Assembly: GCF_002009425.1 (NCBI RefSeq)
Contig: NZ_CP019936.1
Coordinates: forward strand, 2,219,297 to 2,283,296
DNA: 64,000 bases
Direction of reading: 5' to 3'
Source: Thiosocius teredinicola
GTDB taxonomy: Bacteria; Pseudomonadota; Gammaproteobacteria; Chromatiales; Chromatiaceae
Part shown: piece after piece, positions 1-64,000 of the stretch
Layout of the letters: each line of letters starts with the position of its first letter
Numbering within the stretch: position 1 is the first letter of the stretch
Program-made: the position numbers and the translations under genes
Notes under the pieces: model-generated
Database searches by the model: none
Seen by the model: the letters and a program-made list of their open reading frames with translations, nothing else
What the model was told of the DNA's origin: nothing

Positions 1-105
1 TTCGGAACCCGCTTTTCGGTCGACTACGAGGTGCGTAAACCGGTGGGAGGAAACGTCTTCATCGTCATGACGTTCTCCAATTCCACGCTGTTCCCTCCAC
101 CATGA
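1..105 (+). CDS. DUF4845-like protein, C-terminal fragment
   Basis: An open frame enters from the left edge and ends with TGA at 103-105. It encodes 34 residues, including DYEVRKPVGGNVFIVMTF. In Pseudomonas and relatives a DUF4845 membrane protein sits between lepB and rnc and ends in a similar beta-rich tail, so position and residues agree. Its stop overlaps the rnc start as ATGA, which implies translational coupling. Only the last part is visible, so function cannot be judged. Confidence 0.6.
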   Translation, partial: FGTRFSVDYEVRKPVGGNVFIVMTFSNSTLFPPP

Positions 106-770
106 AGCGATTGCAAAGACGCATCGACTATCAATTCAACGACGTCGGGCTGCTGGAACGTGCGCTGTCACACCGCAGCCTCGGCGCTCAGAACAACGAA
201 AGACTCGAATTTCTCGGTGACGCGATCCTTGGCTTCGAGGTCGCCGACAGCCTCTACCGTCGCCTGACGGATGCGGACGAGGGCCAGCTCAGCAGAATGC
301 GTGCGCACCTGGTGAAGCGCGAAACGCTGGCCGAGATCGCCCGTGAACTGCAACTCGGCGAGATTCTGCGTCTGGGCCCGGGCGAACTTCGTAGTGGCGG
401 CCAGACCCGTGACTCCATTCTGGCCGATGCGGTCGAGGCCATCATCGCGGCGGTCTATCTCGACGGGGGCATCGATGCGGCGAGACTGCTGGTTCAGCGC
501 TTGCTGGGCAAGCGCTTGACCGATCCGACGCTCGAAACCCGCCGCAAAGATCCGAAGACGCGTCTTCAAGAGCACCTGCAAGGGCTTGGGCGAGCGCTAC
601 CTGTCTACGAGGTCGTGGACATCAGTGGCGACCAGCATGACCAGACCTTTCGCGTGACATGTACTATTGATCTTGGTGGCGAAACCACCGGAGAGGGCGG
701 CAGCCGTCGCAAGGCTGAGCAGGCGGCCGCGCGCCGGATGCTGAGCCGTCTTGAGGAACAGAACGTATGA
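102..770 (+). CDS. rnc: Ribonuclease III
   Basis: Double-strand-specific endoribonuclease for rRNA precursor and mRNA processing, 222 aa, a normal bacterial length. The family signature NERLEFLGDA is at residues 32-41. The second acidic catalytic helix (DSILADAVEAIIAAVYLDGG) is near 104-123. A C-terminal double-stranded RNA-binding domain starts near 150 (DPKTRLQEHLQG) and ends with a Lys/Ala-rich helix. The start overlaps the upstream stop and the stop overlaps the era start, both as ATGA. This gives a coupled rnc-era unit as in most Gammaproteobacteria. Confidence 0.97.
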   Translation: MKRLQRRIDYQFNDVGLLERALSHRSLGAQNNERLEFLGDAILGFEVADSLYRRLTDADEGQLSRMRAHLVKRETLAEIARELQLGEILRLGPGELRSGGQTRDSILADAVEAIIAAVYLDGGIDAARLLVQRLLGKRLTDPTLETRRKDPKTRLQEHLQGLGRALPVYEVVDISGDQHDQTFRVTCTIDLGGETTGEGGSRRKAEQAAARRMLSRLEEQNV

Positions 771-1657
771 ACTACCGCAGTGGTTACGCGGTGTTGGTTG
801 GCCGCCCCAACGTGGGCAAATCCACTTTGCTCAACCGCCTGCTGGGTCAAAAGCTGGCGATTACCTCGCACAAGCCGCAAACGACGCGTCACCGCATTGT
901 CGGCATCCGCAGCGACGATGAGGGCCAGATTGTCTTTGTGGATACGCCCGGGATCCACGACCGGGGTGGCAAGGCGATGAGCCACTACCTCAACCGGGCG
1001 GCGCATACGGCCCTGCTGGATGTGGATTTGATTGTGTTCGTCGTACAGGCTCAGGTCTGGACCGAAGAAGACGAACAGGTGCTCAATGCGATCAAGCAAT
1101 CCAAGTTGCCGACCCTGGCCGTGATCAACAAGGTCGATACGGTAACGCCGAAAGAGCAGCTGTTGCCGGTCATCGAATCCCTGGCGAAGCGTTACGACTT
1201 TGTCGACGTGATACCCGTTTCGGCGCGCAACGGAGACAATGTTGAAAGTCTGGCGAACGCCGTCCTTCAGCGACTGCCGGAAGGCGAACCGATCTTTCCG
1301 GAAGATCAACTGACCGACAGGTCCGAACGGTTCTTCGCCGCGGAGTTGTTGCGCGAACAGATCATCAGACGCTATCACCGCGAGCTTCCCTATGCGGTCA
1401 CCGTCGAGATCGAGCGTTTCGAAGAAAGCGAAGACGGACGCTACAACATCGGCGCGGTGATCTGGGTGGAACGTGAAAACCAGCGCAAGATCCTGCTCGG
1501 CAAAGGTGGGCAGGCGATGAAGGAAACGGCGACCGCCGCACGCAAGGCGATGAATGAGTTCTTTCAGACGCGTGTACATCTCGAAGTCTGGATCAAGGTC
1601 AAAAAGAGTTGGTCGAGCGATGCGGCCAGCCTGGTCAAGCTCGGGTACACGGATTGA
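767..1657 (+). CDS. era: GTPase Era
   Basis: GTPase that binds 16S rRNA during 30S subunit assembly, 296 aa. G1 is GRPNVGKS (12-19), G3 is DTPG (59-62) and G4 is NKVD (121-124). A C-terminal KH RNA-binding domain includes the ILLGKGGQAMKETA loop. Start and stop overlap or abut rnc and recO, so the three are probably co-transcribed. Confidence 0.97.
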   Translation: MNYRSGYAVLVGRPNVGKSTLLNRLLGQKLAITSHKPQTTRHRIVGIRSDDEGQIVFVDTPGIHDRGGKAMSHYLNRAAHTALLDVDLIVFVVQAQVWTEEDEQVLNAIKQSKLPTLAVINKVDTVTPKEQLLPVIESLAKRYDFVDVIPVSARNGDNVESLANAVLQRLPEGEPIFPEDQLTDRSERFFAAELLREQIIRRYHRELPYAVTVEIERFEESEDGRYNIGAVIWVERENQRKILLGKGGQAMKETATAARKAMNEFFQTRVHLEVWIKVKKSWSSDAASLVKLGYTD

Positions 1658-1661
1658 TGCG

Positions 1662-2339
1662 GTGGCCGCGTCGAATGCGCTGAACGCCTATGTGTTGCAC
1701 ACGCGGCGCTACGGCGACAGCAGTCTCATTGCCGATCTGTACAGCCGCGAGCAGGGGCGCTTGGCGGCGGTTGCCAAAGGGGCGCTGAAAGCCAAGGGCG
1801 AACGTGTCCAGCCTTTTCAGGCGTACGCCATCGCGGTCAGCGGTCGTGGTGAAGTGCTGACGCTGACCGGTGTTGAGGCCAGCGACTCACCGCTTACCTT
1901 GCAGGGGCGTAAGCTGTTCTGCGGCCTGTATCTCAACGAGCTGCTGTTGAAGCTCACTGCCCGACAAGATCCCTGTGACGGCCTGTTCGATGACTACGCC
2001 GCGGCGCTGGGATCGTTGCACAAGGACGCGGCAATCGAACCGACATTGCGACGCTTCGAGGTGCGCCTGTTGCGCCACCTGGGGCTGGGCCTGATACTCG
2101 ACAGAGACGTCAATGGTCAATCGATTGTTTCGGACCGACGTTACACTTACGATATCCATCATGGAGCGGCTCCGGTTTCTACCGGTGATAACGCAGTGTC
2201 GGGCGCGACACTGTTGGCGCTGCGCGACGATCTTGTGTTTGATGATTCCGGCCTGCGTGAGTCGCGTCAGCTGATGCGGCGCGTGCTGCATCATCATCTC
2301 GATGGGCGACCATTGCGCAGTCGGGAACTGTTCCGTTGA
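1662..2339 (+). CDS. recO: DNA repair protein RecO
   Basis: RecO helps RecR load RecA at gaps (RecFOR pathway). The frame stays open far into era, but homology begins at NALNAYVLHTRRYGDSSL, equivalent to the first residues of E. coli RecO. I therefore chose GTG at 1662, four bases after the era stop, giving 225 aa. The OB-fold N-terminus (ADLYSREQGRLAAVAKGALK) and the GLYLNELLLKL helix are typical. The RecO zinc cysteines are absent, as is common in Gammaproteobacteria. The start is the least certain point. Confidence 0.9.
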   Translation: MAASNALNAYVLHTRRYGDSSLIADLYSREQGRLAAVAKGALKAKGERVQPFQAYAIAVSGRGEVLTLTGVEASDSPLTLQGRKLFCGLYLNELLLKLTARQDPCDGLFDDYAAALGSLHKDAAIEPTLRRFEVRLLRHLGLGLILDRDVNGQSIVSDRRYTYDIHHGAAPVSTGDNAVSGATLLALRDDLVFDDSGLRESRQLMRRVLHHHLDGRPLRSRELFR

Positions 2340-2377
2340 TATCAGGCACGTACGCCGTTTGAACCAATGAACTTCAG

Positions 2378-3115
2378 ATGAAACGATACGAAAGACTGCT
2401 GGGCGTGAACATCGATCACGTGGCCACCTTGCGACAGGCTCGCGGCACACGCTATCCGGAACCGGTCCAGGCGGCATTGGTCGCCGAACAGGCAGGTGCC
2501 GATTCGATTACCTTGCACCTGCGCGAAGACCGCCGCCATATCCAGGATCGCGACGTCGACATGCTCGCCGACATTTTGCAGACGCGTATGAACCTGGAGA
2601 TGGCCGCGACGTCAGAGATGTTGGAGATCGCCAAACGCGTGCGGCCCGCGGACTGCTGCCTGGTACCGGAACGCCGCGAAGAGTTGACCACAGAAGGCGG
2701 TCTCGATGCTGCGTCGAGCGTGTCGTATCTTAAAGACTATTGTGCCGCGCTTGCCGATGCCGGCGTGCGTGTCTCATTGTTCATCGATGCCGATTCGCGC
2801 CAGCTCGAAGCAGCGACTGAGATCGGTGCGCCGGTTGTCGAGATCCATACCGGCCACTACGCGGAGGCCGCCAATTCGGTCGCGCGGCACGACAATCTGG
2901 CGCGCATCGCGAATGCCGTCTCGCAGGGTCTGCAACTGGGTCTGCAGGTCAACGCCGGACACGGGCTCGACTATCACAACATCAAGGACGTCGCCGCCAT
3001 CGATGGCATCCTGGAATTCAATATCGGTCACGCGATCGTCAGTCGTGCGGTTTTCAGTGGCCTGCATGCCGCGGTCGCGGATATGAAAGCCCTGTTGCAA
3101 CCGCCTGAGGGCTGA
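2378..3115 (+). CDS. pdxJ: Pyridoxine 5'-phosphate synthase PdxJ
   Basis: Condenses 1-deoxy-D-xylulose 5-phosphate with 3-amino-2-oxopropyl phosphate to give pyridoxine 5'-phosphate in vitamin B6 synthesis. It is 245 aa, full length. The N-terminus [18 protein letters not shown], the central [16 protein letters not shown] and the phosphate-binding region [11 protein letters not shown] are diagnostic. It follows recO at 38 bases, the usual gammaproteobacterial order, and converges on the histidine kinase gene. Confidence 0.97.
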
Positions 3116-3122
3116 TCCCAAA

Positions 3123-5573
3123 TCAAGGGTTGTCGGCTTCGTAGGACTCGAGTTCGATAATACGTTGGGCTTCGTGGATCACGCGTTCAAGCAGCATGCT
3201 GACGGCAGAATCGTCTTCCAGCGTAATCGCCGGCTGCAGCTCTCCCAAGGCGTGGTACAACGCCGGCACGCCACAGACTGCCGAGGCGCCGTGCAAGCGG
3301 TGCGATAACTGCCAAAGCTCCGACCAGTTCTTTTCGGTGAGGTTCTGACGCAGCGCATCGATGGTTGTCGGCAGTTCACGACGCAGCTCTTCGAACAGCT
3401 TGCGCGCAATGCTTTCCGAGCCACCCGCAATCCGCAGCGCCTGCGCTTGGTCGCGCACCGGCCAATCGTTCTCGGGCAGGGTCTGCGCGCTGGCATTGAT
3501 GAAGCCGGCCTGTCCGCTGCTGCCGTCGACCAATTCGACAACGGTCTTGCGCAGGTCTTCATCGCTGACCGGCTTGATCAGAAAACGCTGGATGCCGGCG
3601 CGCGCGATCTCGCGCTGATTGCGTTCCGCGACATCCGCGGTGAGCGCGATGATCGGTACCGGTTTGCCCGGGTAGAGCGATTGGATGCGGCGTGCCGCCT
3701 CCAGACCGTTCATGCGCGGCATGTGAACGTCGAGAAATGCCATATCGATCGGATGTTGCCGGGCCAGTTCCACCGCTTCGTCGCCGTCGGTCGCCTTGAG
3801 TACTTCGGCACCCATATCGGTCAGCAGGTGAACGATCAGTTGCAGGTTGATCGGGTGGTCATCGGCGGCCAGGCACAGCTTTCCCTGCAGCACATGCTGG
3901 TGGTCGACGGGCGCGTTGTCCGATGGTTGGGTGTGATTTGCGGATACATTCTGCGGCGCCACTTTGCCGGCCCGCAGACAACCGCGGAGGCTCTCCTGCA
4001 AGTGATGCAGTTGCGGTGGCTTACTCAAACAGAAGCGGGCGCCCGCGGCAACGAACCGGTTCAGCACCTCTTCATCCGAACTCGATACCAGGGCGATGAC
4101 CGGCAACGCCTGCTCGCCGCTCAGCCCTCGAATCTGCTCGAGGCACTCGCGGATATTGTCTTCGTCATCGTTGCAGCCGAGTGCGACCAGGGCGTAGCGA
4201 TCGAGCTCGAGGGTGGGTATTACCGAATATTGCGGGTAGTCGTCGACTGCAAGTCCCATGTCGTTGAGCGAGTTGCGCAAAGCGATGCGCGACAGATCGT
4301 GTTTTTCGATCAACAGACCGCGACGGTTCAGGGGCGGCGAGTGACGAACCGGTGGTGCATCAGGGTCGAGGTCGAGCTTGATGGTTACCCGAAACACTGA
4401 GCCCTCACCGAGTCGGCTGGTGACGTTGACATGGCCGTCCATCGCTTCGGCCAGCGAATGACAGATGCTCAGCCCCAGCCCGGTGCCGCCGAACAGCCGG
4501 TTGGTAGTCGAGCTACCCTGGTCGAACGCCAGAAACAGGCGTTGCTGCTCGCCGAGGGGTATGCCGATGCCGGTGTCGCTGACAGCGAACGTGACCCCGA
4601 TCTTGTGCGCCTCCTCCTCGTCGAGCATCACCCGCACGACGATCTCGCCACGGTCGGTGTACTTGACGGCATTGCTGACCAGGTTGTTGATGATCTGGAT
4701 GATGCGGGTCTCATCGCCGACCAGGTGGTCGGGCACATCGTTGTAAACCATGGACACCAGTTCCAGGTGCTTGGCATGCGCCTGCGGCGCCCACAGGGTC
4801 ACGGCGCTCTCGACGCATTCGCGCAGACTGAACGGCTCGTGGCTGAGCACAAGTTTGCCCGACTCGAGCTGGGAGAAATCCAGGATATCGTCGACGATAC
4901 GCAGCAACGAGCTGGCGGATTTCTGAATGGTCAGCACGAAATCGCGCTGCTTGTCGTTCATCTCCGTCTTGGCCAGCAGGCGGGTGAAGCCGATGATGCC
5001 GTTCATCGGCGTGCGGATCTCGTGACTCATATTGGCCAGGAACTCGGATTTGGCACGGCTTGCCTCGATCGCCCGGCGGCGCGCCAGATCGAGCTCGGCG
5101 TTGCGGATCTCGATCACCTCCATGCTCTCCTGGGCCTCGCGCGTGGCCTGCTCGATGCGTTCCTGGAGCAGTTCCTGGCCGGCGGCGATCTCCTGGGCCA
5201 TGGCGTTGAAGCCTGCCTCGAGTTCACCCATCTCACCGCGGGCAGCGTTGGGGATCTGTACGTTGAGTTCGCCTGCACGTACCCGCTGCATGGCGCGGAT
5301 GACGACCGCGATCGGGCGCAGCATGTGGCGCAGGCGATCGGCGGCAACGATCAGGCTGACGGCGAGTCCGCCGAGGACGACCAACAGGCCGGCGACCGCG
5401 AGATTGGGCTGGTCGGCGCCGAGCCAGGCATAGACGCCGAAACCGCCCAGCGCGGCCAGCGACGGCGCCAGGGTAATGAAATAGGTGCGATAATAGATGC
5501 TGTCCGAGCGGAAGACTTTTGGAATTTTCAGCAAATCGGAGCCCCGGCGAATCGAATCTGGCCTCAAACGCAC
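3123..5573 (-). CDS. barA: BarA-like hybrid sensor histidine kinase
   Basis: Tripartite hybrid kinase expected to signal to a UvrY/GacA regulator and the CsrA system. With the GTG at 5573 it has 816 aa. Two membrane helices lie near residues 32-51 and 57-77 with only a few residues between them, then HAMP (78-130) and HisKA with [10 protein letters not shown] (His about 184). The HATPase has [20 protein letters not shown] and GTGLGLSI. One degenerate receiver, one canonical receiver ([11 protein letters not shown]) and an HPt domain (SHRLHGAS) follow. Family members usually have a periplasmic sensor loop, which is missing here. Longer starts would run into divergent cysM; the GTG lacks a clear ribosome site. 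Confidence 0.88.
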
Positions 5574-5627
5574 AAGTTTGGCAGATACTACCTCGTTTTG
5601 GCGTAATCGATTGTTTAAACTGAGCCG

Positions 5628-6521
5628 ATGAAGTACCCCACGATTGAATCCTGTGTCGGCAATACGCCCCTGGTGCGGTTGCAACGGCTACCCGGCGATA
5701 CCAGCAATACCTTGCTGGTCAAATTGGAAGGCGACAACCCGGCGGGATCGGTCAAAGATCGTCCGGCCCTGTCGATGATCAAGCACGCCGAGGAACGTGG
5801 CGACATCAAACCGGGTGACACGCTGATCGAGGCGACCAGCGGTAACACCGGCATCGCGCTGGCAATGGTCTGCGCGATTCGCGGCTATCGCATGATCCTT
5901 ATCATGCCGGAGAATCTCAGCGTGGAAAGGCGGGCCTCGATGCGCGCTTACGGCGCCGAGCTGATCCTGGTGACGCGTGAGCAAGGCATGGAAGGGGCGC
6001 GCGACCTCGCGCTGCAGATGGAACGCGAGGGAAAAGGCAAGGTGCTGAACCAGTTCGCCAATCCGGACAATCCGCTGGCGCACTACGAAACCACCGGTCC
6101 GGAGATCTGGCGGGATACCGGCGGGACGGTGACCCATTTCGTCAGCGCCATGGGCACCACCGGGACCATTACCGGCACCGCGCGTTACCTTCGGGAACAG
6201 ACGCCACGTCCGCAGATTATCGGTGTGCAGCCGGCCGAAGGGGCCTCGATTCCGGGTATCCGTCGCTGGCCGGTGGAATACATCCCCGATATCTTTGATG
6301 CCTCGCTGGTTGATCGCGAGATGGACGTATCCCAGCCAGAGGCCGAGGAGACCACGCGGCGACTTGCGGCCGAAGAGGGTATCTTTTGCGGCGTATCGTC
6401 CGGCGGTGCCGTGGCTGCCGCGCTGCGTCTGTCGGAAGAGGTCGAGAACGCGGTGATCGTCGCGATCGTCTGTGATCGGGGTGACCGCTATCTGTCGACC
6501 GGCATCTTTCCCTCGGAATAG
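5628..6521 (+). CDS. cysM: Cysteine synthase B
   Basis: PLP-dependent O-acetylserine sulfhydrylase, isoform B, 297 aa. The PLP lysine is in GSVKDRPA (Lys43) and the phosphate-binding loop SGNTG is at 71-75. The C-terminal [12 protein letters not shown] also fits. The short length and the neighbours (barA-like kinase divergent, rlmD two genes downstream) support CysM rather than CysK. It could use sulfide or thiosulfate. Two bases separate it from the next gene, so they are probably one operon. Confidence 0.95.
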
Positions 6522-6523
6522 TC

Positions 6524-7258
6524 ATGCGTTTCTCGGTGCTCGCCATCTCGTCGGTTCCGGATACCGCAACCACGCGCGATCTTTTCAATCTGCACGACCT
6601 CGACGACAAGTCGGTATCCAAGGTCCTGTTTCACCGCCGCAAGCAACAGACGGGTTCGAACGAGGACCTGCGCTGGGATCAACGCGCGATCGCCGGCATG
6701 ACCCTGATCCAGCACTCGGTCGACAACGTGCATCTGACATCGATGCACGCCGGGCAGAACAGCGAAGAGGACATGCTGCAGGCGTTCTACAAGGCAACGC
6801 TGCGCGACGGTCGGGTGGTTTCGTGGGACGGCAGCAGGCTCACCATTCCGTTGATCCATTTCCGCACGCTCAAACATACGCTCAGCTTTCCCGCCTACTG
6901 GCAGGCATTGCGCGAAGGCACCGACATTCATCTCGATATCCAGCGCTGGTTGTCGCCGACCACCACTGATCTGCCGGCGCTCGATGAGACGTCGCGCAAG
7001 CTCGGTTTTCCGGGTCTGCTCAGCCATGATGAAGACAGCGTGATTGCCGGCTGGATGAAGGGTAACTACGACAACGTACAGGCCCACAGCGACATCGTCG
7101 CGCTCAACACCTATCTGCTGGCATTGCGGCTGTTCACGGTAACCGGTGATATGAGTCGGCACGACAGCGCCCGGGTGATCGTCAAGTTGCGCGACGCCCT
7201 GGCAAAGAGCGAGCAGACACATATGGCGGAGTTTCTGGCTGCCTGGGGCGAGGCCTGA
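6524..7258 (+). CDS. PolB-type 3'-5' exonuclease family protein, catalytic motifs degenerate
   Basis: 244 aa protein resembling the predicted DNA-polymerase-B-type 3'-5' exonucleases (DNA_pol_B_exo2) that often sit between cysM and rlmD. The last motif HSDIVALNTYLLALR and the LGFPG segment are recognisable. In active members motif I reads about FDIETVPD; here it is LAISSVPD, losing both metal ligands. The motif II aspartate (usually FDLP) is Thr in LTIPLI. The fold is probably kept but nuclease activity is doubtful. Confidence 0.75.
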   Translation: MRFSVLAISSVPDTATTRDLFNLHDLDDKSVSKVLFHRRKQQTGSNEDLRWDQRAIAGMTLIQHSVDNVHLTSMHAGQNSEEDMLQAFYKATLRDGRVVSWDGSRLTIPLIHFRTLKHTLSFPAYWQALREGTDIHLDIQRWLSPTTTDLPALDETSRKLGFPGLLSHDEDSVIAGWMKGNYDNVQAHSDIVALNTYLLALRLFTVTGDMSRHDSARVIVKLRDALAKSEQTHMAEFLAAWGEA

Positions 7259-8590
7259 ATGGGTGGAAGGCGCAGACGAGCACGGCCGCCGGAAGGCGAG
7301 TTCGATGCAGTCATCGATAGCGTGGGTCACGACGGCCGCGGGGTAGCCAGGGTCGACGGCAAGGCCACGTTCATCCACGGCGCACTGCCCGGAGAGCAGG
7401 TCAAGTTCCGTTATCTGCAGCGGCGGCGCAACCATGACGAAGGCCAGGTCGTCTCGGTCATCAGCGCATCGCCGGATCGGGTCGAGCCGCGCTGTGCACA
7501 CTACGGCGTGTGCGGTGGATGCAGTCTGCAGCATCTTGATTCGGCGGCCCAGGTGTCAGCCAAACAAGGTGTATTGCTGGATAACTTTCGACAGATCGGC
7601 CGCGTCGCGCCCGACAGCATTCTGCCGCCACTGGTCAACGACGAGCCATGGGGGTATCGGCGCAAGGCGCGGCTCGGCGTCAAGAACGTCACGCGCAAGG
7701 AAAAAGTGCTGGTCGGCTTTCGCGAGCGAGGCTCCAGCTATGTTGCCGATCTGGCGCGCTGCGAGGTGTTGCATCCGCGCGTCGGCACGCTGCTGCCGGC
7801 GCTGAGTGCACTGATCGAATCACTGAGTATCAACAACCGTGTGCCGCAGATTGAAATGGCCATGGATGACGATCGTTGCGTGTTGATCCTGCGGCTTCTG
7901 GAACCGCTCAGCGGCGAAGACGAGCAGGCGTTGAACCGCTTTCAGCAGACCAACGACGTGGTGTTCTATCTGCAGCCGGGTGGGCCGGATTCAGTGGTGC
8001 CGCTGTCGGCTGAGGTCGACCTGCGTTACGCCTTGCCCGATTACGATGTCACGCTGTCATTCCTTCCCGGCGACTTCACCCAGGTCAATACCGAGATCAA
8101 CCGCAAGATGGTGGCGCGCGCCTTGGATCTACTGGATCCGCAGCCGGATGACCAGGTGCTGGACTTATTCTGCGGTATCGGCAATTTCACGCTGCCGATC
8201 GCGCGTAGCGCGAACGCGGTGGTCGGCGTCGAAGGCGATGCGGGTTTGGTGGAGCGCGCGCGGGCCAACGCCGAACGTAATGGATTGCACAACGCCACCT
8301 TCTACACGGCAGACCTATACGGCGAACTGCAGGCCGAACCGTGGATGAAACAGCGTTTCAACAAGGTGCTGCTGGATCCGCCGCGCAGCGGTGCACTGCA
8401 GGTGCTACCGTATCTCTCGGTTATGGGCGTGCAGCGCATTGTGTACGTGTCCTGTTATCCGGGCACCTTGGCGCGCGATGCGGGTGAGTTGGTGGGCAAG
8501 TATGGTTACCGTCTCGTCAGTGCCGGTGTCATGGATATGTTTCCGCACACGGCGCACGTCGAATCGATCGCCTTGTTTGAGAAGGGGTAA
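7259..8590 (+). CDS. rlmD: 23S rRNA (uracil(1939)-C5)-methyltransferase RlmD
   Basis: SAM-dependent RNA methyltransferase, 443 aa. An N-terminal TRAM domain (about residues 12-70) precedes a 4Fe-4S site of the form CX5CX2C (CAHYGVCGGC) with a further Cys in ARCEVLHP. The SAM motif is LDLFCGIGNF and the catalytic cysteine lies in VYVSCYPGTLARD. The ATG directly follows the upstream stop (TGAATG). All key residues are present. Confidence 0.95.
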   Translation: MGGRRRRARPPEGEFDAVIDSVGHDGRGVARVDGKATFIHGALPGEQVKFRYLQRRRNHDEGQVVSVISASPDRVEPRCAHYGVCGGCSLQHLDSAAQVSAKQGVLLDNFRQIGRVAPDSILPPLVNDEPWGYRRKARLGVKNVTRKEKVLVGFRERGSSYVADLARCEVLHPRVGTLLPALSALIESLSINNRVPQIEMAMDDDRCVLILRLLEPLSGEDEQALNRFQQTNDVVFYLQPGGPDSVVPLSAEVDLRYALPDYDVTLSFLPGDFTQVNTEINRKMVARALDLLDPQPDDQVLDLFCGIGNFTLPIARSANAVVGVEGDAGLVERARANAERNGLHNATFYTADLYGELQAEPWMKQRFNKVLLDPPRSGALQVLPYLSVMGVQRIVYVSCYPGTLARDAGELVGKYGYRLVSAGVMDMFPHTAHVESIALFEKG

Positions 8591-8592
8591 CT

Positions 8593-9060
8593 GTGGGACA
8601 GGAGATTGAACGCAAGTTCCTGATCAAATCGGATGCGTGGCGCGCACAGGTCGGCGAAAGTACACGCTTGATCCAGGGTTACCTCGCGCGCGGCGAACAG
8701 TCTGCGATCCGCGTACGGATCAAAGGCGACAAGGCCGAACTCAACATCAAACAAACGGTCGACGGCATCCACCGCCTGGAATACGAATACGAGATTCCAC
8801 TCGACGACGCGCAGGAGATCCTTGACCGGGTTGCCTTGCGACCTTTGATCGACAAGACACGGCACCATGTGTCCATAGGCCGGCACCTGTGGGAGATCGA
8901 CGAGTTTCACGGTGAGAATGCGGGCCTGATCGTCGCCGAAATCGAACTCGACGATGCGGATGAAGCCTTCGAGCGGCCGGACTGGCTCGGCGAGGAAGTG
9001 TCGACCGATCAACGCTATTTCAACAGCAGCCTCAGCGCGCGTCCGTACACCACATGGTGA
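8593..9060 (+). CDS. CYTH-domain phosphatase
   Basis: 155 aa single-domain CYTH protein starting with GTG two bases after rlmD. The defining ExExK motif is in EIERKFL near the N-terminus. Alternating charged strands such as AIRVRIKGDKAELNIK and EYEIPLDDAQEIL form the tunnel typical of inorganic triphosphatases. The likely role is hydrolysis of tripolyphosphate or another triphosphate in the cytoplasm; the true substrate cannot be read from sequence. Confidence 0.9.
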   Translation: MGQEIERKFLIKSDAWRAQVGESTRLIQGYLARGEQSAIRVRIKGDKAELNIKQTVDGIHRLEYEYEIPLDDAQEILDRVALRPLIDKTRHHVSIGRHLWEIDEFHGENAGLIVAEIELDDADEAFERPDWLGEEVSTDQRYFNSSLSARPYTTW

Positions 9061-9067
9061 GACGGAC

Positions 9068-10543
9068 ATGGTGAGATGGGCGCTGATCTGCCTGGTCTTC
9101 GTGCTGGGTGGTTGTCGCAGCGCCGATGATGCCGTCATTCGCTTCGCCGTGGCCACCGCGCCAAGTGTGCTCGACCCGCGCATCGCCAGCGATGCCGCCT
9201 CCGAGCGGGTCAATGAGCTTTTGTACGACCGGCTGGTCACGCTCGATGACCACGGGCAGCCGCAACCCGCTATGGCGGAATGGGAACGACGCTCACCGAC
9301 ACATTACCGCCTGCGCCTCCGCCCGGACAGGGCGACGTTCTGGGATGGCGCGCAGCCTGATGCGACCGATGTCGCCGCGACCTATCGCAGCGTGCTCGAT
9401 CCGTCGACCGGTTCGCCGCATGCAAGCACGTTGTCGCACATCGATCGTATCGACGTGATCGATGACAGCACGCTGGATTTCGTGCTGACCCGCGAGGCCC
9501 CATTGTTTCCGTCCCGCCTGACCATCGGCATCATTCCGGCTGAGGTGATCGGCCAGCGCAATCTCGCGCGCGACCCGGTCGGTAGCGGCAGCTTCAGATT
9601 CAAGCGCTGGCGCGATGACGGCGGGTTGCTTGTCGAACGACGCGAAGATCAGCAGGTGGTCGCGTTCGAGCCGGTGGCCGACGCCACGATGCGCGCGCTC
9701 AAACTGATGCGTGGCGAGGCCGACCTGCTGCAAAACGATATGCCGCACGAGCTCCTGGACGTGCTTGGCGAGAAACCCGGGCTTGCATTGCAGGAAACCC
9801 GGGGCATCACGTTTGCCTATATCGGTTTCAACCTGCGTGATCCGGCGCTGGCCAATCACGATGTGCGTGCCGCGATTGCCCATGCGATCGACCGTGCTTC
9901 GATCGTGCGTTACATGTTTGGTGGTCGGGCTGAGCTGGCAGAATCGGTGTTGAACCCGACGCATTGGGCAGCTGGAGGCGAGCTGCAAGCCTATGCCTTC
10001 GATCCGGAGAAGGCGCGCGAGCTGTTAAAGCGCGCCGGCTATGACACGGCCCATCCACTCAAGCTGACCTACAAGACATCGACCGACGCCCTGCGGGTGC
10101 GGATTGCGCACGTCCTGCAAAGCCAACTCGCGGATGTCGGTATCGAGCTGACGATTGCCAGCTACGACTGGGGCACCTTCTTTGGCGATATCAAGGCCGG
10201 GCGGTTTCAGATGTATGGATTGGCCTGGGTTGGTGTCAACTCACCGGATATCCTGCGCTATGCCTTTCACAGTGAGTCATCACCGCCTGCCGGTGCGAAT
10301 CGTGGTGGCTATTTGTCGACCGACGTGGATGCGTTGATCGATCGCGCAGAACGGTTGGACGCGGATGCCGCTGCGCCGCTGTATGCGCAGATACAGCAAC
10401 GCGTGCATGCCGATCTGGTTTATGTCCCCTTGTGGTACGAGTCGAATGTAGCGGTCAGTCGCAACCTCTCCGGGTACCTGCCGCATTACGACGGCAGTTA
10501 CCTGTCATTGAACGGCGTCAGGAAAGACCATGTCGCAGAGTAA
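9068..10543 (+). CDS. Peptide ABC transporter, substrate-binding lipoprotein
   Basis: Family 5 solute-binding protein (DppA/OppA type), 491 aa from ATG 9068. The N-terminus is a lipoprotein signal with lipobox LGGC, so it is anchored in the envelope facing the periplasm. Family features include DPRIASDAASERVNELLYD, DPVGSGSFRFKRW and the C-terminal VYVPLWYE. The open frame reaches further upstream inside the CYTH gene, but the signal peptide fixes the start. It heads an operon with a YkuD-domain gene and two permeases. Dipeptides, oligopeptides or murein peptides are possible ligands. Confidence 0.92.
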   Translation: MVRWALICLVFVLGGCRSADDAVIRFAVATAPSVLDPRIASDAASERVNELLYDRLVTLDDHGQPQPAMAEWERRSPTHYRLRLRPDRATFWDGAQPDATDVAATYRSVLDPSTGSPHASTLSHIDRIDVIDDSTLDFVLTREAPLFPSRLTIGIIPAEVIGQRNLARDPVGSGSFRFKRWRDDGGLLVERREDQQVVAFEPVADATMRALKLMRGEADLLQNDMPHELLDVLGEKPGLALQETRGITFAYIGFNLRDPALANHDVRAAIAHAIDRASIVRYMFGGRAELAESVLNPTHWAAGGELQAYAFDPEKARELLKRAGYDTAHPLKLTYKTSTDALRVRIAHVLQSQLADVGIELTIASYDWGTFFGDIKAGRFQMYGLAWVGVNSPDILRYAFHSESSPPAGANRGGYLSTDVDALIDRAERLDADAAAPLYAQIQQRVHADLVYVPLWYESNVAVSRNLSGYLPHYDGSYLSLNGVRKDHVAE

Positions 10544-11039
10544 GAGTCGATGGCTTCGCGTGGATATCGCCGCCCAGACATTGACGGTGTTCGACGGAGC
10601 ACACCCGGTCAAAGAGTGGCAGGTATCGACGGCCCTGAATGGCGCGGGTGAGAAACGCGACTCGGGATGTACACCGAGGGGAGAGCATCGCATCCGGATC
10701 AAGGTCGGCGCCGGTTGCCCGCTCAACACGGTGTTCGTCGCACGTCGGCCGACCGGCGAGCGCTACGACGCGCAGCTTGCGGCCGGCCACCCCGACCGCG
10801 ATTGGATACTGACACGCATCCTGTGGCTCAGCGGGCGCCAGCCAGGCATCAACCGTGGCGGAGATTGCGACACCTTACGGCGCTACATCTACATCCATGG
10901 CTGTCCCGACACCGAACCCATGGGTATCCCGCTGTCGCACGGTTGCATCCGCATGTGGAATCACGACATCGTCGAGCTGTTCGATATGGTCGAGGCCGGC
11001 ACGCGAGTCGAGATCGTACAGGGGAACAGTCCCTTCTGA
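10530..11039 (+). CDS. L,D-transpeptidase (YkuD domain)
   Basis: 169 aa YkuD-fold protein. The catalytic signature HGCPDTEPMGIPLSHGCIRM contains the His and the SHGC cysteine. Such enzymes make or cut L,D bonds in peptidoglycan. No signal peptide is visible, unlike most periplasmic members, so it may act in the cytoplasm on imported muropeptides or be exported another way. It overlaps the upstream lipoprotein gene by 14 bases and the downstream permease by one base, so it is part of the transporter operon. Confidence 0.9.
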   Translation: MSQSKSRWLRVDIAAQTLTVFDGAHPVKEWQVSTALNGAGEKRDSGCTPRGEHRIRIKVGAGCPLNTVFVARRPTGERYDAQLAAGHPDRDWILTRILWLSGRQPGINRGGDCDTLRRYIYIHGCPDTEPMGIPLSHGCIRMWNHDIVELFDMVEAGTRVEIVQGNSPF

Positions 11040-11959
11040 TGCGCGCCCTGTTCAGCTCCGTGATGGATACCTTGCTGGTGTTGTTCGGCGTCAGCACCCT
11101 GGTTTTCCTATTGCTGACATTGATCCCGGGCGACCCGGTCGACGTGGCGCTCGGCGAGTCGGCACGCGCGGCCGATCGCGAGGCCATGCGCCAGGCACTC
11201 GGTCTCGACCAGCCACTGCCGCAGCGATGGGCAGGGTTCTACATCGACCTGGTGCAGGGCGATCTCGGTGAGTCGCTGATCAAACGTCAGCCGGTCAGCG
11301 ACATGATCCTCGAGCGCCTGCCGGCGACCTTGCAGATGGCGGCGGCCGCGTTTGTGATCGTCGTGCTGGTCGCGCTGCCGTTGGGTTCGCTGGCGGCAAG
11401 ACACAAAGGGCAGTGGATGGATCGCTCGGCGCAGAGTTTCGCGTTGTTCGGCTTGTCGATTCCGAACTTCTGGCTCGGCCCGCTGCTGGTGTTGCTGTTT
11501 TCCGTGTACCTCGGATGGACGCCCGTCAGCGGCAATAAAGAGCCTGGCAGCCTGATTCTGCCGGCGGTTACGTTGGGCCTATCGATGGCTGCGATCACCA
11601 CGCGTATGGTGCGCGCCAGCCTGCTCGAGGTCGAAAACCAGGCATTTCTGCGAACAGCGCGCTGCAAGGGGCTGAGTGAGCCGGCAGTGATGCTGCACCA
11701 TGCATTCCCCAATGCGATGTTGCCGGTGATCACCGTGCTCGGCCTGCAACTGGGTAGCCTGCTGGCCGGCGCAGTGATCACCGAGGTGGTGTTCAGCTGG
11801 CCCGGCATCGGTTCGCTACTGGTCGACGCGATCAAGCAGCGTGACTACCCGGTGGTGCAGGGCGTGGTGCTGGTGATTGCCCTCGGCTACGTGCTGGCCA
11901 ACCGGCTCAGCGACCTGGTTGCGGCCTGGGTCGACCCGCGTCTGCGAGAATCCCGCTGA
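11039..11959 (+). CDS. Peptide ABC transporter permease (DppB/OppB family)
   Basis: Inner-membrane permease, 306 aa, starting at ATG 11039 inside the YkuD stop (TGATG). It has six predicted membrane helices and an extended periplasmic stretch after helix 1 (QALGLDQPLPQRW, GDLGESL), typical of DppB. The EAA-type loop TARCKGLSEPAVMLHHAFPNAMLP contacts the ATPase. A much longer open frame upstream is only read-through. Confidence 0.93.
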   Translation: MRALFSSVMDTLLVLFGVSTLVFLLLTLIPGDPVDVALGESARAADREAMRQALGLDQPLPQRWAGFYIDLVQGDLGESLIKRQPVSDMILERLPATLQMAAAAFVIVVLVALPLGSLAARHKGQWMDRSAQSFALFGLSIPNFWLGPLLVLLFSVYLGWTPVSGNKEPGSLILPAVTLGLSMAAITTRMVRASLLEVENQAFLRTARCKGLSEPAVMLHHAFPNAMLPVITVLGLQLGSLLAGAVITEVVFSWPGIGSLLVDAIKQRDYPVVQGVVLVIALGYVLANRLSDLVAAWVDPRLRESR

Positions 11960-12753
11960 TGCGGTGGTCGGCGCTGATCCTGGCTGCCTGGGTGCTGATG
12001 GGCCTGGCGGCGTTGCTGCCGGGGCTCGAACCCAACAGGATTTCTCTGCCGGAGTTGTTCGAGCCACCGTCGAGTGAGCATTGGTTGGGAACCGATGACC
12101 TGGGGCGATCGATGGGCGATCGACTGGTGTCCGGTGCCGGGGTTTCGTTGCTGGTCGCGATCGTGACGGTCAGCCTGTCGGCATTGATCGGCATCAGCGT
12201 CGGTTTGATCGCGGGTTACTTGGGTGGTGCGGTCGATAGGGTGATCAGTCGACTGATCGATGTTTTCCTGGCCTTTCCCGGCATGCTGCTGGCGATCGCG
12301 ATGGCCGCGATGATCGGACCGGGCATCGACAACGTGATCATCGCATTGGCGACCATGGGCTGGGTGGGTTATGCACGCTTGGTCCGCGTGCAAGTTGCTG
12401 CATTGCGCCATCGTGAGCATGTGCAGGCAGCGACGGCGCTTGGGAGGACGGATGTCGCGATCATGCGACGCCACCTGCTGCCGCTGGTCATGGCGCCTGT
12501 GTGGATCGAAGTCAGCTTCGGCGTGGCGGGTGCGGTTGTTGCCGAGGCCGGGCTGTCGTTTCTCGGCCTCGGTATCCAGCCGCCCGCGGCTTCGTGGGGC
12601 GGCATGATTCGCGACGGGGTGCGTTACCTGTTGGTGGCACCGCACATGGTGATCGTGCCGGGGGTAGCGTTGTTTCTGGTCGTTCTCGCAGCCAATCTGT
12701 TTGGCGACGCGCTGCGCGATCGGCTGGATGTCACTGGACGTAATACGACGTGA
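11959..12753 (+). CDS. Peptide ABC transporter permease (DppC/OppC family)
   Basis: Second permease, 264 aa, coupled to the first by a TGATG overlap. Typical elements are HWLGTDDLGRS near the N-terminus, the coupling loop AATALGRTDVAIMRRHLLP and AEAGLSFLGLGIQPPAASWG. No gene for the ATPase subunits (DppD/DppF) follows; the operon ends here against a convergent gene with a 23-base tail overlap. The ATPases must be encoded elsewhere. Confidence 0.93.
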   Translation: MRWSALILAAWVLMGLAALLPGLEPNRISLPELFEPPSSEHWLGTDDLGRSMGDRLVSGAGVSLLVAIVTVSLSALIGISVGLIAGYLGGAVDRVISRLIDVFLAFPGMLLAIAMAAMIGPGIDNVIIALATMGWVGYARLVRVQVAALRHREHVQAATALGRTDVAIMRRHLLPLVMAPVWIEVSFGVAGAVVAEAGLSFLGLGIQPPAASWGGMIRDGVRYLLVAPHMVIVPGVALFLVVLAANLFGDALRDRLDVTGRNTT

Positions 12754-13132
12754 AATACAGATCGGATATCAGCTCCTTGCCGGTCAGATCCTTGAGTGTC
12801 GTTTTTACCGATTCCAGGGTCGACTTGCGCAGTGCCTCTTTACCGTCGCGTGTCTGCAATTGTTTGCCGTTCTGCCCGGCCATCAGCAGTAGAATGGCGT
12901 GACGAATCGCCGGCGTGTGCAGTTCGATCTCCGGCAACGAGGTCGAATCGTCGGTCTTGAGCTGAACATCGCAACGGATGTAACGCGGGCCGCCGGTCAG
13001 GTTGGCGATGATTGACGGTTCGATGGCGTGGTATGCGACAGTTGCGGCTCCCTCTTCGTCGGCAGCGATCGCGGCGCCACCGGCAAACAGCGTGCAGATG
13101 AACAGAAGCAGGGTTCGCAGAGCTAGGCGCAT
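12731..13132 (-). CDS. FliL-like exported protein
   Basis: 133 aa protein with an N-terminal signal or anchor helix (LALRTLLLFICTLFAGGAAIA). Its core resembles the FliL domain: YHAIEPSIIANL, YIRCDVQLKT, IRHAILLLMAG and KELISDLYFTSYYVQ at the C-terminus. FliL supports the flagellar stator, but no flagellar genes are near, so this may be a divergent stand-alone relative. ATG 13132 was chosen because AGGA lies nine bases upstream; an ATG 24 bases earlier has no such site. Confidence 0.72.
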   Translation of the reverse strand: MRLALRTLLLFICTLFAGGAAIAADEEGAATVAYHAIEPSIIANLTGGPRYIRCDVQLKTDDSTSLPEIELHTPAIRHAILLLMAGQNGKQLQTRDGKEALRKSTLESVKTTLKDLTGKELISDLYFTSYYVQ

Positions 13133-13202
13133 AGCCGTTAATCCTATAGGTTGCATTCGTTATGCTGATAAATCATCTCTCTAGGCGCAGAGGAACAGTC
13201 TG

Positions 13203-14253
13203 ATGCTGCATGGCCCGGTCATGATCGACCTGTTGGGCACCGAAATGACGCCCGAAGACCGCGAGCGCCTGCTGCACCCAGCGACCGGCGGGGTCATCCT
13301 GTTCAGCCGGAACTATTCATCGACGCAGCAGCTATATCGGCTGATTCGCGAGATTCATGAACTGCGCTCGCCGCATCTGCTGATCGCTGTCGATCAGGAG
13401 GGCGGGCGTGTGCAGCGCTTTCGCGAAGGCTTCACCCGTCTGCCCGCGGTCGCCGCCATTCAGGCCGCCGAGGGCGATATGCGGCGCGCCAAACAGACCG
13501 CGCGCGAACTGGGATGGCTGATGGCGGCCGAGCTGCGCGCCCTCGGCATTGATTTCAGTTTTGCACCCGTGTTGGATATCGACCGCGGCATCAGCAGCGT
13601 GATCGGCGACCGTTCGTTCGGCAGCACGGCCGAGGCGGTCGGTCAATTGGCCGGCGCCTGGATGCTGGGGGCGCGCGAGGCAGGCATGGTCAGCGTGGGC
13701 AAACATTTCCCTGGCCACGGCGCGGTGCAGGCCGATTCTCACCTCGCGTTGCCGGTCGACGATCGCCCTTTGTCTGCGATTCTCGCCGAAGATATACAAC
13801 CGTTCGTGCGGCTTATCGACAATGGCCTCGAGGGCATCATGCCGGCGCATGTCATCTTTTCGGCATGCGATGCCGAGCCTGCCGGGTTCTCGCGTTTCTG
13901 GTTGCAAGACGTGCTGCGCAAGCAGTTGCGTTTCCAGGGCGTGGTGTTCAGTGACGATCTCAGCATGGCGGCGGCCGAACACGCCGGCTGCTATGCCGAT
14001 CGTGCCCATGCCGCACTGCAGGCGGGTTGCGACATGGTGCTGGTGTGCAACAATCCCGAAGGCGCGGTGGAAGTGCTCGACGCGCTCACCGATTACCACG
14101 ATCCGGTGGCGCATTCGCGTATGGTACGGCTTCACGGTCGGCCTGCACGCGATCTCGAGCGTCTGCACGAAGATGCGCGCTGGCGTGATGCAACCATGTT
14201 GGCGGCGAGCCTCTCGACTGAAAACAATTTGGCTTTGAATCTGGGTGAACCTG

Positions 14254-14261
<8 letters not shown>
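13203..14261 (+). CDS. nagZ: Beta-N-acetylhexosaminidase NagZ
   Basis: Cytoplasmic glycoside hydrolase family 3 enzyme that removes GlcNAc from anhydromuropeptides during cell-wall recycling, 352 aa. The signature KHFPGHGAVQADSHLALP carries the catalytic His. The N-terminal GPVMIDLLGTEMTPEDRERL and VDQEGGRVQRF are characteristic, and FSDDLSMAAAE carries the nucleophile Asp. Followed by hpt and a nucleoside phosphorylase gene as in Pseudomonas. Confidence 0.96.
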
Positions 14262-15566
<1,305 letters not shown>

Positions 15567-15673
15567 TCGATCGCAGTATTTGCGCGGATCGGTCGACGAT
15601 CATCGCGGGCGCGGCCGGAAATATGAGCCATAATGGTGGCTCAATGTGTATTTCGATCCACTGAGAGGAAAGT

Positions 15674-15940
15674 ATGGCCACAGCACAACAGGGCGCGTCA
15701 GGCGGCTGGTTTTCAAAGATCGTCGTGGTGTTATTACTGGCGTTGGCTATTGGTCTTTATCTCCGCATCGTGATGGTCGATGGCGAACGCCAGCACAGCG
15801 GGCCGCCTCCTCAGGCCAATCTACGGGTGGAAGAGGGTGGCGCACTGTCCCAGGCGGGCGAACAGGAGCCTGCCGAGCTGCCTGCCGATCAAATGCTGGT
15901 GATTCAGCAGGTGTTTGCACCGGAGACGCTGGAAAAGTAG
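15674..15940 (+). CDS. Small single-pass membrane protein, unknown function
   Basis: 88 aa. A good ribosome site (GAGAGGAAA) precedes ATG 15674. One strong membrane helix (IVVVLLLALAIGLYLRIVMV, about residues 16-35) is followed by a polar, proline- and glutamate-rich tail that ends without a recognised domain. I do not recognise the family. Confidence 0.7.
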   Translation: MATAQQGASGGWFSKIVVVLLLALAIGLYLRIVMVDGERQHSGPPPQANLRVEEGGALSQAGEQEPAELPADQMLVIQQVFAPETLEK

Positions 15941-16042
15941 CGCAGGGCGAGTTTTCGGTTCGCCTCGCGTTGCATCTCTTATTTGCTGAGTATTGACAGA
16001 TAACATTCAAAAACCTTGGCAAGCTTCTGATAAATAACGAAG

Positions 16043-16177
16043 ATGTTCACCGGTCTCGGGTACGCCCGCCGCTGGTGGAGCGTTCAGGTGCGGCAAGACG
16101 ACGACCCCGATCGGCCATCCCGCTGGCCGGGGCGTGTCGGCAGCCCGCGTTACATCCTGTCAAAGATGAATACCTAG
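16043..16177 (+). CDS. Candidate small ORF, 44 aa
   Basis: A short open frame with GC-rich third positions encodes a basic, Trp/Arg-rich peptide (begins MFTGLGYARRWWSVQVRQ). It fills most of the gap between two small exported-protein genes. No clear Shine-Dalgarno sequence and no recognised family. Listed only because composition looks coding. Confidence 0.22.
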   Translation: MFTGLGYARRWWSVQVRQDDDPDRPSRWPGRVGSPRYILSKMNT

Positions 16178-16213
16178 ATACACAACCATGCGCCAACAGG
16201 ACGTTTGATCGGC

Positions 16214-16642
16214 ATGCCTTTTCGACGCGGTATAGCGGTAGCCATCGCGGCAGGGTTTTTCGCGGTAACTCTCAGTTCCTGCGACCTGTTCGAATCTGAG
16301 CGCAGCGTTTTTGCGTCGTATCGAGCACCGCAAGGTGAGTCGGAAGTCGTTGTCGAGGTCGAAGAACCCGGTGCCGCATTCGCTCCGCACACGATATACG
16401 TGTCGCTGAGCCGCAAAGGGGATGCAGAGTCGTCGGTGCCGGTGTCAGTGCTGGAAACCCAACTGGCGAATGACGGGGCGAGCCTGAACCCATCCAATAT
16501 TCGTGCACGCTGGGAAACGCCTCAACGTCTCTGGTTGTGTCTTCGTGGCGAAGAGCAGGCCGATCAGCTGCTCAGCATCGATATCTCGGCCGCGCGAGCC
16601 GTTGTCCAAACGCGAGAGTGCGGTGATGGATGGGAGCTGTGA
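16214..16642 (+). CDS. Small lipoprotein, unknown function
   Basis: 142 aa from ATG 16214 (a TTG three codons upstream sits too close to AGGA at 16198). An N-terminal hydrophobic segment ends in LSSC, a plausible lipobox, so it is probably a lipoprotein. The mature part is acidic and contains two more cysteines (LWLCLRG and TRECGDGW) that could form a disulfide. No family recognised. It abuts the next gene, and the two are probably co-expressed. Confidence 0.65.
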   Translation: MPFRRGIAVAIAAGFFAVTLSSCDLFESERSVFASYRAPQGESEVVVEVEEPGAAFAPHTIYVSLSRKGDAESSVPVSVLETQLANDGASLNPSNIRARWETPQRLWLCLRGEEQADQLLSIDISAARAVVQTRECGDGWEL

Positions 16643-17217
16643 TGCGTTCGAGCAGGGCGTATCGGTACTCAATTCTCCGCAATCTACGGCGCATGAACCG
16701 ATCGACACGCCGGAAAGTGATAACGCTCGCATTGGTTTTGCTGCCGGTTTGCACCGGGAGCGCCATCGCCACGGCTGCCGATGATGAGTGCACAGCCGCC
16801 AGACCGACGCCGATAACGAATGCCGCATCGGTGCGCGTGTCGGACTATCGTGCCGTACATACCGATGCACGCACACTTGAAGAAACTTTCGTGCTCGACA
16901 AAGAGCAGGCTGTTCGAATCGTGCACGGCGGTTGCGCCCATTATGGCTTCGACTATGTGTTCGAAATGAACGAGCCGCCGTCCACGCCCACGGCTCGGCT
17001 GGTAAGCGCGTTGGCGTTGACCGAGTTATTGGGGGAAGTCGCCAATGCCGGGCTTGGCAGCGCGATGGAGGCCGTGCGCCGGGTTGCCGAGACCGAAAGC
17101 TGGGATGGCAAAGAGCCCATCGAATCGATACCCGGTTACGAATGCGTTGAGGTCACGCTTGTGAGGCGCGATCCAAGGCCCGCCGAGCTGCATATCAGCA
17201 TCGACATAGCGCTTTAG
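16642..17217 (+). CDS. Exported protein, unknown function
   Basis: 191 aa from ATG 16642, which overlaps the previous stop (TGATG) with GGGAG six bases upstream. A membrane or signal segment (KVITLALVLLPVCTGSAIATA) follows a basic stretch. Processing near ATAADDE would give a mature protein with three cysteines (DECTAAR, HGGCAHYG, GYECVEV). An alternative start at 16693 directly precedes the signal segment. I do not recognise the fold. Confidence 0.62.
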   Translation: MRSSRAYRYSILRNLRRMNRSTRRKVITLALVLLPVCTGSAIATAADDECTAARPTPITNAASVRVSDYRAVHTDARTLEETFVLDKEQAVRIVHGGCAHYGFDYVFEMNEPPSTPTARLVSALALTELLGEVANAGLGSAMEAVRRVAETESWDGKEPIESIPGYECVEVTLVRRDPRPAELHISIDIAL

Positions 17218-17317
17218 CGGATCTTCGGCTATCAATGTAAGTTCGCTTGATGGGCCATGCCGGTCGAATCGACATCAGTTCGACGACCGCGGCGTTTCTC
17301 GAACTCGATGACAATTG

Positions 17318-17692
17318 ATGGACCCGATGAACGATACGATGCGAGAACAACTGTGGACGGTGCTTTCCGACTGCTGGCTCGACAACGAATTGGGTGATGA
17401 CGATATTCTTCGCATCGCCGACTCCGTGCGAGAAACCGGTGTCAGCGAAGCGGAGTACTGGGACATATGCCGCTATGAGTTGGGGCCCTTCTTATGCCGC
17501 AACGGATTCGCAGCCGCCGGCGTGTGGAACGGGTTCGATGAGGGCTGGGTGATCAGCGAGGCGCGTCGTCGTCGTGAACACCGAGGTCTCGGCGTTTATG
17601 TCGCCGGCAGACTCGGCATTACGCTCCATCCGGCCAAAAGCGACTTACAGCAAATCGCCGCAGCGGCATTTGCAGACCGCCGACGATCGTAG
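17318..17692 (+). CDS. Hypothetical cytoplasmic protein
   Basis: 124 aa from ATG 17318. Acidic N-terminal half (QLWTVLSDCWLDNELGDDDI) followed by the segment EAEYWDICRYELGPFLCRNG and a basic C-terminus. No membrane segment. Conserved-looking Trp and Cys residues suggest a real compact domain, but I cannot name the family. Its stop lies six bases before the ATG of the next gene. Confidence 0.6.
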   Translation: MDPMNDTMREQLWTVLSDCWLDNELGDDDILRIADSVRETGVSEAEYWDICRYELGPFLCRNGFAAAGVWNGFDEGWVISEARRRREHRGLGVYVAGRLGITLHPAKSDLQQIAAAAFADRRRS

Positions 17693-17697
17693 TGGCA

Positions 17698-18417
17698 ATG
17701 ACCGCACAGTCAGAAGAACCTCGCCTCACGATGGTGCTGCTGCCGGGCATGGACGGTACGGGCGAACTGTTTGCCCCATTCCTGGAAATTCTCGGTCAAG
17801 ACGTGGTGGCACGGGTCATCGACTATCCGCGTGACGAACCGATGGACTACGATCAGTTGACCGAGTTCGTGCTGCAGCGGGTTCCCAACGATGATCAACT
17901 TGTTATCTTGGGTGAGTCATTCGGCGGTCCGCTGGCTGTCCGAGTGGCAGACCGGCTTGGCGCGCGAGTGGCAGCGCTGATTCTGTGCTGCACCTTTCTG
18001 CGCAATCCCACGCCGCGCTGGGCGCCCTTGATGAAGGTGGCAGCGATGTTTCCGTTGAACCGTCTCCCTGGTTTTGCCGTGAACCATGTTCTGCTGAGCG
18101 GTCTGAATGACAGCGCACTTATCCGGTCGATACAGCGCGCTACGGCGAGCGTGCGCAGTCGGGTCCTGGCGCGTCGGCTGAAGGCCGTCACTCGTCTCGA
18201 TGTCTCAGCGCTGCTGGCGAAATTGACTGCACCGGTAATGTGCATCGAAGGCACGAACGACAATCTTGTCGCGCCAGGTACGGCAACCGAGGTACAGATG
18301 CTCGTGCCATCCGCGCACACCGTGTTTATCGATGGTCCGCACTGCGTGTTGCAGGTCGCGCCAAAAGTCTGCGTAGAACAGATCGGCCGATTCCTCCATG
18401 CGCTTGACGACAACTGA
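17698..18417 (+). CDS. Alpha/beta hydrolase
   Basis: 239 aa alpha/beta-hydrolase-fold protein. The oxyanion stretch LLPGMDGTGELF, the nucleophile elbow GESFGG (Ser), an acidic residue in CIEGTNDNLVAP and a late His in IDGPHCVLQVAP give a full catalytic triad. The substrate is unknown; carboxylesters are typical. ATG 17698 chosen; GTG 17692 is an alternative. Confidence 0.82.
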   Translation: MTAQSEEPRLTMVLLPGMDGTGELFAPFLEILGQDVVARVIDYPRDEPMDYDQLTEFVLQRVPNDDQLVILGESFGGPLAVRVADRLGARVAALILCCTFLRNPTPRWAPLMKVAAMFPLNRLPGFAVNHVLLSGLNDSALIRSIQRATASVRSRVLARRLKAVTRLDVSALLAKLTAPVMCIEGTNDNLVAPGTATEVQMLVPSAHTVFIDGPHCVLQVAPKVCVEQIGRFLHALDDN

Positions 18418-18556
18418 GCAGTAGCCTCAATCGCCTCCTTTTCAGTCGCCTATTTCCGCCGAAACTACGCTGGAATAGGCCCTTTGCCTTGCAACCGTCC
18501 CCTGGTTTTTGCGACTCTGTCAACGATCGTTGGTTTACCCGCCAGGCAGGTGATAG

Positions 18557-20839
18557 ATGTCGGTCCCGCTGCGCTCGACGCGCTTGTTCCTTTCCGTTTT
18601 CATTCTTGTGACACTTTTTGTTGGCATTGCCGAAGCGCAGGTGCCCGGCAACGTGCTGAATGCGGAGAAGGAAAATTCAGGGTCCGGCCAGGAGCAGGTC
18701 GATGCCTTGATCAAAACGCTGGAAGACCCTACGCAGCGCAAAAAGCTGATCGAGTCTCTGCGGAGTCTTTCCAAGGCCGACAACAACGACAGCGCCGATT
18801 CAACGGAAGAATCGGGATTTCAGACGGCCGCGACACAGTTGGTGGAGACGCTATCGGACCGGATGTCGGCAATTGCGGCCGCGGGCGACACGCTGCTTGT
18901 CGCGATTGAACGTTTGCCCGCTACGGCTGCGAAATGGGTCGATTCATTCGCTGATCCGGCGGTACGCCAGAAGCGGAAGACCAAAGGCCTGCACCTGCTC
19001 GTCGTGCTCGGCAGTGGCTTCGTTGCAGCGTTCATTGTCGGCTGGATCATTCGGCGCCTGCGCGGACGACGCGGCGAGCAGCCGCGGCAACGCTCGCTGA
19101 CGCTGCGTGTCCTGTATCTTCTGGGTCGCTTCATCGTCGACATGCTGCCGGTCGTCGTGTTTGCCGGGTTAACCTACACCTTGCTGACGGTCTTCGACGT
19201 CGGTCGCGACCTGCGTCTGATCGCGATTGCATTGATCAACGCGTCGATCGTCTCCCGCCTGGTATTGGCCGTGTCGTCGTTTCTGTTCGCACCGAATGCG
19301 CCGCATCTTCGCTTGTGGCGCATCGGCGACGAAACAACGCACTATCTGCACCAATGGGTTCAACGCCTCACGTTCATTGCGGTGTACGGGTTCTTTGGTC
19401 TGCAGATCGGCCTGTTGATGGGGCTGCAGGGCGAGATCTACCACATCCTTCTGCGACTGTTGGGGCTAGCGGTGCTGGGCCTGCTGTTGGTGCTGATCGC
19501 ACAGAACCGCGAAGCCGTTGCGTCGGCGATTGCCGGTAAGCGTCAGGACGGGGAAGAGCCTATCTCTCCGATGTCGTCGCTGCGCCGCGGATTGGCGAGC
19601 GTCTGGCATCTGGTCGCCGGCATCTACCTCATTCTCGTGTTCGGCATCTGGGCAATCGAGATGCGCGATGGCTCCGAGTTCGTCGTCAAAGCGACGGCGA
19701 TCTCCTTGCTGGTCATCGCCGTGGCCTTGTTGATCGTGCGCGCGGTCGATCGCCTGTTCGATCGTGGCCTGCGGCTCTCCAACGACCTGCGTGAGCGTTT
19801 CCCTGGCCTCGAGCGACGTTTGAATCGCTACTTTCCCGTGTTGCGCAAGACAAGCAAGCTCATTGTTGCCGTGTTTGCCGGGCTGCTTGTGGCGGATGCG
19901 TGGGGCATCGATGCCTTGGGTTGGTTGGTCGATGGTGCAGGGCGGGGGTTGCTCGGCTCGACACTCAATGTGGTCATGATACTGGTCGTATCGATCTTCG
20001 TTTGGGAACTGGCCAGTGGGGTTATCGAACGTTATCTGGCGAGAGCCGATGAACAGGTGATGGGCCGCTATCGATCGCCGCGCACCCGCACCCTGCTGAC
20101 GGTAGGTCGTAACGCCTTGCTGGTTTTGGTCACGGTGGTTGCAACCCTGATGGTGTTGTCCGAACTGGGCATCAACATCGCGCCGTTGCTGGCTGGGGCA
20201 GGGGTGGTCGGTCTGGCGATCGGCTTCGGTGCGCAACGTCTGGTGCAGGATGTGATCAACGGTGTGTTCATCCTGTTTCAGGACCTGATGTCGGTGGGTG
20301 ACATCGTCAAACTCGGCGACTATTCAGGTGTCGTCGAGGCCCTGTCGATCCGCACCGTGCGCTTGCGCGACCTGGCCGGCGTCGTCCACACCGTGCCGTT
20401 CAGTTCGATCGAAGGCGTCAGCAACCTGACTCGCGAGTTCTCGTTCCACGTATTCGATCTCGGTATCGCTTACCGCGAAGACGTCGATGAGGTTATCGAA
20501 CTGATCAAGTCGATCGGTGCCGAGATGCGCGAAGATGAAACACTGAAACCGTTGATCCTCGAAGACCTTGAGGTGTTCGGCCTGGACGCCTTCGGCGATT
20601 CGGCGATCGTTATCAAGGGCCGTATCAAGACCCGACCGATCAAGCAGTGGCAGGTCGGTCGTGCATTCAATCGCCTGATCAAGCAGCGTTTCGACGAGGC
20701 CGGTATCGAGATACCTTTCCCGCATCGCACGCTGTACTTCGGCGTCGACAAGGACGGCAATGCACCGCCAGCTTACATCCAGCTCGAAAACATGATGAGA
20801 GAAGCAGCCAGGGAGCCTGAACCGTCCGCGACGCGTTGA
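18557..20839 (+). CDS. Large MscS-family mechanosensitive channel
   Basis: 760 aa. A signal peptide (LFLSVFILVTLFVGIAEA) precedes a periplasmic, partly helical region up to about residue 140. Multiple membrane helices follow. The MscS core includes the pore helix INIAPLLAGAGVVGLAIGFGAQRLVQDVINGVFILFQD, with the beta domain VGDIVKLGDYSGVVEALSIRTVRLRD after it. The length and N-terminal extension resemble MscK/YbiO-type channels. It probably relieves hypo-osmotic stress. Start not in doubt because of the signal peptide. Confidence 0.9.
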   Translation: MSVPLRSTRLFLSVFILVTLFVGIAEAQVPGNVLNAEKENSGSGQEQVDALIKTLEDPTQRKKLIESLRSLSKADNNDSADSTEESGFQTAATQLVETLSDRMSAIAAAGDTLLVAIERLPATAAKWVDSFADPAVRQKRKTKGLHLLVVLGSGFVAAFIVGWIIRRLRGRRGEQPRQRSLTLRVLYLLGRFIVDMLPVVVFAGLTYTLLTVFDVGRDLRLIAIALINASIVSRLVLAVSSFLFAPNAPHLRLWRIGDETTHYLHQWVQRLTFIAVYGFFGLQIGLLMGLQGEIYHILLRLLGLAVLGLLLVLIAQNREAVASAIAGKRQDGEEPISPMSSLRRGLASVWHLVAGIYLILVFGIWAIEMRDGSEFVVKATAISLLVIAVALLIVRAVDRLFDRGLRLSNDLRERFPGLERRLNRYFPVLRKTSKLIVAVFAGLLVADAWGIDALGWLVDGAGRGLLGSTLNVVMILVVSIFVWELASGVIERYLARADEQVMGRYRSPRTRTLLTVGRNALLVLVTVVATLMVLSELGINIAPLLAGAGVVGLAIGFGAQRLVQDVINGVFILFQDLMSVGDIVKLGDYSGVVEALSIRTVRLRDLAGVVHTVPFSSIEGVSNLTREFSFHVFDLGIAYREDVDEVIELIKSIGAEMREDETLKPLILEDLEVFGLDAFGDSAIVIKGRIKTRPIKQWQVGRAFNRLIKQRFDEAGIEIPFPHRTLYFGVDKDGNAPPAYIQLENMMREAAREPEPSATR

Positions 20840-21007
20840 GGCTGCCGCTTTCTTGAGCCGTGTTCGCCGCCAGCCGGCAGGGACGGCGCTATGCGCGGAA
20901 GTCTCCGCGCAAACCTCGGCCCAGTGCCGCCGTGCGGCGCCAGCTGGGAACTACACCGCCACCGATGCCCATCCCTGACGCGTTACGACATTCTGTACTT
21001 CGCGGGC
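20840..21007. other. Intergenic, no gene recognised
   Basis: The stretch after the MscS gene contains GC-rich inverted repeats (around 20900 and 20935) but no terminator with a T-run. No convincing coding frame was found. The haem-receptor promoter begins at its right end. Confidence 0.5.
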
Positions 21008-21041
21008 TTGACACTATAAATGCGAATCATTATCGTTCGTA
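21008..21041 (+). promoter_or_regulatory. Fur box overlapping promoter of the haem-uptake operon
   Basis: TTGACA at 21008-21013, a 17-base spacer and TATCGT at 21031-21036 form a sigma-70-like promoter. Spacer and -10 are covered by TGCGAATCATTATCG, which matches one full half and the centre of the Fur consensus (GATAATGATAATCATTATC). Iron-loaded Fur would block polymerase. The same core recurs at 28623 and, on the other strand, at 38942-38962. Confidence 0.8.
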
Positions 21042-21048
21042 AATAGAG

Positions 21049-21077
21049 GCTGGTGACGAGTATCGCTCGTCACCGGC
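21049..21077 (+). promoter_or_regulatory. Leader hairpin upstream of haem receptor
   Basis: GGTGACGAG (21052-21060), loop TATCG and CTCGTCACC (21066-21074) form a perfect nine-pair stem, extendable by GC pairs on both sides. It lies just downstream of the predicted transcription start and about 85 bases before the TTG start codon. It may protect the 5' end or modulate translation; no T-run follows. Confidence 0.5.
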
Positions 21078-21160
21078 CACGCAAACGCCAGCAACCTCGC
21101 CGTAGGCCGCGGTAGCCAGCTCCTGACCCGATTCATGAAACGTCAGCGAGGTGCCGAGGC

Positions 21161-23233
21161 TTGTTTCGCTCTGCTTCAACAATAAAAAATTTTTCTCTGC
21201 CATTGCGCGGTGCGGCCATCGGCCTGACCGCGCTGTGCGTATCCGCATCGCCGGCCAATGGCGATCAGCTTGCCGGTACGGCGGTATTGCAACCGCTCAA
21301 GGTCACGGCGACCAAGAGTGAGCGTGATCCGTTCAGCTCTCCAGAATCGATCAGCGTGGTCGATCGTCAACAGATCGAGGCGCAACAGGCGGTGTACCTC
21401 GGCGACCTGCTCGACGATCTGCCCAACGTCAGTATCGCGGGCGGTCCTCGCGGCATCGCACAGCAGGTGGTGATCCGCGGCGTCGGCGATGAACGCGTGG
21501 TGTTCCTGGTCGACGGTGCGCGGCAGAACTATTCACGTGCGCATAGCGGTCGCGTGTTCGTCGATGCACAGCTGTTGAAGCAGGTCGACGTATTGCGCGG
21601 TCCGGCCTCGGCGTTGTGGGGTAGCGGTGCGGTTGGCGGCGTGGTTGCGCTGACGACCAAGGACGCCATCGACCTGCTCGATCCCGGCGAGCGCGCCGGA
21701 GCGATGCTGCGCCTCGGCTATCAGAGTGTCACCGATCAGACGATCGTCGGCGGCAGCGCTTACGGGGTGTTCGGCGAGTCGCTCGATGTGTTGGTCGATG
21801 TCAGCGGACGCGAAGCCGACGATGTCGAACTGGGTGACGACACCACCTTGGCGCATTCGGCATTCGATATGCAGTCTTATCTCGGCAAGGTCACCTGGAA
21901 TCACGCTACCGGCCACACGCTGGGCCTGGCATTGCAGGGTTACGAAGAACAGGGCGAGGTGCCGTCCAATCCGCAGACCGCCGGCACACCGGATGATCTG
22001 GTCGACAGCGAGACGCGCCAACGCAACGCCTCGCTGCGCTACGCCTTCGACGCCGAAGGCGATACAGGCCTGTGGCATCCATCGTTGCTGTTCTACCGCA
22101 ACGCCACCGACGTCACCGAGCGGCGCCTGGTCGACGATCGCCAGGACGACACCGAGGTGGTCACGCATGGCATCGATGCACGCAACCGCATGTATTTTGC
22201 AACAGGGCCGGTGCGGCACGCCTTGATCGCAGGCGCCGACTATTTCAACGACGAGGCCGAAGCCAGTCGCAACGGCGCACCGCGCGATTCCTTTCCCGAC
22301 GCGGAACAGTCCGTGCTGGGCGCCTACGTGCAGGACGAGATGGTGTTCGCCGATCGCTGGACCCTGACCCCCGCCTTGCGTTGGGACCGATACCGCAGCG
22401 AGGCGGACGGTCTTGGCGGTGAATCGCAGGAGGCAAGTGAGCTGTCGAAGAAGCTGACGCTGAGCTACGAGGTGAACAGCTGGTTGTCGGTGCATGCCTC
22501 GTACGCCGAGGCATTCCGTGCACCGGCGATCAGCGAGTTGTTCGTATCGGGCACCCATTTCACCTGCGGGCCGGGATGCGCCAACCTGTTCGTTCCCAAC
22601 ACCGATCTCGAGCCGGAGAAGGCGCACAACAAGGAAATCGGCATTCGCCTGCACAAGTCCGGTCTGTGGGCGGACGGTGACCGGGCGTCGGCGAAGCTCA
22701 ATGTGTTCCGCAACGATGTCGACGACTTCATCGATCAGATCGTCAATTTCACCTTCGTCCCGGTGCCGGGTAATCCGGGGGCAGGCGGCGTCAGCTATTT
22801 CGAGAACGTCACCGAAGCACGTCTACAGGGTTTCGAGGCCGAGCTCGGCTACGAGGTGGCCAACTGGCGTCTCGACGTCGGCCATGGCCAGACCCGCGGA
22901 GACAACCTCACCACCGATGAACCGCTTGCCAGCATCCCTGCGGACGAACTCACGCTGGGGGTGGGTTACACCTGGCCGGCACATGCCTTGTCGCTGCAGT
23001 GGAAAAGCCGGTTCGTGTCCGATCAGGATCGCGTACCCGAAGGCATCGAGGCGACCGACAGCTATCAACTGCACGGTGTCGGGCTGACCTGGCGTCCGCG
23101 TTGGAACGGCAAAGACCGGGTACGCATCGACCTTGGCGTCGACAACCTGTTCGACGAGGACTATCGCCCGCACTTGTCGGTGCTGAAGGGACCGGGTCGC
23201 AACGTCAAGGCGTCGATCGCGATGCGCTTCTGA
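21161..23233 (+). CDS. hemR: TonB-dependent haem/haemoglobin receptor
   Basis: Outer-membrane haem receptor, 690 aa. A signal peptide is followed by a TonB-box-like LKVTATK, the plug domain (VVIRGVGDERVVFLVDGAR, LRGPASALWGSGAVGGVV) and a 22-strand barrel ending in Phe (IAMRF). The haem-receptor FRAP motif is in AEAFRAPAISELF, followed by an NPNL-like segment NLFVPNTDLEPE. The start appears to be TTG at 21161 after GAGG; no in-frame ATG lies nearby. Haem genes downstream fix the substrate class. Confidence 0.9.
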   Translation: MFRSASTIKNFSLPLRGAAIGLTALCVSASPANGDQLAGTAVLQPLKVTATKSERDPFSSPESISVVDRQQIEAQQAVYLGDLLDDLPNVSIAGGPRGIAQQVVIRGVGDERVVFLVDGARQNYSRAHSGRVFVDAQLLKQVDVLRGPASALWGSGAVGGVVALTTKDAIDLLDPGERAGAMLRLGYQSVTDQTIVGGSAYGVFGESLDVLVDVSGREADDVELGDDTTLAHSAFDMQSYLGKVTWNHATGHTLGLALQGYEEQGEVPSNPQTAGTPDDLVDSETRQRNASLRYAFDAEGDTGLWHPSLLFYRNATDVTERRLVDDRQDDTEVVTHGIDARNRMYFATGPVRHALIAGADYFNDEAEASRNGAPRDSFPDAEQSVLGAYVQDEMVFADRWTLTPALRWDRYRSEADGLGGESQEASELSKKLTLSYEVNSWLSVHASYAEAFRAPAISELFVSGTHFTCGPGCANLFVPNTDLEPEKAHNKEIGIRLHKSGLWADGDRASAKLNVFRNDVDDFIDQIVNFTFVPVPGNPGAGGVSYFENVTEARLQGFEAELGYEVANWRLDVGHGQTRGDNLTTDEPLASIPADELTLGVGYTWPAHALSLQWKSRFVSDQDRVPEGIEATDSYQLHGVGLTWRPRWNGKDRVRIDLGVDNLFDEDYRPHLSVLKGPGRNVKASIAMRF

Positions 23234-23277
23234 TGGGTGACATGCATGTATCGCGAACAACAGCAGGAGATGAGGTT

Positions 23278-24282
23278 ATGAGAGGCGCACTGGATTGCGA
23301 CACCGATGTCCACGAAGCTTTGCGTGATCGTTGGTACCGGTTACGACACGACAATCCCAAGCTGCGCATCCGCGATGCCGCACGCTTGTTGGACGTCAGC
23401 GAGATGCACCTGGTATCGCTCGGCTGCGGCGAGAGCGCGACGCGATTGTCCGACCACTGGCTGGCGATGGTCGCCCAGTTCGCCGATTTCGGTGATGTGA
23501 TGGCGCTGACGCGAAACGATCTGGCCGTGCACGAGTTGACCGGCCACTATGTGGCGGGTTTCGGCAAGGCCGGTGAGCTGAACGAACTTGGCGGCAGCGA
23601 GCGCCGCCTCGATCTGGAGCAATGGGCGTTCGCGTTTGCCGTGTGCGAACCCACCGCAGCGTCGAACCGCTACAGCATTCAGTTCTTCGATCATGTCGGC
23701 GACGCCGTACACAAGGTGTATCTGACCGATCGTAGCGATCGTGCGGAATACGCGGCCTTTGTATCGCGTTTTCGCGCCCAGGATCAGCGCCCCGGCAGTG
23801 AGCCTGTCGCGTTGACCACGGCCGGCGATCTGTCCTCCGGCTTGGCGGCGGCGAGCGATGGTGTCGCCGGCGACCACCAACAACGCTCGCTGTCGACCAA
23901 CGCTGTGTCGACATTGCTCGCGATTGCCGCCGAGCGCGGGCTCGACGTGCTGGTCGATGTGGCCAACGCAGGCGCACTGCAACGCTACGCCGGCAGAATC
24001 AGCAACACCTGCGTCACCGGCCCCTGGTTCAACGTGCTGGACAAAGCATTCAGCCTGCACCTGCGCGAGGACGGCATTGCGCGTGTTGCGTTGACGGCAA
24101 GCGGCGACGACACCCGTGCGATTGCAGTGCGCGCCTACGACAGCCGCGGCGCAAGCATCTGTGGTTTGTCGATCCGCACCGCGAAAGACCGCTTTTCGCA
24201 GCATGCCCTGCAGTTGGCGCTGAACTCGCTGCGCGCACCGACAACCGACGCTGTCGCCGACAGTGCCGAGCAACCCGCTTAG
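23278..24282 (+). CDS. hmuS: Haem-degrading/haem-trafficking protein HmuS (HemS/ChuS family)
   Basis: 334 aa cytoplasmic protein with the duplicated HemS fold. Each half begins with a helical HutX-like segment (RIRDAARLLDVSEMHLVSLGCGES). It binds haem delivered by HmuTUV and may open the ring or pass it on. The ATG at 23278 was chosen because AGGAGATGAGG lies just upstream; the same frame also opens at 23233, directly on the receptor stop. Confidence 0.87.
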   Translation: MRGALDCDTDVHEALRDRWYRLRHDNPKLRIRDAARLLDVSEMHLVSLGCGESATRLSDHWLAMVAQFADFGDVMALTRNDLAVHELTGHYVAGFGKAGELNELGGSERRLDLEQWAFAFAVCEPTAASNRYSIQFFDHVGDAVHKVYLTDRSDRAEYAAFVSRFRAQDQRPGSEPVALTTAGDLSSGLAAASDGVAGDHQQRSLSTNAVSTLLAIAAERGLDVLVDVANAGALQRYAGRISNTCVTGPWFNVLDKAFSLHLREDGIARVALTASGDDTRAIAVRAYDSRGASICGLSIRTAKDRFSQHALQLALNSLRAPTTDAVADSAEQPA

Positions 24283-24299
24283 CCAAGGAGATCTCACCC

Positions 24300-24836
24300 A
24301 TGAACGCCCAGATCGACGAACTCGAAAACGTGCAGATAGAGCTCACTGCGCTGCGTCGCAGCTTTTCGACCCTGCAACTGGCGACGGTCAACCCGCTCGG
24401 CGAACCCGATGCCAGCTATGCCGCGTATGTCGAACACGACGGCAACTACTATGTCTTCATCAGCGAACTGGCCTCGCATACCTGCAACCTGCTGCACAAT
24501 CGGCGCGCCAGCGTGTTGTTCATCGAGAACGAAGCCGAGGCGGATCACCTGCTGGCACGCAAGCGGCTCAGCTATCAGTGCGCGGCCGAGCGTGTCGAAC
24601 GCAATCGGGACGAGTTCGATCAGGTGTTGGAGCAGTTCGCGTTCAGGTTCGGCAACCTGATCGACACCTTGCGCGGATTGCGCGATTTCCACCTGTTCCG
24701 ATTGACCCCGGTAAGAGGCCTTTACGTGGCGGGCTTCGCCAAGGCCTACGCGATGGATGCCGACGATCTCGGTCGCTTGCGCCACCTGCGCGATCGCGGT
24801 CACCAACGCGTCGCTGACGATACGGGCGCGAACTGA
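24300..24836 (+). CDS. hutZ: Haem utilisation protein HutZ (HugZ family)
   Basis: 178 aa split-barrel FMN-binding-like protein of the pyridoxamine phosphate oxidase superfamily. Segments RRSFSTLQLATVNPLGEPDASYA and HNRRASVLFIENEAEA are typical of HutZ, which degrades haem in Vibrio. The C-terminal RGLYVAGFAKAYAM is the usual end of the domain. SD-like AAGGAG at 24284-24289 supports the start. It sits between hmuS and hmuT in the Fur-boxed operon. Confidence 0.88.
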   Translation: MNAQIDELENVQIELTALRRSFSTLQLATVNPLGEPDASYAAYVEHDGNYYVFISELASHTCNLLHNRRASVLFIENEAEADHLLARKRLSYQCAAERVERNRDEFDQVLEQFAFRFGNLIDTLRGLRDFHLFRLTPVRGLYVAGFAKAYAMDADDLGRLRHLRDRGHQRVADDTGAN

Positions 24837-24865
24837 CCAAAAACGAACTCTACGAGGAACGTGCG

Positions 24866-25756
24866 ATGTTCAGACTCGGCTACAGTACCTTGGTCGTCGG
24901 TGTGCTCCTGGCGTTGCTGCTGTCAAACGTTCGCGCCGTTGCCCAGCAGCAGGAGCGGCGGATCGTCGTGGTTGGTGGCGCATTGACCGAGATCGTTTAC
25001 GCCCTGGGTGAACAGGCCGACGTCGTCGGTGTCGATACCACCAGCCAGTGGCCATCCGCGACCAAAGCATTGCCCAATGTTGGCTATCAGCGTGCCCTAT
25101 CGGCAGAAGGCGTGGCCTCGCTGACGCCGTCGTTGATGCTGGTCAGTGACGATGCCGGTCCGCCGGGTGTACTGCAGCGGCTGCGCGAAAGCGGCATGCG
25201 TATCGAAACGGTTGCCTACAAAGACACCGAAGATGGCTTGGTGCGCAAGGTGCTGCATGTCAGCCGGGTGCTCGGGGTGCCGCAACGCGGCGCACAGCTG
25301 GCGGGTGAACTGGCGCGCCTGATGGATCTTCAGGCGGAACGCGTTGCGACGTTCAGCAGCAGGCCGAGGGCGGCGTTTCTGCTGAGCGTCGGTAAGGGCA
25401 ACCATCTGGCGACGGGCACCGACACGACCGCCGATGCCTTCATCCGCCTGGCCGGCGGCGTCAACGCGCTTGGCGGATACAGTGGTTACAAGCCGGTGAA
25501 TGCCGAGGCGATGATCGAAGCAGCCCCCGAGGTACTGCTGACGACCGCCGACTCACTCGAACAGGTGGGTGGTGTCGACGGCCTGCTGGCGCTGCCCGGT
25601 GTCGCGGCGACACCCGCCGGCAGATCCAGACGCATCATCGCGCTCGACGGGCTTTACCTGCTCGGGTTCGGGCCGCGCACACCGCAGGCCCTGGCCGAAC
25701 TGACCGACAGGCTGCACGCGCACCGCGTGGCCGACAGCCGGGTCGACACACCATGA
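24866..25756 (+). CDS. hmuT: Haem ABC transporter, periplasmic binding protein HmuT
   Basis: 296 aa class III binding protein with a signal peptide (LVVGVLLALLLSNVRAVA). Two lobes are joined by a long helix: VVGGALTEIVYALGEQADVVGVD begins the first lobe and ALLLTT-type segment EAAPEVLLTTADSLE the second. It delivers haem to HmuUV. Its stop overlaps the permease start by four bases. Confidence 0.92.
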   Translation: MFRLGYSTLVVGVLLALLLSNVRAVAQQQERRIVVVGGALTEIVYALGEQADVVGVDTTSQWPSATKALPNVGYQRALSAEGVASLTPSLMLVSDDAGPPGVLQRLRESGMRIETVAYKDTEDGLVRKVLHVSRVLGVPQRGAQLAGELARLMDLQAERVATFSSRPRAAFLLSVGKGNHLATGTDTTADAFIRLAGGVNALGGYSGYKPVNAEAMIEAAPEVLLTTADSLEQVGGVDGLLALPGVAATPAGRSRRIIALDGLYLLGFGPRTPQALAELTDRLHAHRVADSRVDTP

Positions 25757-26832
25757 ACACCGCGACCATCGCACAGCGCGTGCGCTTTGACTGGGCCATG
25801 CCGTCACGCGCCGTGCTCGGCATTGCCGTGTCGGCAGCACTGCTGTTGATTGCGGTGGTCGCTTCGCTGTCGGTCGGTGCGGTCAAGATACCGCCGGCAT
25901 CGATTGTCGACATCATCGCCGGTGCATGGGGCGATGCGACGCGCTCGGACGATGCGCAGGCGTTCGTGCTGTTGCAGATTCGCCTGCCGCGCACGCTGCT
26001 GGCGGTGCTGGTCGGCGCTTCATTGGCCATCGCCGGGGCGGCCATGCAAGGGTTGTTTCGCAATCCATTGGCTGACCCGACCTTGATCGGTGTGTCGGCG
26101 GGCGCGGCATTGGGCGCGGTGAGTGTGATCGTGTTGGGCGGCTCCCTGTTCAGCATTGCGTGGTTGGGCGCCTCGGCTGTACCGCTGGCCGCTTTCGTCG
26201 GCAGTCTGCTGGCAACCGCGGTGGTGAAAAGGCTGGCGACCAGCGAGGGGCGCACCGATGTGGCGACGCTGTTGCTCGCCGGCGTTGCGGTGCAGGCCGT
26301 CGCGATGGCCGGTGTCGGCCTGCTGACTTATCTCGCCGACGATGCCCAGCTGCGCACGCTGTCGTTCTGGACCCTGGGTAGCCTGGGCGGTGCCGGGTGG
26401 TCATCGCTGTTGTTCGCCGCGCCGTTGATGCTGGCGGCGATCCTGATCATTCCGGTCAAGGCTGCGGCGCTCAATGCGATGTTGTTGGGCGAGGCCGAGG
26501 CAGGCCACCTGGGCTTCGATACGCAACGCCTGAAGCGCGTGCTCGTGTTGCTGGTCAGCGGCGCAGTGGGTGCCGCCGTTGCCGTCAGCGGCATCATCGG
26601 TTTCGTCGGCCTGGTCGTGCCGCACCTGTTGCGCTTGATCGTCGGACCGGATCACCGCTGGTTGCTGCCAGGGTCGGCCTTGTTGGGTGCGGCGCTAATG
26701 CTGTCTGCCGATCTGCTGGCGCGTACCCTGGTCGTGCCGGCCGAGTTGCCGATCGGCATCATCACGGCGCTGTTGGGCGGGCCTTTCTTCATCTGGCTGC
26801 TCGTCAGGCGTCGCCAGGAGATCGGCGTATGA
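25753..26832 (+). CDS. hmuU: Haem ABC transporter permease HmuU
   Basis: FecCD-family inner-membrane permease, 359 aa, with about ten helices. RLPRTLLAVLVGASLAIAGAAMQGLFRNPLADPTLIGVSAGAALG is the conserved coupling and gate region (shown here by its boundaries at residues 76-120). The C-terminal VSGIIGFVGLVVPHLLRLI is also typical. Coupled at both ends by ATGA overlaps to hmuT and hmuV. Confidence 0.92.
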   Translation: MNTATIAQRVRFDWAMPSRAVLGIAVSAALLLIAVVASLSVGAVKIPPASIVDIIAGAWGDATRSDDAQAFVLLQIRLPRTLLAVLVGASLAIAGAAMQGLFRNPLADPTLIGVSAGAALGAVSVIVLGGSLFSIAWLGASAVPLAAFVGSLLATAVVKRLATSEGRTDVATLLLAGVAVQAVAMAGVGLLTYLADDAQLRTLSFWTLGSLGGAGWSSLLFAAPLMLAAILIIPVKAAALNAMLLGEAEAGHLGFDTQRLKRVLVLLVSGAVGAAVAVSGIIGFVGLVVPHLLRLIVGPDHRWLLPGSALLGAALMLSADLLARTLVVPAELPIGIITALLGGPFFIWLLVRRRQEIGV

Positions 26833-27650
26833 CGCTGCATGCCCATGATCTGGGGTTCGCAGTTGGCGGGCGCTGCCTGCTCGAACAGGTGGATCTCGAG
26901 GTATCCCCCGGTGAGGTCGTAGCCGTTGTCGGTCCGAATGGGGCAGGCAAGAGCACCTTGTTGAAACTGCTGAGCGGCGATCTTGTTCCCACATATGGTG
27001 GCGTCGCGCTCAATGGTCGACGCTTGCGAAACTGGAGCCGCCTGCAACTGGCGCAACAGCGCGCGGTGTTGCCACAGCACAATCACCTGAATTTCCCTTT
27101 CTCCGCGATTGAAGTGGTGTCGATGGGCAGGTCGCCACATCAGCGGGTGGGGCGCGGTCACGACCGGACGATTATCGAACAGGTGATGCACGAGGCCGAT
27201 GTGATGCACCTGGCGACACGACGTTTTTCAACCCTGTCCGGCGGCGAGCGCCAACGGGTTCACCTGGCGCGCGTGTTGGCGCAGATATGGGACGACCCGC
27301 TTGGCGTGGCGCGCTATCTGCTGCTCGACGAGCCGACCTCGGCGCTCGATCTGGCGCATCAGCAACGCACCTTGCAGATTGCCCAACGGTTGGCACATGA
27401 ACGCGGCATCGGCGTGGTCGCCGTGTTGCACGACCTCAACCTGACGGCCTGTCATGCCGATCGCGTTGTCTGTCTGAAGCAGGGGCGTATGCTGGCACAG
27501 GGCGTGACCGACACGATCATCGATGCACCGTTGCTGCAGAGCGTGTACGGACTGCCGTTGCACGTGGTGCCGCATCCGGCGCTGCACGGCAAGAAGCTGG
27601 TGGCGATGGGAGACGCCACGATGCCGGCGATGGCCGACACCGGCGCCTGA
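26829..27650 (+). CDS. hmuV: Haem ABC transporter ATPase HmuV
   Basis: 273 aa ATPase. Walker A GPNGAGKST, Q-loop LPQHN, signature LSGGERQRV, Walker B YLLLDEPTSALD and H-loop VLHDLN are all present. The insertion between signature and Walker B (AQIWDDPLGVARY) is typical of HmuV. The ATG at 26829 overlaps the permease stop. A longer upstream frame is spurious. The gene ends three bases before a convergent gene. Confidence 0.93.
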   Translation: MTLHAHDLGFAVGGRCLLEQVDLEVSPGEVVAVVGPNGAGKSTLLKLLSGDLVPTYGGVALNGRRLRNWSRLQLAQQRAVLPQHNHLNFPFSAIEVVSMGRSPHQRVGRGHDRTIIEQVMHEADVMHLATRRFSTLSGGERQRVHLARVLAQIWDDPLGVARYLLLDEPTSALDLAHQQRTLQIAQRLAHERGIGVVAVLHDLNLTACHADRVVCLKQGRMLAQGVTDTIIDAPLLQSVYGLPLHVVPHPALHGKKLVAMGDATMPAMADTGA

Positions 27651-27653
27651 TCG

Positions 27654-28130
27654 TCACCACCAAAGCCAGCCGTGACTGCCGGCAGCCGCACCCGCGACCG
27701 TCAGCAGGCTCAAGCTCATCAAGACCCAATGCAGGCGATGGATGCGTTTGAATACCTGTGTCGGGTTACGACGTGCAGATTCAGCGAACCAACGTTTGAG
27801 GACCAGCGGTTCGAGTACGAACAGCATCAGGGTGAACAACACCCAGATCGCGACCATGGCGTGCATCCACCAGTACGATGGATCGGCAAAGCGTGACCAG
27901 GCATTGAGGTGATGGACCAGGTAAAAGCCGGAGAGACCGGTGAGCAGTGTGGTGACACGCGCCTGCCAGGCAAAGCGGTGTTCGATCAGTTCGAAGAACG
28001 CGACCTGTTCCTGCGGCGATTTGAAGCGACGCACGGCGGGGATGATTACCGTGGTGACCATCGCAACGCCGCCTATCCACAGCACGACACCCAGCACATG
28101 CAGGATGCGCGCAATCCCGAACTCGGTCAT
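27654..28130 (-). CDS. Four-helix membrane protein, CopD-like
   Basis: 158 aa with four predicted helices and conserved-looking His residues (ILHVLGVVLWIGG, FYLVHHLNAW, WWMHAMVAIW, RIHRLHWVLM). The pattern resembles CopD/haem-b-type integral membrane proteins, so a haem or copper role is possible next to the haem operon. It converges on hmuV and is preceded by an HMA-like gene on the same strand. Confidence 0.7.
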   Translation of the reverse strand: MTEFGIARILHVLGVVLWIGGVAMVTTVIIPAVRRFKSPQEQVAFFELIEHRFAWQARVTTLLTGLSGFYLVHHLNAWSRFADPSYWWMHAMVAIWVLFTLMLFVLEPLVLKRWFAESARRNPTQVFKRIHRLHWVLMSLSLLTVAGAAAGSHGWLWW

Positions 28131-28149
28131 CGTCGATCGTCCGTCGGCT

Positions 28150-28521
28150 TCAGACGCCCTTGCTGAGCAACGCCGACAACGAGTAATTGACGCCTTTGCT
28201 CACCAGCACGTTCAGCGCCATCTTGCCGACCTGGCTGGCGATGTCGAACTGCCCGCGGTTGCCAGACGGCTTGCGCTTCGGCTTCGCTGCCGCGCGGGGT
28301 TTGTCGGCGTGCCCCAGGGTTTCGAAGATACAGTTGGCGCAGGTCTGTTGCGGGTCGTAGCAGACGGTAACGCATGCTGCCTTGTGGTTGAGGCGCACCG
28401 ATTGCACGCCATGAATATCGCGTAGTCGTTGCAAAACCGATGTGTGGTTACCGTGCGCGCCTCGCAAGGCCTTCGAACGGACACGAAGACGGCCGGGGAT
28501 ATGGTGAACATACTCATTCAT
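28150..28521 (-). CDS. HMA-like protein with Arg-rich motif
   Basis: 123 aa. The N-terminus reads HHIPGRLRVRSKALRG and is followed by a ferredoxin-like HMA-type fold (VQSVRLNHKAACVTVCYDP) with a CANC pair. The C-terminal half has Lys/Pro-rich linker and a hydrophobic, glycine-containing helix (GKMALNVLVSKGVNYSLSALLS). It shares the HxxPGRxRxR module with proteins encoded at 28682, 33830 and the N-terminus of the ATPase at 31650. It is divergent from the 28682 gene across a Fur-box promoter. Confidence 0.72.
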   Translation of the reverse strand: MNEYVHHIPGRLRVRSKALRGAHGNHTSVLQRLRDIHGVQSVRLNHKAACVTVCYDPQQTCANCIFETLGHADKPRAAAKPKRKPSGNRGQFDIASQVGKMALNVLVSKGVNYSLSALLSKGV

Positions 28522-28611
28522 TGGCGTGACTCCGAAATCAAACAGTCATGGTCGGGCGTCAATATGTCGAGCGCCGACTGGGGATCGGCGATTACCTTGC
28601 GCTTTATCTGT

Positions 28612-28640
28612 TTGACACGTTATTGCGAATCGTTATGATT
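28612..28640 (+). promoter_or_regulatory. Fur box overlapping promoter between two HMA-like genes
   Basis: TTGACA (28612-28617), a 16-base spacer and TATGAT (28634-28639) are overlapped by TTGCGAATCGTTATGATT, close to the haem-operon box. The predicted start near 28646 lies upstream of ATG 28682 and downstream of a possible TTG start at 28640, which supports the ATG. The same site could also control the leftward gene ending at 28150. Confidence 0.78.
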
Positions 28641-28681
28641 TGCAACAACAGAATTCTCACCGAAGTGCTCAAGCAGTTCCT

Positions 28682-29101
28682 ATGATCGTCAGTACCGTTG
28701 CCGGCCGCATCCGGGTGCGTTCCAACCGTTTGAAATCCGCAAAGATTGCGCAGTCCGTCGAGGCCAGGGTCAAGCAGCTGGCCGGAGTCAATGAGGTCCG
28801 CATCAACGGCGCGGCCGCCAGCATGGTGGTGCACTTCGATCAGCGTGCGGCCGACATCGAATGGCTCGAAGACCAGATCGAGGCCATCTGCCGCCCGCAA
28901 CCGCAGGCCAAGCCCAGGAACGGTTCGCGGCTGTCGAAACAGTTCAACCGGGCCACCAAGGTCGGCATGATGTCGACCCTGGCTACGTCGTTGGTCTATA
29001 TCGCGCTCGGCAAGAAAAAGCCGCATGCGCAATTCGGCATCGCCTTCGTGGCCTTTGCCGGACTGCATATGGCGAAGCACGCACGGCAGCTGCTGCGATA
29101 G
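28682..29101 (+). CDS. HMA-like membrane-associated protein with Arg-rich motif
   Basis: 139 aa from ATG 28682. Begins MIVSTVAGRIRVRSNRL, then an HMA-type beta-alpha-beta domain (VNEVRINGAAASMVVHFD) without the metal-binding CxxC. A basic linker precedes a hydrophobic C-terminus (MMSTLATSLVYIALGK, FGIAFVAFAGLHMAKHARQ). The family is the same as the small proteins at 28521 and 33830. Expression is expected under iron limitation because of the Fur-box promoter. Confidence 0.72.
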   Translation: MIVSTVAGRIRVRSNRLKSAKIAQSVEARVKQLAGVNEVRINGAAASMVVHFDQRAADIEWLEDQIEAICRPQPQAKPRNGSRLSKQFNRATKVGMMSTLATSLVYIALGKKKPHAQFGIAFVAFAGLHMAKHARQLLR

Positions 29102-29128
29102 CGTTACCGCGCCGACGGGCTCAAGGCG

Positions 29129-29488
29129 TCATGCCTCGTCGCTGGGTGCCTCACCGGTGGGCTCGGGTTCGGCCGATGTCGCAGCCTTCTTGCGTGCCGG
29201 CGCCTTGCGGCGTACCGACTTCTTGGCAGTCGCCTTCTTTGCGGCTGCCTTTTTTCTGACGACTTTTTTCCTGGCCTTGGGTTTCGCCTCCACGACCTCG
29301 TCGTCGGCCGCTTTGCCTGGCTTACCGGAAACCTTGTCGCGCAGTTCGTCAAAGCCGTCGCTGACCTTGTCACTGACATTGCCGGCCGCACGCTTGATGT
29401 CGCGTCTGAGCTTCTCGTCTTTGTACAGGTAAGCTGCCAGGCCGCCCAGCACGGCGCCGGCTACCAGGGGGATGAGTGGAAGTGGCAT
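29129..29488 (-). CDS. Membrane-anchored protein with histone-like Lys/Ala tail
   Basis: 119 aa. An N-terminal glycine-rich membrane helix (LIPLVAGAVLGGLAAYLYKDEK) is followed by an amphipathic YtxH-like segment (KRAAGNVSDKVSDGFDELRD). A strongly basic tail of KKAAAKKATAKK-type repeats resembles histone H1-like proteins, and a short acidic end closes the protein. Last gene of the leftward iron operon, 11 bases after the ATPase. A tail of this kind could bind DNA, phosphate or anionic mineral surfaces; which is unknown. Confidence 0.72.
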   Translation of the reverse strand: MPLPLIPLVAGAVLGGLAAYLYKDEKLRRDIKRAAGNVSDKVSDGFDELRDKVSGKPGKAADDEVVEAKPKARKKVVRKKAAAKKATAKKSVRRKAPARKKAATSAEPEPTGEAPSDEA

Positions 29489-29499
29489 GATGTCCTCCG

Positions 29500-31650
29500 T
29501 TAACGGTCGTTGACCGTGGTTTTCAGTGTACTCCCGTCCGGGAGTTGCAAGCTGCCGGGCGCACCGAGCCCGCGCAGCGCTTTCAATAACAATGCGACCG
29601 TCGTGCCGTTATGCAAGACCGCCGTACTGATCGGACTGAGCCAGCCCAGTGCAGCGCCGAGCATCACGCCGGTATTGACCGTAATGGCCGCACGATAATT
29701 CACCGCGACCAGTTGCATGGTCTTTTTGGCGATATGCAGCGCATTGGGCAGCAGCACGAGCTGGTCTTCGAGCAACACCACGTCGGCCGTGGCGCGGGCG
29801 AGTTCGGCACCGCGTGACATGGCGATGCCGACATCGGCGGCGATCAGTGCCGGGCCGTCGTTGACGCCGTCGCCGACGAACGCGACCTTGCGGCCTGCAG
29901 CGCGCAGATCGCCGATCACCTTGGCCTTGTCTTCGGGCACCTGTTCGGCAAACACCTCGTCGATACCGATCTCGTCGGCCAATGCCTGTGCGCGGGTACG
30001 ATGGTCACCGGTCAACATCACCAGGTGACGCACGCCCAGGCGCCGCAGTTGGCGCAACACCTCGGCCGCCTCGGGGCGCACGGTATCGCGCAGGCCAATC
30101 AGGCCGATCGCCTCGCTGCTGGTGCCGACATACAGGATGGTTTTGCCGGCAGCTTCGAGTTCGGCGATCTGTGCGCCAAACTCGTCGAAACGGATCTGTT
30201 CGTGTTCTTCGAGATAGTGGCGACTGCCGATCAGCAGGCGGTCACCGTTGACCGGGCACGACATGCCATGTGCTACCAGGTAGTCGACCTCGCCATGGTC
30301 GATATGGTTGAGTTTTTCGGCATGCGCCTTGCGCACGATCGCCTGGGCGATGGGATGGCTGGCGTGTTCCTCGATCGACGCGGTAACCGCGAGCAAGCGG
30401 TCACGTGGCCAGCGTTGTTCGTCGAGCACGACCACGTCGGTCACCTGCAGTTCGCTGCGCGTCAGTGTGCCGGTCTTGTCGAACACTACGGTATCGATCG
30501 CCGCCAGCGATTCGACCACGTCGGCACCTTTGAACAGGATGCCGTTGCTCGCCGCATGGAACAGCCCGGACTTGAACGCCAGCGGTGTGCCGAGTTTGAG
30601 CGCGCAGGAATAGTCGACCAGAAACACCGATTCGAGTCGGCGTTCTTCGCCGGTCAGCAGGTAGACCAGGCCGCCGGTCCCCAAGGTCAGGTAGACCCGC
30701 TTGTCGGCAAGCCGTTCGGCGAGACGTTGGGTGTGCGAGGTCTTGTCGAGCGAATCGTCGATGAAACGCGCGATGCGCGCGGTGGTCGTGTCGTCGCCGA
30801 CATGGCGTGCCTCGATGCGCAGGCGACCGTCCTCGATCACGCTGCCGGCGATCACCCGATCCATGACCTCTTTGCGCACCGGCACCGACTCGCCGGTAAT
30901 CGCCGCCTGGTTGACCAGGGCGGTGCCGTCGAGCACGAGGCCATCAACCGCGATCTTTTCGCCGGGGCCGACCTCGATGCGTTCGCCGGCGCTGATCGCA
31001 TCGTCGGGCACCTGGACCAGTACGCCGTTGCGCTCGACCCACGCGAGCGTCGGCTCGGGGCGCAGCAATTGGCGCAGCATGCGGTTCGACTGACGTTCCG
31101 TCTTGCGCTCGAGGTAGGTGCCCAGTTCCATCAGGAAGTCGGTGATGTTGGCGGTCAGGTATTCGCCCTTGCTGGCCGACAGACCGATGGCGACCGCATC
31201 CAGTACCTCGACCTTGATGCCGCGGTTGATGAAGGTGTCCAGACCGGTCAGCAGAATCTTGCTGATGTTCAGAAAGGTGGCGATGCGGCGTACCGGCGGC
31301 GACATGAAGGGCAGGGCGAGCATCAAACCGGCGCTGGTCAGCATCGGCGCCAACTCGGCGACCTGGTCGGGCTGCGTTTCGCCGCTCGGGATGCGTTCAC
31401 GGCGCAGGCCGCGCAACAGCTGCACGATGGCGTCGCGCGAGTCGGGCGAGCCATCGTATTCGAGCACCAACGATCGTGCCTTGTGGTTGACACGTGCCTT
31501 GGTCACACCGGCGATCGATTCCAGCCAGGTTTGCAGCCAGGAGAAATCGATCAGGGGATCGGCCAGCATCGGCAGTCGCAGCCGCAGCCGATGCGCGGTT
31601 TCGTGAACCACGCTCAGCCCGTTGTCACCGCTGTCGACGCGCATATCCAT
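29500..31650 (-). CDS. P1B-type metal-transporting ATPase, ferrosome FezB-like
   Basis: 716 aa. The N-terminus carries an HMA-like domain with an Arg-rich motif (HETAHRLRLRLP, 16-27). The actuator motif TGES is at 252-255 and the phosphorylation motif DKTGT at 391-395. The hinge reads VGDGVNDGPAL. The membrane ion site is YSCALKLGTP (SCA at 348-350) instead of CPC, which as I recall marks subgroup P1B-6, the class found in ferrosome (fez) clusters. Downstream of a ferritin-like gene and small membrane proteins in an operon with feoAB, it probably moves iron into a membrane compartment or across the inner membrane. Confidence 0.85.
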   Translation of the reverse strand: MDMRVDSGDNGLSVVHETAHRLRLRLPMLADPLIDFSWLQTWLESIAGVTKARVNHKARSLVLEYDGSPDSRDAIVQLLRGLRRERIPSGETQPDQVAELAPMLTSAGLMLALPFMSPPVRRIATFLNISKILLTGLDTFINRGIKVEVLDAVAIGLSASKGEYLTANITDFLMELGTYLERKTERQSNRMLRQLLRPEPTLAWVERNGVLVQVPDDAISAGERIEVGPGEKIAVDGLVLDGTALVNQAAITGESVPVRKEVMDRVIAGSVIEDGRLRIEARHVGDDTTTARIARFIDDSLDKTSHTQRLAERLADKRVYLTLGTGGLVYLLTGEERRLESVFLVDYSCALKLGTPLAFKSGLFHAASNGILFKGADVVESLAAIDTVVFDKTGTLTRSELQVTDVVVLDEQRWPRDRLLAVTASIEEHASHPIAQAIVRKAHAEKLNHIDHGEVDYLVAHGMSCPVNGDRLLIGSRHYLEEHEQIRFDEFGAQIAELEAAGKTILYVGTSSEAIGLIGLRDTVRPEAAEVLRQLRRLGVRHLVMLTGDHRTRAQALADEIGIDEVFAEQVPEDKAKVIGDLRAAGRKVAFVGDGVNDGPALIAADVGIAMSRGAELARATADVVLLEDQLVLLPNALHIAKKTMQLVAVNYRAAITVNTGVMLGAALGWLSPISTAVLHNGTTVALLLKALRGLGAPGSLQLPDGSTLKTTVNDR

Positions 31651-31653
31651 ACG

Positions 31654-32199
31654 TTACCCGCGGCCGAGCGCAGTCAGCCTGCGTTTGTGCAGCCACCAGG
31701 TGAGGCCTGCGCCGAGCAGTGTGCCGCCCAACAGCGCCAGTGTACTGTCCGCCAAGATGCCTGGCCGAGCGGCAGGTGCGCGCACAGGGTACTGACGTCG
31801 CGCTGCGGCACAGTGTTGAAACGCCGGCAGGTGATTGAACGCCGAGGCATTGCGCAGGTTCAGGAACACGTCGCGCACGTCGGGTTCGGTGACCTGCGTC
31901 AGCAGCTCGTCGTACATCCGGTAGTTGCCGATCTCGCCGCTGACGCCGGATTCGCAGGCATCGACGAGATCGGCGAACACGAAACGTTGCGCCTGCCATC
32001 GGTCCGCAATTGCGGGCACAGCGTGCGCTGTGTACAGCGCCAACAGCGCATCGATGTGACGTTGCTCGGCCTGTGCGATCACGGTGAAAGGCGCGACCTG
32101 ACCGTAGGTGTGCAACACGCTTCGATAAGTGGCACGTGCGCGGTATTCGTCGTCCAGCGCGGTGTGCAAGGCAGCGATTGTGGTCGGCGACAGGGCCAC
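31654..32199 (-). CDS. Ferritin-like protein with C-terminal membrane anchor
   Basis: 181 aa. The first half looks like a DUF2202/rubrerythrin-type four-helix domain: DEYRARATY and AEQRHIDALLALY supply the first E and ExxH ligands, and GEIGNYRMYDELL and LRNASAFNHLPAF resemble the second pair. A membrane helix near the end (LALLGGTLLGAGLTWWLHKRR) would tether it. Three bases separate it from the ATPase gene. It could oxidise or bind iron at the membrane; ligand completeness needs a structure model. Confidence 0.75.
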   Translation of the reverse strand: MALSPTTIAALHTALDDEYRARATYRSVLHTYGQVAPFTVIAQAEQRHIDALLALYTAHAVPAIADRWQAQRFVFADLVDACESGVSGEIGNYRMYDELLTQVTEPDVRDVFLNLRNASAFNHLPAFQHCAAARRQYPVRAPAARPGILADSTLALLGGTLLGAGLTWWLHKRRLTALGRG

Positions 32200-32202
32200 G
32201 GT

Positions 32203-32574
32203 TTACTCCTGCTGGTCGGCCGCGTGCAATTCGGCCTCGGCATCTCTGAAGCGTTCCTTCATCTCCTCGACACCGCCCTGCACCAGTGACCAGGCCTTGA
32301 CCGCCGTTTTGATCGTTGCGTGCTGAACCTTCTCGTTGGTCAGCAGATAGGCGACCGCTGCGCCGATCAGGGCGCCTTTGATGAAGCGCGGGTTGGTCAG
32401 CAGGTTGGTGCTGCGCACTGCCGGCGCATTGGCAACCGGGGGATAGGCGTACGCCATGCCGTAGCCCGGTGCATAGTTGGGCGGGGTGGGCGAGGCGTAG
32501 GGATTGGCGGGTGGCGTACCAGGCGGAGCATAAGGGTAGGCCGCGTAGTAGGGATGGTAGTAGCCGTTATTCAT
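32203..32574 (-). CDS. Pro/Tyr-rich small membrane protein with glycine-zipper helix
   Basis: 123 aa from ATG 32574, preceded by AAGGAG seven bases upstream. The first half is a low-complexity Tyr/Pro/Ala stretch (NNGYYHPYYAAYPYAPPG). One helix, FIKGALIGAAVAYLLTNEK, is nearly identical in pattern to a helix in the protein encoded at 33468. An amphipathic acidic tail follows. Such Gly/Ala-rich helices are common in small proteins of organelle clusters. Unknown function; likely a structural part of the iron compartment. Confidence 0.7.
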   Translation of the reverse strand: MNNGYYHPYYAAYPYAPPGTPPANPYASPTPPNYAPGYGMAYAYPPVANAPAVRSTNLLTNPRFIKGALIGAAVAYLLTNEKVQHATIKTAVKAWSLVQGGVEEMKERFRDAEAELHAADQQE

Positions 32575-32914
32575 CGTGCGACTCCTTGGATTTCGCGGTG
32601 ATTGCATACATCACGGCAGTGCCGGTGGCGACGCTAGCCAGCAGCGACAGCGCGGGATTACGCACGAACAGGCGGCCGACCGCGGTGGCGGCTGCGGTTG
32701 CCGCGCCGGCAGCCAGCCCGGCCTTGGCGGTTTGCTTCAATGCTGACGGCCAATCCGTCTGATCGGCACGCAGTTTGTGCAGATTGACCGCCGCGGCGCC
32801 GGTTGCGCCGACGATGGCACCGGTCTTGGCGGCCTGCAGCAGTTGGTTGAGTTCGCGTTGTTGTTGCCAGGGATCATTAGCCACCGGCTGGGACATCGGT
32901 ACGGGATAGTTCAT
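32567..32914 (-). CDS. Gly/Ala-rich small membrane protein
   Basis: 115 aa. A short polar N-terminus precedes Gly/Ala-rich hydrophobic segments (TGAIVGATGAAAVNLHKL, AGLAAGAATAAATAVG, LASVATGTAVMYAI). The gene overlaps both neighbours by four and eight bases, so the three are translationally coupled. No family recognised with certainty; composition resembles small proteins of ferrosome and magnetosome-like loci. Confidence 0.68.
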   Translation of the reverse strand: MNYPVPMSQPVANDPWQQQRELNQLLQAAKTGAIVGATGAAAVNLHKLRADQTDWPSALKQTAKAGLAAGAATAAATAVGRLFVRNPALSLLASVATGTAVMYAITAKSKESHDE

Positions 32915-33468
32915 GCGGGCTGCTCCTCTTCGTCAGTTGTGTGCTCGCCGGTTGTTTGCTCATTGTCGGTGTCGTCATCGCCCAGGCCGCCCAAGCCGCT
33001 TTTCATCGCCTCGGCCGTTTTCGCCACGCCGCCGATCAACGAATCGCGCAGCCCCTCGTTGGAAATCAGCAGCATCGCCGCGGCACCGACCAATGCGCCT
33101 TTCCAGAAATCGCTGTCGTCGAGATTGAACAGGTTCTTGAGCATGCCCAGGCCGCTGCTGTCGGCCATGTTGCCGAGTGCTGCGGCGAATCCATCGGCGT
33201 TGGCCGAACCTGCATTTGCCGCTTGCGCCGCTGACGGATCGATGCCCGGCATCTGCGGGGGAAGCTGATACGGCATCGGGCCGGCCATACCCGGCGACGG
33301 CGGCATGTAGGCAGACGGGTAGCCGTAGTAGGGCATTGCCCAGCCGGGGTGGTACGGCGCGTGGTGCTGTTGCCACGGGTTGGCCGCGTAACCCGGGTCG
33401 TTCGGCGGAGCCTGTTGCGCATCGGGTTGCGCAGGCGCACCTTGCGGATGGGGGTGTTTCATGTCCAT
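32911..33468 (-). CDS. Pro-rich membrane protein with glycine-zipper helix
   Basis: 185 aa from ATG 33468 (GAGGA six bases upstream). The first 90 residues are Pro/Tyr/Met/His-rich (begins MDMKHPHPQGAPAQPDAQQ; later YYGYPSAYMPPSPGMAG). The helix FWKGALVGAAAMLLISNEG at about 120-140 matches the pattern in the 32574 protein. A short acidic tail (DDDTDNEQTTGEHTTDEEE) could bind cations. Unknown exact role; context suggests an iron-compartment component. Confidence 0.7.
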   Translation of the reverse strand: MDMKHPHPQGAPAQPDAQQAPPNDPGYAANPWQQHHAPYHPGWAMPYYGYPSAYMPPSPGMAGPMPYQLPPQMPGIDPSAAQAANAGSANADGFAAALGNMADSSGLGMLKNLFNLDDSDFWKGALVGAAAMLLISNEGLRDSLIGGVAKTAEAMKSGLGGLGDDDTDNEQTTGEHTTDEEEQPA

Positions 33469-33494
33469 GTCGATTCCTCGTGATTCATATCGGT

Positions 33495-33830
33495 TCAGGT
33501 CTGTTGCGCTGCCGACACCGCTGCCGGGTTGGCCGCGATCAGACGCTGCAACAGCGACAGGGCCTGGTTTTCGTCGCCTTCGATCAGGGTCGTCCACCAG
33601 TCCGGCGCGATGCTCTTGGCGCGGTAGTTGACGACGACGGAGCCTGCGGCAGCATTGACGCGCACGTCGCTGATGCCGTCGATGGCCTGCATGACATCGT
33701 CGAGCACACCGGTGTTCACGCGCTTGAGTTCTTTCACCAGCGCCAGCTTGATGCGCAGACGGATCCGCCCCGGCACGTGGTGCACGATCTGCAGGTAACG
33801 ACGCAGTTCCAGAAAGGGTTGCAGGTTCAT
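33495..33830 (-). CDS. HMA-like protein with PGRIRLR motif
   Basis: 111 aa from ATG 33830. The motif VHHVPGRIRLRIK (residues 16-28) is followed by an HMA-type fold (DGISDVRVNAAAGSVVVNY) that lacks the CxxC. An upstream in-frame ATG at 33881 would overlap the previous gene and cannot be excluded. It belongs to the same family as the proteins at 28521 and 28682. Ferrosome loci also encode HMA-like small proteins, so a structural or iron-handling role is likely. Confidence 0.72.
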   Translation of the reverse strand: MNLQPFLELRRYLQIVHHVPGRIRLRIKLALVKELKRVNTGVLDDVMQAIDGISDVRVNAAAGSVVVNYRAKSIAPDWWTTLIEGDENQALSLLQRLIAANPAAVSAAQQT

Positions 33831-33868
33831 GGCAGGTTGGTACTCATCGGAAGACAGCTGTTCATCGT

Positions 33869-34432
33869 TCACGCCGCGCATGCCTCTATGTGGTCGATCA
33901 ATTCGCGGGCGAAGCGCCATTCGCGCGGCGCACCCGCGTCGTTGTCGTGCAGGTACACCTCGAGACCGACGTAGGTGAATGCCGGGTTGTCCCACAGCTC
34001 GCGCGGCACCCAGGTGTGCGCAATCGGCATACTGGCCTCGCTGAGCGATGCACCGGCCTGCTGTTCGACGATCTTCACCAGGCGCACCGTGTGTGCCTGA
34101 TCGAACGCCGCCTGTTCGGGCAAAAGGCACGCCAGCATGGCGTTGTCATGGCAATAGATGTCGGCGCATGGCGAGGTCGCGCTGCATCCGCTGTGCAGGT
34201 CGATCAGCAGGCGGTAGCCGCGTCCGATCTGCTGTTTGACCTGCAGATAGATTTCGCGATGGCGTGTCCGGTAATAGAAGAGTTCGTTTGCCTTGGGGCG
34301 TGCATGCGAGATGCCTTCGGGAATGCGCAACACGTCGACCCGTTCATGGTCGAGCAGGTCGGCCACCCGGTCGCCGAAGCCGAGTTCTTCGCGGTGGATG
34401 CCGGTAACGAGAAGAGTGGTAGACATGGCCAT
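33869..34432 (-). CDS. Putative zinc-dependent amidohydrolase/carboxypeptidase-like protein
   Basis: 187 aa. An HxxE pair (GIHREELGFGDRVADLL) and a later LIDLHSGCSA His resemble the zinc ligands of succinylglutamate desuccinylase/M14-type or N-formylglutamate-amidohydrolase-type enzymes. The protein is shorter than AstE. It starts directly after the CDF gene, in the middle of the iron operon, and no iron role is known to me. The assignment is tentative. Confidence 0.5.
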   Translation of the reverse strand: MAMSTTLLVTGIHREELGFGDRVADLLDHERVDVLRIPEGISHARPKANELFYYRTRHREIYLQVKQQIGRGYRLLIDLHSGCSATSPCADIYCHDNAMLACLLPEQAAFDQAHTVRLVKIVEQQAGASLSEASMPIAHTWVPRELWDNPAFTYVGLEVYLHDNDAGAPREWRFARELIDHIEACAA

Positions 34433-35398
34433 TCACCCCCCGCCTTGCCGGGCAGGGCAGCTCTCCGCGGTGCAGTGATTGATCTCCACGGTCACATGGG
34501 CGAGGTTTGCAATACCGGCCAGGCGTCGCTTGTAGGTTTCGGTCGGTGCCGGCTGATGGGTGACCAGCGATACGATGCAGGCCAGGCTCTGTGGGCCGAC
34601 GCGCCAGACATGCAGATCGGCAACCCGGGTATCGCTGTCGGCCTCGATCACCTGGCGGATCGCATCGCCCGTCGGACCGTGGTCTTCAGCGTCGAGCAGG
34701 ATGCTGCCACTGTCTTTCGCCAGGCCGAGCGCCCAGCGGCTGATCACGACGGCACCGACGATGCCCATCAAGGGGTCCATCCACACCCAGCCGAATCGCG
34801 CACCGCTCCATAGCGCAAAGATCGCCAGTACCGAAGTCATGGCGTCGGCTATCACGTGCAGGTAGGCGGCACGTACATTGTGGTCGTGGTGATGCGCGTG
34901 ATGTGCATCGTGCTCGTGGTGGCCATGATGGTGGTGGTGTTCGTGCGGCGCATCACGCAGCAGCCAGGCACTGAGCAGATTGACGACCAGCCCGATCAGC
35001 GCGACGGCCATTGCCTCTTCGAAATGCACGCTGCGTGGCTCGAACAACAGGCGTACCGACTCGACCGCCATCAGCAGTGCGACGACCCCCAGCACGATGG
35101 CGCTGGTGAAGCCGCCGAGTGTCGCGACCTTGCCGGTGCCGAAGGTGAAGGCCGGGTTGGCGGCATGCCGTCGAGACACGCGGTAGGCGTAGGCGGCGAT
35201 CCCCAGCGCACCCACATGGGTGGCCATATGCCAGCCGTCGGCGAGCAGTGCCATCGAGCCGGTCAGGCTGCCGCCGACCAGTTCGACGAGCATGGTGACG
35301 CTGGTCAGCGCGATCACCCAATGGGTGCGCTGTTCGTAGTGTCGTTGATCACGACTGCGAAAGTCGTGTTCGTGTTGCCAATCGCTGATCTCGTGCAT
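34433..35398 (-). CDS. Cation diffusion facilitator (DmeF-like)
   Basis: 321 aa CDF exporter with six helices. The membrane motifs are ADGWHMATHVGA in helix 2 and HVIADAMTS in helix 5. A His-rich loop (HEHHHHHGHHEHDAHHAHHH) lies between helices 4 and 5, and a cytoplasmic C-terminal domain ends the protein. The form matches the DmeF branch, exporters of divalent Co/Ni or Fe. Inside an iron-import operon, iron or accompanying metal export is plausible, but selectivity cannot be read. Confidence 0.85.
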   Translation of the reverse strand: MHEISDWQHEHDFRSRDQRHYEQRTHWVIALTSVTMLVELVGGSLTGSMALLADGWHMATHVGALGIAAYAYRVSRRHAANPAFTFGTGKVATLGGFTSAIVLGVVALLMAVESVRLLFEPRSVHFEEAMAVALIGLVVNLLSAWLLRDAPHEHHHHHGHHEHDAHHAHHHDHNVRAAYLHVIADAMTSVLAIFALWSGARFGWVWMDPLMGIVGAVVISRWALGLAKDSGSILLDAEDHGPTGDAIRQVIEADSDTRVADLHVWRVGPQSLACIVSLVTHQPAPTETYKRRLAGIANLAHVTVEINHCTAESCPARQGGG

Positions 35399-35442
35399 TG
35401 CTCGCTAGGCTTCCTGATGAGGTTAAAGCATGGCTGGCTGTA

Positions 35443-35664
35443 TCAATCCACCCACTCGTACATTTCGAGTGATGCGCTGTCGCATTTGCAGCAGCCGCTG
35501 CTGCAGGCCGTGCCGGTCGGCAGCTTCTTCACACGACCTTTGCTGATCCATTTCTGCAGCATGCCGCGCAGTGCATCCTGGTCGGTGTCGAATCTGTAGG
35601 CCATGTCCTTGAGGGCGACACGCCGATGCATCTGCAGGTAATCGCGTAGCTCTGACAGGATCAT
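35443..35664 (-). CDS. feoC: FeoC-like regulator
   Basis: 73 aa winged-helix protein downstream of feoB. MILSELRDYLQMHRRVALKDMAYRF begins the domain (residues 1-25) and DALRGMLQKWISKGRVKKLP completes the winged helix. A cysteine group CSSGCCKCDS matches the Cys-rich loop of FeoC, which may bind an Fe-S cluster. It follows feoB at 27 bases. Confidence 0.88.
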   Translation of the reverse strand: MILSELRDYLQMHRRVALKDMAYRFDTDQDALRGMLQKWISKGRVKKLPTGTACSSGCCKCDSASLEMYEWVD

Positions 35665-35691
35665 GGCGTGTCTCCCCGTTGCGGATGGCGC

Positions 35692-38040
35692 TCAGGCACC
35701 CTGCGGCGCCTGGCCCTGCAGCCGGGTGAGGTGGGTCTTGCCCCACTGGCCGAGGAACAGCACGCAACCGAAGAACACCGCCAGCATCGCCCCGATCCAG
35801 CCGGCCGACACCAGCGGTTGCTGGGCAAAGATGGCGGCCTGGTAGTAGATGGTCGCCGCGATGTAGGCGATGCCGGTCGTCCAACCGGCGACGAACATGG
35901 TCCAGCCCATATTGGTCTCGCGATAGACCGCGGCCAGCGCGGCAGTGCACGGGAAGTACAGCAGGATCAGCAGCAGGTAGGCGAACGCGCCGGCTGCGCC
36001 GTCGAAGCGCGCGGCCATTGCACCGAAGGTGCCGGTGGACACGCCTTGTTCCGCGGCGGCCGAGTCGATACTGCTGAGGTCGCCGACGTCGGTGCCGAGC
36101 GGATCGCCCCACATACCCATGGCGTCGCCGAGATTGACCGGGATACTGGCAAACGCCTCGTTCAGCCCGGCGGCAAGATCGAACGGTGCTTCCTGCGTTG
36201 CTTCACCCGCGTCGGCGGCATCGCTGCGCGCCAACTCGCCGTACAGTGAATCGAGCGTGCCGACGACCGCCTCTTTGGCGAGCACACCGGTGAAGATGCC
36301 GACTGCGGCCGGCCAGTTGTCTTCATGCATGCCCATCGGTTCGAACACCGGGGTGATACTGCGACCGATCTCGCTGAGTACCGAACGGTCGCTGTCTTCG
36401 TTGCCGTAGGAGCCGTCGGTGCCGATGGCATTGAGCACGTTGAGTACCAGCACCATCGGTACGATGATCTTGCCGGCGCGGAAGATGAAGCTCTTGGTGC
36501 GGTCCCAGGTACGCAGCAACACGCCCTTGGCGGTCGGGATATGGTACGGCGGCAGTTCCATGACGAACGGCGCCGTATGCCCCTTGAGGATTGTGTTCTT
36601 CAGCACCAGGCCGGTGATCACGGCGACCGCGATGCCGATCAGGTACAGGCCGAACACCACGTTCTGTCCGCCGATCGGGAAGAACGCCGCGGCGAACAAT
36701 GCATACACCGGCAGGCGCGCACCGCACGACATGAACGGCGTCATGACGATCGTCATGATCCGGTCGCGATGATGCTCCATGGTGCGCGTCGCCATGATGG
36801 CCGGCACGTTGCAACCGAAGCCGACGATCAACGGAACGAATGCCTTGCCCGGCAGGCCGATGGCGCGCATCGCGCGGTCCATCACGAACGCCGCACGCGC
36901 CATGTAGCCCGAGTCTTCCAGCGCAGAAAGAAACAGGTAGAGAAACGCGATGATCGGGATGAAGGTCGCCACCACCTGGATACCGCCGCCGATACCGTTG
37001 GCCAGCAGCAAGGTCAGCCAGGCCGGTGTACCGATACCTTCCAACCAATGGGCCATGCCGTCGACCAGCAGGGTGCCGGTGAAGATGTCGAAGAAATCAA
37101 TGAACGATCCGCCGATGTTGATGGTGAACATGAACATCAGGTACATCACCAACAGAAAGATCGGGATGCCGAGGGCACGATTGAGCACCACGCGGTCGAT
37201 CTTGTCGGACGCACTGCGCCTGACCTGGTGTTTGCGATTGACCGCGGTTGCCGTGACCTGGCTGACGAAACCGTAGCGTGCATCGGCGAGGTTGATGTCG
37301 ATGTCGTCGCCGAGTGCCTCTTCGGTGGTGCGTTGCAGTGCTTCGATCTCGCTGCGCAGGGGAGCGTCGACCAGCTTGCGTGCCAGCGAATCGTTTTCGA
37401 GCAGGCGCACCGCCAGCCAGCGGGCATCGACGTTGCGCCGCGTGGCCGTCTCGCCGATCTTGTCGAGCAGTGCGCCGATGGCCTGTTCGATCGGCGCGGC
37501 ATACGCGTAGCTTGCGCTCGGGATGTTGCCTTTCTCGGCGGTGTCGAGGATCGCCGACTTGAGCTCGGTCACACCGCGCCCGGTCGAGGCGGTCAACGGG
37601 ATCACCTTGCAGCCCAGGCCCTTGGCCAAAGCCGGGACGTCGATCTCCAGACCGCTCTCGGCGGCGACGTCCATCATGTTGACGGCAACCACCATCGGTA
37701 CCTGCATCTCGAGGATCTGCGAAGTCAGGTACAGGTTGCGTTCGAGATTGGCGGCATCGACGATATTGACGATCACATCGGCTTCGCGCGAGGCGACGAA
37801 GTCACGCGCGATCTTCTCATCGAGCGAGACGTGATCCTCGGTGACGTCGAGCGAATAGGTACCGGGCAGGTCGACCAGTTCGAATTCGATGTCGTGAAAG
37901 CGAAAACGGCCGATCTTGCGCTCGACGGTAACGCCGGGCCAATTGCCGACGCGTTGTTTCGAGCCGGTGAGCGCATTGAACAGGGTGGTTTTGCCGCAAT
38001 TGGGGTTGCCGACGACCCCGACGATGATTTTCTTCTTCAC
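35692..38040 (-). CDS. feoB: Ferrous iron transporter FeoB
   Basis: 782 aa. The N-terminal G domain has G1 GNPNCGKTT, G3 DLPGTYSLD and G4 VAVNMMD. Membrane core and gate segments ALEDSGYMARAAFVMDR and VPLIVGFGCNVPAIMATRTM are diagnostic. It imports Fe2+ across the inner membrane. It overlaps feoA by four bases and precedes feoC. In this operon it would supply iron to the storage genes. Confidence 0.96.
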   Translation of the reverse strand: MKKKIIVGVVGNPNCGKTTLFNALTGSKQRVGNWPGVTVERKIGRFRFHDIEFELVDLPGTYSLDVTEDHVSLDEKIARDFVASREADVIVNIVDAANLERNLYLTSQILEMQVPMVVAVNMMDVAAESGLEIDVPALAKGLGCKVIPLTASTGRGVTELKSAILDTAEKGNIPSASYAYAAPIEQAIGALLDKIGETATRRNVDARWLAVRLLENDSLARKLVDAPLRSEIEALQRTTEEALGDDIDINLADARYGFVSQVTATAVNRKHQVRRSASDKIDRVVLNRALGIPIFLLVMYLMFMFTINIGGSFIDFFDIFTGTLLVDGMAHWLEGIGTPAWLTLLLANGIGGGIQVVATFIPIIAFLYLFLSALEDSGYMARAAFVMDRAMRAIGLPGKAFVPLIVGFGCNVPAIMATRTMEHHRDRIMTIVMTPFMSCGARLPVYALFAAAFFPIGGQNVVFGLYLIGIAVAVITGLVLKNTILKGHTAPFVMELPPYHIPTAKGVLLRTWDRTKSFIFRAGKIIVPMVLVLNVLNAIGTDGSYGNEDSDRSVLSEIGRSITPVFEPMGMHEDNWPAAVGIFTGVLAKEAVVGTLDSLYGELARSDAADAGEATQEAPFDLAAGLNEAFASIPVNLGDAMGMWGDPLGTDVGDLSSIDSAAAEQGVSTGTFGAMAARFDGAAGAFAYLLLILLYFPCTAALAAVYRETNMGWTMFVAGWTTGIAYIAATIYYQAAIFAQQPLVSAGWIGAMLAVFFGCVLFLGQWGKTHLTRLQGQAPQGA

Positions 38041-38279
38041 GATGCATGCCTCTCGACAATCAGGCTGGCCGCTTCGTCTTTGCGCAGGCTCAGGCTGAAA
38101 CCGCGAACCCGGATCTCCACCGGGTCCCCCATGGGCGCGTAGCGGGTCACGCTGAACGAGACGCCGGGCGTCAATCCCATCGACAGCAGCTTCTTGCGGT
38201 AGGCCTTGCTGCCTTCGCCGAATCCGACGACGCGACCCGAGTCACCCACTGAAAGGTCTTTCAAACTGTTCGTCATCAT
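38037..38279 (-). CDS. feoA: FeoA, copy 1
   Basis: 80 aa SH3-like FeoA protein. GDSGRVVGFGEGSKAYRKKLLSMGLTPG is the family core (residues 12-39). It overlaps feoB by four bases and assists FeoB activity in the cytoplasm. A second feoA lies just upstream. Confidence 0.94.
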   Translation of the reverse strand: MMTNSLKDLSVGDSGRVVGFGEGSKAYRKKLLSMGLTPGVSFSVTRYAPMGDPVEIRVRGFSLSLRKDEAASLIVERHAS

Positions 38280-38304
38280 TGCTTCTCCTCGATGCGCTTG
38301 GGCA

Positions 38305-38556
38305 TCAACACCTGACGACCATGATCTTGTGTGCCATGCCGGCGCCCAGCGCGATACGCGTCTCGCCGCGGATCACCACGAGGCTGCCGCCCTGGCGCTG
38401 CGATACCAGCAGTTCGCTGCCGACGTTCAGGCCGAGCGAGGTCAGGCGCATCTCCAGGCCTTTGCCGCCGCGCAGCAGAAAGATCGACACGCGGTCGCCT
38501 TCGCCGGCCATTGCCAGGGGGAATGGGGCCTTGTCTTGATTGCTTGCGTCAGACAT
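38305..38556 (-). CDS. feoA: FeoA, copy 2
   Basis: 83 aa FeoA-like protein with the same SH3-like core (FLLRGGKGLEMRLTSLGLNVG). The N-terminus is polar. Two FeoA copies upstream of FeoB occur in some Proteobacteria and may form a larger FeoAAB complex. It is the first conventional gene of the leftward operon; a possible short ORF overlaps its start. Confidence 0.93.
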   Translation of the reverse strand: MSDASNQDKAPFPLAMAGEGDRVSIFLLRGGKGLEMRLTSLGLNVGSELLVSQRQGGSLVVIRGETRIALGAGMAHKIMVVRC

Positions 38557-38650
38557 GGGCAGTCCGACCGATCAGTACGCCGACCGACTGTGCGATGAGC
38601 ACAAGCGGGTCGTGTATCGTGTTGGGTTGATGCAGTGGCAGAGCCAGCAT
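38549..38650 (-). CDS. Candidate small upstream ORF, 33 aa
   Basis: A leftward frame from ATG 38650 encodes a hydrophobic peptide (ends LIAQSVGVLIGRTAHV) and stops eight bases inside the feoA copy 2 start. Such overlap could couple translation. No Shine-Dalgarno and no family; low confidence. Confidence 0.22.
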   Translation of the reverse strand: MLALPLHQPNTIHDPLVLIAQSVGVLIGRTAHV

Positions 38651-39099
38651 GTCCGTTGTCCCGTTAATGCGTGGGAACGATTACGGCTTTGGCTGGCGGG
38701 TGGACAACAACGCGAACAGGCTGTTGCCGACTTGGCTGGCGTCGTAACTTGGTTCGAAAATTACCGTTTCATTGCAGTCTTCTGCAGAACCTCGGTCAAG
38801 TGTGTTCTGCCGAAATGTTGAGAGCGGTCAAGATGTCGGGCGGGGCAAACAGGCTTGCGTCATCCAACGAATGAAATCGCTCGCTTCAGTTCGGTCGCTG
38901 TCAGGCGACCCGGCTACAACGAAGACACGGTCAGTATATCCTCGTGAGAATGATTCGCAATTTGATTTGGATTAAGTTAGTCGCATTTTTCACCGCACGC
39001 TGATTGGTTCGGTGCGGCGAGGTGCCGCGGATGCTGCGGAGACGCTAGCATAGCGTTTCGATTCACGAGTTATCGACAACACAGGAGCAATACGTCAGC
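38651..39099. other. Long leader of the iron operon, otherwise empty
   Basis: Between the promoter at 38933-38962 and feoA there is a leader of about 370 nt on the minus strand. A short rightward frame at 38649-38747 has no ribosome site and I do not support it. No terminator or riboswitch fold was recognised by eye. The right part (38963-39099) lies between divergent promoters and carries nothing else I can name. Confidence 0.4.
38933..38962 (-). promoter_or_regulatory. Fur box overlapping promoter of the feo/ferrosome-like operon
   Basis: On the minus strand, TTGCGA (38960-38955), a 16-base spacer and TATACT (38938-38933) are overlapped by TTGCGAATCATTCTCACG. The core TTGCGAATCATT is shared with the haem and HMA-gene boxes. 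Transcription would start near 38926 and run left through the feoA-feoB-...-29129 gene run with no convincing internal break. Confidence 0.72.
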
Positions 39100-40524
39100 G
39101 TGACAAGCGATACATCACTGCCCGTGCGGCATTCAGGTCGAGCATTGATGGTGCTTTTCTGTTGGTTAGCGGTATGCGGGTCTGCGGCCGCCGATGAGAT
39201 TACCGACCTGCTTACCGGCAAGGTGTCCGAATCTCAGCCGCCAATCGACCGCGTCATCTCCACTGGCGCGTCGGCACAACAAGACCGCAAGATCCGCCAG
39301 CGCCTGGGAGAGATCTTCGCCGAACTGGATACGTTGAAAGACGTCGGGATCAAAGTGAATGGCGGGGTCGTTACCTTGACCGGAGAAATTGGTTCGGCGG
39401 CGGTCGAGGAGCGCGCGATCGCGTTTGCACGCCAAGTCGAAGGCGTTGTCGAGGTGAAGAACCAGCTCACCGTCAGTCGTGATCTCGCTACCCGCTTGCG
39501 CAACACCTGGCAAAAGATCGTTGCATTCGGGGAATCGATCGCTGTCAGCGCGCCATTGCTATTGTTTGCAATCTTCATCGTCGTACTGTTCTCGTGGGCG
39601 GGCGGTTGGCTGTCGCGTCGACAGAGCCTTTACCGACGCATCAGTCCGAACCTTTTCATTGCACACCTGCTTGGCCAGTTCACCCAGATGCTCTTCTTCC
39701 TGCTGGGCCTGGTGGTCGCCCTGGTGCTGCTCGATGCGACGGCGCTGATCGGCACGATCCTCGGCGCGGCAGGGATCATCGGCCTGGCGGTTGGCTTTGC
39801 TGTTCGCGATACCGTCGAGAACTACATCGCCAGTATCCTGCTCAGCCTGCGCAATCCGTTCGAGGTCAACGATTTCGTCAACATCGACGGACACGAGGGC
39901 AACGTGGTACGGCTGACGTCACGTGCGACCATCCTGCTTTCGCCGGACGGCAACCACATTCGCATTCCGAATGCCGCAGTGTTCAAAGCGGTGATCACCA
40001 ACTTCACCCGTCACCCGGAGCGGCGTTTCTCGTTCGATGTCGGCGTGGATACCGATCAGGATCTATTGGTAGCCCAGGCACTGGCGCTCAAGACGCTGTC
40101 GACCATCACCGGTGTCGAGGCCGATCCCAAGCCGATGGCCATCGTCGAGGCGCTCGGCGATTCGAACGTGTTGCTGCGCATCTTTGCCTGGGTCGATCAA
40201 CGTAAGTTCAGTTTCGCGAAGGTGCGCAGCGAGGCCATACGCGCTGTCAAAACGGCGTTCGACGACGCCGGCATCGTGATGCCCGAGCCTATCTATAAGT
40301 TACGGTTCACCGACGGCTTACCAACCGCCGCCGGCAGTAGTGCCAACGCAACCCTGTCCGAAACTACGCACCAGGCACCGGAACCGGTCGCCCCGGATCG
40401 TCAGAATGTTGCCGAAGTGCAGGACGTATCCGCAGACCGCACGATCGAAGAAAAGGTCGAGGAGGAAGAGGCCATGCGCGGCGAAGAAAACCTGCTCGAT
40501 GCGAGCAATCCCAAAGAAATGTAA
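39100..40524 (+). CDS. MscS-family channel with N-terminal BON domain
   Basis: 474 aa from GTG 39100 (AGGAG at 39082-39086). A signal peptide-like segment (LMVLFCWLAVCGSAAA) is followed by a BON domain near residues 60-130 (INGGVVTLTGEIGSAAVEERAI-type core). Membrane helices and the MscS core follow: LIGTILGAAGIIGLAVGFAV is the pore region and FEVNDFVNIDGHEGNV the beta domain. The C-terminus is acidic. It is probably an osmotic-stress channel with a periplasmic phospholipid- or wall-contact domain. Confidence 0.87.
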   Translation: MTSDTSLPVRHSGRALMVLFCWLAVCGSAAADEITDLLTGKVSESQPPIDRVISTGASAQQDRKIRQRLGEIFAELDTLKDVGIKVNGGVVTLTGEIGSAAVEERAIAFARQVEGVVEVKNQLTVSRDLATRLRNTWQKIVAFGESIAVSAPLLLFAIFIVVLFSWAGGWLSRRQSLYRRISPNLFIAHLLGQFTQMLFFLLGLVVALVLLDATALIGTILGAAGIIGLAVGFAVRDTVENYIASILLSLRNPFEVNDFVNIDGHEGNVVRLTSRATILLSPDGNHIRIPNAAVFKAVITNFTRHPERRFSFDVGVDTDQDLLVAQALALKTLSTITGVEADPKPMAIVEALGDSNVLLRIFAWVDQRKFSFAKVRSEAIRAVKTAFDDAGIVMPEPIYKLRFTDGLPTAAGSSANATLSETTHQAPEPVAPDRQNVAEVQDVSADRTIEEKVEEEEAMRGEENLLDASNPKEM

Positions 40525-40859
40525 TCGTCGACCGCGTGCACAAAAGCAAACGCTAGCAATCGAGCGGCTGCGGGCGTCGGCCAAGAACCGCATGGTGTCC
40601 GACCGGATCTCACGTTTATCTCGACAGCTGTTGTAGCTAGTCCATGCGTTTCGGCTTTGCCGTTACGCATGGCGGATTCAAATCCACCCGAATCGGTGTA
40701 AATCAGCCAATCTTTGGCGGGCCCGTAGCCCGCTACCCGCATCGCACGCCGCTGTCTGCCTGACCGTGTCGTGCTTCGTGCTCTGCCATTCGCCGTGGCA
40801 TGCGCCTTGCTCAACAGTCACTGAATGTTTTGGACACAGACTGAAGCGAGGTGAATGTC
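40525..40859. other. Intergenic, nothing recognised
   Basis: 335 bases between the BON-MscS gene and a YqjD-like gene. No frame looks coding. A stretch near 40675-40700 resembles a tRNA T-arm (GATTCAAATCCACC) but no cloverleaf can be drawn around it. No terminator with a T-run. Confidence 0.45.
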
Positions 40860-41147
40860 ATGGCTAACACAGCAGGCAGCAACGGCTCCACTTATTCAGA
40901 ACGCCTCACCCAGGCGGCTCACGAGACCATCGATCGCGTCGGCGAACAGGCCGCCGATATGGAACGCCGTCTCAAAGACAAGGCTGGTGAGGTGCGGCGC
41001 AAGTCGACCGATGGTCGCGACCGGGCACAGGAGATGGGGCAAGAAGCCGTTGAGACGGCGCGGTCGTACGCGCACGAACATCCCTTTGCGACGTTGGCTA
41101 TCGCCTTTGGCGCCGGCGTGCTGCTGTCGAGCCTGATGCGTCGATGA
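40860..41147 (+). CDS. YqjD/ElaB-type inner-membrane protein (DUF883)
   Basis: 95 aa from ATG 40860 with GAGGTG upstream. A charged amphipathic helix (ERLTQAAHETIDRVGEQAADMERRL) is followed by a C-terminal membrane helix (FATLAIAFGAGVLLSSLMRR). YqjD of E. coli is a stationary-phase ribosome-binding membrane protein. The stop overlaps the next start by four bases, as in a yqjD-yqjE pair. Confidence 0.85.
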   Translation: MANTAGSNGSTYSERLTQAAHETIDRVGEQAADMERRLKDKAGEVRRKSTDGRDRAQEMGQEAVETARSYAHEHPFATLAIAFGAGVLLSSLMRR

Positions 41148-41605
41148 GAGCCGGTTCAGTAGCAGACGCCGAGCAAGACCGACTCGGGCCAACCCCGTCG
41201 GTCGCGGAGTCGATTCGACAGTGGGGTAGCTCGGGCATCGATCTGGCTTCGGGGATTGTCGACCTGGCGGCCGTCGAAGCGCGACTCGCCGGTCTGAGCC
41301 TGGCCTCGATCGTCGGGTTGGCGCTGGCCCTCGCGTTGGTCGGTATGTCCGCATGGATTGCCTTTGCTTCCGCGGCATTTCTTTGGTTGTTCGATGCCCC
41401 TGCCTATCTGCCGGCCGCCGCACTTGGTGTCGGTGTCGTCAGTATCGCGGGCGGTGGTCTCTGCTGGATGCTGATTCGCGTCGCCAGTCGCAACCTGGAA
41501 TTCCGCGCCACGCGCGACGTGTTGTTCGCCGAACCGACGCCTTGCGACGATCCCGCGCAGCGTTCCGCATCGCGCGGGCCGGACAGCGTGGAGCGGGGAG
41601 AGTAG
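41144..41605 (+). CDS. YqjE-like membrane protein (phage holin superfamily)
   Basis: 153 aa with two membrane helices (LASIVGLALALALVGMSAWI and YLPAAALGVGVVSIAGGGLC) and polar ends. Its place right after a YqjD-like gene and the four-base overlap support YqjE rather than a phage holin. Function unknown; E. coli homologues belong to the stress regulon. Confidence 0.8.
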   Translation: MRAGSVADAEQDRLGPTPSVAESIRQWGSSGIDLASGIVDLAAVEARLAGLSLASIVGLALALALVGMSAWIAFASAAFLWLFDAPAYLPAAALGVGVVSIAGGGLCWMLIRVASRNLEFRATRDVLFAEPTPCDDPAQRSASRGPDSVERGE

Positions 41606-41609
41606 GCGT

Positions 41610-41891
41610 ATGGCTTCGATCCGCCAGCAGCGTCTGTTCTGTGCAAGCCGCGCACGCCGACTCAAGGCACTGCACGCGCTGCACCGCGAGGACGTCGCCG
41701 TCGCTGCGACTGAGGCGGCACGTAGCAAAAAAAACATCTTTGGCGCGTTTGCCGCGGGGTTCGTCGGCCAGCGCCTGCATACGCCCAGGGCTGCGAGGGT
41801 GTTTCGCCCATTGAACCGGCTGCGCCATCTGCTGGGGTGGAATGCCGTGGGCGTCGCTGCGTTCCTGCTGCGCCATTGGCGCACGCGTTGA
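41610..41891 (+). CDS. Small basic protein (YqjK-like position)
   Basis: 93 aa, rich in Arg and Ala, with no clear membrane segment until a hydrophobic end (VGVAAFLLRHWRTR). Its place after yqjD-yqjE equals yqjK of E. coli; sequence similarity is weak by eye. Confidence 0.6.
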   Translation: MASIRQQRLFCASRARRLKALHALHREDVAVAATEAARSKKNIFGAFAAGFVGQRLHTPRAARVFRPLNRLRHLLGWNAVGVAAFLLRHWRTR

Positions 41892-41963
41892 CGGCTTCGG
41901 CTGCGTCCGAGATGAACGAATTTTTGATGTCTTTCTGTTTTGAGTTGTTCAGGAGTAAACGAA

Positions 41964-42137
41964 ATGGCTTTTACAGCTAGCGACCCGATCAAGATCATTG
42001 TTGCCATTCTGCTGCCACCGCTCGGCGTGTTCTTCGAAGTCGGATTAAAAGGGCACTTTTGGTTGAACCTGCTGTTGACCCTGCTGGGTTACGTGCCGGG
42101 CATCATTCACGCGATATACGTGATTTTCAAGAAATGA
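41964..42137 (+). CDS. Pmp3/YqaE family membrane peptide
   Basis: 57 aa with two helices; IIVAILLPPLGVFFEVGL and LLLTLLGYVPGIIHAIYVI match the Pmp3 signature. AGGAG lies eight bases before ATG 41964. These proteins respond to salt or membrane stress. Confidence 0.93.
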   Translation: MAFTASDPIKIIVAILLPPLGVFFEVGLKGHFWLNLLLTLLGYVPGIIHAIYVIFKK

Positions 42138-42228
42138 CCGATCGGCCGGTCGCTATCTGCACGCGCTGAATGCACGCGCTGCGCATCGGGATAGCGGTCG
42201 GCTCGACGAAATCGACAAGGTAAAAAAA

Positions 42229-43341
42229 ATGGCAACCGAGGCCAGCGAAGTATTCGATGACCAGGAGCTTGGTCAAGACGACGAGACCGTGGTGCGGCGT
42301 GTGGGCGAGTCGCGCTCGCTGCGCTACCTGGTATCCGGCATGTTTATGCTGGCTCTGATGGCTGCACTGTACTTCGGGCGCCCCGTCTTTCTGCCATTGG
42401 CGACGGCGTTTCTGCTCAGCTTCATTCTGCGTCCGGTGGTACGCAAACTGTGTGAGGTGGGTGTGCCTGCACCGTTGACCGCCCTGTTGCTGGTTTGCGC
42501 ATTTGCCGGATCGCTGACCTTCGTCGGCGTCAACCTGAAAGACCCGGCGATGCAATGGCTGGAGGAGGCTCCCGAATCGCTGCAGCAACTGCATACACGG
42601 ATCCTGTTGCTGAAAGAGCCTATCGCCGAGGTCCAGGAGGCCACCGAAAAGCTGAGCAACCTGGGTAGCGACGTTACCGCCAGAACAACCGAGATCGTGG
42701 TCAGCAACGGCGGCATAGAGGACCAGATCATCGCCGAGGCGACCAATGCGGCGATCGCGGCTTTCACCACGATGGTTTTTCTGTTCTTCATTCTTGGCTG
42801 GGGCGATCGCCTGTTTCGCAATGTCATCAACGCACTGCCCAATTTCCACGAACAGCGCAAAGCGGTCATCGTGTCGCGCGAGGTCGAAAATTCGATTGCG
42901 CTCTACCTGTTCACGATCACACTGATCAACATGGGCCTGGGTATTGTCGTGGCGTTCGCGATGTATCTCATGGATATGCCCAACCCCATTCTGTGGGGCG
43001 TGATGGCCGGGGTACTGAACTACATCCCGTACCTGGGTACGGTAATCACCGCAACGGTACTGGGATTCGTCGCCCTGCTGACCTTTCCCACGGTCGGTGA
43101 GGCGATGTTGATTCCGCTGGTGTTCTTCCTGATCACGACGATTGAGGGATACGTGGTCACACCATTCGCGCTCGGCAACCAGCTGACATTGAACCCGCTG
43201 TTGATCTTTTTATCGTTGGTGCTCTGGTATTGGATGTGGGGTGTGATCGGCGCGTTGTTGACGGTGCCGATCCTGGTGGTCACCAAGGTTATCCTTGAGC
43301 GCATGGAGTCGGGCAGCCACTTGGCACGGATCCTGGACTGA
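42229..43341 (+). CDS. AI-2E/PerM family transporter
   Basis: 370 aa with about seven to eight helices. The family core includes GVNLKDPAMQWLEEAPESLQ (periplasmic) and GVMAGVLNYIPYLGTVITA before the last helices. Substrate unknown; members export small molecules or ions, and PerM-like proteins often sit near stress genes. Ends ahead of a good terminator. Confidence 0.88.
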   Translation: MATEASEVFDDQELGQDDETVVRRVGESRSLRYLVSGMFMLALMAALYFGRPVFLPLATAFLLSFILRPVVRKLCEVGVPAPLTALLLVCAFAGSLTFVGVNLKDPAMQWLEEAPESLQQLHTRILLLKEPIAEVQEATEKLSNLGSDVTARTTEIVVSNGGIEDQIIAEATNAAIAAFTTMVFLFFILGWGDRLFRNVINALPNFHEQRKAVIVSREVENSIALYLFTITLINMGLGIVVAFAMYLMDMPNPILWGVMAGVLNYIPYLGTVITATVLGFVALLTFPTVGEAMLIPLVFFLITTIEGYVVTPFALGNQLTLNPLLIFLSLVLWYWMWGVIGALLTVPILVVTKVILERMESGSHLARILD

Positions 43342-43365
43342 CGATCATTCGATGCTGCGGTCACG

Positions 43366-43398
43366 GCGGCTTGTCCCCTGGACAAGGCCGCTTTTTTT
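43366..43398 (+). terminator. Rho-independent terminator after PerM-like gene
   Basis: GCGGCTTGTCC (43366-43376) pairs with GGACAAGGCCGC (43380-43391) with one bulged base, and seven T follow (43392-43398). It ends the 42229 gene. Confidence 0.85.
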
Positions 43399-43601
43399 AT
43401 CGATGCACCTCGCTTTGCGCCGTTCGGCGGTGCCGGATGACGGCTCAAATCGATCCTGCCAGTGGTGGATATCCGCCTATCGCCTTCCACGTGCGTCACA
43501 TATCGCGCTGCAGTGCGGCTTGCGCCGCTCAGATGGTCGCTGGCGCGCTGCTTGCAAAGTGAGTATTGCCGGCAAACAGACCGGCGCAACGGAGAACGAA
43601 A

Positions 43602-43766
43602 ATGTTTGGTTGGGCTATTACCTTTTTGATCGTCGCGCTGATCGCCGGCGTGCTCGGCTTTAGCGGCGTTGCAGGCACCGCTACGCAGATCGCCTGGATC
43701 CTGTTTGTCGTCGGCCTGGTGGTCGCCATTGTGTTCTTCCTGAGCGGTCGTCGTACGAGGATCTGA
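43602..43766 (+). CDS. DUF1328 small membrane protein (YtjA-like)
   Basis: 54 aa with two helices; [20 protein letters not shown] and [20 protein letters not shown] are characteristic. GGAGA precedes ATG 43602. Function unknown, commonly in stress clusters. Confidence 0.92.
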
Positions 43767-43838
43767 TGTCGGGCTATCAGCCACGAATCTGTCGGTTGGG
43801 CTGAACGTTTCTCGGCAACACTACTGAATGCTCACACT

Positions 43839-44726
43839 ATGCAACAGAAACCTATGGACTACCTGCTCATCAATCCGTCGGCCGGTTCATCGCAAGATGC
43901 CGATTTCTGGACGCAACAGCTCGAGGCGCACGGCGTCAGACCAAAGGTCTGTGACAGCGGCGACTACGAAGCGCTGCCCGATCTCAAGGAACACGACCGC
44001 CTGTTGGTCGCCGGTGGCGATGGTACGGTAAGCCGTTATGCCGCCTGGTGTGCTGACAGAGGATGCATACTCGGCATTCTGCCGGGAGGTACCGGCAACG
44101 ATTTCGCACGTGGACTGGAGATTCCGTTAGAGGCGGAGGCCGCCTGTGCAACCATCGCCAACGGCATCGTGCGCGAGGTCGACATAGCCTGGGTCGACGA
44201 TCGACGTTTTCTCAATGTGGCGCACATCGGGTTGGGGTCGGAGATCAGCATGCAGGCACAGCAACAGACGAAGCAATGGTGGGGCCGATTCAGCTATGCC
44301 AAGACATTGCTGGCCAAGATCGAACGCCGCCGCGGGTTCAAAGCGATTATCGAGTGCGACGGTCAACGTCGCCGCGGACGTTGGTTGGAGATCGCCGTCG
44401 CCAATGGCCGATCGTTCGGTGGTGGGCACGAGGTGTTTGAAGCGGCGGTCGATGACGGCGAGTTGAATGTGATTGCCATCCGCCCACGGTCGCTATGGCA
44501 TTTGTTCAAGGTGTGGACGATCGCCCAGTTGCGCGGTGCGACCCCCGATGATCGGGCTATCGTCAAGATGCGGGGCGCCAACATAACGGTCACCGGTGGA
44601 TCAGCGAAAACCGTCTCGGCCGACGGTGAGCATGTCGGCTCGGTTCCTGTCAGATTCAACGTGGAACATCGCGCACTGCGGGTCATCACACCGGTGATGC
44701 ATAACGCCATGGAAGATGCCGCGTGA
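43839..44726 (+). CDS. Diacylglycerol kinase-family lipid kinase (YegS/DagK-like)
   Basis: 295 aa. Nucleotide-binding motif VAGGDGTVSRYA and the following GILPGGTGNDFARGLEIP are family hallmarks; LINPSAGS near the start is the first loop. It probably phosphorylates diacylglycerol or a related lipid at the inner membrane. Confidence 0.92.
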   Translation: MQQKPMDYLLINPSAGSSQDADFWTQQLEAHGVRPKVCDSGDYEALPDLKEHDRLLVAGGDGTVSRYAAWCADRGCILGILPGGTGNDFARGLEIPLEAEAACATIANGIVREVDIAWVDDRRFLNVAHIGLGSEISMQAQQQTKQWWGRFSYAKTLLAKIERRRGFKAIIECDGQRRRGRWLEIAVANGRSFGGGHEVFEAAVDDGELNVIAIRPRSLWHLFKVWTIAQLRGATPDDRAIVKMRGANITVTGGSAKTVSADGEHVGSVPVRFNVEHRALRVITPVMHNAMEDAA

Positions 44727-44736
44727 AGGGGGAGTG

Positions 44737-45177
44737 ATGTTTCACATTCGAGACAAGGAGCAGACGGCCCTGGCTGAACTGCACGAGAATGCGGCCGGCA
44801 CGCTGGTCCGTTATCGCGAACTGATCGATACGGATATCGATGAGCGACTACGTGACACTTTGCAGCAGATCGTCGGCCAGCGTAAAGCACTGGTTGAGCG
44901 TCTGGCACAGTGCGTACGCCAACGCGATGATCACCCCAAGGCAGCCGATCCCGAAACCCAGGAGTTGCACGTGGTTGTCGACCGCCTCATGCAGATGGTC
45001 AACGGCACCGAGGGATCAGCTGCGCGTTTACTCGAGAACGAGCGCGCGTGGCGTGAAAGGCTTCAGTCGAATCGCGACCTCAATTGGCACGTAGACGAGC
45101 AGACTTTGATCGATGCGTTACTGCTGCACACCGATGAGGCGATCGACAGGCTCGACGTCTTTACCGGGCAAGCCTAG
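44737..45177 (+). CDS. Hypothetical helical protein, DUF2383-like
   Basis: 146 aa from ATG 44737, with GGGGGAG just upstream. Nearly all-helical and acidic (ELHENAAGTLVRYRELIDTD, LLLHTDEAIDRLDVF). The helical hairpin form resembles DUF2383 or bacterioferritin-like bundles, but no metal ligands line up clearly. It overlaps nothing and is probably co-transcribed with the lipid kinase. Confidence 0.65.
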   Translation: MFHIRDKEQTALAELHENAAGTLVRYRELIDTDIDERLRDTLQQIVGQRKALVERLAQCVRQRDDHPKAADPETQELHVVVDRLMQMVNGTEGSAARLLENERAWRERLQSNRDLNWHVDEQTLIDALLLHTDEAIDRLDVFTGQA

Positions 45178-45214
45178 TGGGCCAAGCGTTACAGCACGTT
45201 CCGCTTGGCCCACT
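45176..45214. terminator. Bidirectional terminator-like inverted repeat
   Basis: AGTGGGCCAAGCG (45176-45188) and CGCTTGGCCCACT (45202-45214) are a perfect 13-pair stem around a 13-base loop. It lies between two convergent genes (stops at 45177 and 45232). No T-run, so it may act as an mRNA end stabiliser as well. Confidence 0.65.
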
Positions 45215-45231
45215 CGGTTGCAACCAGCAGT

Positions 45232-45831
45232 TCAGTACTTGACCGAGCAGCCGTAGGGCCGGGTGACCGCATCGGCGATCGGTTGTCCGGCGGCCAACTC
45301 ATCCAGCGCAACTTTCACATATTGCTTGGCGTTGGCAATGTCGTCGGGATTGGAGGTCGGGATGCTGTCGATGCCTCCTTTGTAAACCAGTGTCCCATCG
45401 CCATTGACAATGTACATATGCGGTGTCGTCTTGGCGCCGTAGACACGCCCGATGTCGCCACTGGTATCCAGAATTACCGACGATGGCGAGGCGTTGCGCG
45501 ATTCGGTCAATGCGTCCGCCTGGGCCGGCCGCACGTGGCCCTGTTTGCCTTGGGCCGACGAGATGATCGAAAGCCAAACGACACCTGCGTCGGTTGCCGC
45601 CTTCTGCTGTGCCTGCATGTTGCCGCTACCGTAGTGTTTGCGCACATAGGGACAGTCGTGGTTGGTCCATTCGAGCACCACGGTCTTGCCGCGGTAGTCC
45701 GACAAGCGGTGTTGTTTACCTTGCGTGTCGGTTCCTGCGAACTCCGGGGCCGGTTCGCCGACCGTTGCGGTTGCGTATGCTGAGGCATTCAGGCCGGCAA
45801 TCAGGCCGGCGACGGCAATGGATTTCCACAT
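45232..45831 (-). CDS. Exported thioredoxin-fold protein (redoxin)
   Basis: 199 aa from ATG 45831 with GGGAG about ten bases upstream. A signal peptide (SIAVAGLIAGLNASAYA) precedes an AhpC/TSA-type fold (VGEPAPEFAGTDTQGKQHRLSDY). The active region NHDCPYVRKHY has one cysteine in place of CxxC, and a second Cys sits near the end (YGCSVKY). It lies 16 bases downstream of the DsbD-like gene, which may reduce it. Confidence 0.82.
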   Translation of the reverse strand: MWKSIAVAGLIAGLNASAYATATVGEPAPEFAGTDTQGKQHRLSDYRGKTVVLEWTNHDCPYVRKHYGSGNMQAQQKAATDAGVVWLSIISSAQGKQGHVRPAQADALTESRNASPSSVILDTSGDIGRVYGAKTTPHMYIVNGDGTLVYKGGIDSIPTSNPDDIANAKQYVKVALDELAAGQPIADAVTRPYGCSVKY

Positions 45832-45847
45832 AGCGTTCAATCTCCCT

Positions 45848-47908
45848 TCACAGTTGTTCAAGCGCCTCCAGCACCAGGTTTTCGGTCAGGAGCTGGGGGA
45901 GTACGATCGGGTTTGTGCCATCGGCCGGATGCAGGACGTACAAGGGTACGCCGCTTCGCCCGTAGCGTTGCAGTTCGGCGCCGATGGCGGCGTCGCGTTT
46001 TGTCCAGTCACCTTTCAGGTAGACGACGTCGGCTTTGCGTAAGGCCGACTCGATCCGTGGGCTGCTCAGGGCGACCTGTTCGTTCACCTTGCAGGTGATG
46101 CACCATGCCGCGGTGAAGTTGACGAACACGGCTTTGCCTTCGCGTTGAAGCTCGGCAACGCGAACGCTGCTCCAGGCGTCAGCGGTAAGATTTGATGGGT
46201 CTGGCGGAGCCTCCCGCGCTGCCAGGCCGCCGATGATGATCGCGCCGACCAGCGTAGCCATCGCCAACGCCCGTTGCCCGTGGCGTTCGCGTGCAAGTCC
46301 GATCCACCATAGGGCGAATGCGAGCAACAGCGCGCCACTCAATGCCATGGCGAACGCACTCGCATCGACCTGCTGGCTCAACACCCAGAGCAACCAAAGT
46401 GCTGCACCGAACATCGGAAACGCCAACAATCTGCGCAGCGTCTCCATCCAGGGTCCGGGTTTCGGCACTCGTTTCAACAGGCTCGGCCAGGTGCTGAGCA
46501 GTAGCATCGGCAGCGCAAAACCGGCGCCTAATGCGAGAAACACGGCCATTGCCTCGCCGACCGGACGGGTCATCGCGAAACCCAAGGCGGTGCCCATGAA
46601 AGGTGCCGTGCACGGTGTGGCGACGACGACCGCGAGCACCCCGGTCGCTACCGAACCGGCGATACCCTGACGGTCGGCAAGCTGCTGGCCGGCGCCCATC
46701 ACACGGTTGCCGATGCTGAACACACCCGAAAGGTTGAGCGCCAAGGCCAACATCAGGTACATCAAGCCAAGCACGACCGCCGGCTCCTGCAGTTGAAACC
46801 CCCAGCCCAGGGCCGTGCCGCCGGCTCGCAGCAGTAACAGCAAACCGGCGAGCGCGGCGAAGGTGACGAGCACACCGACGACAAACGCTGCACCGTGCCG
46901 GCGGGCGTCGCCGTTGGCATGCCCGATGAGGCCCAGCACCTTGATCGACAGAACCGGTAACACGCACGGCATCAGGTTGAGGATCAGGCCGCCGAGCACG
47001 GCAAACCCGATTGCCAGCCACAGGCTCACCGAAGCGCTGTCGGTTGTGGTACCGACAGGTGTCGGCGCCAAGGCAGTCGCGTTCAAGGTGAAGCCGCGGA
47101 CTTCGTCTGCCGTATCGCCTTCGACGACGAGCAGACCTGCGAGGGACTGCTCGGGTTGCAGCGGGCCGTCACCCGGTGGCAACGTCAACACTAGGTCGCC
47201 GTCGTCGCGCGTCCAGGTCTGCTTTGCCGACGACGAGACAGGTCCCCATTCGTTGGAGGCAAACCACAGGTCGTTCACCGCTTCGATGCTCGCCGCGGCA
47301 TCGCGCAATCGCAGACGCATCATGCCGTCAGGCAGCAGGGAATAGTCCGCAGCACCACTGAAAGGAGTCGGCCAGCGGGCTTGAGCCTGTGCTACCCATT
47401 GCGCGGGTTGCTGAGCGGCAGCACTTGCGGTCGATCGCAAGGTTGCAGTGAAGCGACCCTCTTCGGGGATGCACTCCTCTTTGCACACCAGCCAGGTGGC
47501 ATCGGCTGTTATCTGAACGTCGCTATCGCTTGGCAGGTCGCCGGGGGCCGTAATCGGCACGAGAAACACCACCTCGTGCTCGTAGCCGTAGTTGGTCAAC
47601 GGACCGACATCGATGCGGGTCGGAACCGGCCAGTGGACATCGCCGGCCTGCCAGCCCGCGGGCAGCTGCCAGCGGATACGCGGCGGCTCGCCCGAATCGC
47701 CGGGGTTGCGCCAGTAGACGTGCCAGTGGGGAATCAGGTCGAATCGCAGGCCGGCCCACAGCGTTTCGCCCGGCGCGATCGACTCGGATGCCGTCAGTAG
47801 CTGCACCCGGGCGTGCGGCGTCTCCATGGCCGTACCGTCTGCGTGCGCCAAGCTGGTGCCAAGCAGCCACAACAGCAGGATCCGGAGCAATCGTCTGGTC
47901 AAATGCAT
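45848..47908 (-). CDS. DsbD/ScsB-type protein-disulfide reductase
   Basis: 686 aa from ATG 47908; the frame extends upstream but the signal peptide fixes the start. A periplasmic N-terminal domain carries a Cys pair (LVCKEECIPEEGRF). Eight membrane helices include LNLMPCVLPVLSIK and VATPCTAPFMGTAL, the DsbD-beta cysteines. A C-terminal thioredoxin domain has AAWCITCKVNEQV. It moves electrons from the cytoplasm to periplasmic thiol proteins; the neighbouring redoxin and the Cu/haem proteins downstream are possible clients. Confidence 0.9.
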   Translation of the reverse strand: MHLTRRLLRILLLWLLGTSLAHADGTAMETPHARVQLLTASESIAPGETLWAGLRFDLIPHWHVYWRNPGDSGEPPRIRWQLPAGWQAGDVHWPVPTRIDVGPLTNYGYEHEVVFLVPITAPGDLPSDSDVQITADATWLVCKEECIPEEGRFTATLRSTASAAAQQPAQWVAQAQARWPTPFSGAADYSLLPDGMMRLRLRDAAASIEAVNDLWFASNEWGPVSSSAKQTWTRDDGDLVLTLPPGDGPLQPEQSLAGLLVVEGDTADEVRGFTLNATALAPTPVGTTTDSASVSLWLAIGFAVLGGLILNLMPCVLPVLSIKVLGLIGHANGDARRHGAAFVVGVLVTFAALAGLLLLLRAGGTALGWGFQLQEPAVVLGLMYLMLALALNLSGVFSIGNRVMGAGQQLADRQGIAGSVATGVLAVVVATPCTAPFMGTALGFAMTRPVGEAMAVFLALGAGFALPMLLLSTWPSLLKRVPKPGPWMETLRRLLAFPMFGAALWLLWVLSQQVDASAFAMALSGALLLAFALWWIGLARERHGQRALAMATLVGAIIIGGLAAREAPPDPSNLTADAWSSVRVAELQREGKAVFVNFTAAWCITCKVNEQVALSSPRIESALRKADVVYLKGDWTKRDAAIGAELQRYGRSGVPLYVLHPADGTNPIVLPQLLTENLVLEALEQL

Positions 47909-48098
47909 CGTCTCATCATTCGCCACGCGGCTGGGCACGCCACACCATGGAGTGATTGACCCGTTCGGCTCCTGCTTGTTCCGCACTGGGGGCAGCTTGT
48001 GCGAAAAGCTCGTCCCCTCAATACGCCGCGTGCACTGGCCGCAACGGGTGGTCGGCGGCGCTTTCCCAGGCCAAATGACGGTGCGCCTGTTGTTGGAA

Positions 48099-48701
48099 TC
48101 AAACCAGGTGGGCGGCGATTCCGTTCCAGCTCGAACGCCAGACATCGCTCGCCGTGTCGGTGAGCGGCGTCGGTATCACGCCGTCCAGCCTGAGTGAGAT
48201 CAAGCGCAGGGCAGGGCCGAACAGCACGGCAGAGGCAACCCACGGATCCATTGTCTCGATTTCGCCGCGCTGCATCGCATGGGCAACGATGTCGCGCATC
48301 TTGGAAAACGGCTTGGAAGAGCACAAGGAAGGTTCCTGCGGCAGAAACTCGCGATGACGCGCGTTCAGAACGAATCCAATCATCTCCGGTTCGGTTTCGG
48401 TCAACTCGAACAACACGGTCACCAGTGCCAGGCCCTGATCGTATGATTTGTCATGCGACGCGGCAGCGGTATCGACCACCGATTCCATGCGCTCGAGCAG
48501 ATCGTCGTACAACGCTTTGGCGATGGCTTCCTTGCCGGCGAAGTAGTTGTAGATCGATCCCATCGCGACATCGGCCTTGTGTCGAATATCGTGGATCGAT
48601 GTGTTGAAATAACCGCGGTTGGTGAAAAGGTGCAAGGCAGCGTCCAGGATTTGCCGACGCATGATGTTCGCACGTGTTCGTTTTTGTTTTGCAGGCGCCA
48701 T
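48099..48701 (-). CDS. TetR-family transcriptional regulator
   Basis: 200 aa. N-terminal helix-turn-helix: ILDAALHLFTNRGYFNTSIHDI begins the domain and VAMGSIYNYFAGKEAIAKAL completes it. The ligand domain is divergent. It lies between the DsbD-like gene and the orphan folP/C1 module and may regulate either; no ligand can be inferred. Confidence 0.9.
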   Translation of the reverse strand: MAPAKQKRTRANIMRRQILDAALHLFTNRGYFNTSIHDIRHKADVAMGSIYNYFAGKEAIAKALYDDLLERMESVVDTAAASHDKSYDQGLALVTVLFELTETEPEMIGFVLNARHREFLPQEPSLCSSKPFSKMRDIVAHAMQRGEIETMDPWVASAVLFGPALRLISLRLDGVIPTPLTDTASDVWRSSWNGIAAHLV

Positions 48702-48717
48702 GTCATTGGGAGAATTT

Positions 48718-48837
48718 GTGCATTGGAACGCATTCTGGCGGATGTTTCACGCCGTCGCCAGCATCAGCCGTGTCGGTCTGGGGTTGCTGCGCTGGGCAGT
48801 AATCCGCGCCACGGGCCTTGAAAGGTGGGCCGTATGA
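48718..48837 (+). CDS. Candidate small ORF coupled to folP, 39 aa
   Basis: GTG 48718, with GGGAG six bases upstream, opens a frame of 39 hydrophobic, Trp-rich residues (HWNAFWRMFHAVASISRVGL). It stops in an ATGA overlap with the folP start at 48834. The coupling geometry is what real operons show, but the product matches no family I know. Confidence 0.3.
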   Translation: MHWNAFWRMFHAVASISRVGLGLLRWAVIRATGLERWAV

Positions 48838-49709
48838 GCCGCGGTCGCGACGCCGGGCGTCAGTCTGATCACCGGCACCGATGGTGCGATCGCACCCAAC
48901 CGCCGATGATCATGGGAGTTCTGAACGTCACCCCGGACAGCTTTTCCGACGGCGGTAGATACACCGATACCGCGTCAGCCGTGGAACGCGCCGTCGACAT
49001 GGTCGGGCAGGGCGCGGACATCATCGACATCGGCGGGGAATCGACCCGGCCCGGCGCGGCCCGTCAACCGGCGGCGGTGCAGATTGCGCGGGTAGTGCCG
49101 GTCGTTCGCGAGCTGCGTTCGAGGATCCCGCGGCGCGTGATGATCAGCATCGATACCAGTCTCGCCGAGGTGGCTGCTGCGGCGTTGGAGGTCGGCGCCG
49201 ATATGATCAATGACATTTCGGCAGGACGCGATTCGTCGGATATGTTGGCACTGGCCGCTGCACGCGGTGCGCCCATCGTGCTGATGCATATGCAGGGCGA
49301 GCCGGCGACGATGCAACAGGATCCGAGCTATACCGATGTCGTTGGCGAGGTTACACAGTTTCTGCAACAACGGTTCGCCGCGGCAGTAGCGGCCGGCATC
49401 GATCAAGACCACGTATTGCTCGACCCGGGTATCGGGTTCGGCAAACGGCGAGAAGACAACCTCGCGCTGTTGGCGGGCCTCGAACAGCTGGCCGCCATGG
49501 GTCGGCCCTTGTTGTTGGGTACCAGCCGCAAGCGGTTCATGGGCAGTCTGTGCGCCGAGACCGATCCGACCCGGTTGGTCGGTGCCACCTGCGCGACCAC
49601 GGCCTTGGGCGTGGCAGCCGGGGTTCGGGTTTTTCGGGTGCACGATATCGCGGCAAACCGCCAGGCAGCCGATGTCGCCTGGGCGGTCTGCGGACAAACG
49701 CCGATCTAG
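48834..49709 (+). CDS. folP: Dihydropteroate synthase
   Basis: 291 aa. All signature blocks are present: GVLNVTPDSFSDGG, IDIGGESTRPGA, SIDTS, MINDISAG, LLDPGIGFGK, LLLGTSRKRF and RVHDIA. It joins a pterin to an aromatic amine. Outside the usual ftsH-folP-glmM context and inside an H4MPT C1 region, it may instead act with beta-RFAP synthase to make the methanopterin precursor; the folate role remains possible. Confidence 0.9.
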   Translation: MSRGRDAGRQSDHRHRWCDRTQPPMIMGVLNVTPDSFSDGGRYTDTASAVERAVDMVGQGADIIDIGGESTRPGAARQPAAVQIARVVPVVRELRSRIPRRVMISIDTSLAEVAAAALEVGADMINDISAGRDSSDMLALAAARGAPIVLMHMQGEPATMQQDPSYTDVVGEVTQFLQQRFAAAVAAGIDQDHVLLDPGIGFGKRREDNLALLAGLEQLAAMGRPLLLGTSRKRFMGSLCAETDPTRLVGATCATTALGVAAGVRVFRVHDIAANRQAADVAWAVCGQTPI

Positions 49710-49722
49710 ACCGGTCGCTACC

Positions 49723-52473
49723 TCATGCGTGGACCGGCGATGCCTGGATCGCGCAGAACTTGAACTCCGGTATCTTGCCGTCCGGGTCCAACGCTTCGTT
49801 GGTCAGCAGGTTGGCGGCCGCTTCGTGGTAACAGAAGGGCAGAAACACCTGGCCGGGGTTAAGACCGTCGTCGACCCGGGCCAACGCAGTGACTTCGCCG
49901 CGGCGCGAACGTAGGCGGATCGCGTCACCCGGTTGGATGCCCAGGGCGGATAACTGCTGTGGGTGCAAGGTGGCGACCGGCACAGGTTCAATCTCGTCCA
50001 ACACACTGGCCCGCCGGGTCATCGCACCGGTGTGCCAGTGTTCCAACTGGCGCCCGGTAATCAGAATCAAGGGGTACTCGGTATCCGGCAGTTCATCGGC
50101 ATTCTTGAACTCGGCCGGCACCAGCAGAGCCTTGCCGCCGTCACGCGGAAACACATCGGTGAAGATCACTTCGTCGCCCGGGTCGTTCTCGTGTTCGCAG
50201 GGGTAGGTGACGGCGCTTTCGCGTTCGAGTCGTTCCCAGGTGATGCCTGCAATGCTCGGCATTGCGCGGCGCATCTCGTCGAATACGTCGCGCGGATGTG
50301 AGTAGTGCCAGTCGAGGCCGAGGCGTTCCGCCATATCGATGATGATCGCCAGGTCCTGACGCGCGTCGCCCGGCGGATTCAACGCCTGGCGGCCGAGTTG
50401 CACGCGACGGTCGGTGTTGGTGAAGGTCCCGGTCTTTTCGGGGAAGGCCGAGGCCGGGAGCACGACATCGGCGTAGTACGCCGTCTCGGTCATGAAGATG
50501 TCTTGCACCACGAGATGCTGCAGCGACGCGAGCGCGGCACGGGCATGGTTCAGGTTGGGATCGGACATCGCCGGGTTCTCACCCATGATGTACATGCCGC
50601 GAATCGCACCGTCGTGAATCGCATGCATGATCTCGACGACGGTCAACCCCGGTTTCGGGTCGAGGCTGGTTCCCCACAGGGCCTCGAAGCTCTCGCGTAC
50701 CGCGGTGTTGTCGACCCGCTGGTAATCGGGGAACACCATCGGTATCAGGCCGACGTCGGATGCACCCTGCACGTTGTTTTGTCCGCGCAAGGGATGCAGG
50801 CCGGTGCCGGGCCTGCCGATCTGGCCGGTGATCAGTGACAGGTTGATCAGGCAGCGGGCATTGTCGGTGCCGTGTACGTGCTGCGACACACCCATGCCCC
50901 AGAAGATCATCGAGCCTTTGGATGTGGCGAACAGGCGCGCCACTTCACGCAGCGTTTCGGCCGGTACGCCGCAGATCGATTCGACCGCTTCGGGCGAGTA
51001 GGCAGCGAGGCTCGATTTGAGCTTCTCGTAGCCCTCGGTGCGTTGTGCGATGAATTCGGGATCGACCAGCCCCTGCTCGATTACCGCATGCATGATGCCG
51101 TTGAGCATCGCGACATCGGTATCCGGCTTGAACTGCAGTACGTGTTCGGCGAACCGTGCGATTGCGGTGCGACGCGGGTCCATGACGATCAGTTTCTTGC
51201 CGGCACGCGCGGCGTTCTTGAAGAACGTGGCGGCGACCGGATGGTTCTCGGTCGGGTTCGAGCCGATGACCACGATCACCTCGGCCTGCGAGACATCGGC
51301 AACCGGGTTCGACACGGCCCCGGATCCGATCATCTGCAACAGTGCGGCGACCGACGAGGCATGGCATAGGCGCGTGCAGTGGTCGACGTTGTTGGTGCCG
51401 AAACCGGTACGCACCAGTTTCTGAAATAAATAGGCCTCTTCGTTCGAACCCTTGGCCGAGCCGAAACCGGCAAGGCTCGAGGGGCCTTGTTCGTCACGCA
51501 GTTTGCGCAGGCCTTGCGCGGCGACTTGCAGTGCTTCATCCCACGACACCTCGCGAAAATCGCGCAACGGGTTGTCGCGATCGAGATCCAGTTCGGCGCG
51601 TTTGGGTGCGTCTTCGCGCCGGATCAGCGGCTTGGTGAGTCGGTGACGATGGCTGACATAGTCGAATCCGTAGCGTCCCTTCACACACAGCCGGCTGTGG
51701 TTGGCCGGGCCGTCGCGACCTTCGACGTGCAGGATGCGATTGTCGGCGACGTGGTAGGTCAGTTGACAGCCGACGCCGCAGTACGGGCAGACCGAGTCGA
51801 CGCGTTGCTGGCTCTCTTGCAGTGCGACCGATCCACTCGGCGTCAGTGCACCGGTGGGACAGGCCTGCACACACTCACCGCAGGCCACGCAGCTCGAAGC
51901 GCCCATCGGGTCTTCCATATCGAACACGATGCGCGCATGCGCGCCGCGTCCGGCATAGCCGATGACATCGTTTGCCTGTTCTTCGCGGCATGCGCGTAAA
52001 CAGCGCGTGCATTGAATACACAGGTCGAGGTTGACGGCGATCGCCGGATGGCTGTTGTCGGCCTGCGGTTGCTCGCGCGTCGGGAAACGCCGCGCAGCGA
52101 CGTGCAGCTGCTCACTCCAGTAGTCCAGTTCGCTATCCTGGCGACGCGCCTGGGTGGCATCGAGATCGCTCTGCAACAGTTCGAGCACCAGGCGTTGCGA
52201 ATGCCGGGCGCGCTCGTTGACGCTGTCGACCTTCATCCCCTGTGACGGATACCGGCAGCACGACGGCGCCAACACCCGTTCACCGTCGATCTCGACGACG
52301 CATGCCCGGCAGTTGCCGTCCGGACGCATGCCCGGCTTGTAACACAGGTGCGGTATCTCGATGCCGGCGCGCAAGGCGGCCTGCAGAATCGTTTCATCCG
52401 CATTCGCCAGGAGGTCGACCCCGTTCAACTCGAAGGCTATCTGATCGTCGGCGGGAAGGGCGGAGCGGGACAT
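49723..52473 (-). CDS. fdhA: NAD-dependent formate dehydrogenase, alpha subunit
   Basis: 916 aa from ATG 52473, coupled to fdhB by an ATGA overlap. A 2Fe-2S domain has Cys44, Cys55, Cys58 and Cys72. Two 4Fe-4S sets follow (CIQCTRCLRAC, CVACGECVQAC). The molybdopterin domain begins at CPYCGVGC. The metal-site residue is Cys in HCTRLCHASS, not selenocysteine. The type matches the cytoplasmic W/Mo FDH1 of Methylorubrum. It oxidises formate to CO2 and passes electrons to FdhB. No signal peptide. Confidence 0.93.
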   Translation of the reverse strand: MSRSALPADDQIAFELNGVDLLANADETILQAALRAGIEIPHLCYKPGMRPDGNCRACVVEIDGERVLAPSCCRYPSQGMKVDSVNERARHSQRLVLELLQSDLDATQARRQDSELDYWSEQLHVAARRFPTREQPQADNSHPAIAVNLDLCIQCTRCLRACREEQANDVIGYAGRGAHARIVFDMEDPMGASSCVACGECVQACPTGALTPSGSVALQESQQRVDSVCPYCGVGCQLTYHVADNRILHVEGRDGPANHSRLCVKGRYGFDYVSHRHRLTKPLIRREDAPKRAELDLDRDNPLRDFREVSWDEALQVAAQGLRKLRDEQGPSSLAGFGSAKGSNEEAYLFQKLVRTGFGTNNVDHCTRLCHASSVAALLQMIGSGAVSNPVADVSQAEVIVVIGSNPTENHPVAATFFKNAARAGKKLIVMDPRRTAIARFAEHVLQFKPDTDVAMLNGIMHAVIEQGLVDPEFIAQRTEGYEKLKSSLAAYSPEAVESICGVPAETLREVARLFATSKGSMIFWGMGVSQHVHGTDNARCLINLSLITGQIGRPGTGLHPLRGQNNVQGASDVGLIPMVFPDYQRVDNTAVRESFEALWGTSLDPKPGLTVVEIMHAIHDGAIRGMYIMGENPAMSDPNLNHARAALASLQHLVVQDIFMTETAYYADVVLPASAFPEKTGTFTNTDRRVQLGRQALNPPGDARQDLAIIIDMAERLGLDWHYSHPRDVFDEMRRAMPSIAGITWERLERESAVTYPCEHENDPGDEVIFTDVFPRDGGKALLVPAEFKNADELPDTEYPLILITGRQLEHWHTGAMTRRASVLDEIEPVPVATLHPQQLSALGIQPGDAIRLRSRRGEVTALARVDDGLNPGQVFLPFCYHEAAANLLTNEALDPDGKIPEFKFCAIQASPVHA

Positions 52474-54146
52474 CACGCAAACTCCTCGGGAAAATATTTG
52501 AGCGCACAGCGCAATGGATTCGGTGCGGCTTGACCGAGGCCGCAGATCGATGCGTCTTCCATGACCCGGCACAGATCTTCGAGCGTGGGCACATCCCAAT
52601 CCGGTCGGGACATCAACGCCGCGGCTTTTTCCGTGCCGACCCGGCAAGGTGTGCATTGGCCGCAGGATTCATGCGCGAAGAAGTGCATGGCGTTGAGTGC
52701 CGCCTGGCGCACGCTGTCCTTGTCGGACAGGATGATCACCGCGGCCGAACCGATGAAACAGCCGTGCTGTTGCAGGGTGTCGAAGTCCAACGGCAGATCG
52801 TCCAGCGACGCCGGCAGAATGCCGCCCGAAGCACCGCCCGGAAAATAGGCCTTCAGCGAGTGACCTTCGAGCATGCCGCCGCAATACTCGTCGATGAGTT
52901 CGCGCACGCTGATGCCGGCGGGTGCCAGGTGCACGCCGGGTCTGTTGACTCGTCCGCTGACCGAGAAACTGCGCAGGCCTTTGCGCCCACGCCGACCGTG
53001 AGAACAGAACCAGTCGGCGCCCTTGTCGAGGATCTCGGGTACCCAGTAGAGGGTTTCCATATTGTGTTCGAGTGTCGGACGACCGAACAGACCGAGTTCC
53101 GCGATGTACGGCGGTCGCAAACGCGGCATGCCGCGTTTGCCTTCGATCGACTCGATCATGGCCGATTCCTCACCGCAGATGTAGGCGCCGGCGCCACGTC
53201 GCAATTCGATCTCCGGCAATGCGACCGGTGGCGATGCCAGCAAAGCATCCAGTTCGCGTTCGAGCAGGGCACGCACACCGGCATACTCGTCGCGCAGGTA
53301 GACGTAGATCTTTTCGATACCGACGACGTGTGCGGCGATCAACATGCCTTCGAAGAAACGATGTGGATCGCGTTCGAGGTAGTAGCGGTCTTTGAATGTT
53401 CCGGGTTCGCCTTCATCGATGTTGACCGCCATCAGGCGTGGTCCGGGATAGCCACTGACGATCCGCCACTTACGGCCGGCGGGAAAACCGGCGCCGCCGA
53501 GACCGCGCAGACCGGCATGCTCGAGCGTGGCAATGATGGCCTCTTTCGATTCGGGGCTGTCGTCTTCGACGATCCGCTGCAAACGGGTGTATCCGCCGTT
53601 CAGGCGATAGGTTTTGTAGTCGGCTGCCGTGGCCGGTGGCTCATCGTTGGTGCGGCCATCGCTGACCATTCCCTGTAGCTTGGACACATCGGCTTCGCCC
53701 GCCGGGCAGGTGCCGACGACCGCCACCGGAGCCTGTTCGCAGCGCCCGACGCATGGGACTGCTTGTACACGCACACCATCGCCCATCGTCCGCGCAAGTG
53801 CATCGATCAATTCGCGCGCGCCGGCCAGTTCGCAGCTTACCGACTCGCAGACACGGATCGTCAAAGGCGGTGGGGCCTGCTCTGGGTCTTTGACGACATC
53901 GAAATGGTGATAGAAGCTGGCCACCTCGTACACCTCGGCGGTCGCCAGTCGCATGACCTTGGCCAGTGCAACCAGCAGACCTGCAGGCAGGTGTCCGACG
54001 TCGTCCTGAATGCGGTGCAGGTATTCGATCAGCCGATCGCGGCGTGGCGTTTCGTCACCGAGATAGACGAGTACCTGTTCGATATCCTCGGCATGCGCCT
54101 GACGGCCCTTGGGCCGAGCGGCACGCTTTTTCTTTAGCGAGCTCAA
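52473..54146 (-). CDS. fdhB: NAD-dependent formate dehydrogenase, beta subunit (NuoE-NuoF fusion)
   Basis: 557 aa. The N-terminal NuoE-like domain (from YLHRIQDDVGHLP to VQAVPCVGRCEQAP) carries 2Fe-2S ligands. The NuoF-like domain has the NADH/FMN region GLRGLGGAGFPAGRKW, GAGAYICGEESAM, and the 4Fe-4S ligands ESCGQCTPCRVG. This fusion is typical of FDH1 beta subunits. It passes electrons from formate to NAD+. It lies 42 bases downstream of the SCO1 gene. Confidence 0.93.
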   Translation of the reverse strand: MSSLKKKRAARPKGRQAHAEDIEQVLVYLGDETPRRDRLIEYLHRIQDDVGHLPAGLLVALAKVMRLATAEVYEVASFYHHFDVVKDPEQAPPPLTIRVCESVSCELAGARELIDALARTMGDGVRVQAVPCVGRCEQAPVAVVGTCPAGEADVSKLQGMVSDGRTNDEPPATAADYKTYRLNGGYTRLQRIVEDDSPESKEAIIATLEHAGLRGLGGAGFPAGRKWRIVSGYPGPRLMAVNIDEGEPGTFKDRYYLERDPHRFFEGMLIAAHVVGIEKIYVYLRDEYAGVRALLERELDALLASPPVALPEIELRRGAGAYICGEESAMIESIEGKRGMPRLRPPYIAELGLFGRPTLEHNMETLYWVPEILDKGADWFCSHGRRGRKGLRSFSVSGRVNRPGVHLAPAGISVRELIDEYCGGMLEGHSLKAYFPGGASGGILPASLDDLPLDFDTLQQHGCFIGSAAVIILSDKDSVRQAALNAMHFFAHESCGQCTPCRVGTEKAAALMSRPDWDVPTLEDLCRVMEDASICGLGQAAPNPLRCALKYFPEEFA

Positions 54147-54188
54147 TGGGTGTTCCAGCGGTGGTTGGCGGACGGATGACTTGACATG

Positions 54189-54779
54189 TTATTGGGCCGG
54201 TTCGGCTTCGGTGTTGTGATGCGAGCGCGGTGCCGGGTCGGCGAGGGCGATGGCCACCGCATCGGCCAGCGCCTCGGTGGGCATGCCGTAGGGAACGATA
54301 CGCACCAGTTGCCCTTGCCTATCGACCACGAAGGTGTTGGCATTGTGGTCCAGCGTGTAGCGTTCGGATTCGCCTTTGCCGACGAAGCGGTAGCTGACCT
54401 GGTAGCGTTTCGCGACCGCATCCAGCTCGGCGGCGCTGCCTGTAAGGCCGTGGATGCGCTCGTGGAAGAACCCCGTGTATTCGCGCAGCTTTGCCGGCGA
54501 GTCACGTTCAGGGTCGAGCGAGACGAAGAAAGCGTCTACCTGCCGGACGCGATCGCCGAGCAGTGTGAGGGCGGCGCTGATGGTCGCCAGCCCGGTCGGG
54601 CAGACGTCAGGGCAGAAGGTGTAGCCGAACGACAGGACCACGGCGTGACCGCGCGAGTCGCTCAGGTGATACGCAGCGCCGTCGTCGCGGGTCAGCGTGA
54701 AGTCTCCGCCGATTCCCCAGGCGGAGCTGTACACGGTCGCCATCAACACCATAGAAAAAAATCGAAATGGGATGGCCAA
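54189..54779 (-). CDS. SCO1/SenC copper chaperone
   Basis: 196 aa from TTG 54779, with AGGAG six bases upstream. A membrane/signal segment (FRFFSMVLMATVYSS) precedes a thioredoxin-fold SCO domain with the CPDVC copper-binding pair and the later His in LDHNANTFVVD. It is expected to insert copper in periplasmic enzymes. Divergent from mtoX, whose product is copper-dependent, so MtoX is the likely client. First gene of SCO1-fdhB-fdhA. Confidence 0.88.
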   Translation of the reverse strand: MAIPFRFFSMVLMATVYSSAWGIGGDFTLTRDDGAAYHLSDSRGHAVVLSFGYTFCPDVCPTGLATISAALTLLGDRVRQVDAFFVSLDPERDSPAKLREYTGFFHERIHGLTGSAAELDAVAKRYQVSYRFVGKGESERYTLDHNANTFVVDRQGQLVRIVPYGMPTEALADAVAIALADPAPRSHHNTEAEPAQ

Positions 54780-54813
54780 CGACAACTCCTGAAGTACCTC
54801 TGTGGCTGTCGGA

Positions 54814-54829
54814 TGCAGCTTTGGTGCCA
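54814..54829 (-). promoter_or_regulatory. Sigma-54-type promoter for SCO1-fdhB-fdhA
   Basis: On the minus strand TGGCAC (54829-54824), five bases (CAAAG), then CTGCA (54818-54814). The GG and GC pairs have exact sigma-54 spacing; only the first base of TTGCA differs. The predicted start near 54803 leaves about 24 leader bases before the SCO1 TTG codon. Confidence 0.62.
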
Positions 54830-54865
54830 CCCTTGGCGACGCGCAGTAGCGTAAATCCTGATAGC

Positions 54866-54876
54866 GACACTGTGAC
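54866..54876. promoter_or_regulatory. GACACTGTGAC motif, possible activator site
   Basis: This 11-base motif (two GNGAC half-sites eight bases apart, GCGAC and GTGAC) is present once here, between the divergent SCO1 and mtoX promoters, and once at 60927-60937 between fhcD and the beta-RFAP synthase gene. It lies about 110 bases upstream of the mtoX -24 element, a normal enhancer distance for sigma-54 activators. Confidence 0.45.
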
Positions 54877-54984
54877 GTGTGCTGAGCAACCCGATTGCGG
54901 GCTGTAACCGGGGCGGCACAGTGCCAACTTTTTGCGTGCCCTTATCCGTCCTGTTCCGTTTAGGGAATTTCTCACTTCTAAAGA

Positions 54985-55001
54985 TTGGCACTTTCGTTGC
55001 A
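54985..55001 (+). promoter_or_regulatory. Sigma-54 promoter of mtoX
   Basis: TTGGCAC (54985-54991), five bases, TTGCA (54997-55001) is an exact match to the sigma-54 consensus with correct spacing. The predicted start near 55012 leaves a leader of about 110 bases before the mtoX ATG. Control would then need an enhancer-binding activator, which is not in this window. Confidence 0.78.
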
Positions 55002-55122
55002 CTCAAATGGCTAGTCTGCGCACAAAAAAATACATGCAGACGCGTTGCCCCATTTGGCGGATCGCACGGCCATGCAGGTCGGGTAACAGCTAGCAACGTT
55101 TATCGATTTGGGAGGAACAAAA

Positions 55123-56502
55123 ATGCGTCTCGCATTGAGAGATCTATTGGGCCGCAGCACGCTGGCCCTGGCGATTGCCACATCCGCGGCATTCACATCG
55201 TTGGCGCCGCAGGCAGTCGCCGATGAAACCTGCATGTCACCCTACATGGCGAAGATCGTCGGCCAGGAAGACTTCGTCTACGTCTGGACCCTGGGTGTCG
55301 ACGGCTTGGGCGACGGACAGGACAAACTGGTCACGGTCGACGTCAATCCGAAGTCGCCGAATTATGGAAAGGTCGTTCACACCTTGTCGGTCGGTGGGCG
55401 CAACGAGGCTCACCATTCCGGCTTCACCGACGACCGCCGCTATCTATGGGCCGGCGGCCTGGATACCAACAAGATCTTCATCTTCGATGTTCACAGCGAT
55501 CCGGGCCAACCGAAGCTGCACAAGGTCGTCACCGACTTCGTCTCGGCCAGCGGCGGCGTGGTCGGACCGCATACCACCTACGCCTTGCCCGGCCGGATGA
55601 TGATCACCGGTCTGTCGAACAACAAAGACCATGGTGGCCGCACGGCATTGGTCGAGTACACCAACGGCGGCGAATTCGTGGCGACCCACTGGATGCCGAC
55701 CGACGCCAATCTCGGCGGCGCCAGCAAGAGCGGTCAGTTTGCCGACGGCTACGGCTACGACGTGAGGGCACTGCCGCGACGCAACCTGATGGTCACCTCA
55801 TCGTTCACCGGCTGGTCGAACTACATGATGGACTTCGGCAAGATGTTGCAGGACAAGGAGGCCATGAAACGCTTCGGCAACACCGTGGTTGTCTGGGATC
55901 TGCATACGCGTAAGGCGAAAAAGGTACTGGATGTGCCCGGAGCACCGCTCGAGCTACGCTGTGCCTGGGGCGCCAACAACAACTACTGCTTCACGACCAC
56001 GGCACTGACCTCGAAGATCTGGTTGATCTACGAAGATGACGCCGGTGAGTGGCAGGCCAAGGCCGTGGCCGATATCGGCGATCCATCGAAAGTGCCGCTG
56101 CCGGTCGATATCTCGATCAGCTCGGACGACAAACACCTGTGGGTGGATACCTTCATGGACGGCAAGGCGCGCCTGTTCGATATCTCGGACCCGTTCGCGC
56201 CGAAGCAGGTCTATGAAAAGGTGATCGGCAAACAGGTCAACATGGCGTCGTCGAGCTGGGATGGCCAGCGCGTGTACTTCACCTCCTCGTTGCTCGCCAA
56301 CTGGGACAAGAAGGGTGACGACAATGAGCAGTTCTTCAAGGCCTACGAGTGGAACGGCAACGAGCTGGTTGAGAAGTTCAGCGTAGACTTTACCGCTGAG
56401 AAACTCGGTCGCGCCCACCAGATGCGTTTCGGCGCGTATTCACTGTATGCCAAGCACAAGGACGACACGCCGTCCGGTCGTGCATTGGCGGCCAAGGAGT
56501 AA
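55123..56502 (+). CDS. mtoX: Methanethiol oxidase (SBP56/selenium-binding protein family)
   Basis: 459 aa from ATG 55123, preceded by GGAGG. A Sec signal peptide ending AVA-DE exports the enzyme. The rest is the SBP56 beta-propeller: HTLSVGGRNEAHHSGF, DRRYLWAGGLDTNKIF, GGVVGPHTTYALPGRMMITG and LPVDISISSDDKHLWVDTF are recognisable blocks. Periplasmic homologues in Hyphomicrobium convert methanethiol, O2 and water to formaldehyde, H2S and H2O2, and are copper-dependent. Neighbours (SCO1, MauG-like, TlpA) agree with copper-enzyme maturation. Confidence 0.9.
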   Translation: MRLALRDLLGRSTLALAIATSAAFTSLAPQAVADETCMSPYMAKIVGQEDFVYVWTLGVDGLGDGQDKLVTVDVNPKSPNYGKVVHTLSVGGRNEAHHSGFTDDRRYLWAGGLDTNKIFIFDVHSDPGQPKLHKVVTDFVSASGGVVGPHTTYALPGRMMITGLSNNKDHGGRTALVEYTNGGEFVATHWMPTDANLGGASKSGQFADGYGYDVRALPRRNLMVTSSFTGWSNYMMDFGKMLQDKEAMKRFGNTVVVWDLHTRKAKKVLDVPGAPLELRCAWGANNNYCFTTTALTSKIWLIYEDDAGEWQAKAVADIGDPSKVPLPVDISISSDDKHLWVDTFMDGKARLFDISDPFAPKQVYEKVIGKQVNMASSSWDGQRVYFTSSLLANWDKKGDDNEQFFKAYEWNGNELVEKFSVDFTAEKLGRAHQMRFGAYSLYAKHKDDTPSGRALAAKE

Positions 56503-56507
56503 GGCGT

Positions 56508-56545
56508 AGGGCCCGGCTGCGCGGCACTGCGGCGCAGCCGGCCCT
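56508..56545 (+). promoter_or_regulatory. Stem-loop between mtoX and the SCO1-MauG gene
   Basis: AGGGCCCGGCTGCGC (56508-56522) can pair with GCGCAGCCGGCCCT (56532-56545) with one bulge. No T-run follows, so a processing or mRNA-stability role is more likely than full termination; this would keep mtoX mRNA in excess over the downstream genes. Confidence 0.55.
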
Positions 56546-56562
56546 GTTCGCTGACATTCGAT

Positions 56563-58530
56563 ATGCGATCGATATCTTCGACGTGCGCTGTTGCGCTCGC
56601 GTGGCTGTTGTTGACGGGCGTGGCACACGCAGCCGGCGAGACCGACGAGCACAAAGACACGCAAAAACAGGTCTTGGCGCCGTTCTATACGAGCTCCCAG
56701 TTCGATGCACCACCGGCCGGCAGCTATGCCTTACCGGATCTGGGCCCCGCGGCCGACGGCGAGGTGCTTGACGCACGCGGCCGACCGCAACGCCTGCATG
56801 CGCTGTTTGGTGACGACAAAGTCGTGCTGCTCAGCTTCATCTACAGCACCTGCAGCGATATCAACGGCTGCCCGTTGGCAACCGCGGTGCTGTACCGGGT
56901 TATTCAGAAGCTCAGGGACGACCCGCAGCTCGGCGAGCGGCTGCGTATCGTCAGCCTGAGCTTCGATCCCACGTACGATACGCCCGACGTGATGGGCCTG
57001 TACGGTTCCGGTTTTCAGGCCGAAGGTGATTGGCGTTTTCTGACCACGAAGTCGCAGCAACAACTGCAACCGATACTCGAGCGCTATGGTCAGTCTGTGA
57101 TCCGTGATATCGACGACAAAGGCGAACCGATGCCGTCTTTTTCGCATATCCTGCGCGTGTTCCTGATCGACCCCGAGAAACGCATCCGCAACATCTACAG
57201 CGTATCGTTTCTCAATCCGGACCTGTTGATCAACGACGCCAAGACGGTGCTCAATCTGCCGGACAGCTCCCGTGCCGACGGGCGCATGGCGCACAATTCG
57301 GTAGCGACCCTATCCAAACCCGGCGATGACAAGCGTGGCTATGAAACGGCCGATTACGAGACGGCGAGCCACGATCTGGTCCAACGCCGTGGTCAACAGG
57401 CCGACCTGTTCGAACTCGCATCCAATCCGCCTCTGGGTCTGCCGGCGGTTCCGCAGCCGGCGGACAACCCGCTGACGCGCGAACGGATCCAACTGGGTCG
57501 GCGGCTGTTCTTCGATCGACGGTTGTCGTTGAACGATACGTTTTCGTGCGCCATGTGCCACGTACCCGAACAGGGTTTCACCAGCAACGAACTGGCGACC
57601 GCGGTCGGGTTTGAAGGACGTAGCGTGCGGCGCAACACACCGACGCTGTACAACAGCGCCTACCTGACGAAGCTGTTCCACGACGGCCGCGAGACGACGC
57701 TTGAACAGCAGGTCTGGTCGCCGCTGCTGGCACACAATGAGATGGCCAATCCATCGATCGGCGCGGTCATCGAAAAGATCCGCCGCACGCCGGACTATGC
57801 GGGCCTGTTCGAAGCCGCGTTCGACGGCAAAGGGCCGAGCATGGAAACGGTCGGCATGGCGCTGGCGGCGTATGAGCGCACGCTGGTCTCGGCCAACTCC
57901 GCTTTTGATCGTTGGCATTTCGGCGGCGACCTGGGCGCATTGAACCCCGCCGCCAAACGCGGGTTTGCCTTGTTCACCGGCAAGGCCGGGTGTGCATCGT
58001 GTCATTCGGTGCAATCCGAGCACGCCTTGTTCACCGACAATGCCCTGCACAACACCGGCGTCGGCTATCGTGAATCCATGGGCATTCGCAGCGAGAAGCA
58101 GCGCGTGCTAGTCGCGCCCGGCGTCGAGATCGAGGTCGACCGCGACATCATCGATCAGGTTTCCGAGCCGGCACCGGCCGATGTCGGTCTCTACGAAGTG
58201 ACCCAGAACCCGCACGATCGATGGAAGTACCGTACGCCGAGCCTGCGCAACGTCGCGTTGACGGCGCCTTATATGCACAATGGCTCGATGAGCTCGCTGC
58301 GTGAGGTGATCGCGTTCTACAACGACGGCGGGGTGGAAAATGAGCTGCTGGACCCGCGTATCCGGCCGCTGGGGTTGGCCGATGAAGAGATCGACGATTT
58401 GCTTGCGTTTCTGCACAGCCTGACGGGCGACAGTGTTGATACAATCGTGTCCGATGCCTTCGCCGCACCGGTCGGCGATATCACCAAGAACGATCCACAC
58501 TGGGCGCACAAGAAGCTTGCCGATGATTAA
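56563..58530 (+). CDS. SCO1-domain/di-haem MauG-cytochrome c peroxidase fusion
   Basis: 655 aa. A signal peptide (AVALAWLLLTGVAHAA) is followed by a SCO1-like domain (residues about 40-230) with Cys residues in STCSDINGC and a His in FSHILRVFLID. The C-terminal half, from about 290, is a di-haem c module with CAMCH and CASCH and a TAPYMHNGSMSSL loop, as in MauG or bacterial cytochrome c peroxidase. In known mtoX loci these are separate genes as I recall. It may mature the MtoX active site or remove the H2O2 made by it. Confidence 0.88.
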   Translation: MRSISSTCAVALAWLLLTGVAHAAGETDEHKDTQKQVLAPFYTSSQFDAPPAGSYALPDLGPAADGEVLDARGRPQRLHALFGDDKVVLLSFIYSTCSDINGCPLATAVLYRVIQKLRDDPQLGERLRIVSLSFDPTYDTPDVMGLYGSGFQAEGDWRFLTTKSQQQLQPILERYGQSVIRDIDDKGEPMPSFSHILRVFLIDPEKRIRNIYSVSFLNPDLLINDAKTVLNLPDSSRADGRMAHNSVATLSKPGDDKRGYETADYETASHDLVQRRGQQADLFELASNPPLGLPAVPQPADNPLTRERIQLGRRLFFDRRLSLNDTFSCAMCHVPEQGFTSNELATAVGFEGRSVRRNTPTLYNSAYLTKLFHDGRETTLEQQVWSPLLAHNEMANPSIGAVIEKIRRTPDYAGLFEAAFDGKGPSMETVGMALAAYERTLVSANSAFDRWHFGGDLGALNPAAKRGFALFTGKAGCASCHSVQSEHALFTDNALHNTGVGYRESMGIRSEKQRVLVAPGVEIEVDRDIIDQVSEPAPADVGLYEVTQNPHDRWKYRTPSLRNVALTAPYMHNGSMSSLREVIAFYNDGGVENELLDPRIRPLGLADEEIDDLLAFLHSLTGDSVDTIVSDAFAAPVGDITKNDPHWAHKKLADD

Positions 58531-59050
58531 GAGATTGCTGCAATTGGGTCTGCTGTCGCTGTTCAGCGGTATCGTCTGTGCCCAGGGTTTGTTGGACCGC
58601 CTCGAACAACCGCGACCGGCACCGGCCTTTGAACTGCCGGGGATCGATGGCAAAACCTACCGTCTGGCCGATTTCCGTGGGCGCTACCTGTTGGTCAATT
58701 TCTGGGCGGTTTGGTGTCCGCCGTGCCGCCAGGAGATGCCGTCGATGCAGGGCGCCTACCAGGAACTGAAGAGCCCGCGCTTCGACATGCTGGCGATCCA
58801 TGTGGGTCCCAGTCGCGAGGATGCAGACAAGTTCGCCAAAGGGCAGTTGCTGCATTTTCCGATTGTCGTCGACGAACATATGGACCTTGGCGGTTGGCAG
58901 GTCGAAGGGCTGCCGACCACGTTTCTGGTCGACCCGAAAGGCATGATCATCGCCAGTGCTATCGGTGAACGCGAATGGGACAGTGAAGAGATGTTGGCGC
59001 AGCTGCAAGCGCTGATGGCCGCCGAGCCGGCAGTCGCCGACGGTCGTTGA
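58523..59050 (+). CDS. TlpA-family thiol-disulfide oxidoreductase
   Basis: 175 aa, starting eight bases inside the previous gene (ATG 58523). Signal/anchor (RLLQLGLLSLFSGIVCA) then a thioredoxin fold with FWAVWCPPCRQEMP and the cis-Pro segment VEGLPTTFLVDPKG. It probably keeps Cys ligands of SCO1 or haem c apoproteins reduced. Last gene of the mtoX operon. Confidence 0.9.
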   Translation: MIKRLLQLGLLSLFSGIVCAQGLLDRLEQPRPAPAFELPGIDGKTYRLADFRGRYLLVNFWAVWCPPCRQEMPSMQGAYQELKSPRFDMLAIHVGPSREDADKFAKGQLLHFPIVVDEHMDLGGWQVEGLPTTFLVDPKGMIIASAIGEREWDSEEMLAQLQALMAAEPAVADGR

Positions 59051-59066
59051 CCGCCGGCAGGGACGC

Positions 59067-59894
59067 TCAGGCAGCGCGACTGACCACCAGGATCTCGCCG
59101 CGACCATTCTCGGCCAGGTCGCCGAGCAATCGCTGCGTGACTTGGCTGCCGTTGCCAAGGGGCAAGCCGCCGTCGCTCAATCGCTGCAGTTCGGTGAGCA
59201 GCATCGTGACAAAGGGCAGATCGCAGTGGCCGTTGCCGGCAATCGTCGATGACAGCCCGGCCGGTACCTCGTGCACCACCACGCTGCCGCGTTGCATACC
59301 GTGGCAGGCGAGGGGGCCGACGTGGCCACCGACGTACGCGGTGCCGGCGATCATGCGGTGGGCAAGCAACTCGCCGACGCTGCCCTCGATGATCAAGTAG
59401 CCGCGCCGCTGACGCTCGCCTGCACGCTTGCCGGCATTGCCCCGGACATAAATCAATCCCCCCTGCTGGCCGCGCCTTTCACCGCCCATCGGCGCGCCGA
59501 CAAAGTCACCGGCGTTGCCCGTAATGGATAAGGCGCCGCCGGCCAAAGCGCTGCCGGCGTAATCGCCGGCATTGCCCCGGATGTCGAGCCGACCACCACC
59601 CATGGCCCGCCCTGCATAGTCACCCGCATCTCCCTGCACGATCAGCGTGCCGGCGTTCATGCCGGCGCCGAGGAAGTCGAGTCGGTCGTCAAGCGGCACG
59701 ATCTCGAGGACATCGTCGCTTGTGGATTCGGTCGACACCGAAAACACGTCGCCGAGCGCCAGGCGACGTTTACCGCTGCAGAGCTCGATGCGCTGCAGTT
59801 CGGTTTCGTCCAGGCCGGCGAGACGTTCGGGAGTGACTCCGCGCATATCGATACGCTGTGCGGAAGGTTGTTGTTGTCTGAGTGTCACCTTCAC
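59067..59894 (-). CDS. fhcC: Formylmethanofuran dehydrogenase-like subunit C (FhcC)
   Basis: 275 aa from GTG 59894 overlapping the fhcD stop. Repeated glycine motifs (GDAGDYAGRAMGGG, GNAGDYAGSALAGG, GNAGDFVGAPMGGE) make the right-handed beta helix of FwdC/FhcC. In methylotrophs FhcABCD hydrolyses formyl-H4MPT to formate; subunits A and B are not in the window. Confidence 0.93.
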   Translation of the reverse strand: MKVTLRQQQPSAQRIDMRGVTPERLAGLDETELQRIELCSGKRRLALGDVFSVSTESTSDDVLEIVPLDDRLDFLGAGMNAGTLIVQGDAGDYAGRAMGGGRLDIRGNAGDYAGSALAGGALSITGNAGDFVGAPMGGERRGQQGGLIYVRGNAGKRAGERQRRGYLIIEGSVGELLAHRMIAGTAYVGGHVGPLACHGMQRGSVVVHEVPAGLSSTIAGNGHCDLPFVTMLLTELQRLSDGGLPLGNGSQVTQRLLGDLAENGRGEILVVSRAA

Positions 59895-60787
59895 GACATC
59901 ACCTCGTGCAGGTGGAAATGAAACTTGCCGAGCTTGCCGCCATAGTTGCCGGCCGAGATCGCGACGATGCCGTCGTCCCGGCCACGTTTGCACACCGCCT
60001 CGATACCGACGCGCATCGCTTGGCTGATGTCCTGTTCGTCGATCCCGTTGATCACGATCTCGAGCACCGCGTGGGTGTCAGCGTCGAGTTTGGACTCGAC
60101 CAGACCTCGCAGCGTCGGGCAATAGGCATCGTTGGTCGATGCCATCAGCGCCTTGTACTTCGAACCCACCTTCGATCCGGAACGAACGATGCCGCCCGGA
60201 AACGGCAACACGATGTTCGGCAGTCGGCGCATGGCGTCGACCGCATCTTCACAGGCCGTCAGTGCCTGTGACTGTGATTGGGCAAGCACCAGGAAATTGC
60301 CGCCGCCCACCGCCGGGCAGCGCGCGGTATGTTCTTCGACGACGAACTCGCCATCCATCACGGGCACGCGCCAGTAGCGGTTGCCGTTGATGAGCTTGCT
60401 GATCTGGTAGCCGTCGCCGAAGTAGCGAAGTTGTTTTCCCATCGGGACTTTCTCGTCACCCTGCATACCGGCGAACAAGGCGGTGGTGGGACAGGTGAGC
60501 ACACATTGGCCCGCGCGGCGTTCCAGTTGTTTCGCCAGGTCTTTGGATGACATGGCGAACAGCAGTACGCTCACGCCGGGCCGGCCGTCCGGTGTTTCGC
60601 TTTCCGGCCACTCCGCTTCTATGCCGGCCTCGACGCCACAGCCGATGACTGAGGTGGCGAATCCGGTCATGGTTTGAGCGGCCGTTCGCGCCCAGCGCAG
60701 ACTGCTTGCCGTGATCATTACGCGCGTCGCCTTCATGCCGAAGGCTTCGGCGAATGTATCTTCGATCGTGACTCCGTTGAGCTCCAT
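59891..60787 (-). CDS. fhcD: Formylmethanofuran:H4MPT formyltransferase subunit (FhcD/Ftr)
   Basis: 298 aa. The family opens with LNGVTIEDTFAEAFGMKATRVMIT (residues 3-26), and contains GCGVEAGIE, the FPGGIVRSGSKVGSKYK segment and the C-terminal SAGNYGGKLGKFHFHL. It transfers the formyl group in the H4MPT-linked oxidation of formaldehyde. ATG preceded by AGGGA; a sigma-54-like promoter sits about 20-50 bases upstream. Confidence 0.94.
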   Translation of the reverse strand: MELNGVTIEDTFAEAFGMKATRVMITASSLRWARTAAQTMTGFATSVIGCGVEAGIEAEWPESETPDGRPGVSVLLFAMSSKDLAKQLERRAGQCVLTCPTTALFAGMQGDEKVPMGKQLRYFGDGYQISKLINGNRYWRVPVMDGEFVVEEHTARCPAVGGGNFLVLAQSQSQALTACEDAVDAMRRLPNIVLPFPGGIVRSGSKVGSKYKALMASTNDAYCPTLRGLVESKLDADTHAVLEIVINGIDEQDISQAMRVGIEAVCKRGRDDGIVAISAGNYGGKLGKFHFHLHEVMS

Positions 60788-60820
60788 GTATGATCCCTGG
60801 AAATTGCAGGCACAGGCTTA

Positions 60821-60837
60821 CGCAAGAGCTGTGCCGC
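60821..60837 (-). promoter_or_regulatory. Sigma-54-type promoter of fhcDC
   Basis: On the minus strand GCGGCAC (60837-60831), five bases (AGCTC), TTGCG (60825-60821). GG and GC are at exact -24/-12 spacing; two bases of the -24 flank and the last base differ from consensus. A start near 60810 gives a leader of about 23 bases before the fhcD ATG. Confidence 0.58.
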
Positions 60838-60924
60838 GGCGACTTGTCTACCAGCGTTAAGGGGAGGCGGTAAGGTCGCGAATGTGACAGCAAAAAGCAA
60901 TTGTCATGGGCGCGCTTACTGATT

Positions 60925-60937
60925 GTGACACTGTGAC
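60925..60937. promoter_or_regulatory. GTGACACTGTGAC motif, possible activator site
   Basis: Contains the same 11 bases as the SCO1/mtoX intergenic region (54866-54876), here with two full GTGAC half-sites eight bases apart. A further GTGAC lies at 60884-60888. It is about 90 bases from the fhcD -24 element. Confidence 0.45.
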
Positions 60938-61007
60938 TCAATCCAGACGCAGAGAGCGTACTAGTAAATCGGAATCGTGCCCGCAGGTGGCGTTTTCGCA
61001 AGCAGGC

Positions 61008-62042
61008 ATGGGGTTTGCAATCGACCCTCGCATGGAACACGCATGGAAACACCGAGGTCCGCCGCAAGCCGTACTGGTCGACACACCGGCTAGATTGCAT
61101 CTAGGTTTCCTTGATGTCAGTGGGTCTTTGGGACGGCGGTTCGGCAGCCTGGGTTTGAGCATCGAAGGCATTCGCACCCGTCTGCGTGTTCGCCACGCAG
61201 CGCAGGTGACCGCCGACGGTCCGGCTGCGGAGCGTGCCAAGACCTTCGCGCAGCGCATGCTCGATAGCATGAACCTGTCGCAGGGCGTCGACGTGGTGGT
61301 CGATTCGGCGATACCGGATCATATGGGCCTGGGTTCGGGCACGCAGATGGCGTTGGCTGTCGGTCATGCGGTATCGGCGCTGTACGGTCTCGGTCTTTCC
61401 ACACGCGAGATCGCGTCGCGCATGCAGCGCGGCAAGCGCTCGGGGATCGGCATCGGTGCGTTCGACCAGGGCGGGTTCCTGGTCGACAGCGGCGTCGGCG
61501 ATGATGGCGTGGTACCGCCGGTCACGGCGCGCCTGGCGTTTCCCGAGGACTGGCGCGTGCTGCTGATCATGGATGCGCGCGCCAAAGGCCTGCACGGTAA
61601 ACAGGAGGTCGACGCGTTTCGTCGACTGGACCCGTTTCCACGCGAGTTGGCGGCCCACCTGTGCCATCTGACCTTGATGCAGATCCTGCCTGGGGTGCAG
61701 GAACAGCGGTTTGCCGCAGTATGCGATGGTATCGCTGAACTGCAACGCCTGGTCGGCGATCATTTCGCGCCGGCCCAGGGCGGGCGCTTCACCAGCCCCG
61801 AGGTTGCCGATGCGCTGGCCTGGGCAGAGCAGTCAGGTTATAGCGGCGTCGGCCAAAGCTCATGGGGGCCGACCGGCTTCGTGTTGTTGCCCGATGCCGA
61901 AACCGCACTGCGTATGCTCGTCGAGGCCCGCCAGCGTTACGGCGAGTTGTCACCGTTGCGTTTCAGCGTGACCCAGGCATGCAACACCTGTAGTCGGGTG
62001 TCGGCGCAAGCCGCATTGGATGTTCGTAAGGAAATGCGTTAA
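61008..62042 (+). CDS. mptG: Beta-ribofuranosylaminobenzene 5'-phosphate synthase
   Basis: 344 aa from ATG 61008 (61032 also possible; the frame stays open to 60906). GHMP-like fold with DTPARLHLGFLDVSGSLGRRFG and IPDHMGLGSGTQMALAVGHAV. The FDQGGFLVDSG and SSWGPTGFVL segments are family blocks. It makes the beta-RFA phosphate that is joined to a pterin in methanopterin synthesis. Together with folP and mtdB it shows H4MPT production. A weak sigma-54-like element overlaps this start region. Confidence 0.9.
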   Translation: MGFAIDPRMEHAWKHRGPPQAVLVDTPARLHLGFLDVSGSLGRRFGSLGLSIEGIRTRLRVRHAAQVTADGPAAERAKTFAQRMLDSMNLSQGVDVVVDSAIPDHMGLGSGTQMALAVGHAVSALYGLGLSTREIASRMQRGKRSGIGIGAFDQGGFLVDSGVGDDGVVPPVTARLAFPEDWRVLLIMDARAKGLHGKQEVDAFRRLDPFPRELAAHLCHLTLMQILPGVQEQRFAAVCDGIAELQRLVGDHFAPAQGGRFTSPEVADALAWAEQSGYSGVGQSSWGPTGFVLLPDAETALRMLVEARQRYGELSPLRFSVTQACNTCSRVSAQAALDVRKEMR

Positions 62043-62044
62043 CG

Positions 62045-62944
62045 ATGTCGAAACCCACCATTCTGCACATGCTGACCCCGGCCGAGAATCTCAGCCCGTT
62101 CGACGTGAACATGGCTGTCGATGCGGGTTGGCAGCACTGCTTTTCTTATACGGGTATCAGCGAAGGTGATGTAACAGCACTCACGCAGGATGCCATTTTC
62201 TCGCGTGGTCCCAGTGGCGTTAAACGCACCGGCCTGTTTCTTGGCGGGCGCGATATCCATGCGGCAATGAATATGTTGGACGCAGCGCGCAAGGCAATGG
62301 TGCCGCCGTTCGAGGTGTCGGTTTTTGCCGATCCCAGCGGTGCGTTCACGACCGCCGCCGCGATGATCGCCTGTGCCGAAAAACACTATCGAAAGCTCAC
62401 CGATGACTCCTTGTCTGGCAAGACCGCCGTGGTGTTTGGCGGCACCGGCCCGGTCGGCATGACGGCGGCGATGATGGCGCAACAGTCGGGCGCGAATGCC
62501 TTGATCGTCAGTCATGAAGGTCTGGACAAAGCCCAAAGAATTGCCGACGAATGCAACGAACGTTATGCGGTGTCGATCAAGGGCGCCGACGGTAGTTCCG
62601 ATTCCAAGATCGAGGCCCTGCTTAACGAAGCCGATCTGGCATTCAACGCGGCCAAGGCGGGCGTGCAGGTTCTCAAGAAAGAACACCTGGCCGCTGCGCA
62701 CCGGGTGAAGGTGCTGTGTGATGTGAACGCGGTGCCGCCCGAGGGTATTGCCGGCGTCGGCGTGATGGACGACGGCAGCGAAGTACCCGGTATGTCGAAC
62801 GGAGCGGTCGGTATCGGCGCACTGGCAGTCGGCAACGTGAAGTACCAGACGCAGCGGGCGCTGCTGGTGCAGATGATCGAAACCGACAAACCGGTCTATC
62901 TCGATTTTCTCGCAGCATTGGAAACGGCACGTGCACAAGCCTGA
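62045..62944 (+). CDS. mtdB: NAD(P)-dependent methylene-H4MPT dehydrogenase MtdB
   Basis: 299 aa. The N-terminus LHMLTPAENLSPFDVNMAVDAGW is diagnostic, and the nucleotide-binding loop is VVFGGTGPVGMTAA. It oxidises methylene-H4MPT to methenyl-H4MPT in formaldehyde oxidation. Two bases follow the mptG stop. Mch and Fae, which act beside it, are not in this window. Confidence 0.95.
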   Translation: MSKPTILHMLTPAENLSPFDVNMAVDAGWQHCFSYTGISEGDVTALTQDAIFSRGPSGVKRTGLFLGGRDIHAAMNMLDAARKAMVPPFEVSVFADPSGAFTTAAAMIACAEKHYRKLTDDSLSGKTAVVFGGTGPVGMTAAMMAQQSGANALIVSHEGLDKAQRIADECNERYAVSIKGADGSSDSKIEALLNEADLAFNAAKAGVQVLKKEHLAAAHRVKVLCDVNAVPPEGIAGVGVMDDGSEVPGMSNGAVGIGALAVGNVKYQTQRALLVQMIETDKPVYLDFLAALETARAQA

Positions 62945-64000
62945 CGCCGACCCGCAGGGTACGACCGTTATCATCGGCAACAGCGTGCGTTACCTCGCAC
63001 AGTCGGCGTATGCCGCCGGCGATGCGGTGGTTGGCATCGATGCCTTCAACGATATCGACATGCAGGCGGCCTGCCGACGCGCGGTGCAGGCTGCCGCGAT
63101 GACGGCTTCGGCGTTGGCCACTGCGTTCAAACCGTTGATTCTCGAACAGTCGCCGGCAAGTCCCTTGTCATGGGTGTATACCAGCGGCTTCGAGCCGGAC
63201 GCGGAGGTCTTGGCCCAGTTGCATCGCCGTGCGCCGGGTATGCTCGGCAATGAAGCCAAGGTGATGCAGGTGCTGGCCGACCCGATTCGGCTGTTCCGCC
63301 TGCTCGACACCCTGGCGATCGCCTATCCGCAAACACATTCGATTGCGCCCAAAGACACCAGTGACTGGTTGTTCAAACCGGCGGGTGGCTATGGCGGTGT
63401 CGGCATCAAGCCGGCCAGCGCTGTGCCGCGTGGCGAGCCCGGTGGGTACTTTCAGCAGCGTATCAATGGTCCTTTGTGGTCGTTGTTGTTTGCTGCCGAT
63501 GGCCGGGATGTTGCGGTGATCGGATTCAATCGATTGACGGTCAATGATGCCGCAGCCGGCGATTACCGTTTCTCGACGGCGATCGGCGGACTGCGTCCGC
63601 CCGAGGCGGCGCGAGAGGCGATGGTGTTGGCGGCGCAGCGGTTGACCAAGAGCCTCACCTTGCGCGGCGTGAACGGCATCGACTTCGTACTCGACGGCGA
63701 CCATGCATTGCTACTCGATATCAACGCGCGCCCGCCGGCAACCCTCGAGTTGTACGAACAGGTTCTGCCCGATGGTGGGTGGCAGACACATCTTGCGGCC
63801 TGCAAAGGCGAGTTGCCCGAGGAGTTCCCCTTTGATCAGCGCGTGCGCGGTATGCAGGTGATGTATTGCGAACACGCACGTTCCTTGGCGGCCTTCGAGT
63901 GGCCGCAAGGGGTGACCGATCTGCCGCCTCCCGGAACGCAACTGCACCCGGACATGCCCTTGTGCACGGTACACGCCGAAGCGAGCAGTGAGGCGGTGGT
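62931..64000 (+). CDS. ATP-grasp enzyme of the H4MPT gene cluster, truncated by window end
   Basis: An open frame from GTG 62931 (GGA eight bases before) overlaps the mtdB end by 14 bases and runs off the right edge without a stop. ATP-grasp signs are LFKPAGGYGGVGIKPAS (ATP lid) and GIDFVLDGDHALLLDINARP (metal ligands DxNxRP). ATP-grasp genes (orfY type) recur in methylotroph H4MPT clusters, where they probably add an amino acid to the cofactor side chain; exact substrate unknown. Confidence 0.85.
   Translation, partial: MHKPDADPQGTTVIIGNSVRYLAQSAYAAGDAVVGIDAFNDIDMQAACRRAVQAAAMTASALATAFKPLILEQSPASPLSWVYTSGFEPDAEVLAQLHRRAPGMLGNEAKVMQVLADPIRLFRLLDTLAIAYPQTHSIAPKDTSDWLFKPAGGYGGVGIKPASAVPRGEPGGYFQQRINGPLWSLLFAADGRDVAVIGFNRLTVNDAAAGDYRFSTAIGGLRPPEAAREAMVLAAQRLTKSLTLRGVNGIDFVLDGDHALLLDINARPPATLELYEQVLPDGGWQTHLAACKGELPEEFPFDQRVRGMQVMYCEHARSLAAFEWPQGVTDLPPPGTQLHPDMPLCTVHAEASSEAV

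Follow-up and report, generated by a model that had tools for sequence, protein, structure and literature searches.

The window analysed here, a stretch of 64,000 nucleotides from Thiosocius teredinicola, a bacterium akin to sulfur bacteria, carries genes for ferrous-iron uptake and a module that by gene content is of the fez (ferrosome) type, as compared with proven fez loci by description only. The two stand in one compact row on the minus strand. We think it probable that the fez-type module has been joined to the ferrous-iron uptake operon and that import and compartment loading would be made together at iron shortage. The row had been described in a sequence-only reading whose coordinates were right: open reading frames and sequence give 13 leftward genes between 29129 and 38556, with a promoter-like site and a Fur-like box in front, both consensus matches, and two related HMA_2 genes just beyond. 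The features are as follows; the labels ferL, hmaF, hmaX, hmaY, gapA, gapB and gapC are given here.

38933..38960, minus: promoter-like site TTGCGA-N16-TATACT, its spacer holding the Fur-box-like TGCGAATCATTCTCA (12/15), by consensus matches
38305..38556, minus: feoA1, FeoA domain (PF04023, 49.7 bits)
38037..38279, minus: feoA2, FeoA domain (PF04023, 74.3 bits)
35692..38040, minus: feoB, Fe(II) importer (PF02421, PF07670, PF07664, PF17910)
35443..35664, minus: feoC-like regulator (PF09012, 89.5 bits)
34433..35398, minus: CDF exporter, DmeF type (Co/Ni) (NF033827, 424.7 bits, cut-off 250)
33869..34432, minus: AstE/AspA-like metal hydrolase, tentative, with no Pfam match of its own
33495..33830, minus: hmaF, HMA_2, PGRIRLR, no CxxC (PF19991, 39.6 bits, cut-off 30)
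32911..33468, minus: gapA, Pro-rich N-terminus and G/A-rich segment, resembles gapC
32567..32914, minus: gapB, small, Ala/Gly-rich, one borderline hydrophobic segment (hydropathy 1.57)
32203..32574, minus: gapC, small, weakly YtxH-like
31654..32199, minus: ferL, four-helix bundle of DUF2202/rubrerythrin-like type, with a hydrophobic helix at the C-terminus
29500..31650, minus: P1B-6-type ATPase (FezB-like) by tree and motifs; DYSCALK 346-352, DKTGT 391-395, HNGTT 680-684
29129..29488, minus: YtxH-like, Lys/Ala-rich tail (PF12732, 25.8 bits, below cut-off 37.5)
28682..29101, plus: hmaX, HMA_2 (PF19991; the longer ORF 28640-29101 scores 35.8 bits and homologues align from residues 13-16 of it), start set at the ATG where homology begins
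28612..28639, plus: promoter-like site TTGACA-N16-TATGAT (11/12), overlapping a Fur-box-like sequence
28150..28521, minus: hmaY, HMA_2 (PF19991, 35.1 bits)

From feoA1 to the YtxH-like gene the intergenic gaps are 25, -4, 27, 44, 0, 38, 26, -4, -8, 3, 3 and 11 bases. The compact unit with feo that had been proposed is borne out by this gene order, and the same union is found in the nearest relative, G008. In 28000-39200 a single minus-strand sigma-70-like site was found, at 38960-38933 (9/12 matches, the Fur-like 15-mer inside its spacer); the total of two such sites on both strands, against 2.4 expected, is at chance level. The pattern TGCGAATCRTT, picked after the sites were known, has three copies in the window against 0.12 expected. 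A good Fur box is present at 11 of 58 loci, where about 6 are expected, and the best one in G008 reaches just 10/15, none being clear. No known RNA family matched at gathering score in 26000-41000, and a search for a conserved leader 5' of feoA1 gave nothing convincing in L014, L016 or L045.

The ATPase falls in a clade of 24 rows (support 100/100), apart from CopA-, FixI-, Cd-type-, Nia- and CtpC-like rows, in a tree where several reference-row labels were assigned in this analysis. Whether it might instead group with the Cu, Zn or Co classes had been raised at the outset; it is separate from the Cu-, Cd-type and Nia rows, in a tree that holds no Co-type (P1B-4) row. In place of CPC it has DYSCALK, with the SCA that we take to be the P1B-6 motif. 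Among 67 P1B-6-type rows, in which one contig appears twice, 66 have the pattern D[YF][SA]C..K together with a C-terminal HNG; the sole exception is an interrupted gene, L047. The ATPase's own HMA_2 domain stays below the cut-off (20.4 vs 30 bits). PMC9374683 lists a conserved HN in TM6 among the features of P1B6 transporters and describes small DUF6110 proteins as typically encoded with them; DUF6110 had no match among the small proteins scanned.

The small partners recur with the ATPase. We counted 65 ATPase loci, leaving out four outgroups (L040, L057, L058, L059), L022, which is on the same contig as L099, and the interrupted L047; the stretches often end at contig ends, and absences are upper bounds. 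Of these loci, 61 have proteins of the gapA/gapC type, 55 have gapB, 49 have small HMA proteins and 8 have a YtxH-like protein. HMA_2 above the cut-off is absent from all 14 control genomes, as against four in this genome, three of them within the cluster. In Azospirillum six adjacent genes read HMA2-HMA-small-small-YtxH-ATPase, which equals the number of fez genes given for R. palustris in PMC12016538. Clade, motifs and recurring partners together support the initial assignment, in which a P1B-6-type ATPase is accompanied by HMA-like proteins and small proteins. The three Gly/Ala/Pro-rich proteins had been called membrane proteins: their composition holds (G+A+P 39, 34 and 37%), and a membrane location is plausible, though gapA and gapC lack any strongly hydrophobic segment (top 19-residue means 1.01 and 0.97). 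A membrane protein at 27654-28130 was considered as a cytochrome partner and rejected, as it is just weakly UPF0093-like (18.5 vs 34.2 bits), and it is not counted as a part. It recurs beside hmaY at a single further distinct locus, L022, on the contig of L099.

Proteins of the ferritin-like superfamily have the ligands E, ExxH, E, ExxH in a four-helix bundle. FerL resembles the DUF2202/rubrerythrin-like proteins in its bundle and its E..ExxH..E..H order, and differs from them in its C-terminal hydrophobic helix, in an Ala where the fourth helix usually has an acidic residue and in scores below the Pfam cut-offs (DUF2202 20.5 vs 22 bits, Rubrerythrin 15.4 vs 22.8). E18, E45, H48, E89 and H123 are invariant in four ferL-type sequences, and residue 120, the position of the missing acidic ligand, is Ala. 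The AlphaFold2 model (mean pLDDT 87.1) has helices at 5-32, 38-58, 78-100, 106-136 and 153-177, the last at low confidence; the modelled fold agrees with a four-helix bundle and matches ferritin-like structures in Foldseek. A ferritin-like gene adjoins the ATPase at just 5 of the 65 loci, Arcobacter among them. The ferritin-like protein noted beside the pump is thereby a recurring neighbour, and its ferritin-fold model is a confident one. Two genomes in which the ATPase had no match have ferL homologues without the anchor close to feo genes.

The FeoA, FeoB and FeoC domains are all above their cut-offs, and the identities first given to the two feoA genes, feoB, feoC, the CDF gene and the HMA-like gene agree with Pfam and NCBIfam. 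The union of feo with the ATPase module is also present in G008, G029 and one genome of another class. At order level, 46 of the 55 listed ATPase matches were placed, the second-type ATPases of G633, G537, G637 and G631 and five partial matches being omitted; the linkage count took in 52 of the listed feoB rows and 73 CDF rows (split matches joined), and its counts are lower bounds. G596 was scored as without ATPase, yet has a partial match. A feoB upstream of the ATPase, on the same strand and within less than 10 kb, was seen in at least G000, G008, G029 and G543 among the 46; a rough binomial puts the chance of this at 4e-5 to 5e-4, with the density assumed and the loci not independent. At L045 the gene order is feoA-feoB-feoC-gapA-gapC-ATPase. 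Over the 65 loci, seven have a co-oriented feoB, one of them with a second-type ATPase without gapA-C. The genome has another feoB elsewhere, 57% identical to that of the row.

The CDF exporter had been proposed as a new part of the compartment, and this we reject. Its score is over the curated cut-off for DmeF (Co/Ni), from which it differs in being encoded within a feo row. Of the 73 CDF genes placed, at least 17 come shortly after a listed feoB on its strand, some of them in genomes without an ATPase match. Measured from the ATPase start, a CDF gene begins between 5 kb upstream and 4 kb downstream at 2 of 65 loci; in G540 and G633 a CDF gene lies 2-3 kb beyond the ATPase end. In G008 the gene is gutted, its middle lost. 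By these sequence comparisons the DmeF-type CDF is probably a feo accessory and not a compartment part. For the AstE/AspA-like protein, H13, E16, H80 and E158 are invariant in three sequences; the L021 homologue scores 18.5 bits for AstE_AspA_cat, below the cut-off of 25, and the model is poor (pLDDT 70, weak fold matches).

Compared with known systems, the row shares with fez loci a link to iron and a P1B-6-type ATPase whose partner genes are small or HMA-like; Fur-type control would be expected as well, since the fez genes of C. difficile, which has FezA and FezB, are repressed by Fur (PMC12574912). It differs in being joined to feoAABC, in its added ferritin-like and YtxH/Lys-rich genes, and in having a compartment that is a prediction from genes. 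In D. magneticus FezB is accompanied by FezC, a DUF4405-like cytochrome (PMC11334425); such a gene is absent from the cluster here, the two DUF4405 matches of the genome being far off, at 2045963 and 3626576. The order of two FeoA, FeoB and FeoC resembles FeoABC operons, but here the row continues into the CDF gene and the fez-type module.

In the reading that we prefer, Fur would leave the promoter at low iron and FeoAB would bring in Fe(II), while the DmeF-type exporter would clear Co(II) and Ni(II) entering alongside. The HMA_2 and small Gly/Ala-rich proteins may gather the P1B-6 pump in the membrane and help to form a compartment; the pump would load Fe(II) into its lumen, prepared for the return of iron, and the tethered ferritin-like protein might oxidise or buffer Fe(II) at the membrane. 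A pump made together with the importer at low iron would fit the filling of a store better than efflux.

It is unlikely, in our judgement, that no organelle is made and that the ATPase, together with the small proteins, builds a flat platform in the plasma membrane from which surplus metal is exported. The model would be the PacL-CtpC effluxosome, also a P1B6-like ATPase with a small membrane partner: PMC9374683 describes CtpC as P1B6-like, PacL1 clusters it in the membrane (PMC9374683 and PMC13043812), and in the tree the P1B-6-type rows and their Deinococcus/Gloeothece sister are followed, as the next group out, by two ATPases that have DUF1490 neighbours. However, CtpC keeps CPC, confers zinc resistance and has a DUF1490 partner (PMC9374683), whereas the ATPase here lacks CPC and DUF1490 had no match among the partner proteins scanned. 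HMA_2 partners are present here, and the annotation of the two DUF1490 loci that were read shows none. Export would be futile where a Fur-like site precedes both the pump and a co-oriented iron importer.

Less probable still is that the pump or compartment serves another metal (Co, Ni, Mn or Zn), with feo a neighbour for co-regulation only. The DmeF-type Co/Ni exporter in the same row would fit, but CDF genes follow feoB more than the ATPase, and FeoA-like genes lie near the ATPase at 13 of 65 loci (four of them with second-type ATPases). We give least credence to two separately transcribed units that are merely adjacent. In Thioalkalivibrio XN8 and S25 the module stands by itself in the 10 kb read to either side, and 58 of the 65 loci show no co-oriented feoB, several stretches ending at contig ends; against this stand the absence of any gap above 44 bases, the union in G008, and a minus strand in which no second promoter-like site was found in 28000-39200 and just two weak terminator-like sites of 5 pairs each were seen.

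A stronger form of the preferred reading, a ferrosome variant in which iron import, pumping and oxidation are one co-expressed assembly line and a membrane-tethered ferritin-fold protein works with the P1B-6 pump, is possible but doubtful. Vesicle storage and ferritin chemistry are usually seen as alternatives; if this form were true, they would act together. The row bears on how ferrosomes are built, on the form of the metal that FezB transports and on the reason for making a store in starvation.

In the literature searched, two primary ferrosome papers being beyond reach, we found neither a feo-fez union nor a DUF2202 partner described. The arrangement of feo and a storage-type module in one row is new, the kinds of parts are known, and the system is not wholly new. 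The recurrence shows which small proteins almost always accompany the ATPase, and ferL is a candidate ferritin-fold partner for ferrosome-type pumps. The repeated joining of the module with feoAB ties P1B-6-type pumps genetically to Fe(II) uptake.

The genome is a single contig of 4.79 Mb, and the window covers its positions 2219297-2283296. In this window, 13 consecutive minus-strand genes run from 38556 to 29129 with intergenic gaps of -8 to 44 bases, the compact leftward row that the sequence-only reading had described. Pfam and NCBIfam firmly assign FeoA (twice), FeoB, FeoC, a CDF exporter, an HMA_2 protein and a P1B ATPase. Pfam scores of the ferritin-like gene and the YtxH-like gene stay under the cut-offs, the three Gly/Ala/Pro-rich genes have no above-cut-off Pfam match and the AstE-like gene has no Pfam match. 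The names hmaF (the HMA_2 protein of the row), hmaX and hmaY (two extra HMA_2 genes flanking it, one per strand), gapA-C (the Gly/Ala/Pro-rich genes) and ferL (the ferritin-like gene) are labels coined in this analysis. HMA_2 is uncommon: it passes the cut-off four times in the window's genome, three of these at this cluster, and in none of 14 control genomes.

Further, another HMA_2 gene of this genome (G000:C1:2598090-2598518) has a P-type ATPase, in which PEGL replaces CPC, some 2 kb away. A hydrophobic, weakly UPF0093-like membrane protein (27654-28130) adjoins hmaY here and in locus L022. YtxH-like proteins with histone-H1-like Lys/Ala-rich tails are found at 29129-29488 and at loci L014, L022, L026 and L100; binding of polyphosphate or DNA by these proteins is speculation.

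In a 34-row tree the window ATPase falls within a 24-row clade with support 100/100. Its sister group is formed by Deinococcus and Gloeothece ATPases, and the next group out by two CtpC-like ATPases from actinobacteria, which have DUF1490 neighbours. CopA-like, FixI-like, Gram-positive Cd-type and Nia-type rows lie outside the clade, so the grouping with Cu, Zn or Co classes that would have spoken against the sequence-only reading is not seen for the Cu-, Cd- and Nia-type rows used. The outgroup branches of this tree are long, and Co-type ATPases (P1B-4) are not among its rows. Several of the row labels are our own, based on motif, gene neighbourhood or presumed position. The clade replaces CPC by D[YF][SA]C with a Lys three residues on, and we take SCA to be the P1B-6 motif. 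Of 67 rows, among which L022 and L099 come from a single contig, 66 also show the C-terminal HNG. P1B6 ATPases are described as having a conserved HN in TM6 and as being typically encoded with small DUF6110 proteins (PMC9374683); DUF6110 had no match among the small proteins scanned here. The sister ATPases lack Cys in the ion-site motif (LDFASGIR in Deinococcus, L057; LDFGTGIR in Gloeothece, L058), and the Gloeothece ATPase has HMA2 and DUF5132 neighbours.

Profiles from the window genes were searched against the ORFs of 71 loci, 65 of which were counted. Genes of the gapA/gapC type occur at 61/65 loci (two such genes at 57), gapB at 55 and a small HMA protein no more than 4.5 kb away at 49. 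The remaining partners are rarer: a FeoA-like gene at 13, a downstream YtxH gene at 8, a co-oriented feoB at 7, ferL at 5, an AstE-like gene at 3 and CDF at 2. The four loci without gapA/gapC carry a second P1B-6-type ATPase, 42-44% identical and with motif DYSCAIK (L134-L137, in G633, G537, G637 and G631); they have none of gapA-C, and the next ORF, of 278-362 residues, contains repeated FeoA-like sequence.

The ATPase is present in 50/210 genomes of the order (E 1e-120), in 8/397 of an even phylum sample that includes the window's genome, and, using the ATPase of genome G252 as query, in 9/58 genomes of that genome's family. Judged by the ATPase, the closest named loci belong to Chromatiales MAGs and Thioalkalivibrio. 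In Azospirillum six genes are adjacent, five of which match window-gene profiles; in R. palustris, ferrosomes are described as made from six fez genes (PMC12016538). Our putative identification as fez-type is based on the kind and order of the genes.

Of the 46 order-level loci placed, at least four (G000, the nearest relative G008, G029 and G543) have a co-oriented feoB no more than 10 kb upstream; in G538 feoB is within 10 kb on the opposite strand. A binomial estimate for 4/46 gives 4e-5 to 5e-4, a rough value, as the feoB density was assumed and the genomes are not independent. The order is feoA-feoB-HMA-gapA-gapB-gapC-ATPase in G029, plus a second gapB-like ORF, and feoA-feoB-feoC-gapA-gapC-ATPase-HMA in L045, from another class of the phylum. 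These union loci sit on different branches of the ATPase tree, and therefore the union probably arose more than once.

The exporter is DmeF-type. At least 17 of 73 placed homologues closely follow a listed, co-oriented feoB, five of them in genomes without an ATPase match (G676, G623, G031, G627, G590). In G008 the rest of the row is complete and CDF is reduced to about 90 N-terminal residues and a C-terminal scrap. CDF is best read as belonging to the feo operon, where it would perhaps remove Co/Ni let in by FeoB; its proposed role as a new compartment part is not supported, while the outline of the sequence-only interpretation stands.

An AlphaFold2 model of ferL (four sequences) has a mean pLDDT of 87.1; four of its helices are confident, and a fifth, at the C-terminus, is of low confidence. 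The top Foldseek match is the uncharacterised MJ0754, followed mostly by bacterioferritins and ferritins; the first seven have E 1e-4 to 1e-3 and TM about 0.6-0.75. E18, E45, H48, E89 and H123 are invariant in the four sequences, but in place of the usual acid, Ala stands three positions ahead of the last His. PF00210 ferritin-family matches in the window's genome number five.

In G000, G008, G503, G644 and an Arcobacter plasmid, ferL is next to or close to the ATPase. Homologues occur in 9/210 genomes of the order; the five away from the ATPase have a short polar tail without the C-terminal helix, and in G030 homologue and ATPase are on separate contigs. Among the four genomes without an ATPase match, the homologue directly precedes feoA-feoB in G534 (L160), and in G643 (L162) one gene separates it from an interrupted feoB frame downstream; no feo gene was near it in the stretch read of G552 and G521. 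Homologues thus sometimes accompany Fe(II) uptake genes, and ferL seems to have been recruited, with an anchor, to some fez-type clusters.

Two sigma-70-like sites are predicted in 28000-39200:

38960-38933, minus strand: sigma-70-like site, the sole one on this strand; its spacer holds the Fur-like box TGCGAATCATTCTCA
28612-28639, plus strand: sigma-70-like site, the sole one on this strand; located before hmaX, with a Fur-like box overlapping it

By chance 2.4 would be expected, and it is their position, not their number, that argues for both. TGCGAATCRTT occurs three times in the window against 0.12 expected, a pattern chosen after the sites had been seen; the third copy precedes a TonB-dependent receptor. 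Against Fur-like regulation count the best box of G008, with 10/15 matches, and the calling of boxes at 11/58 loci versus about 6 by chance; the best of these 58 are L138 (15/15), L039 from Arcobacter (14) and L045 (13). Beside the iron cluster, 21021-27650 holds a Fur-like box, a TonB-dependent receptor, a periplasmic binding protein and an ABC ATPase, likely for heme or siderophore uptake.

A flat efflux platform of the PacL-CtpC kind is the nearest alternative to an iron store. No DUF4405/FezC-type gene was found within the cluster, which counts against a plain fez label; FezC of D. magneticus is described as a cytochrome (PMC11334425). The compartment itself is a prediction from gene content. 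Being expressed jointly with an importer when iron is low would argue for a store rather than for a pump that detoxifies by export. Import and the fez-type module would be expressed together at low iron, and the store filled once iron returns; in D. magneticus, ferrosomes are described as accumulating when iron rises from low to replete levels (PMC12748827). The feo-joined row would then be a variant of a known system, with a predicted function.
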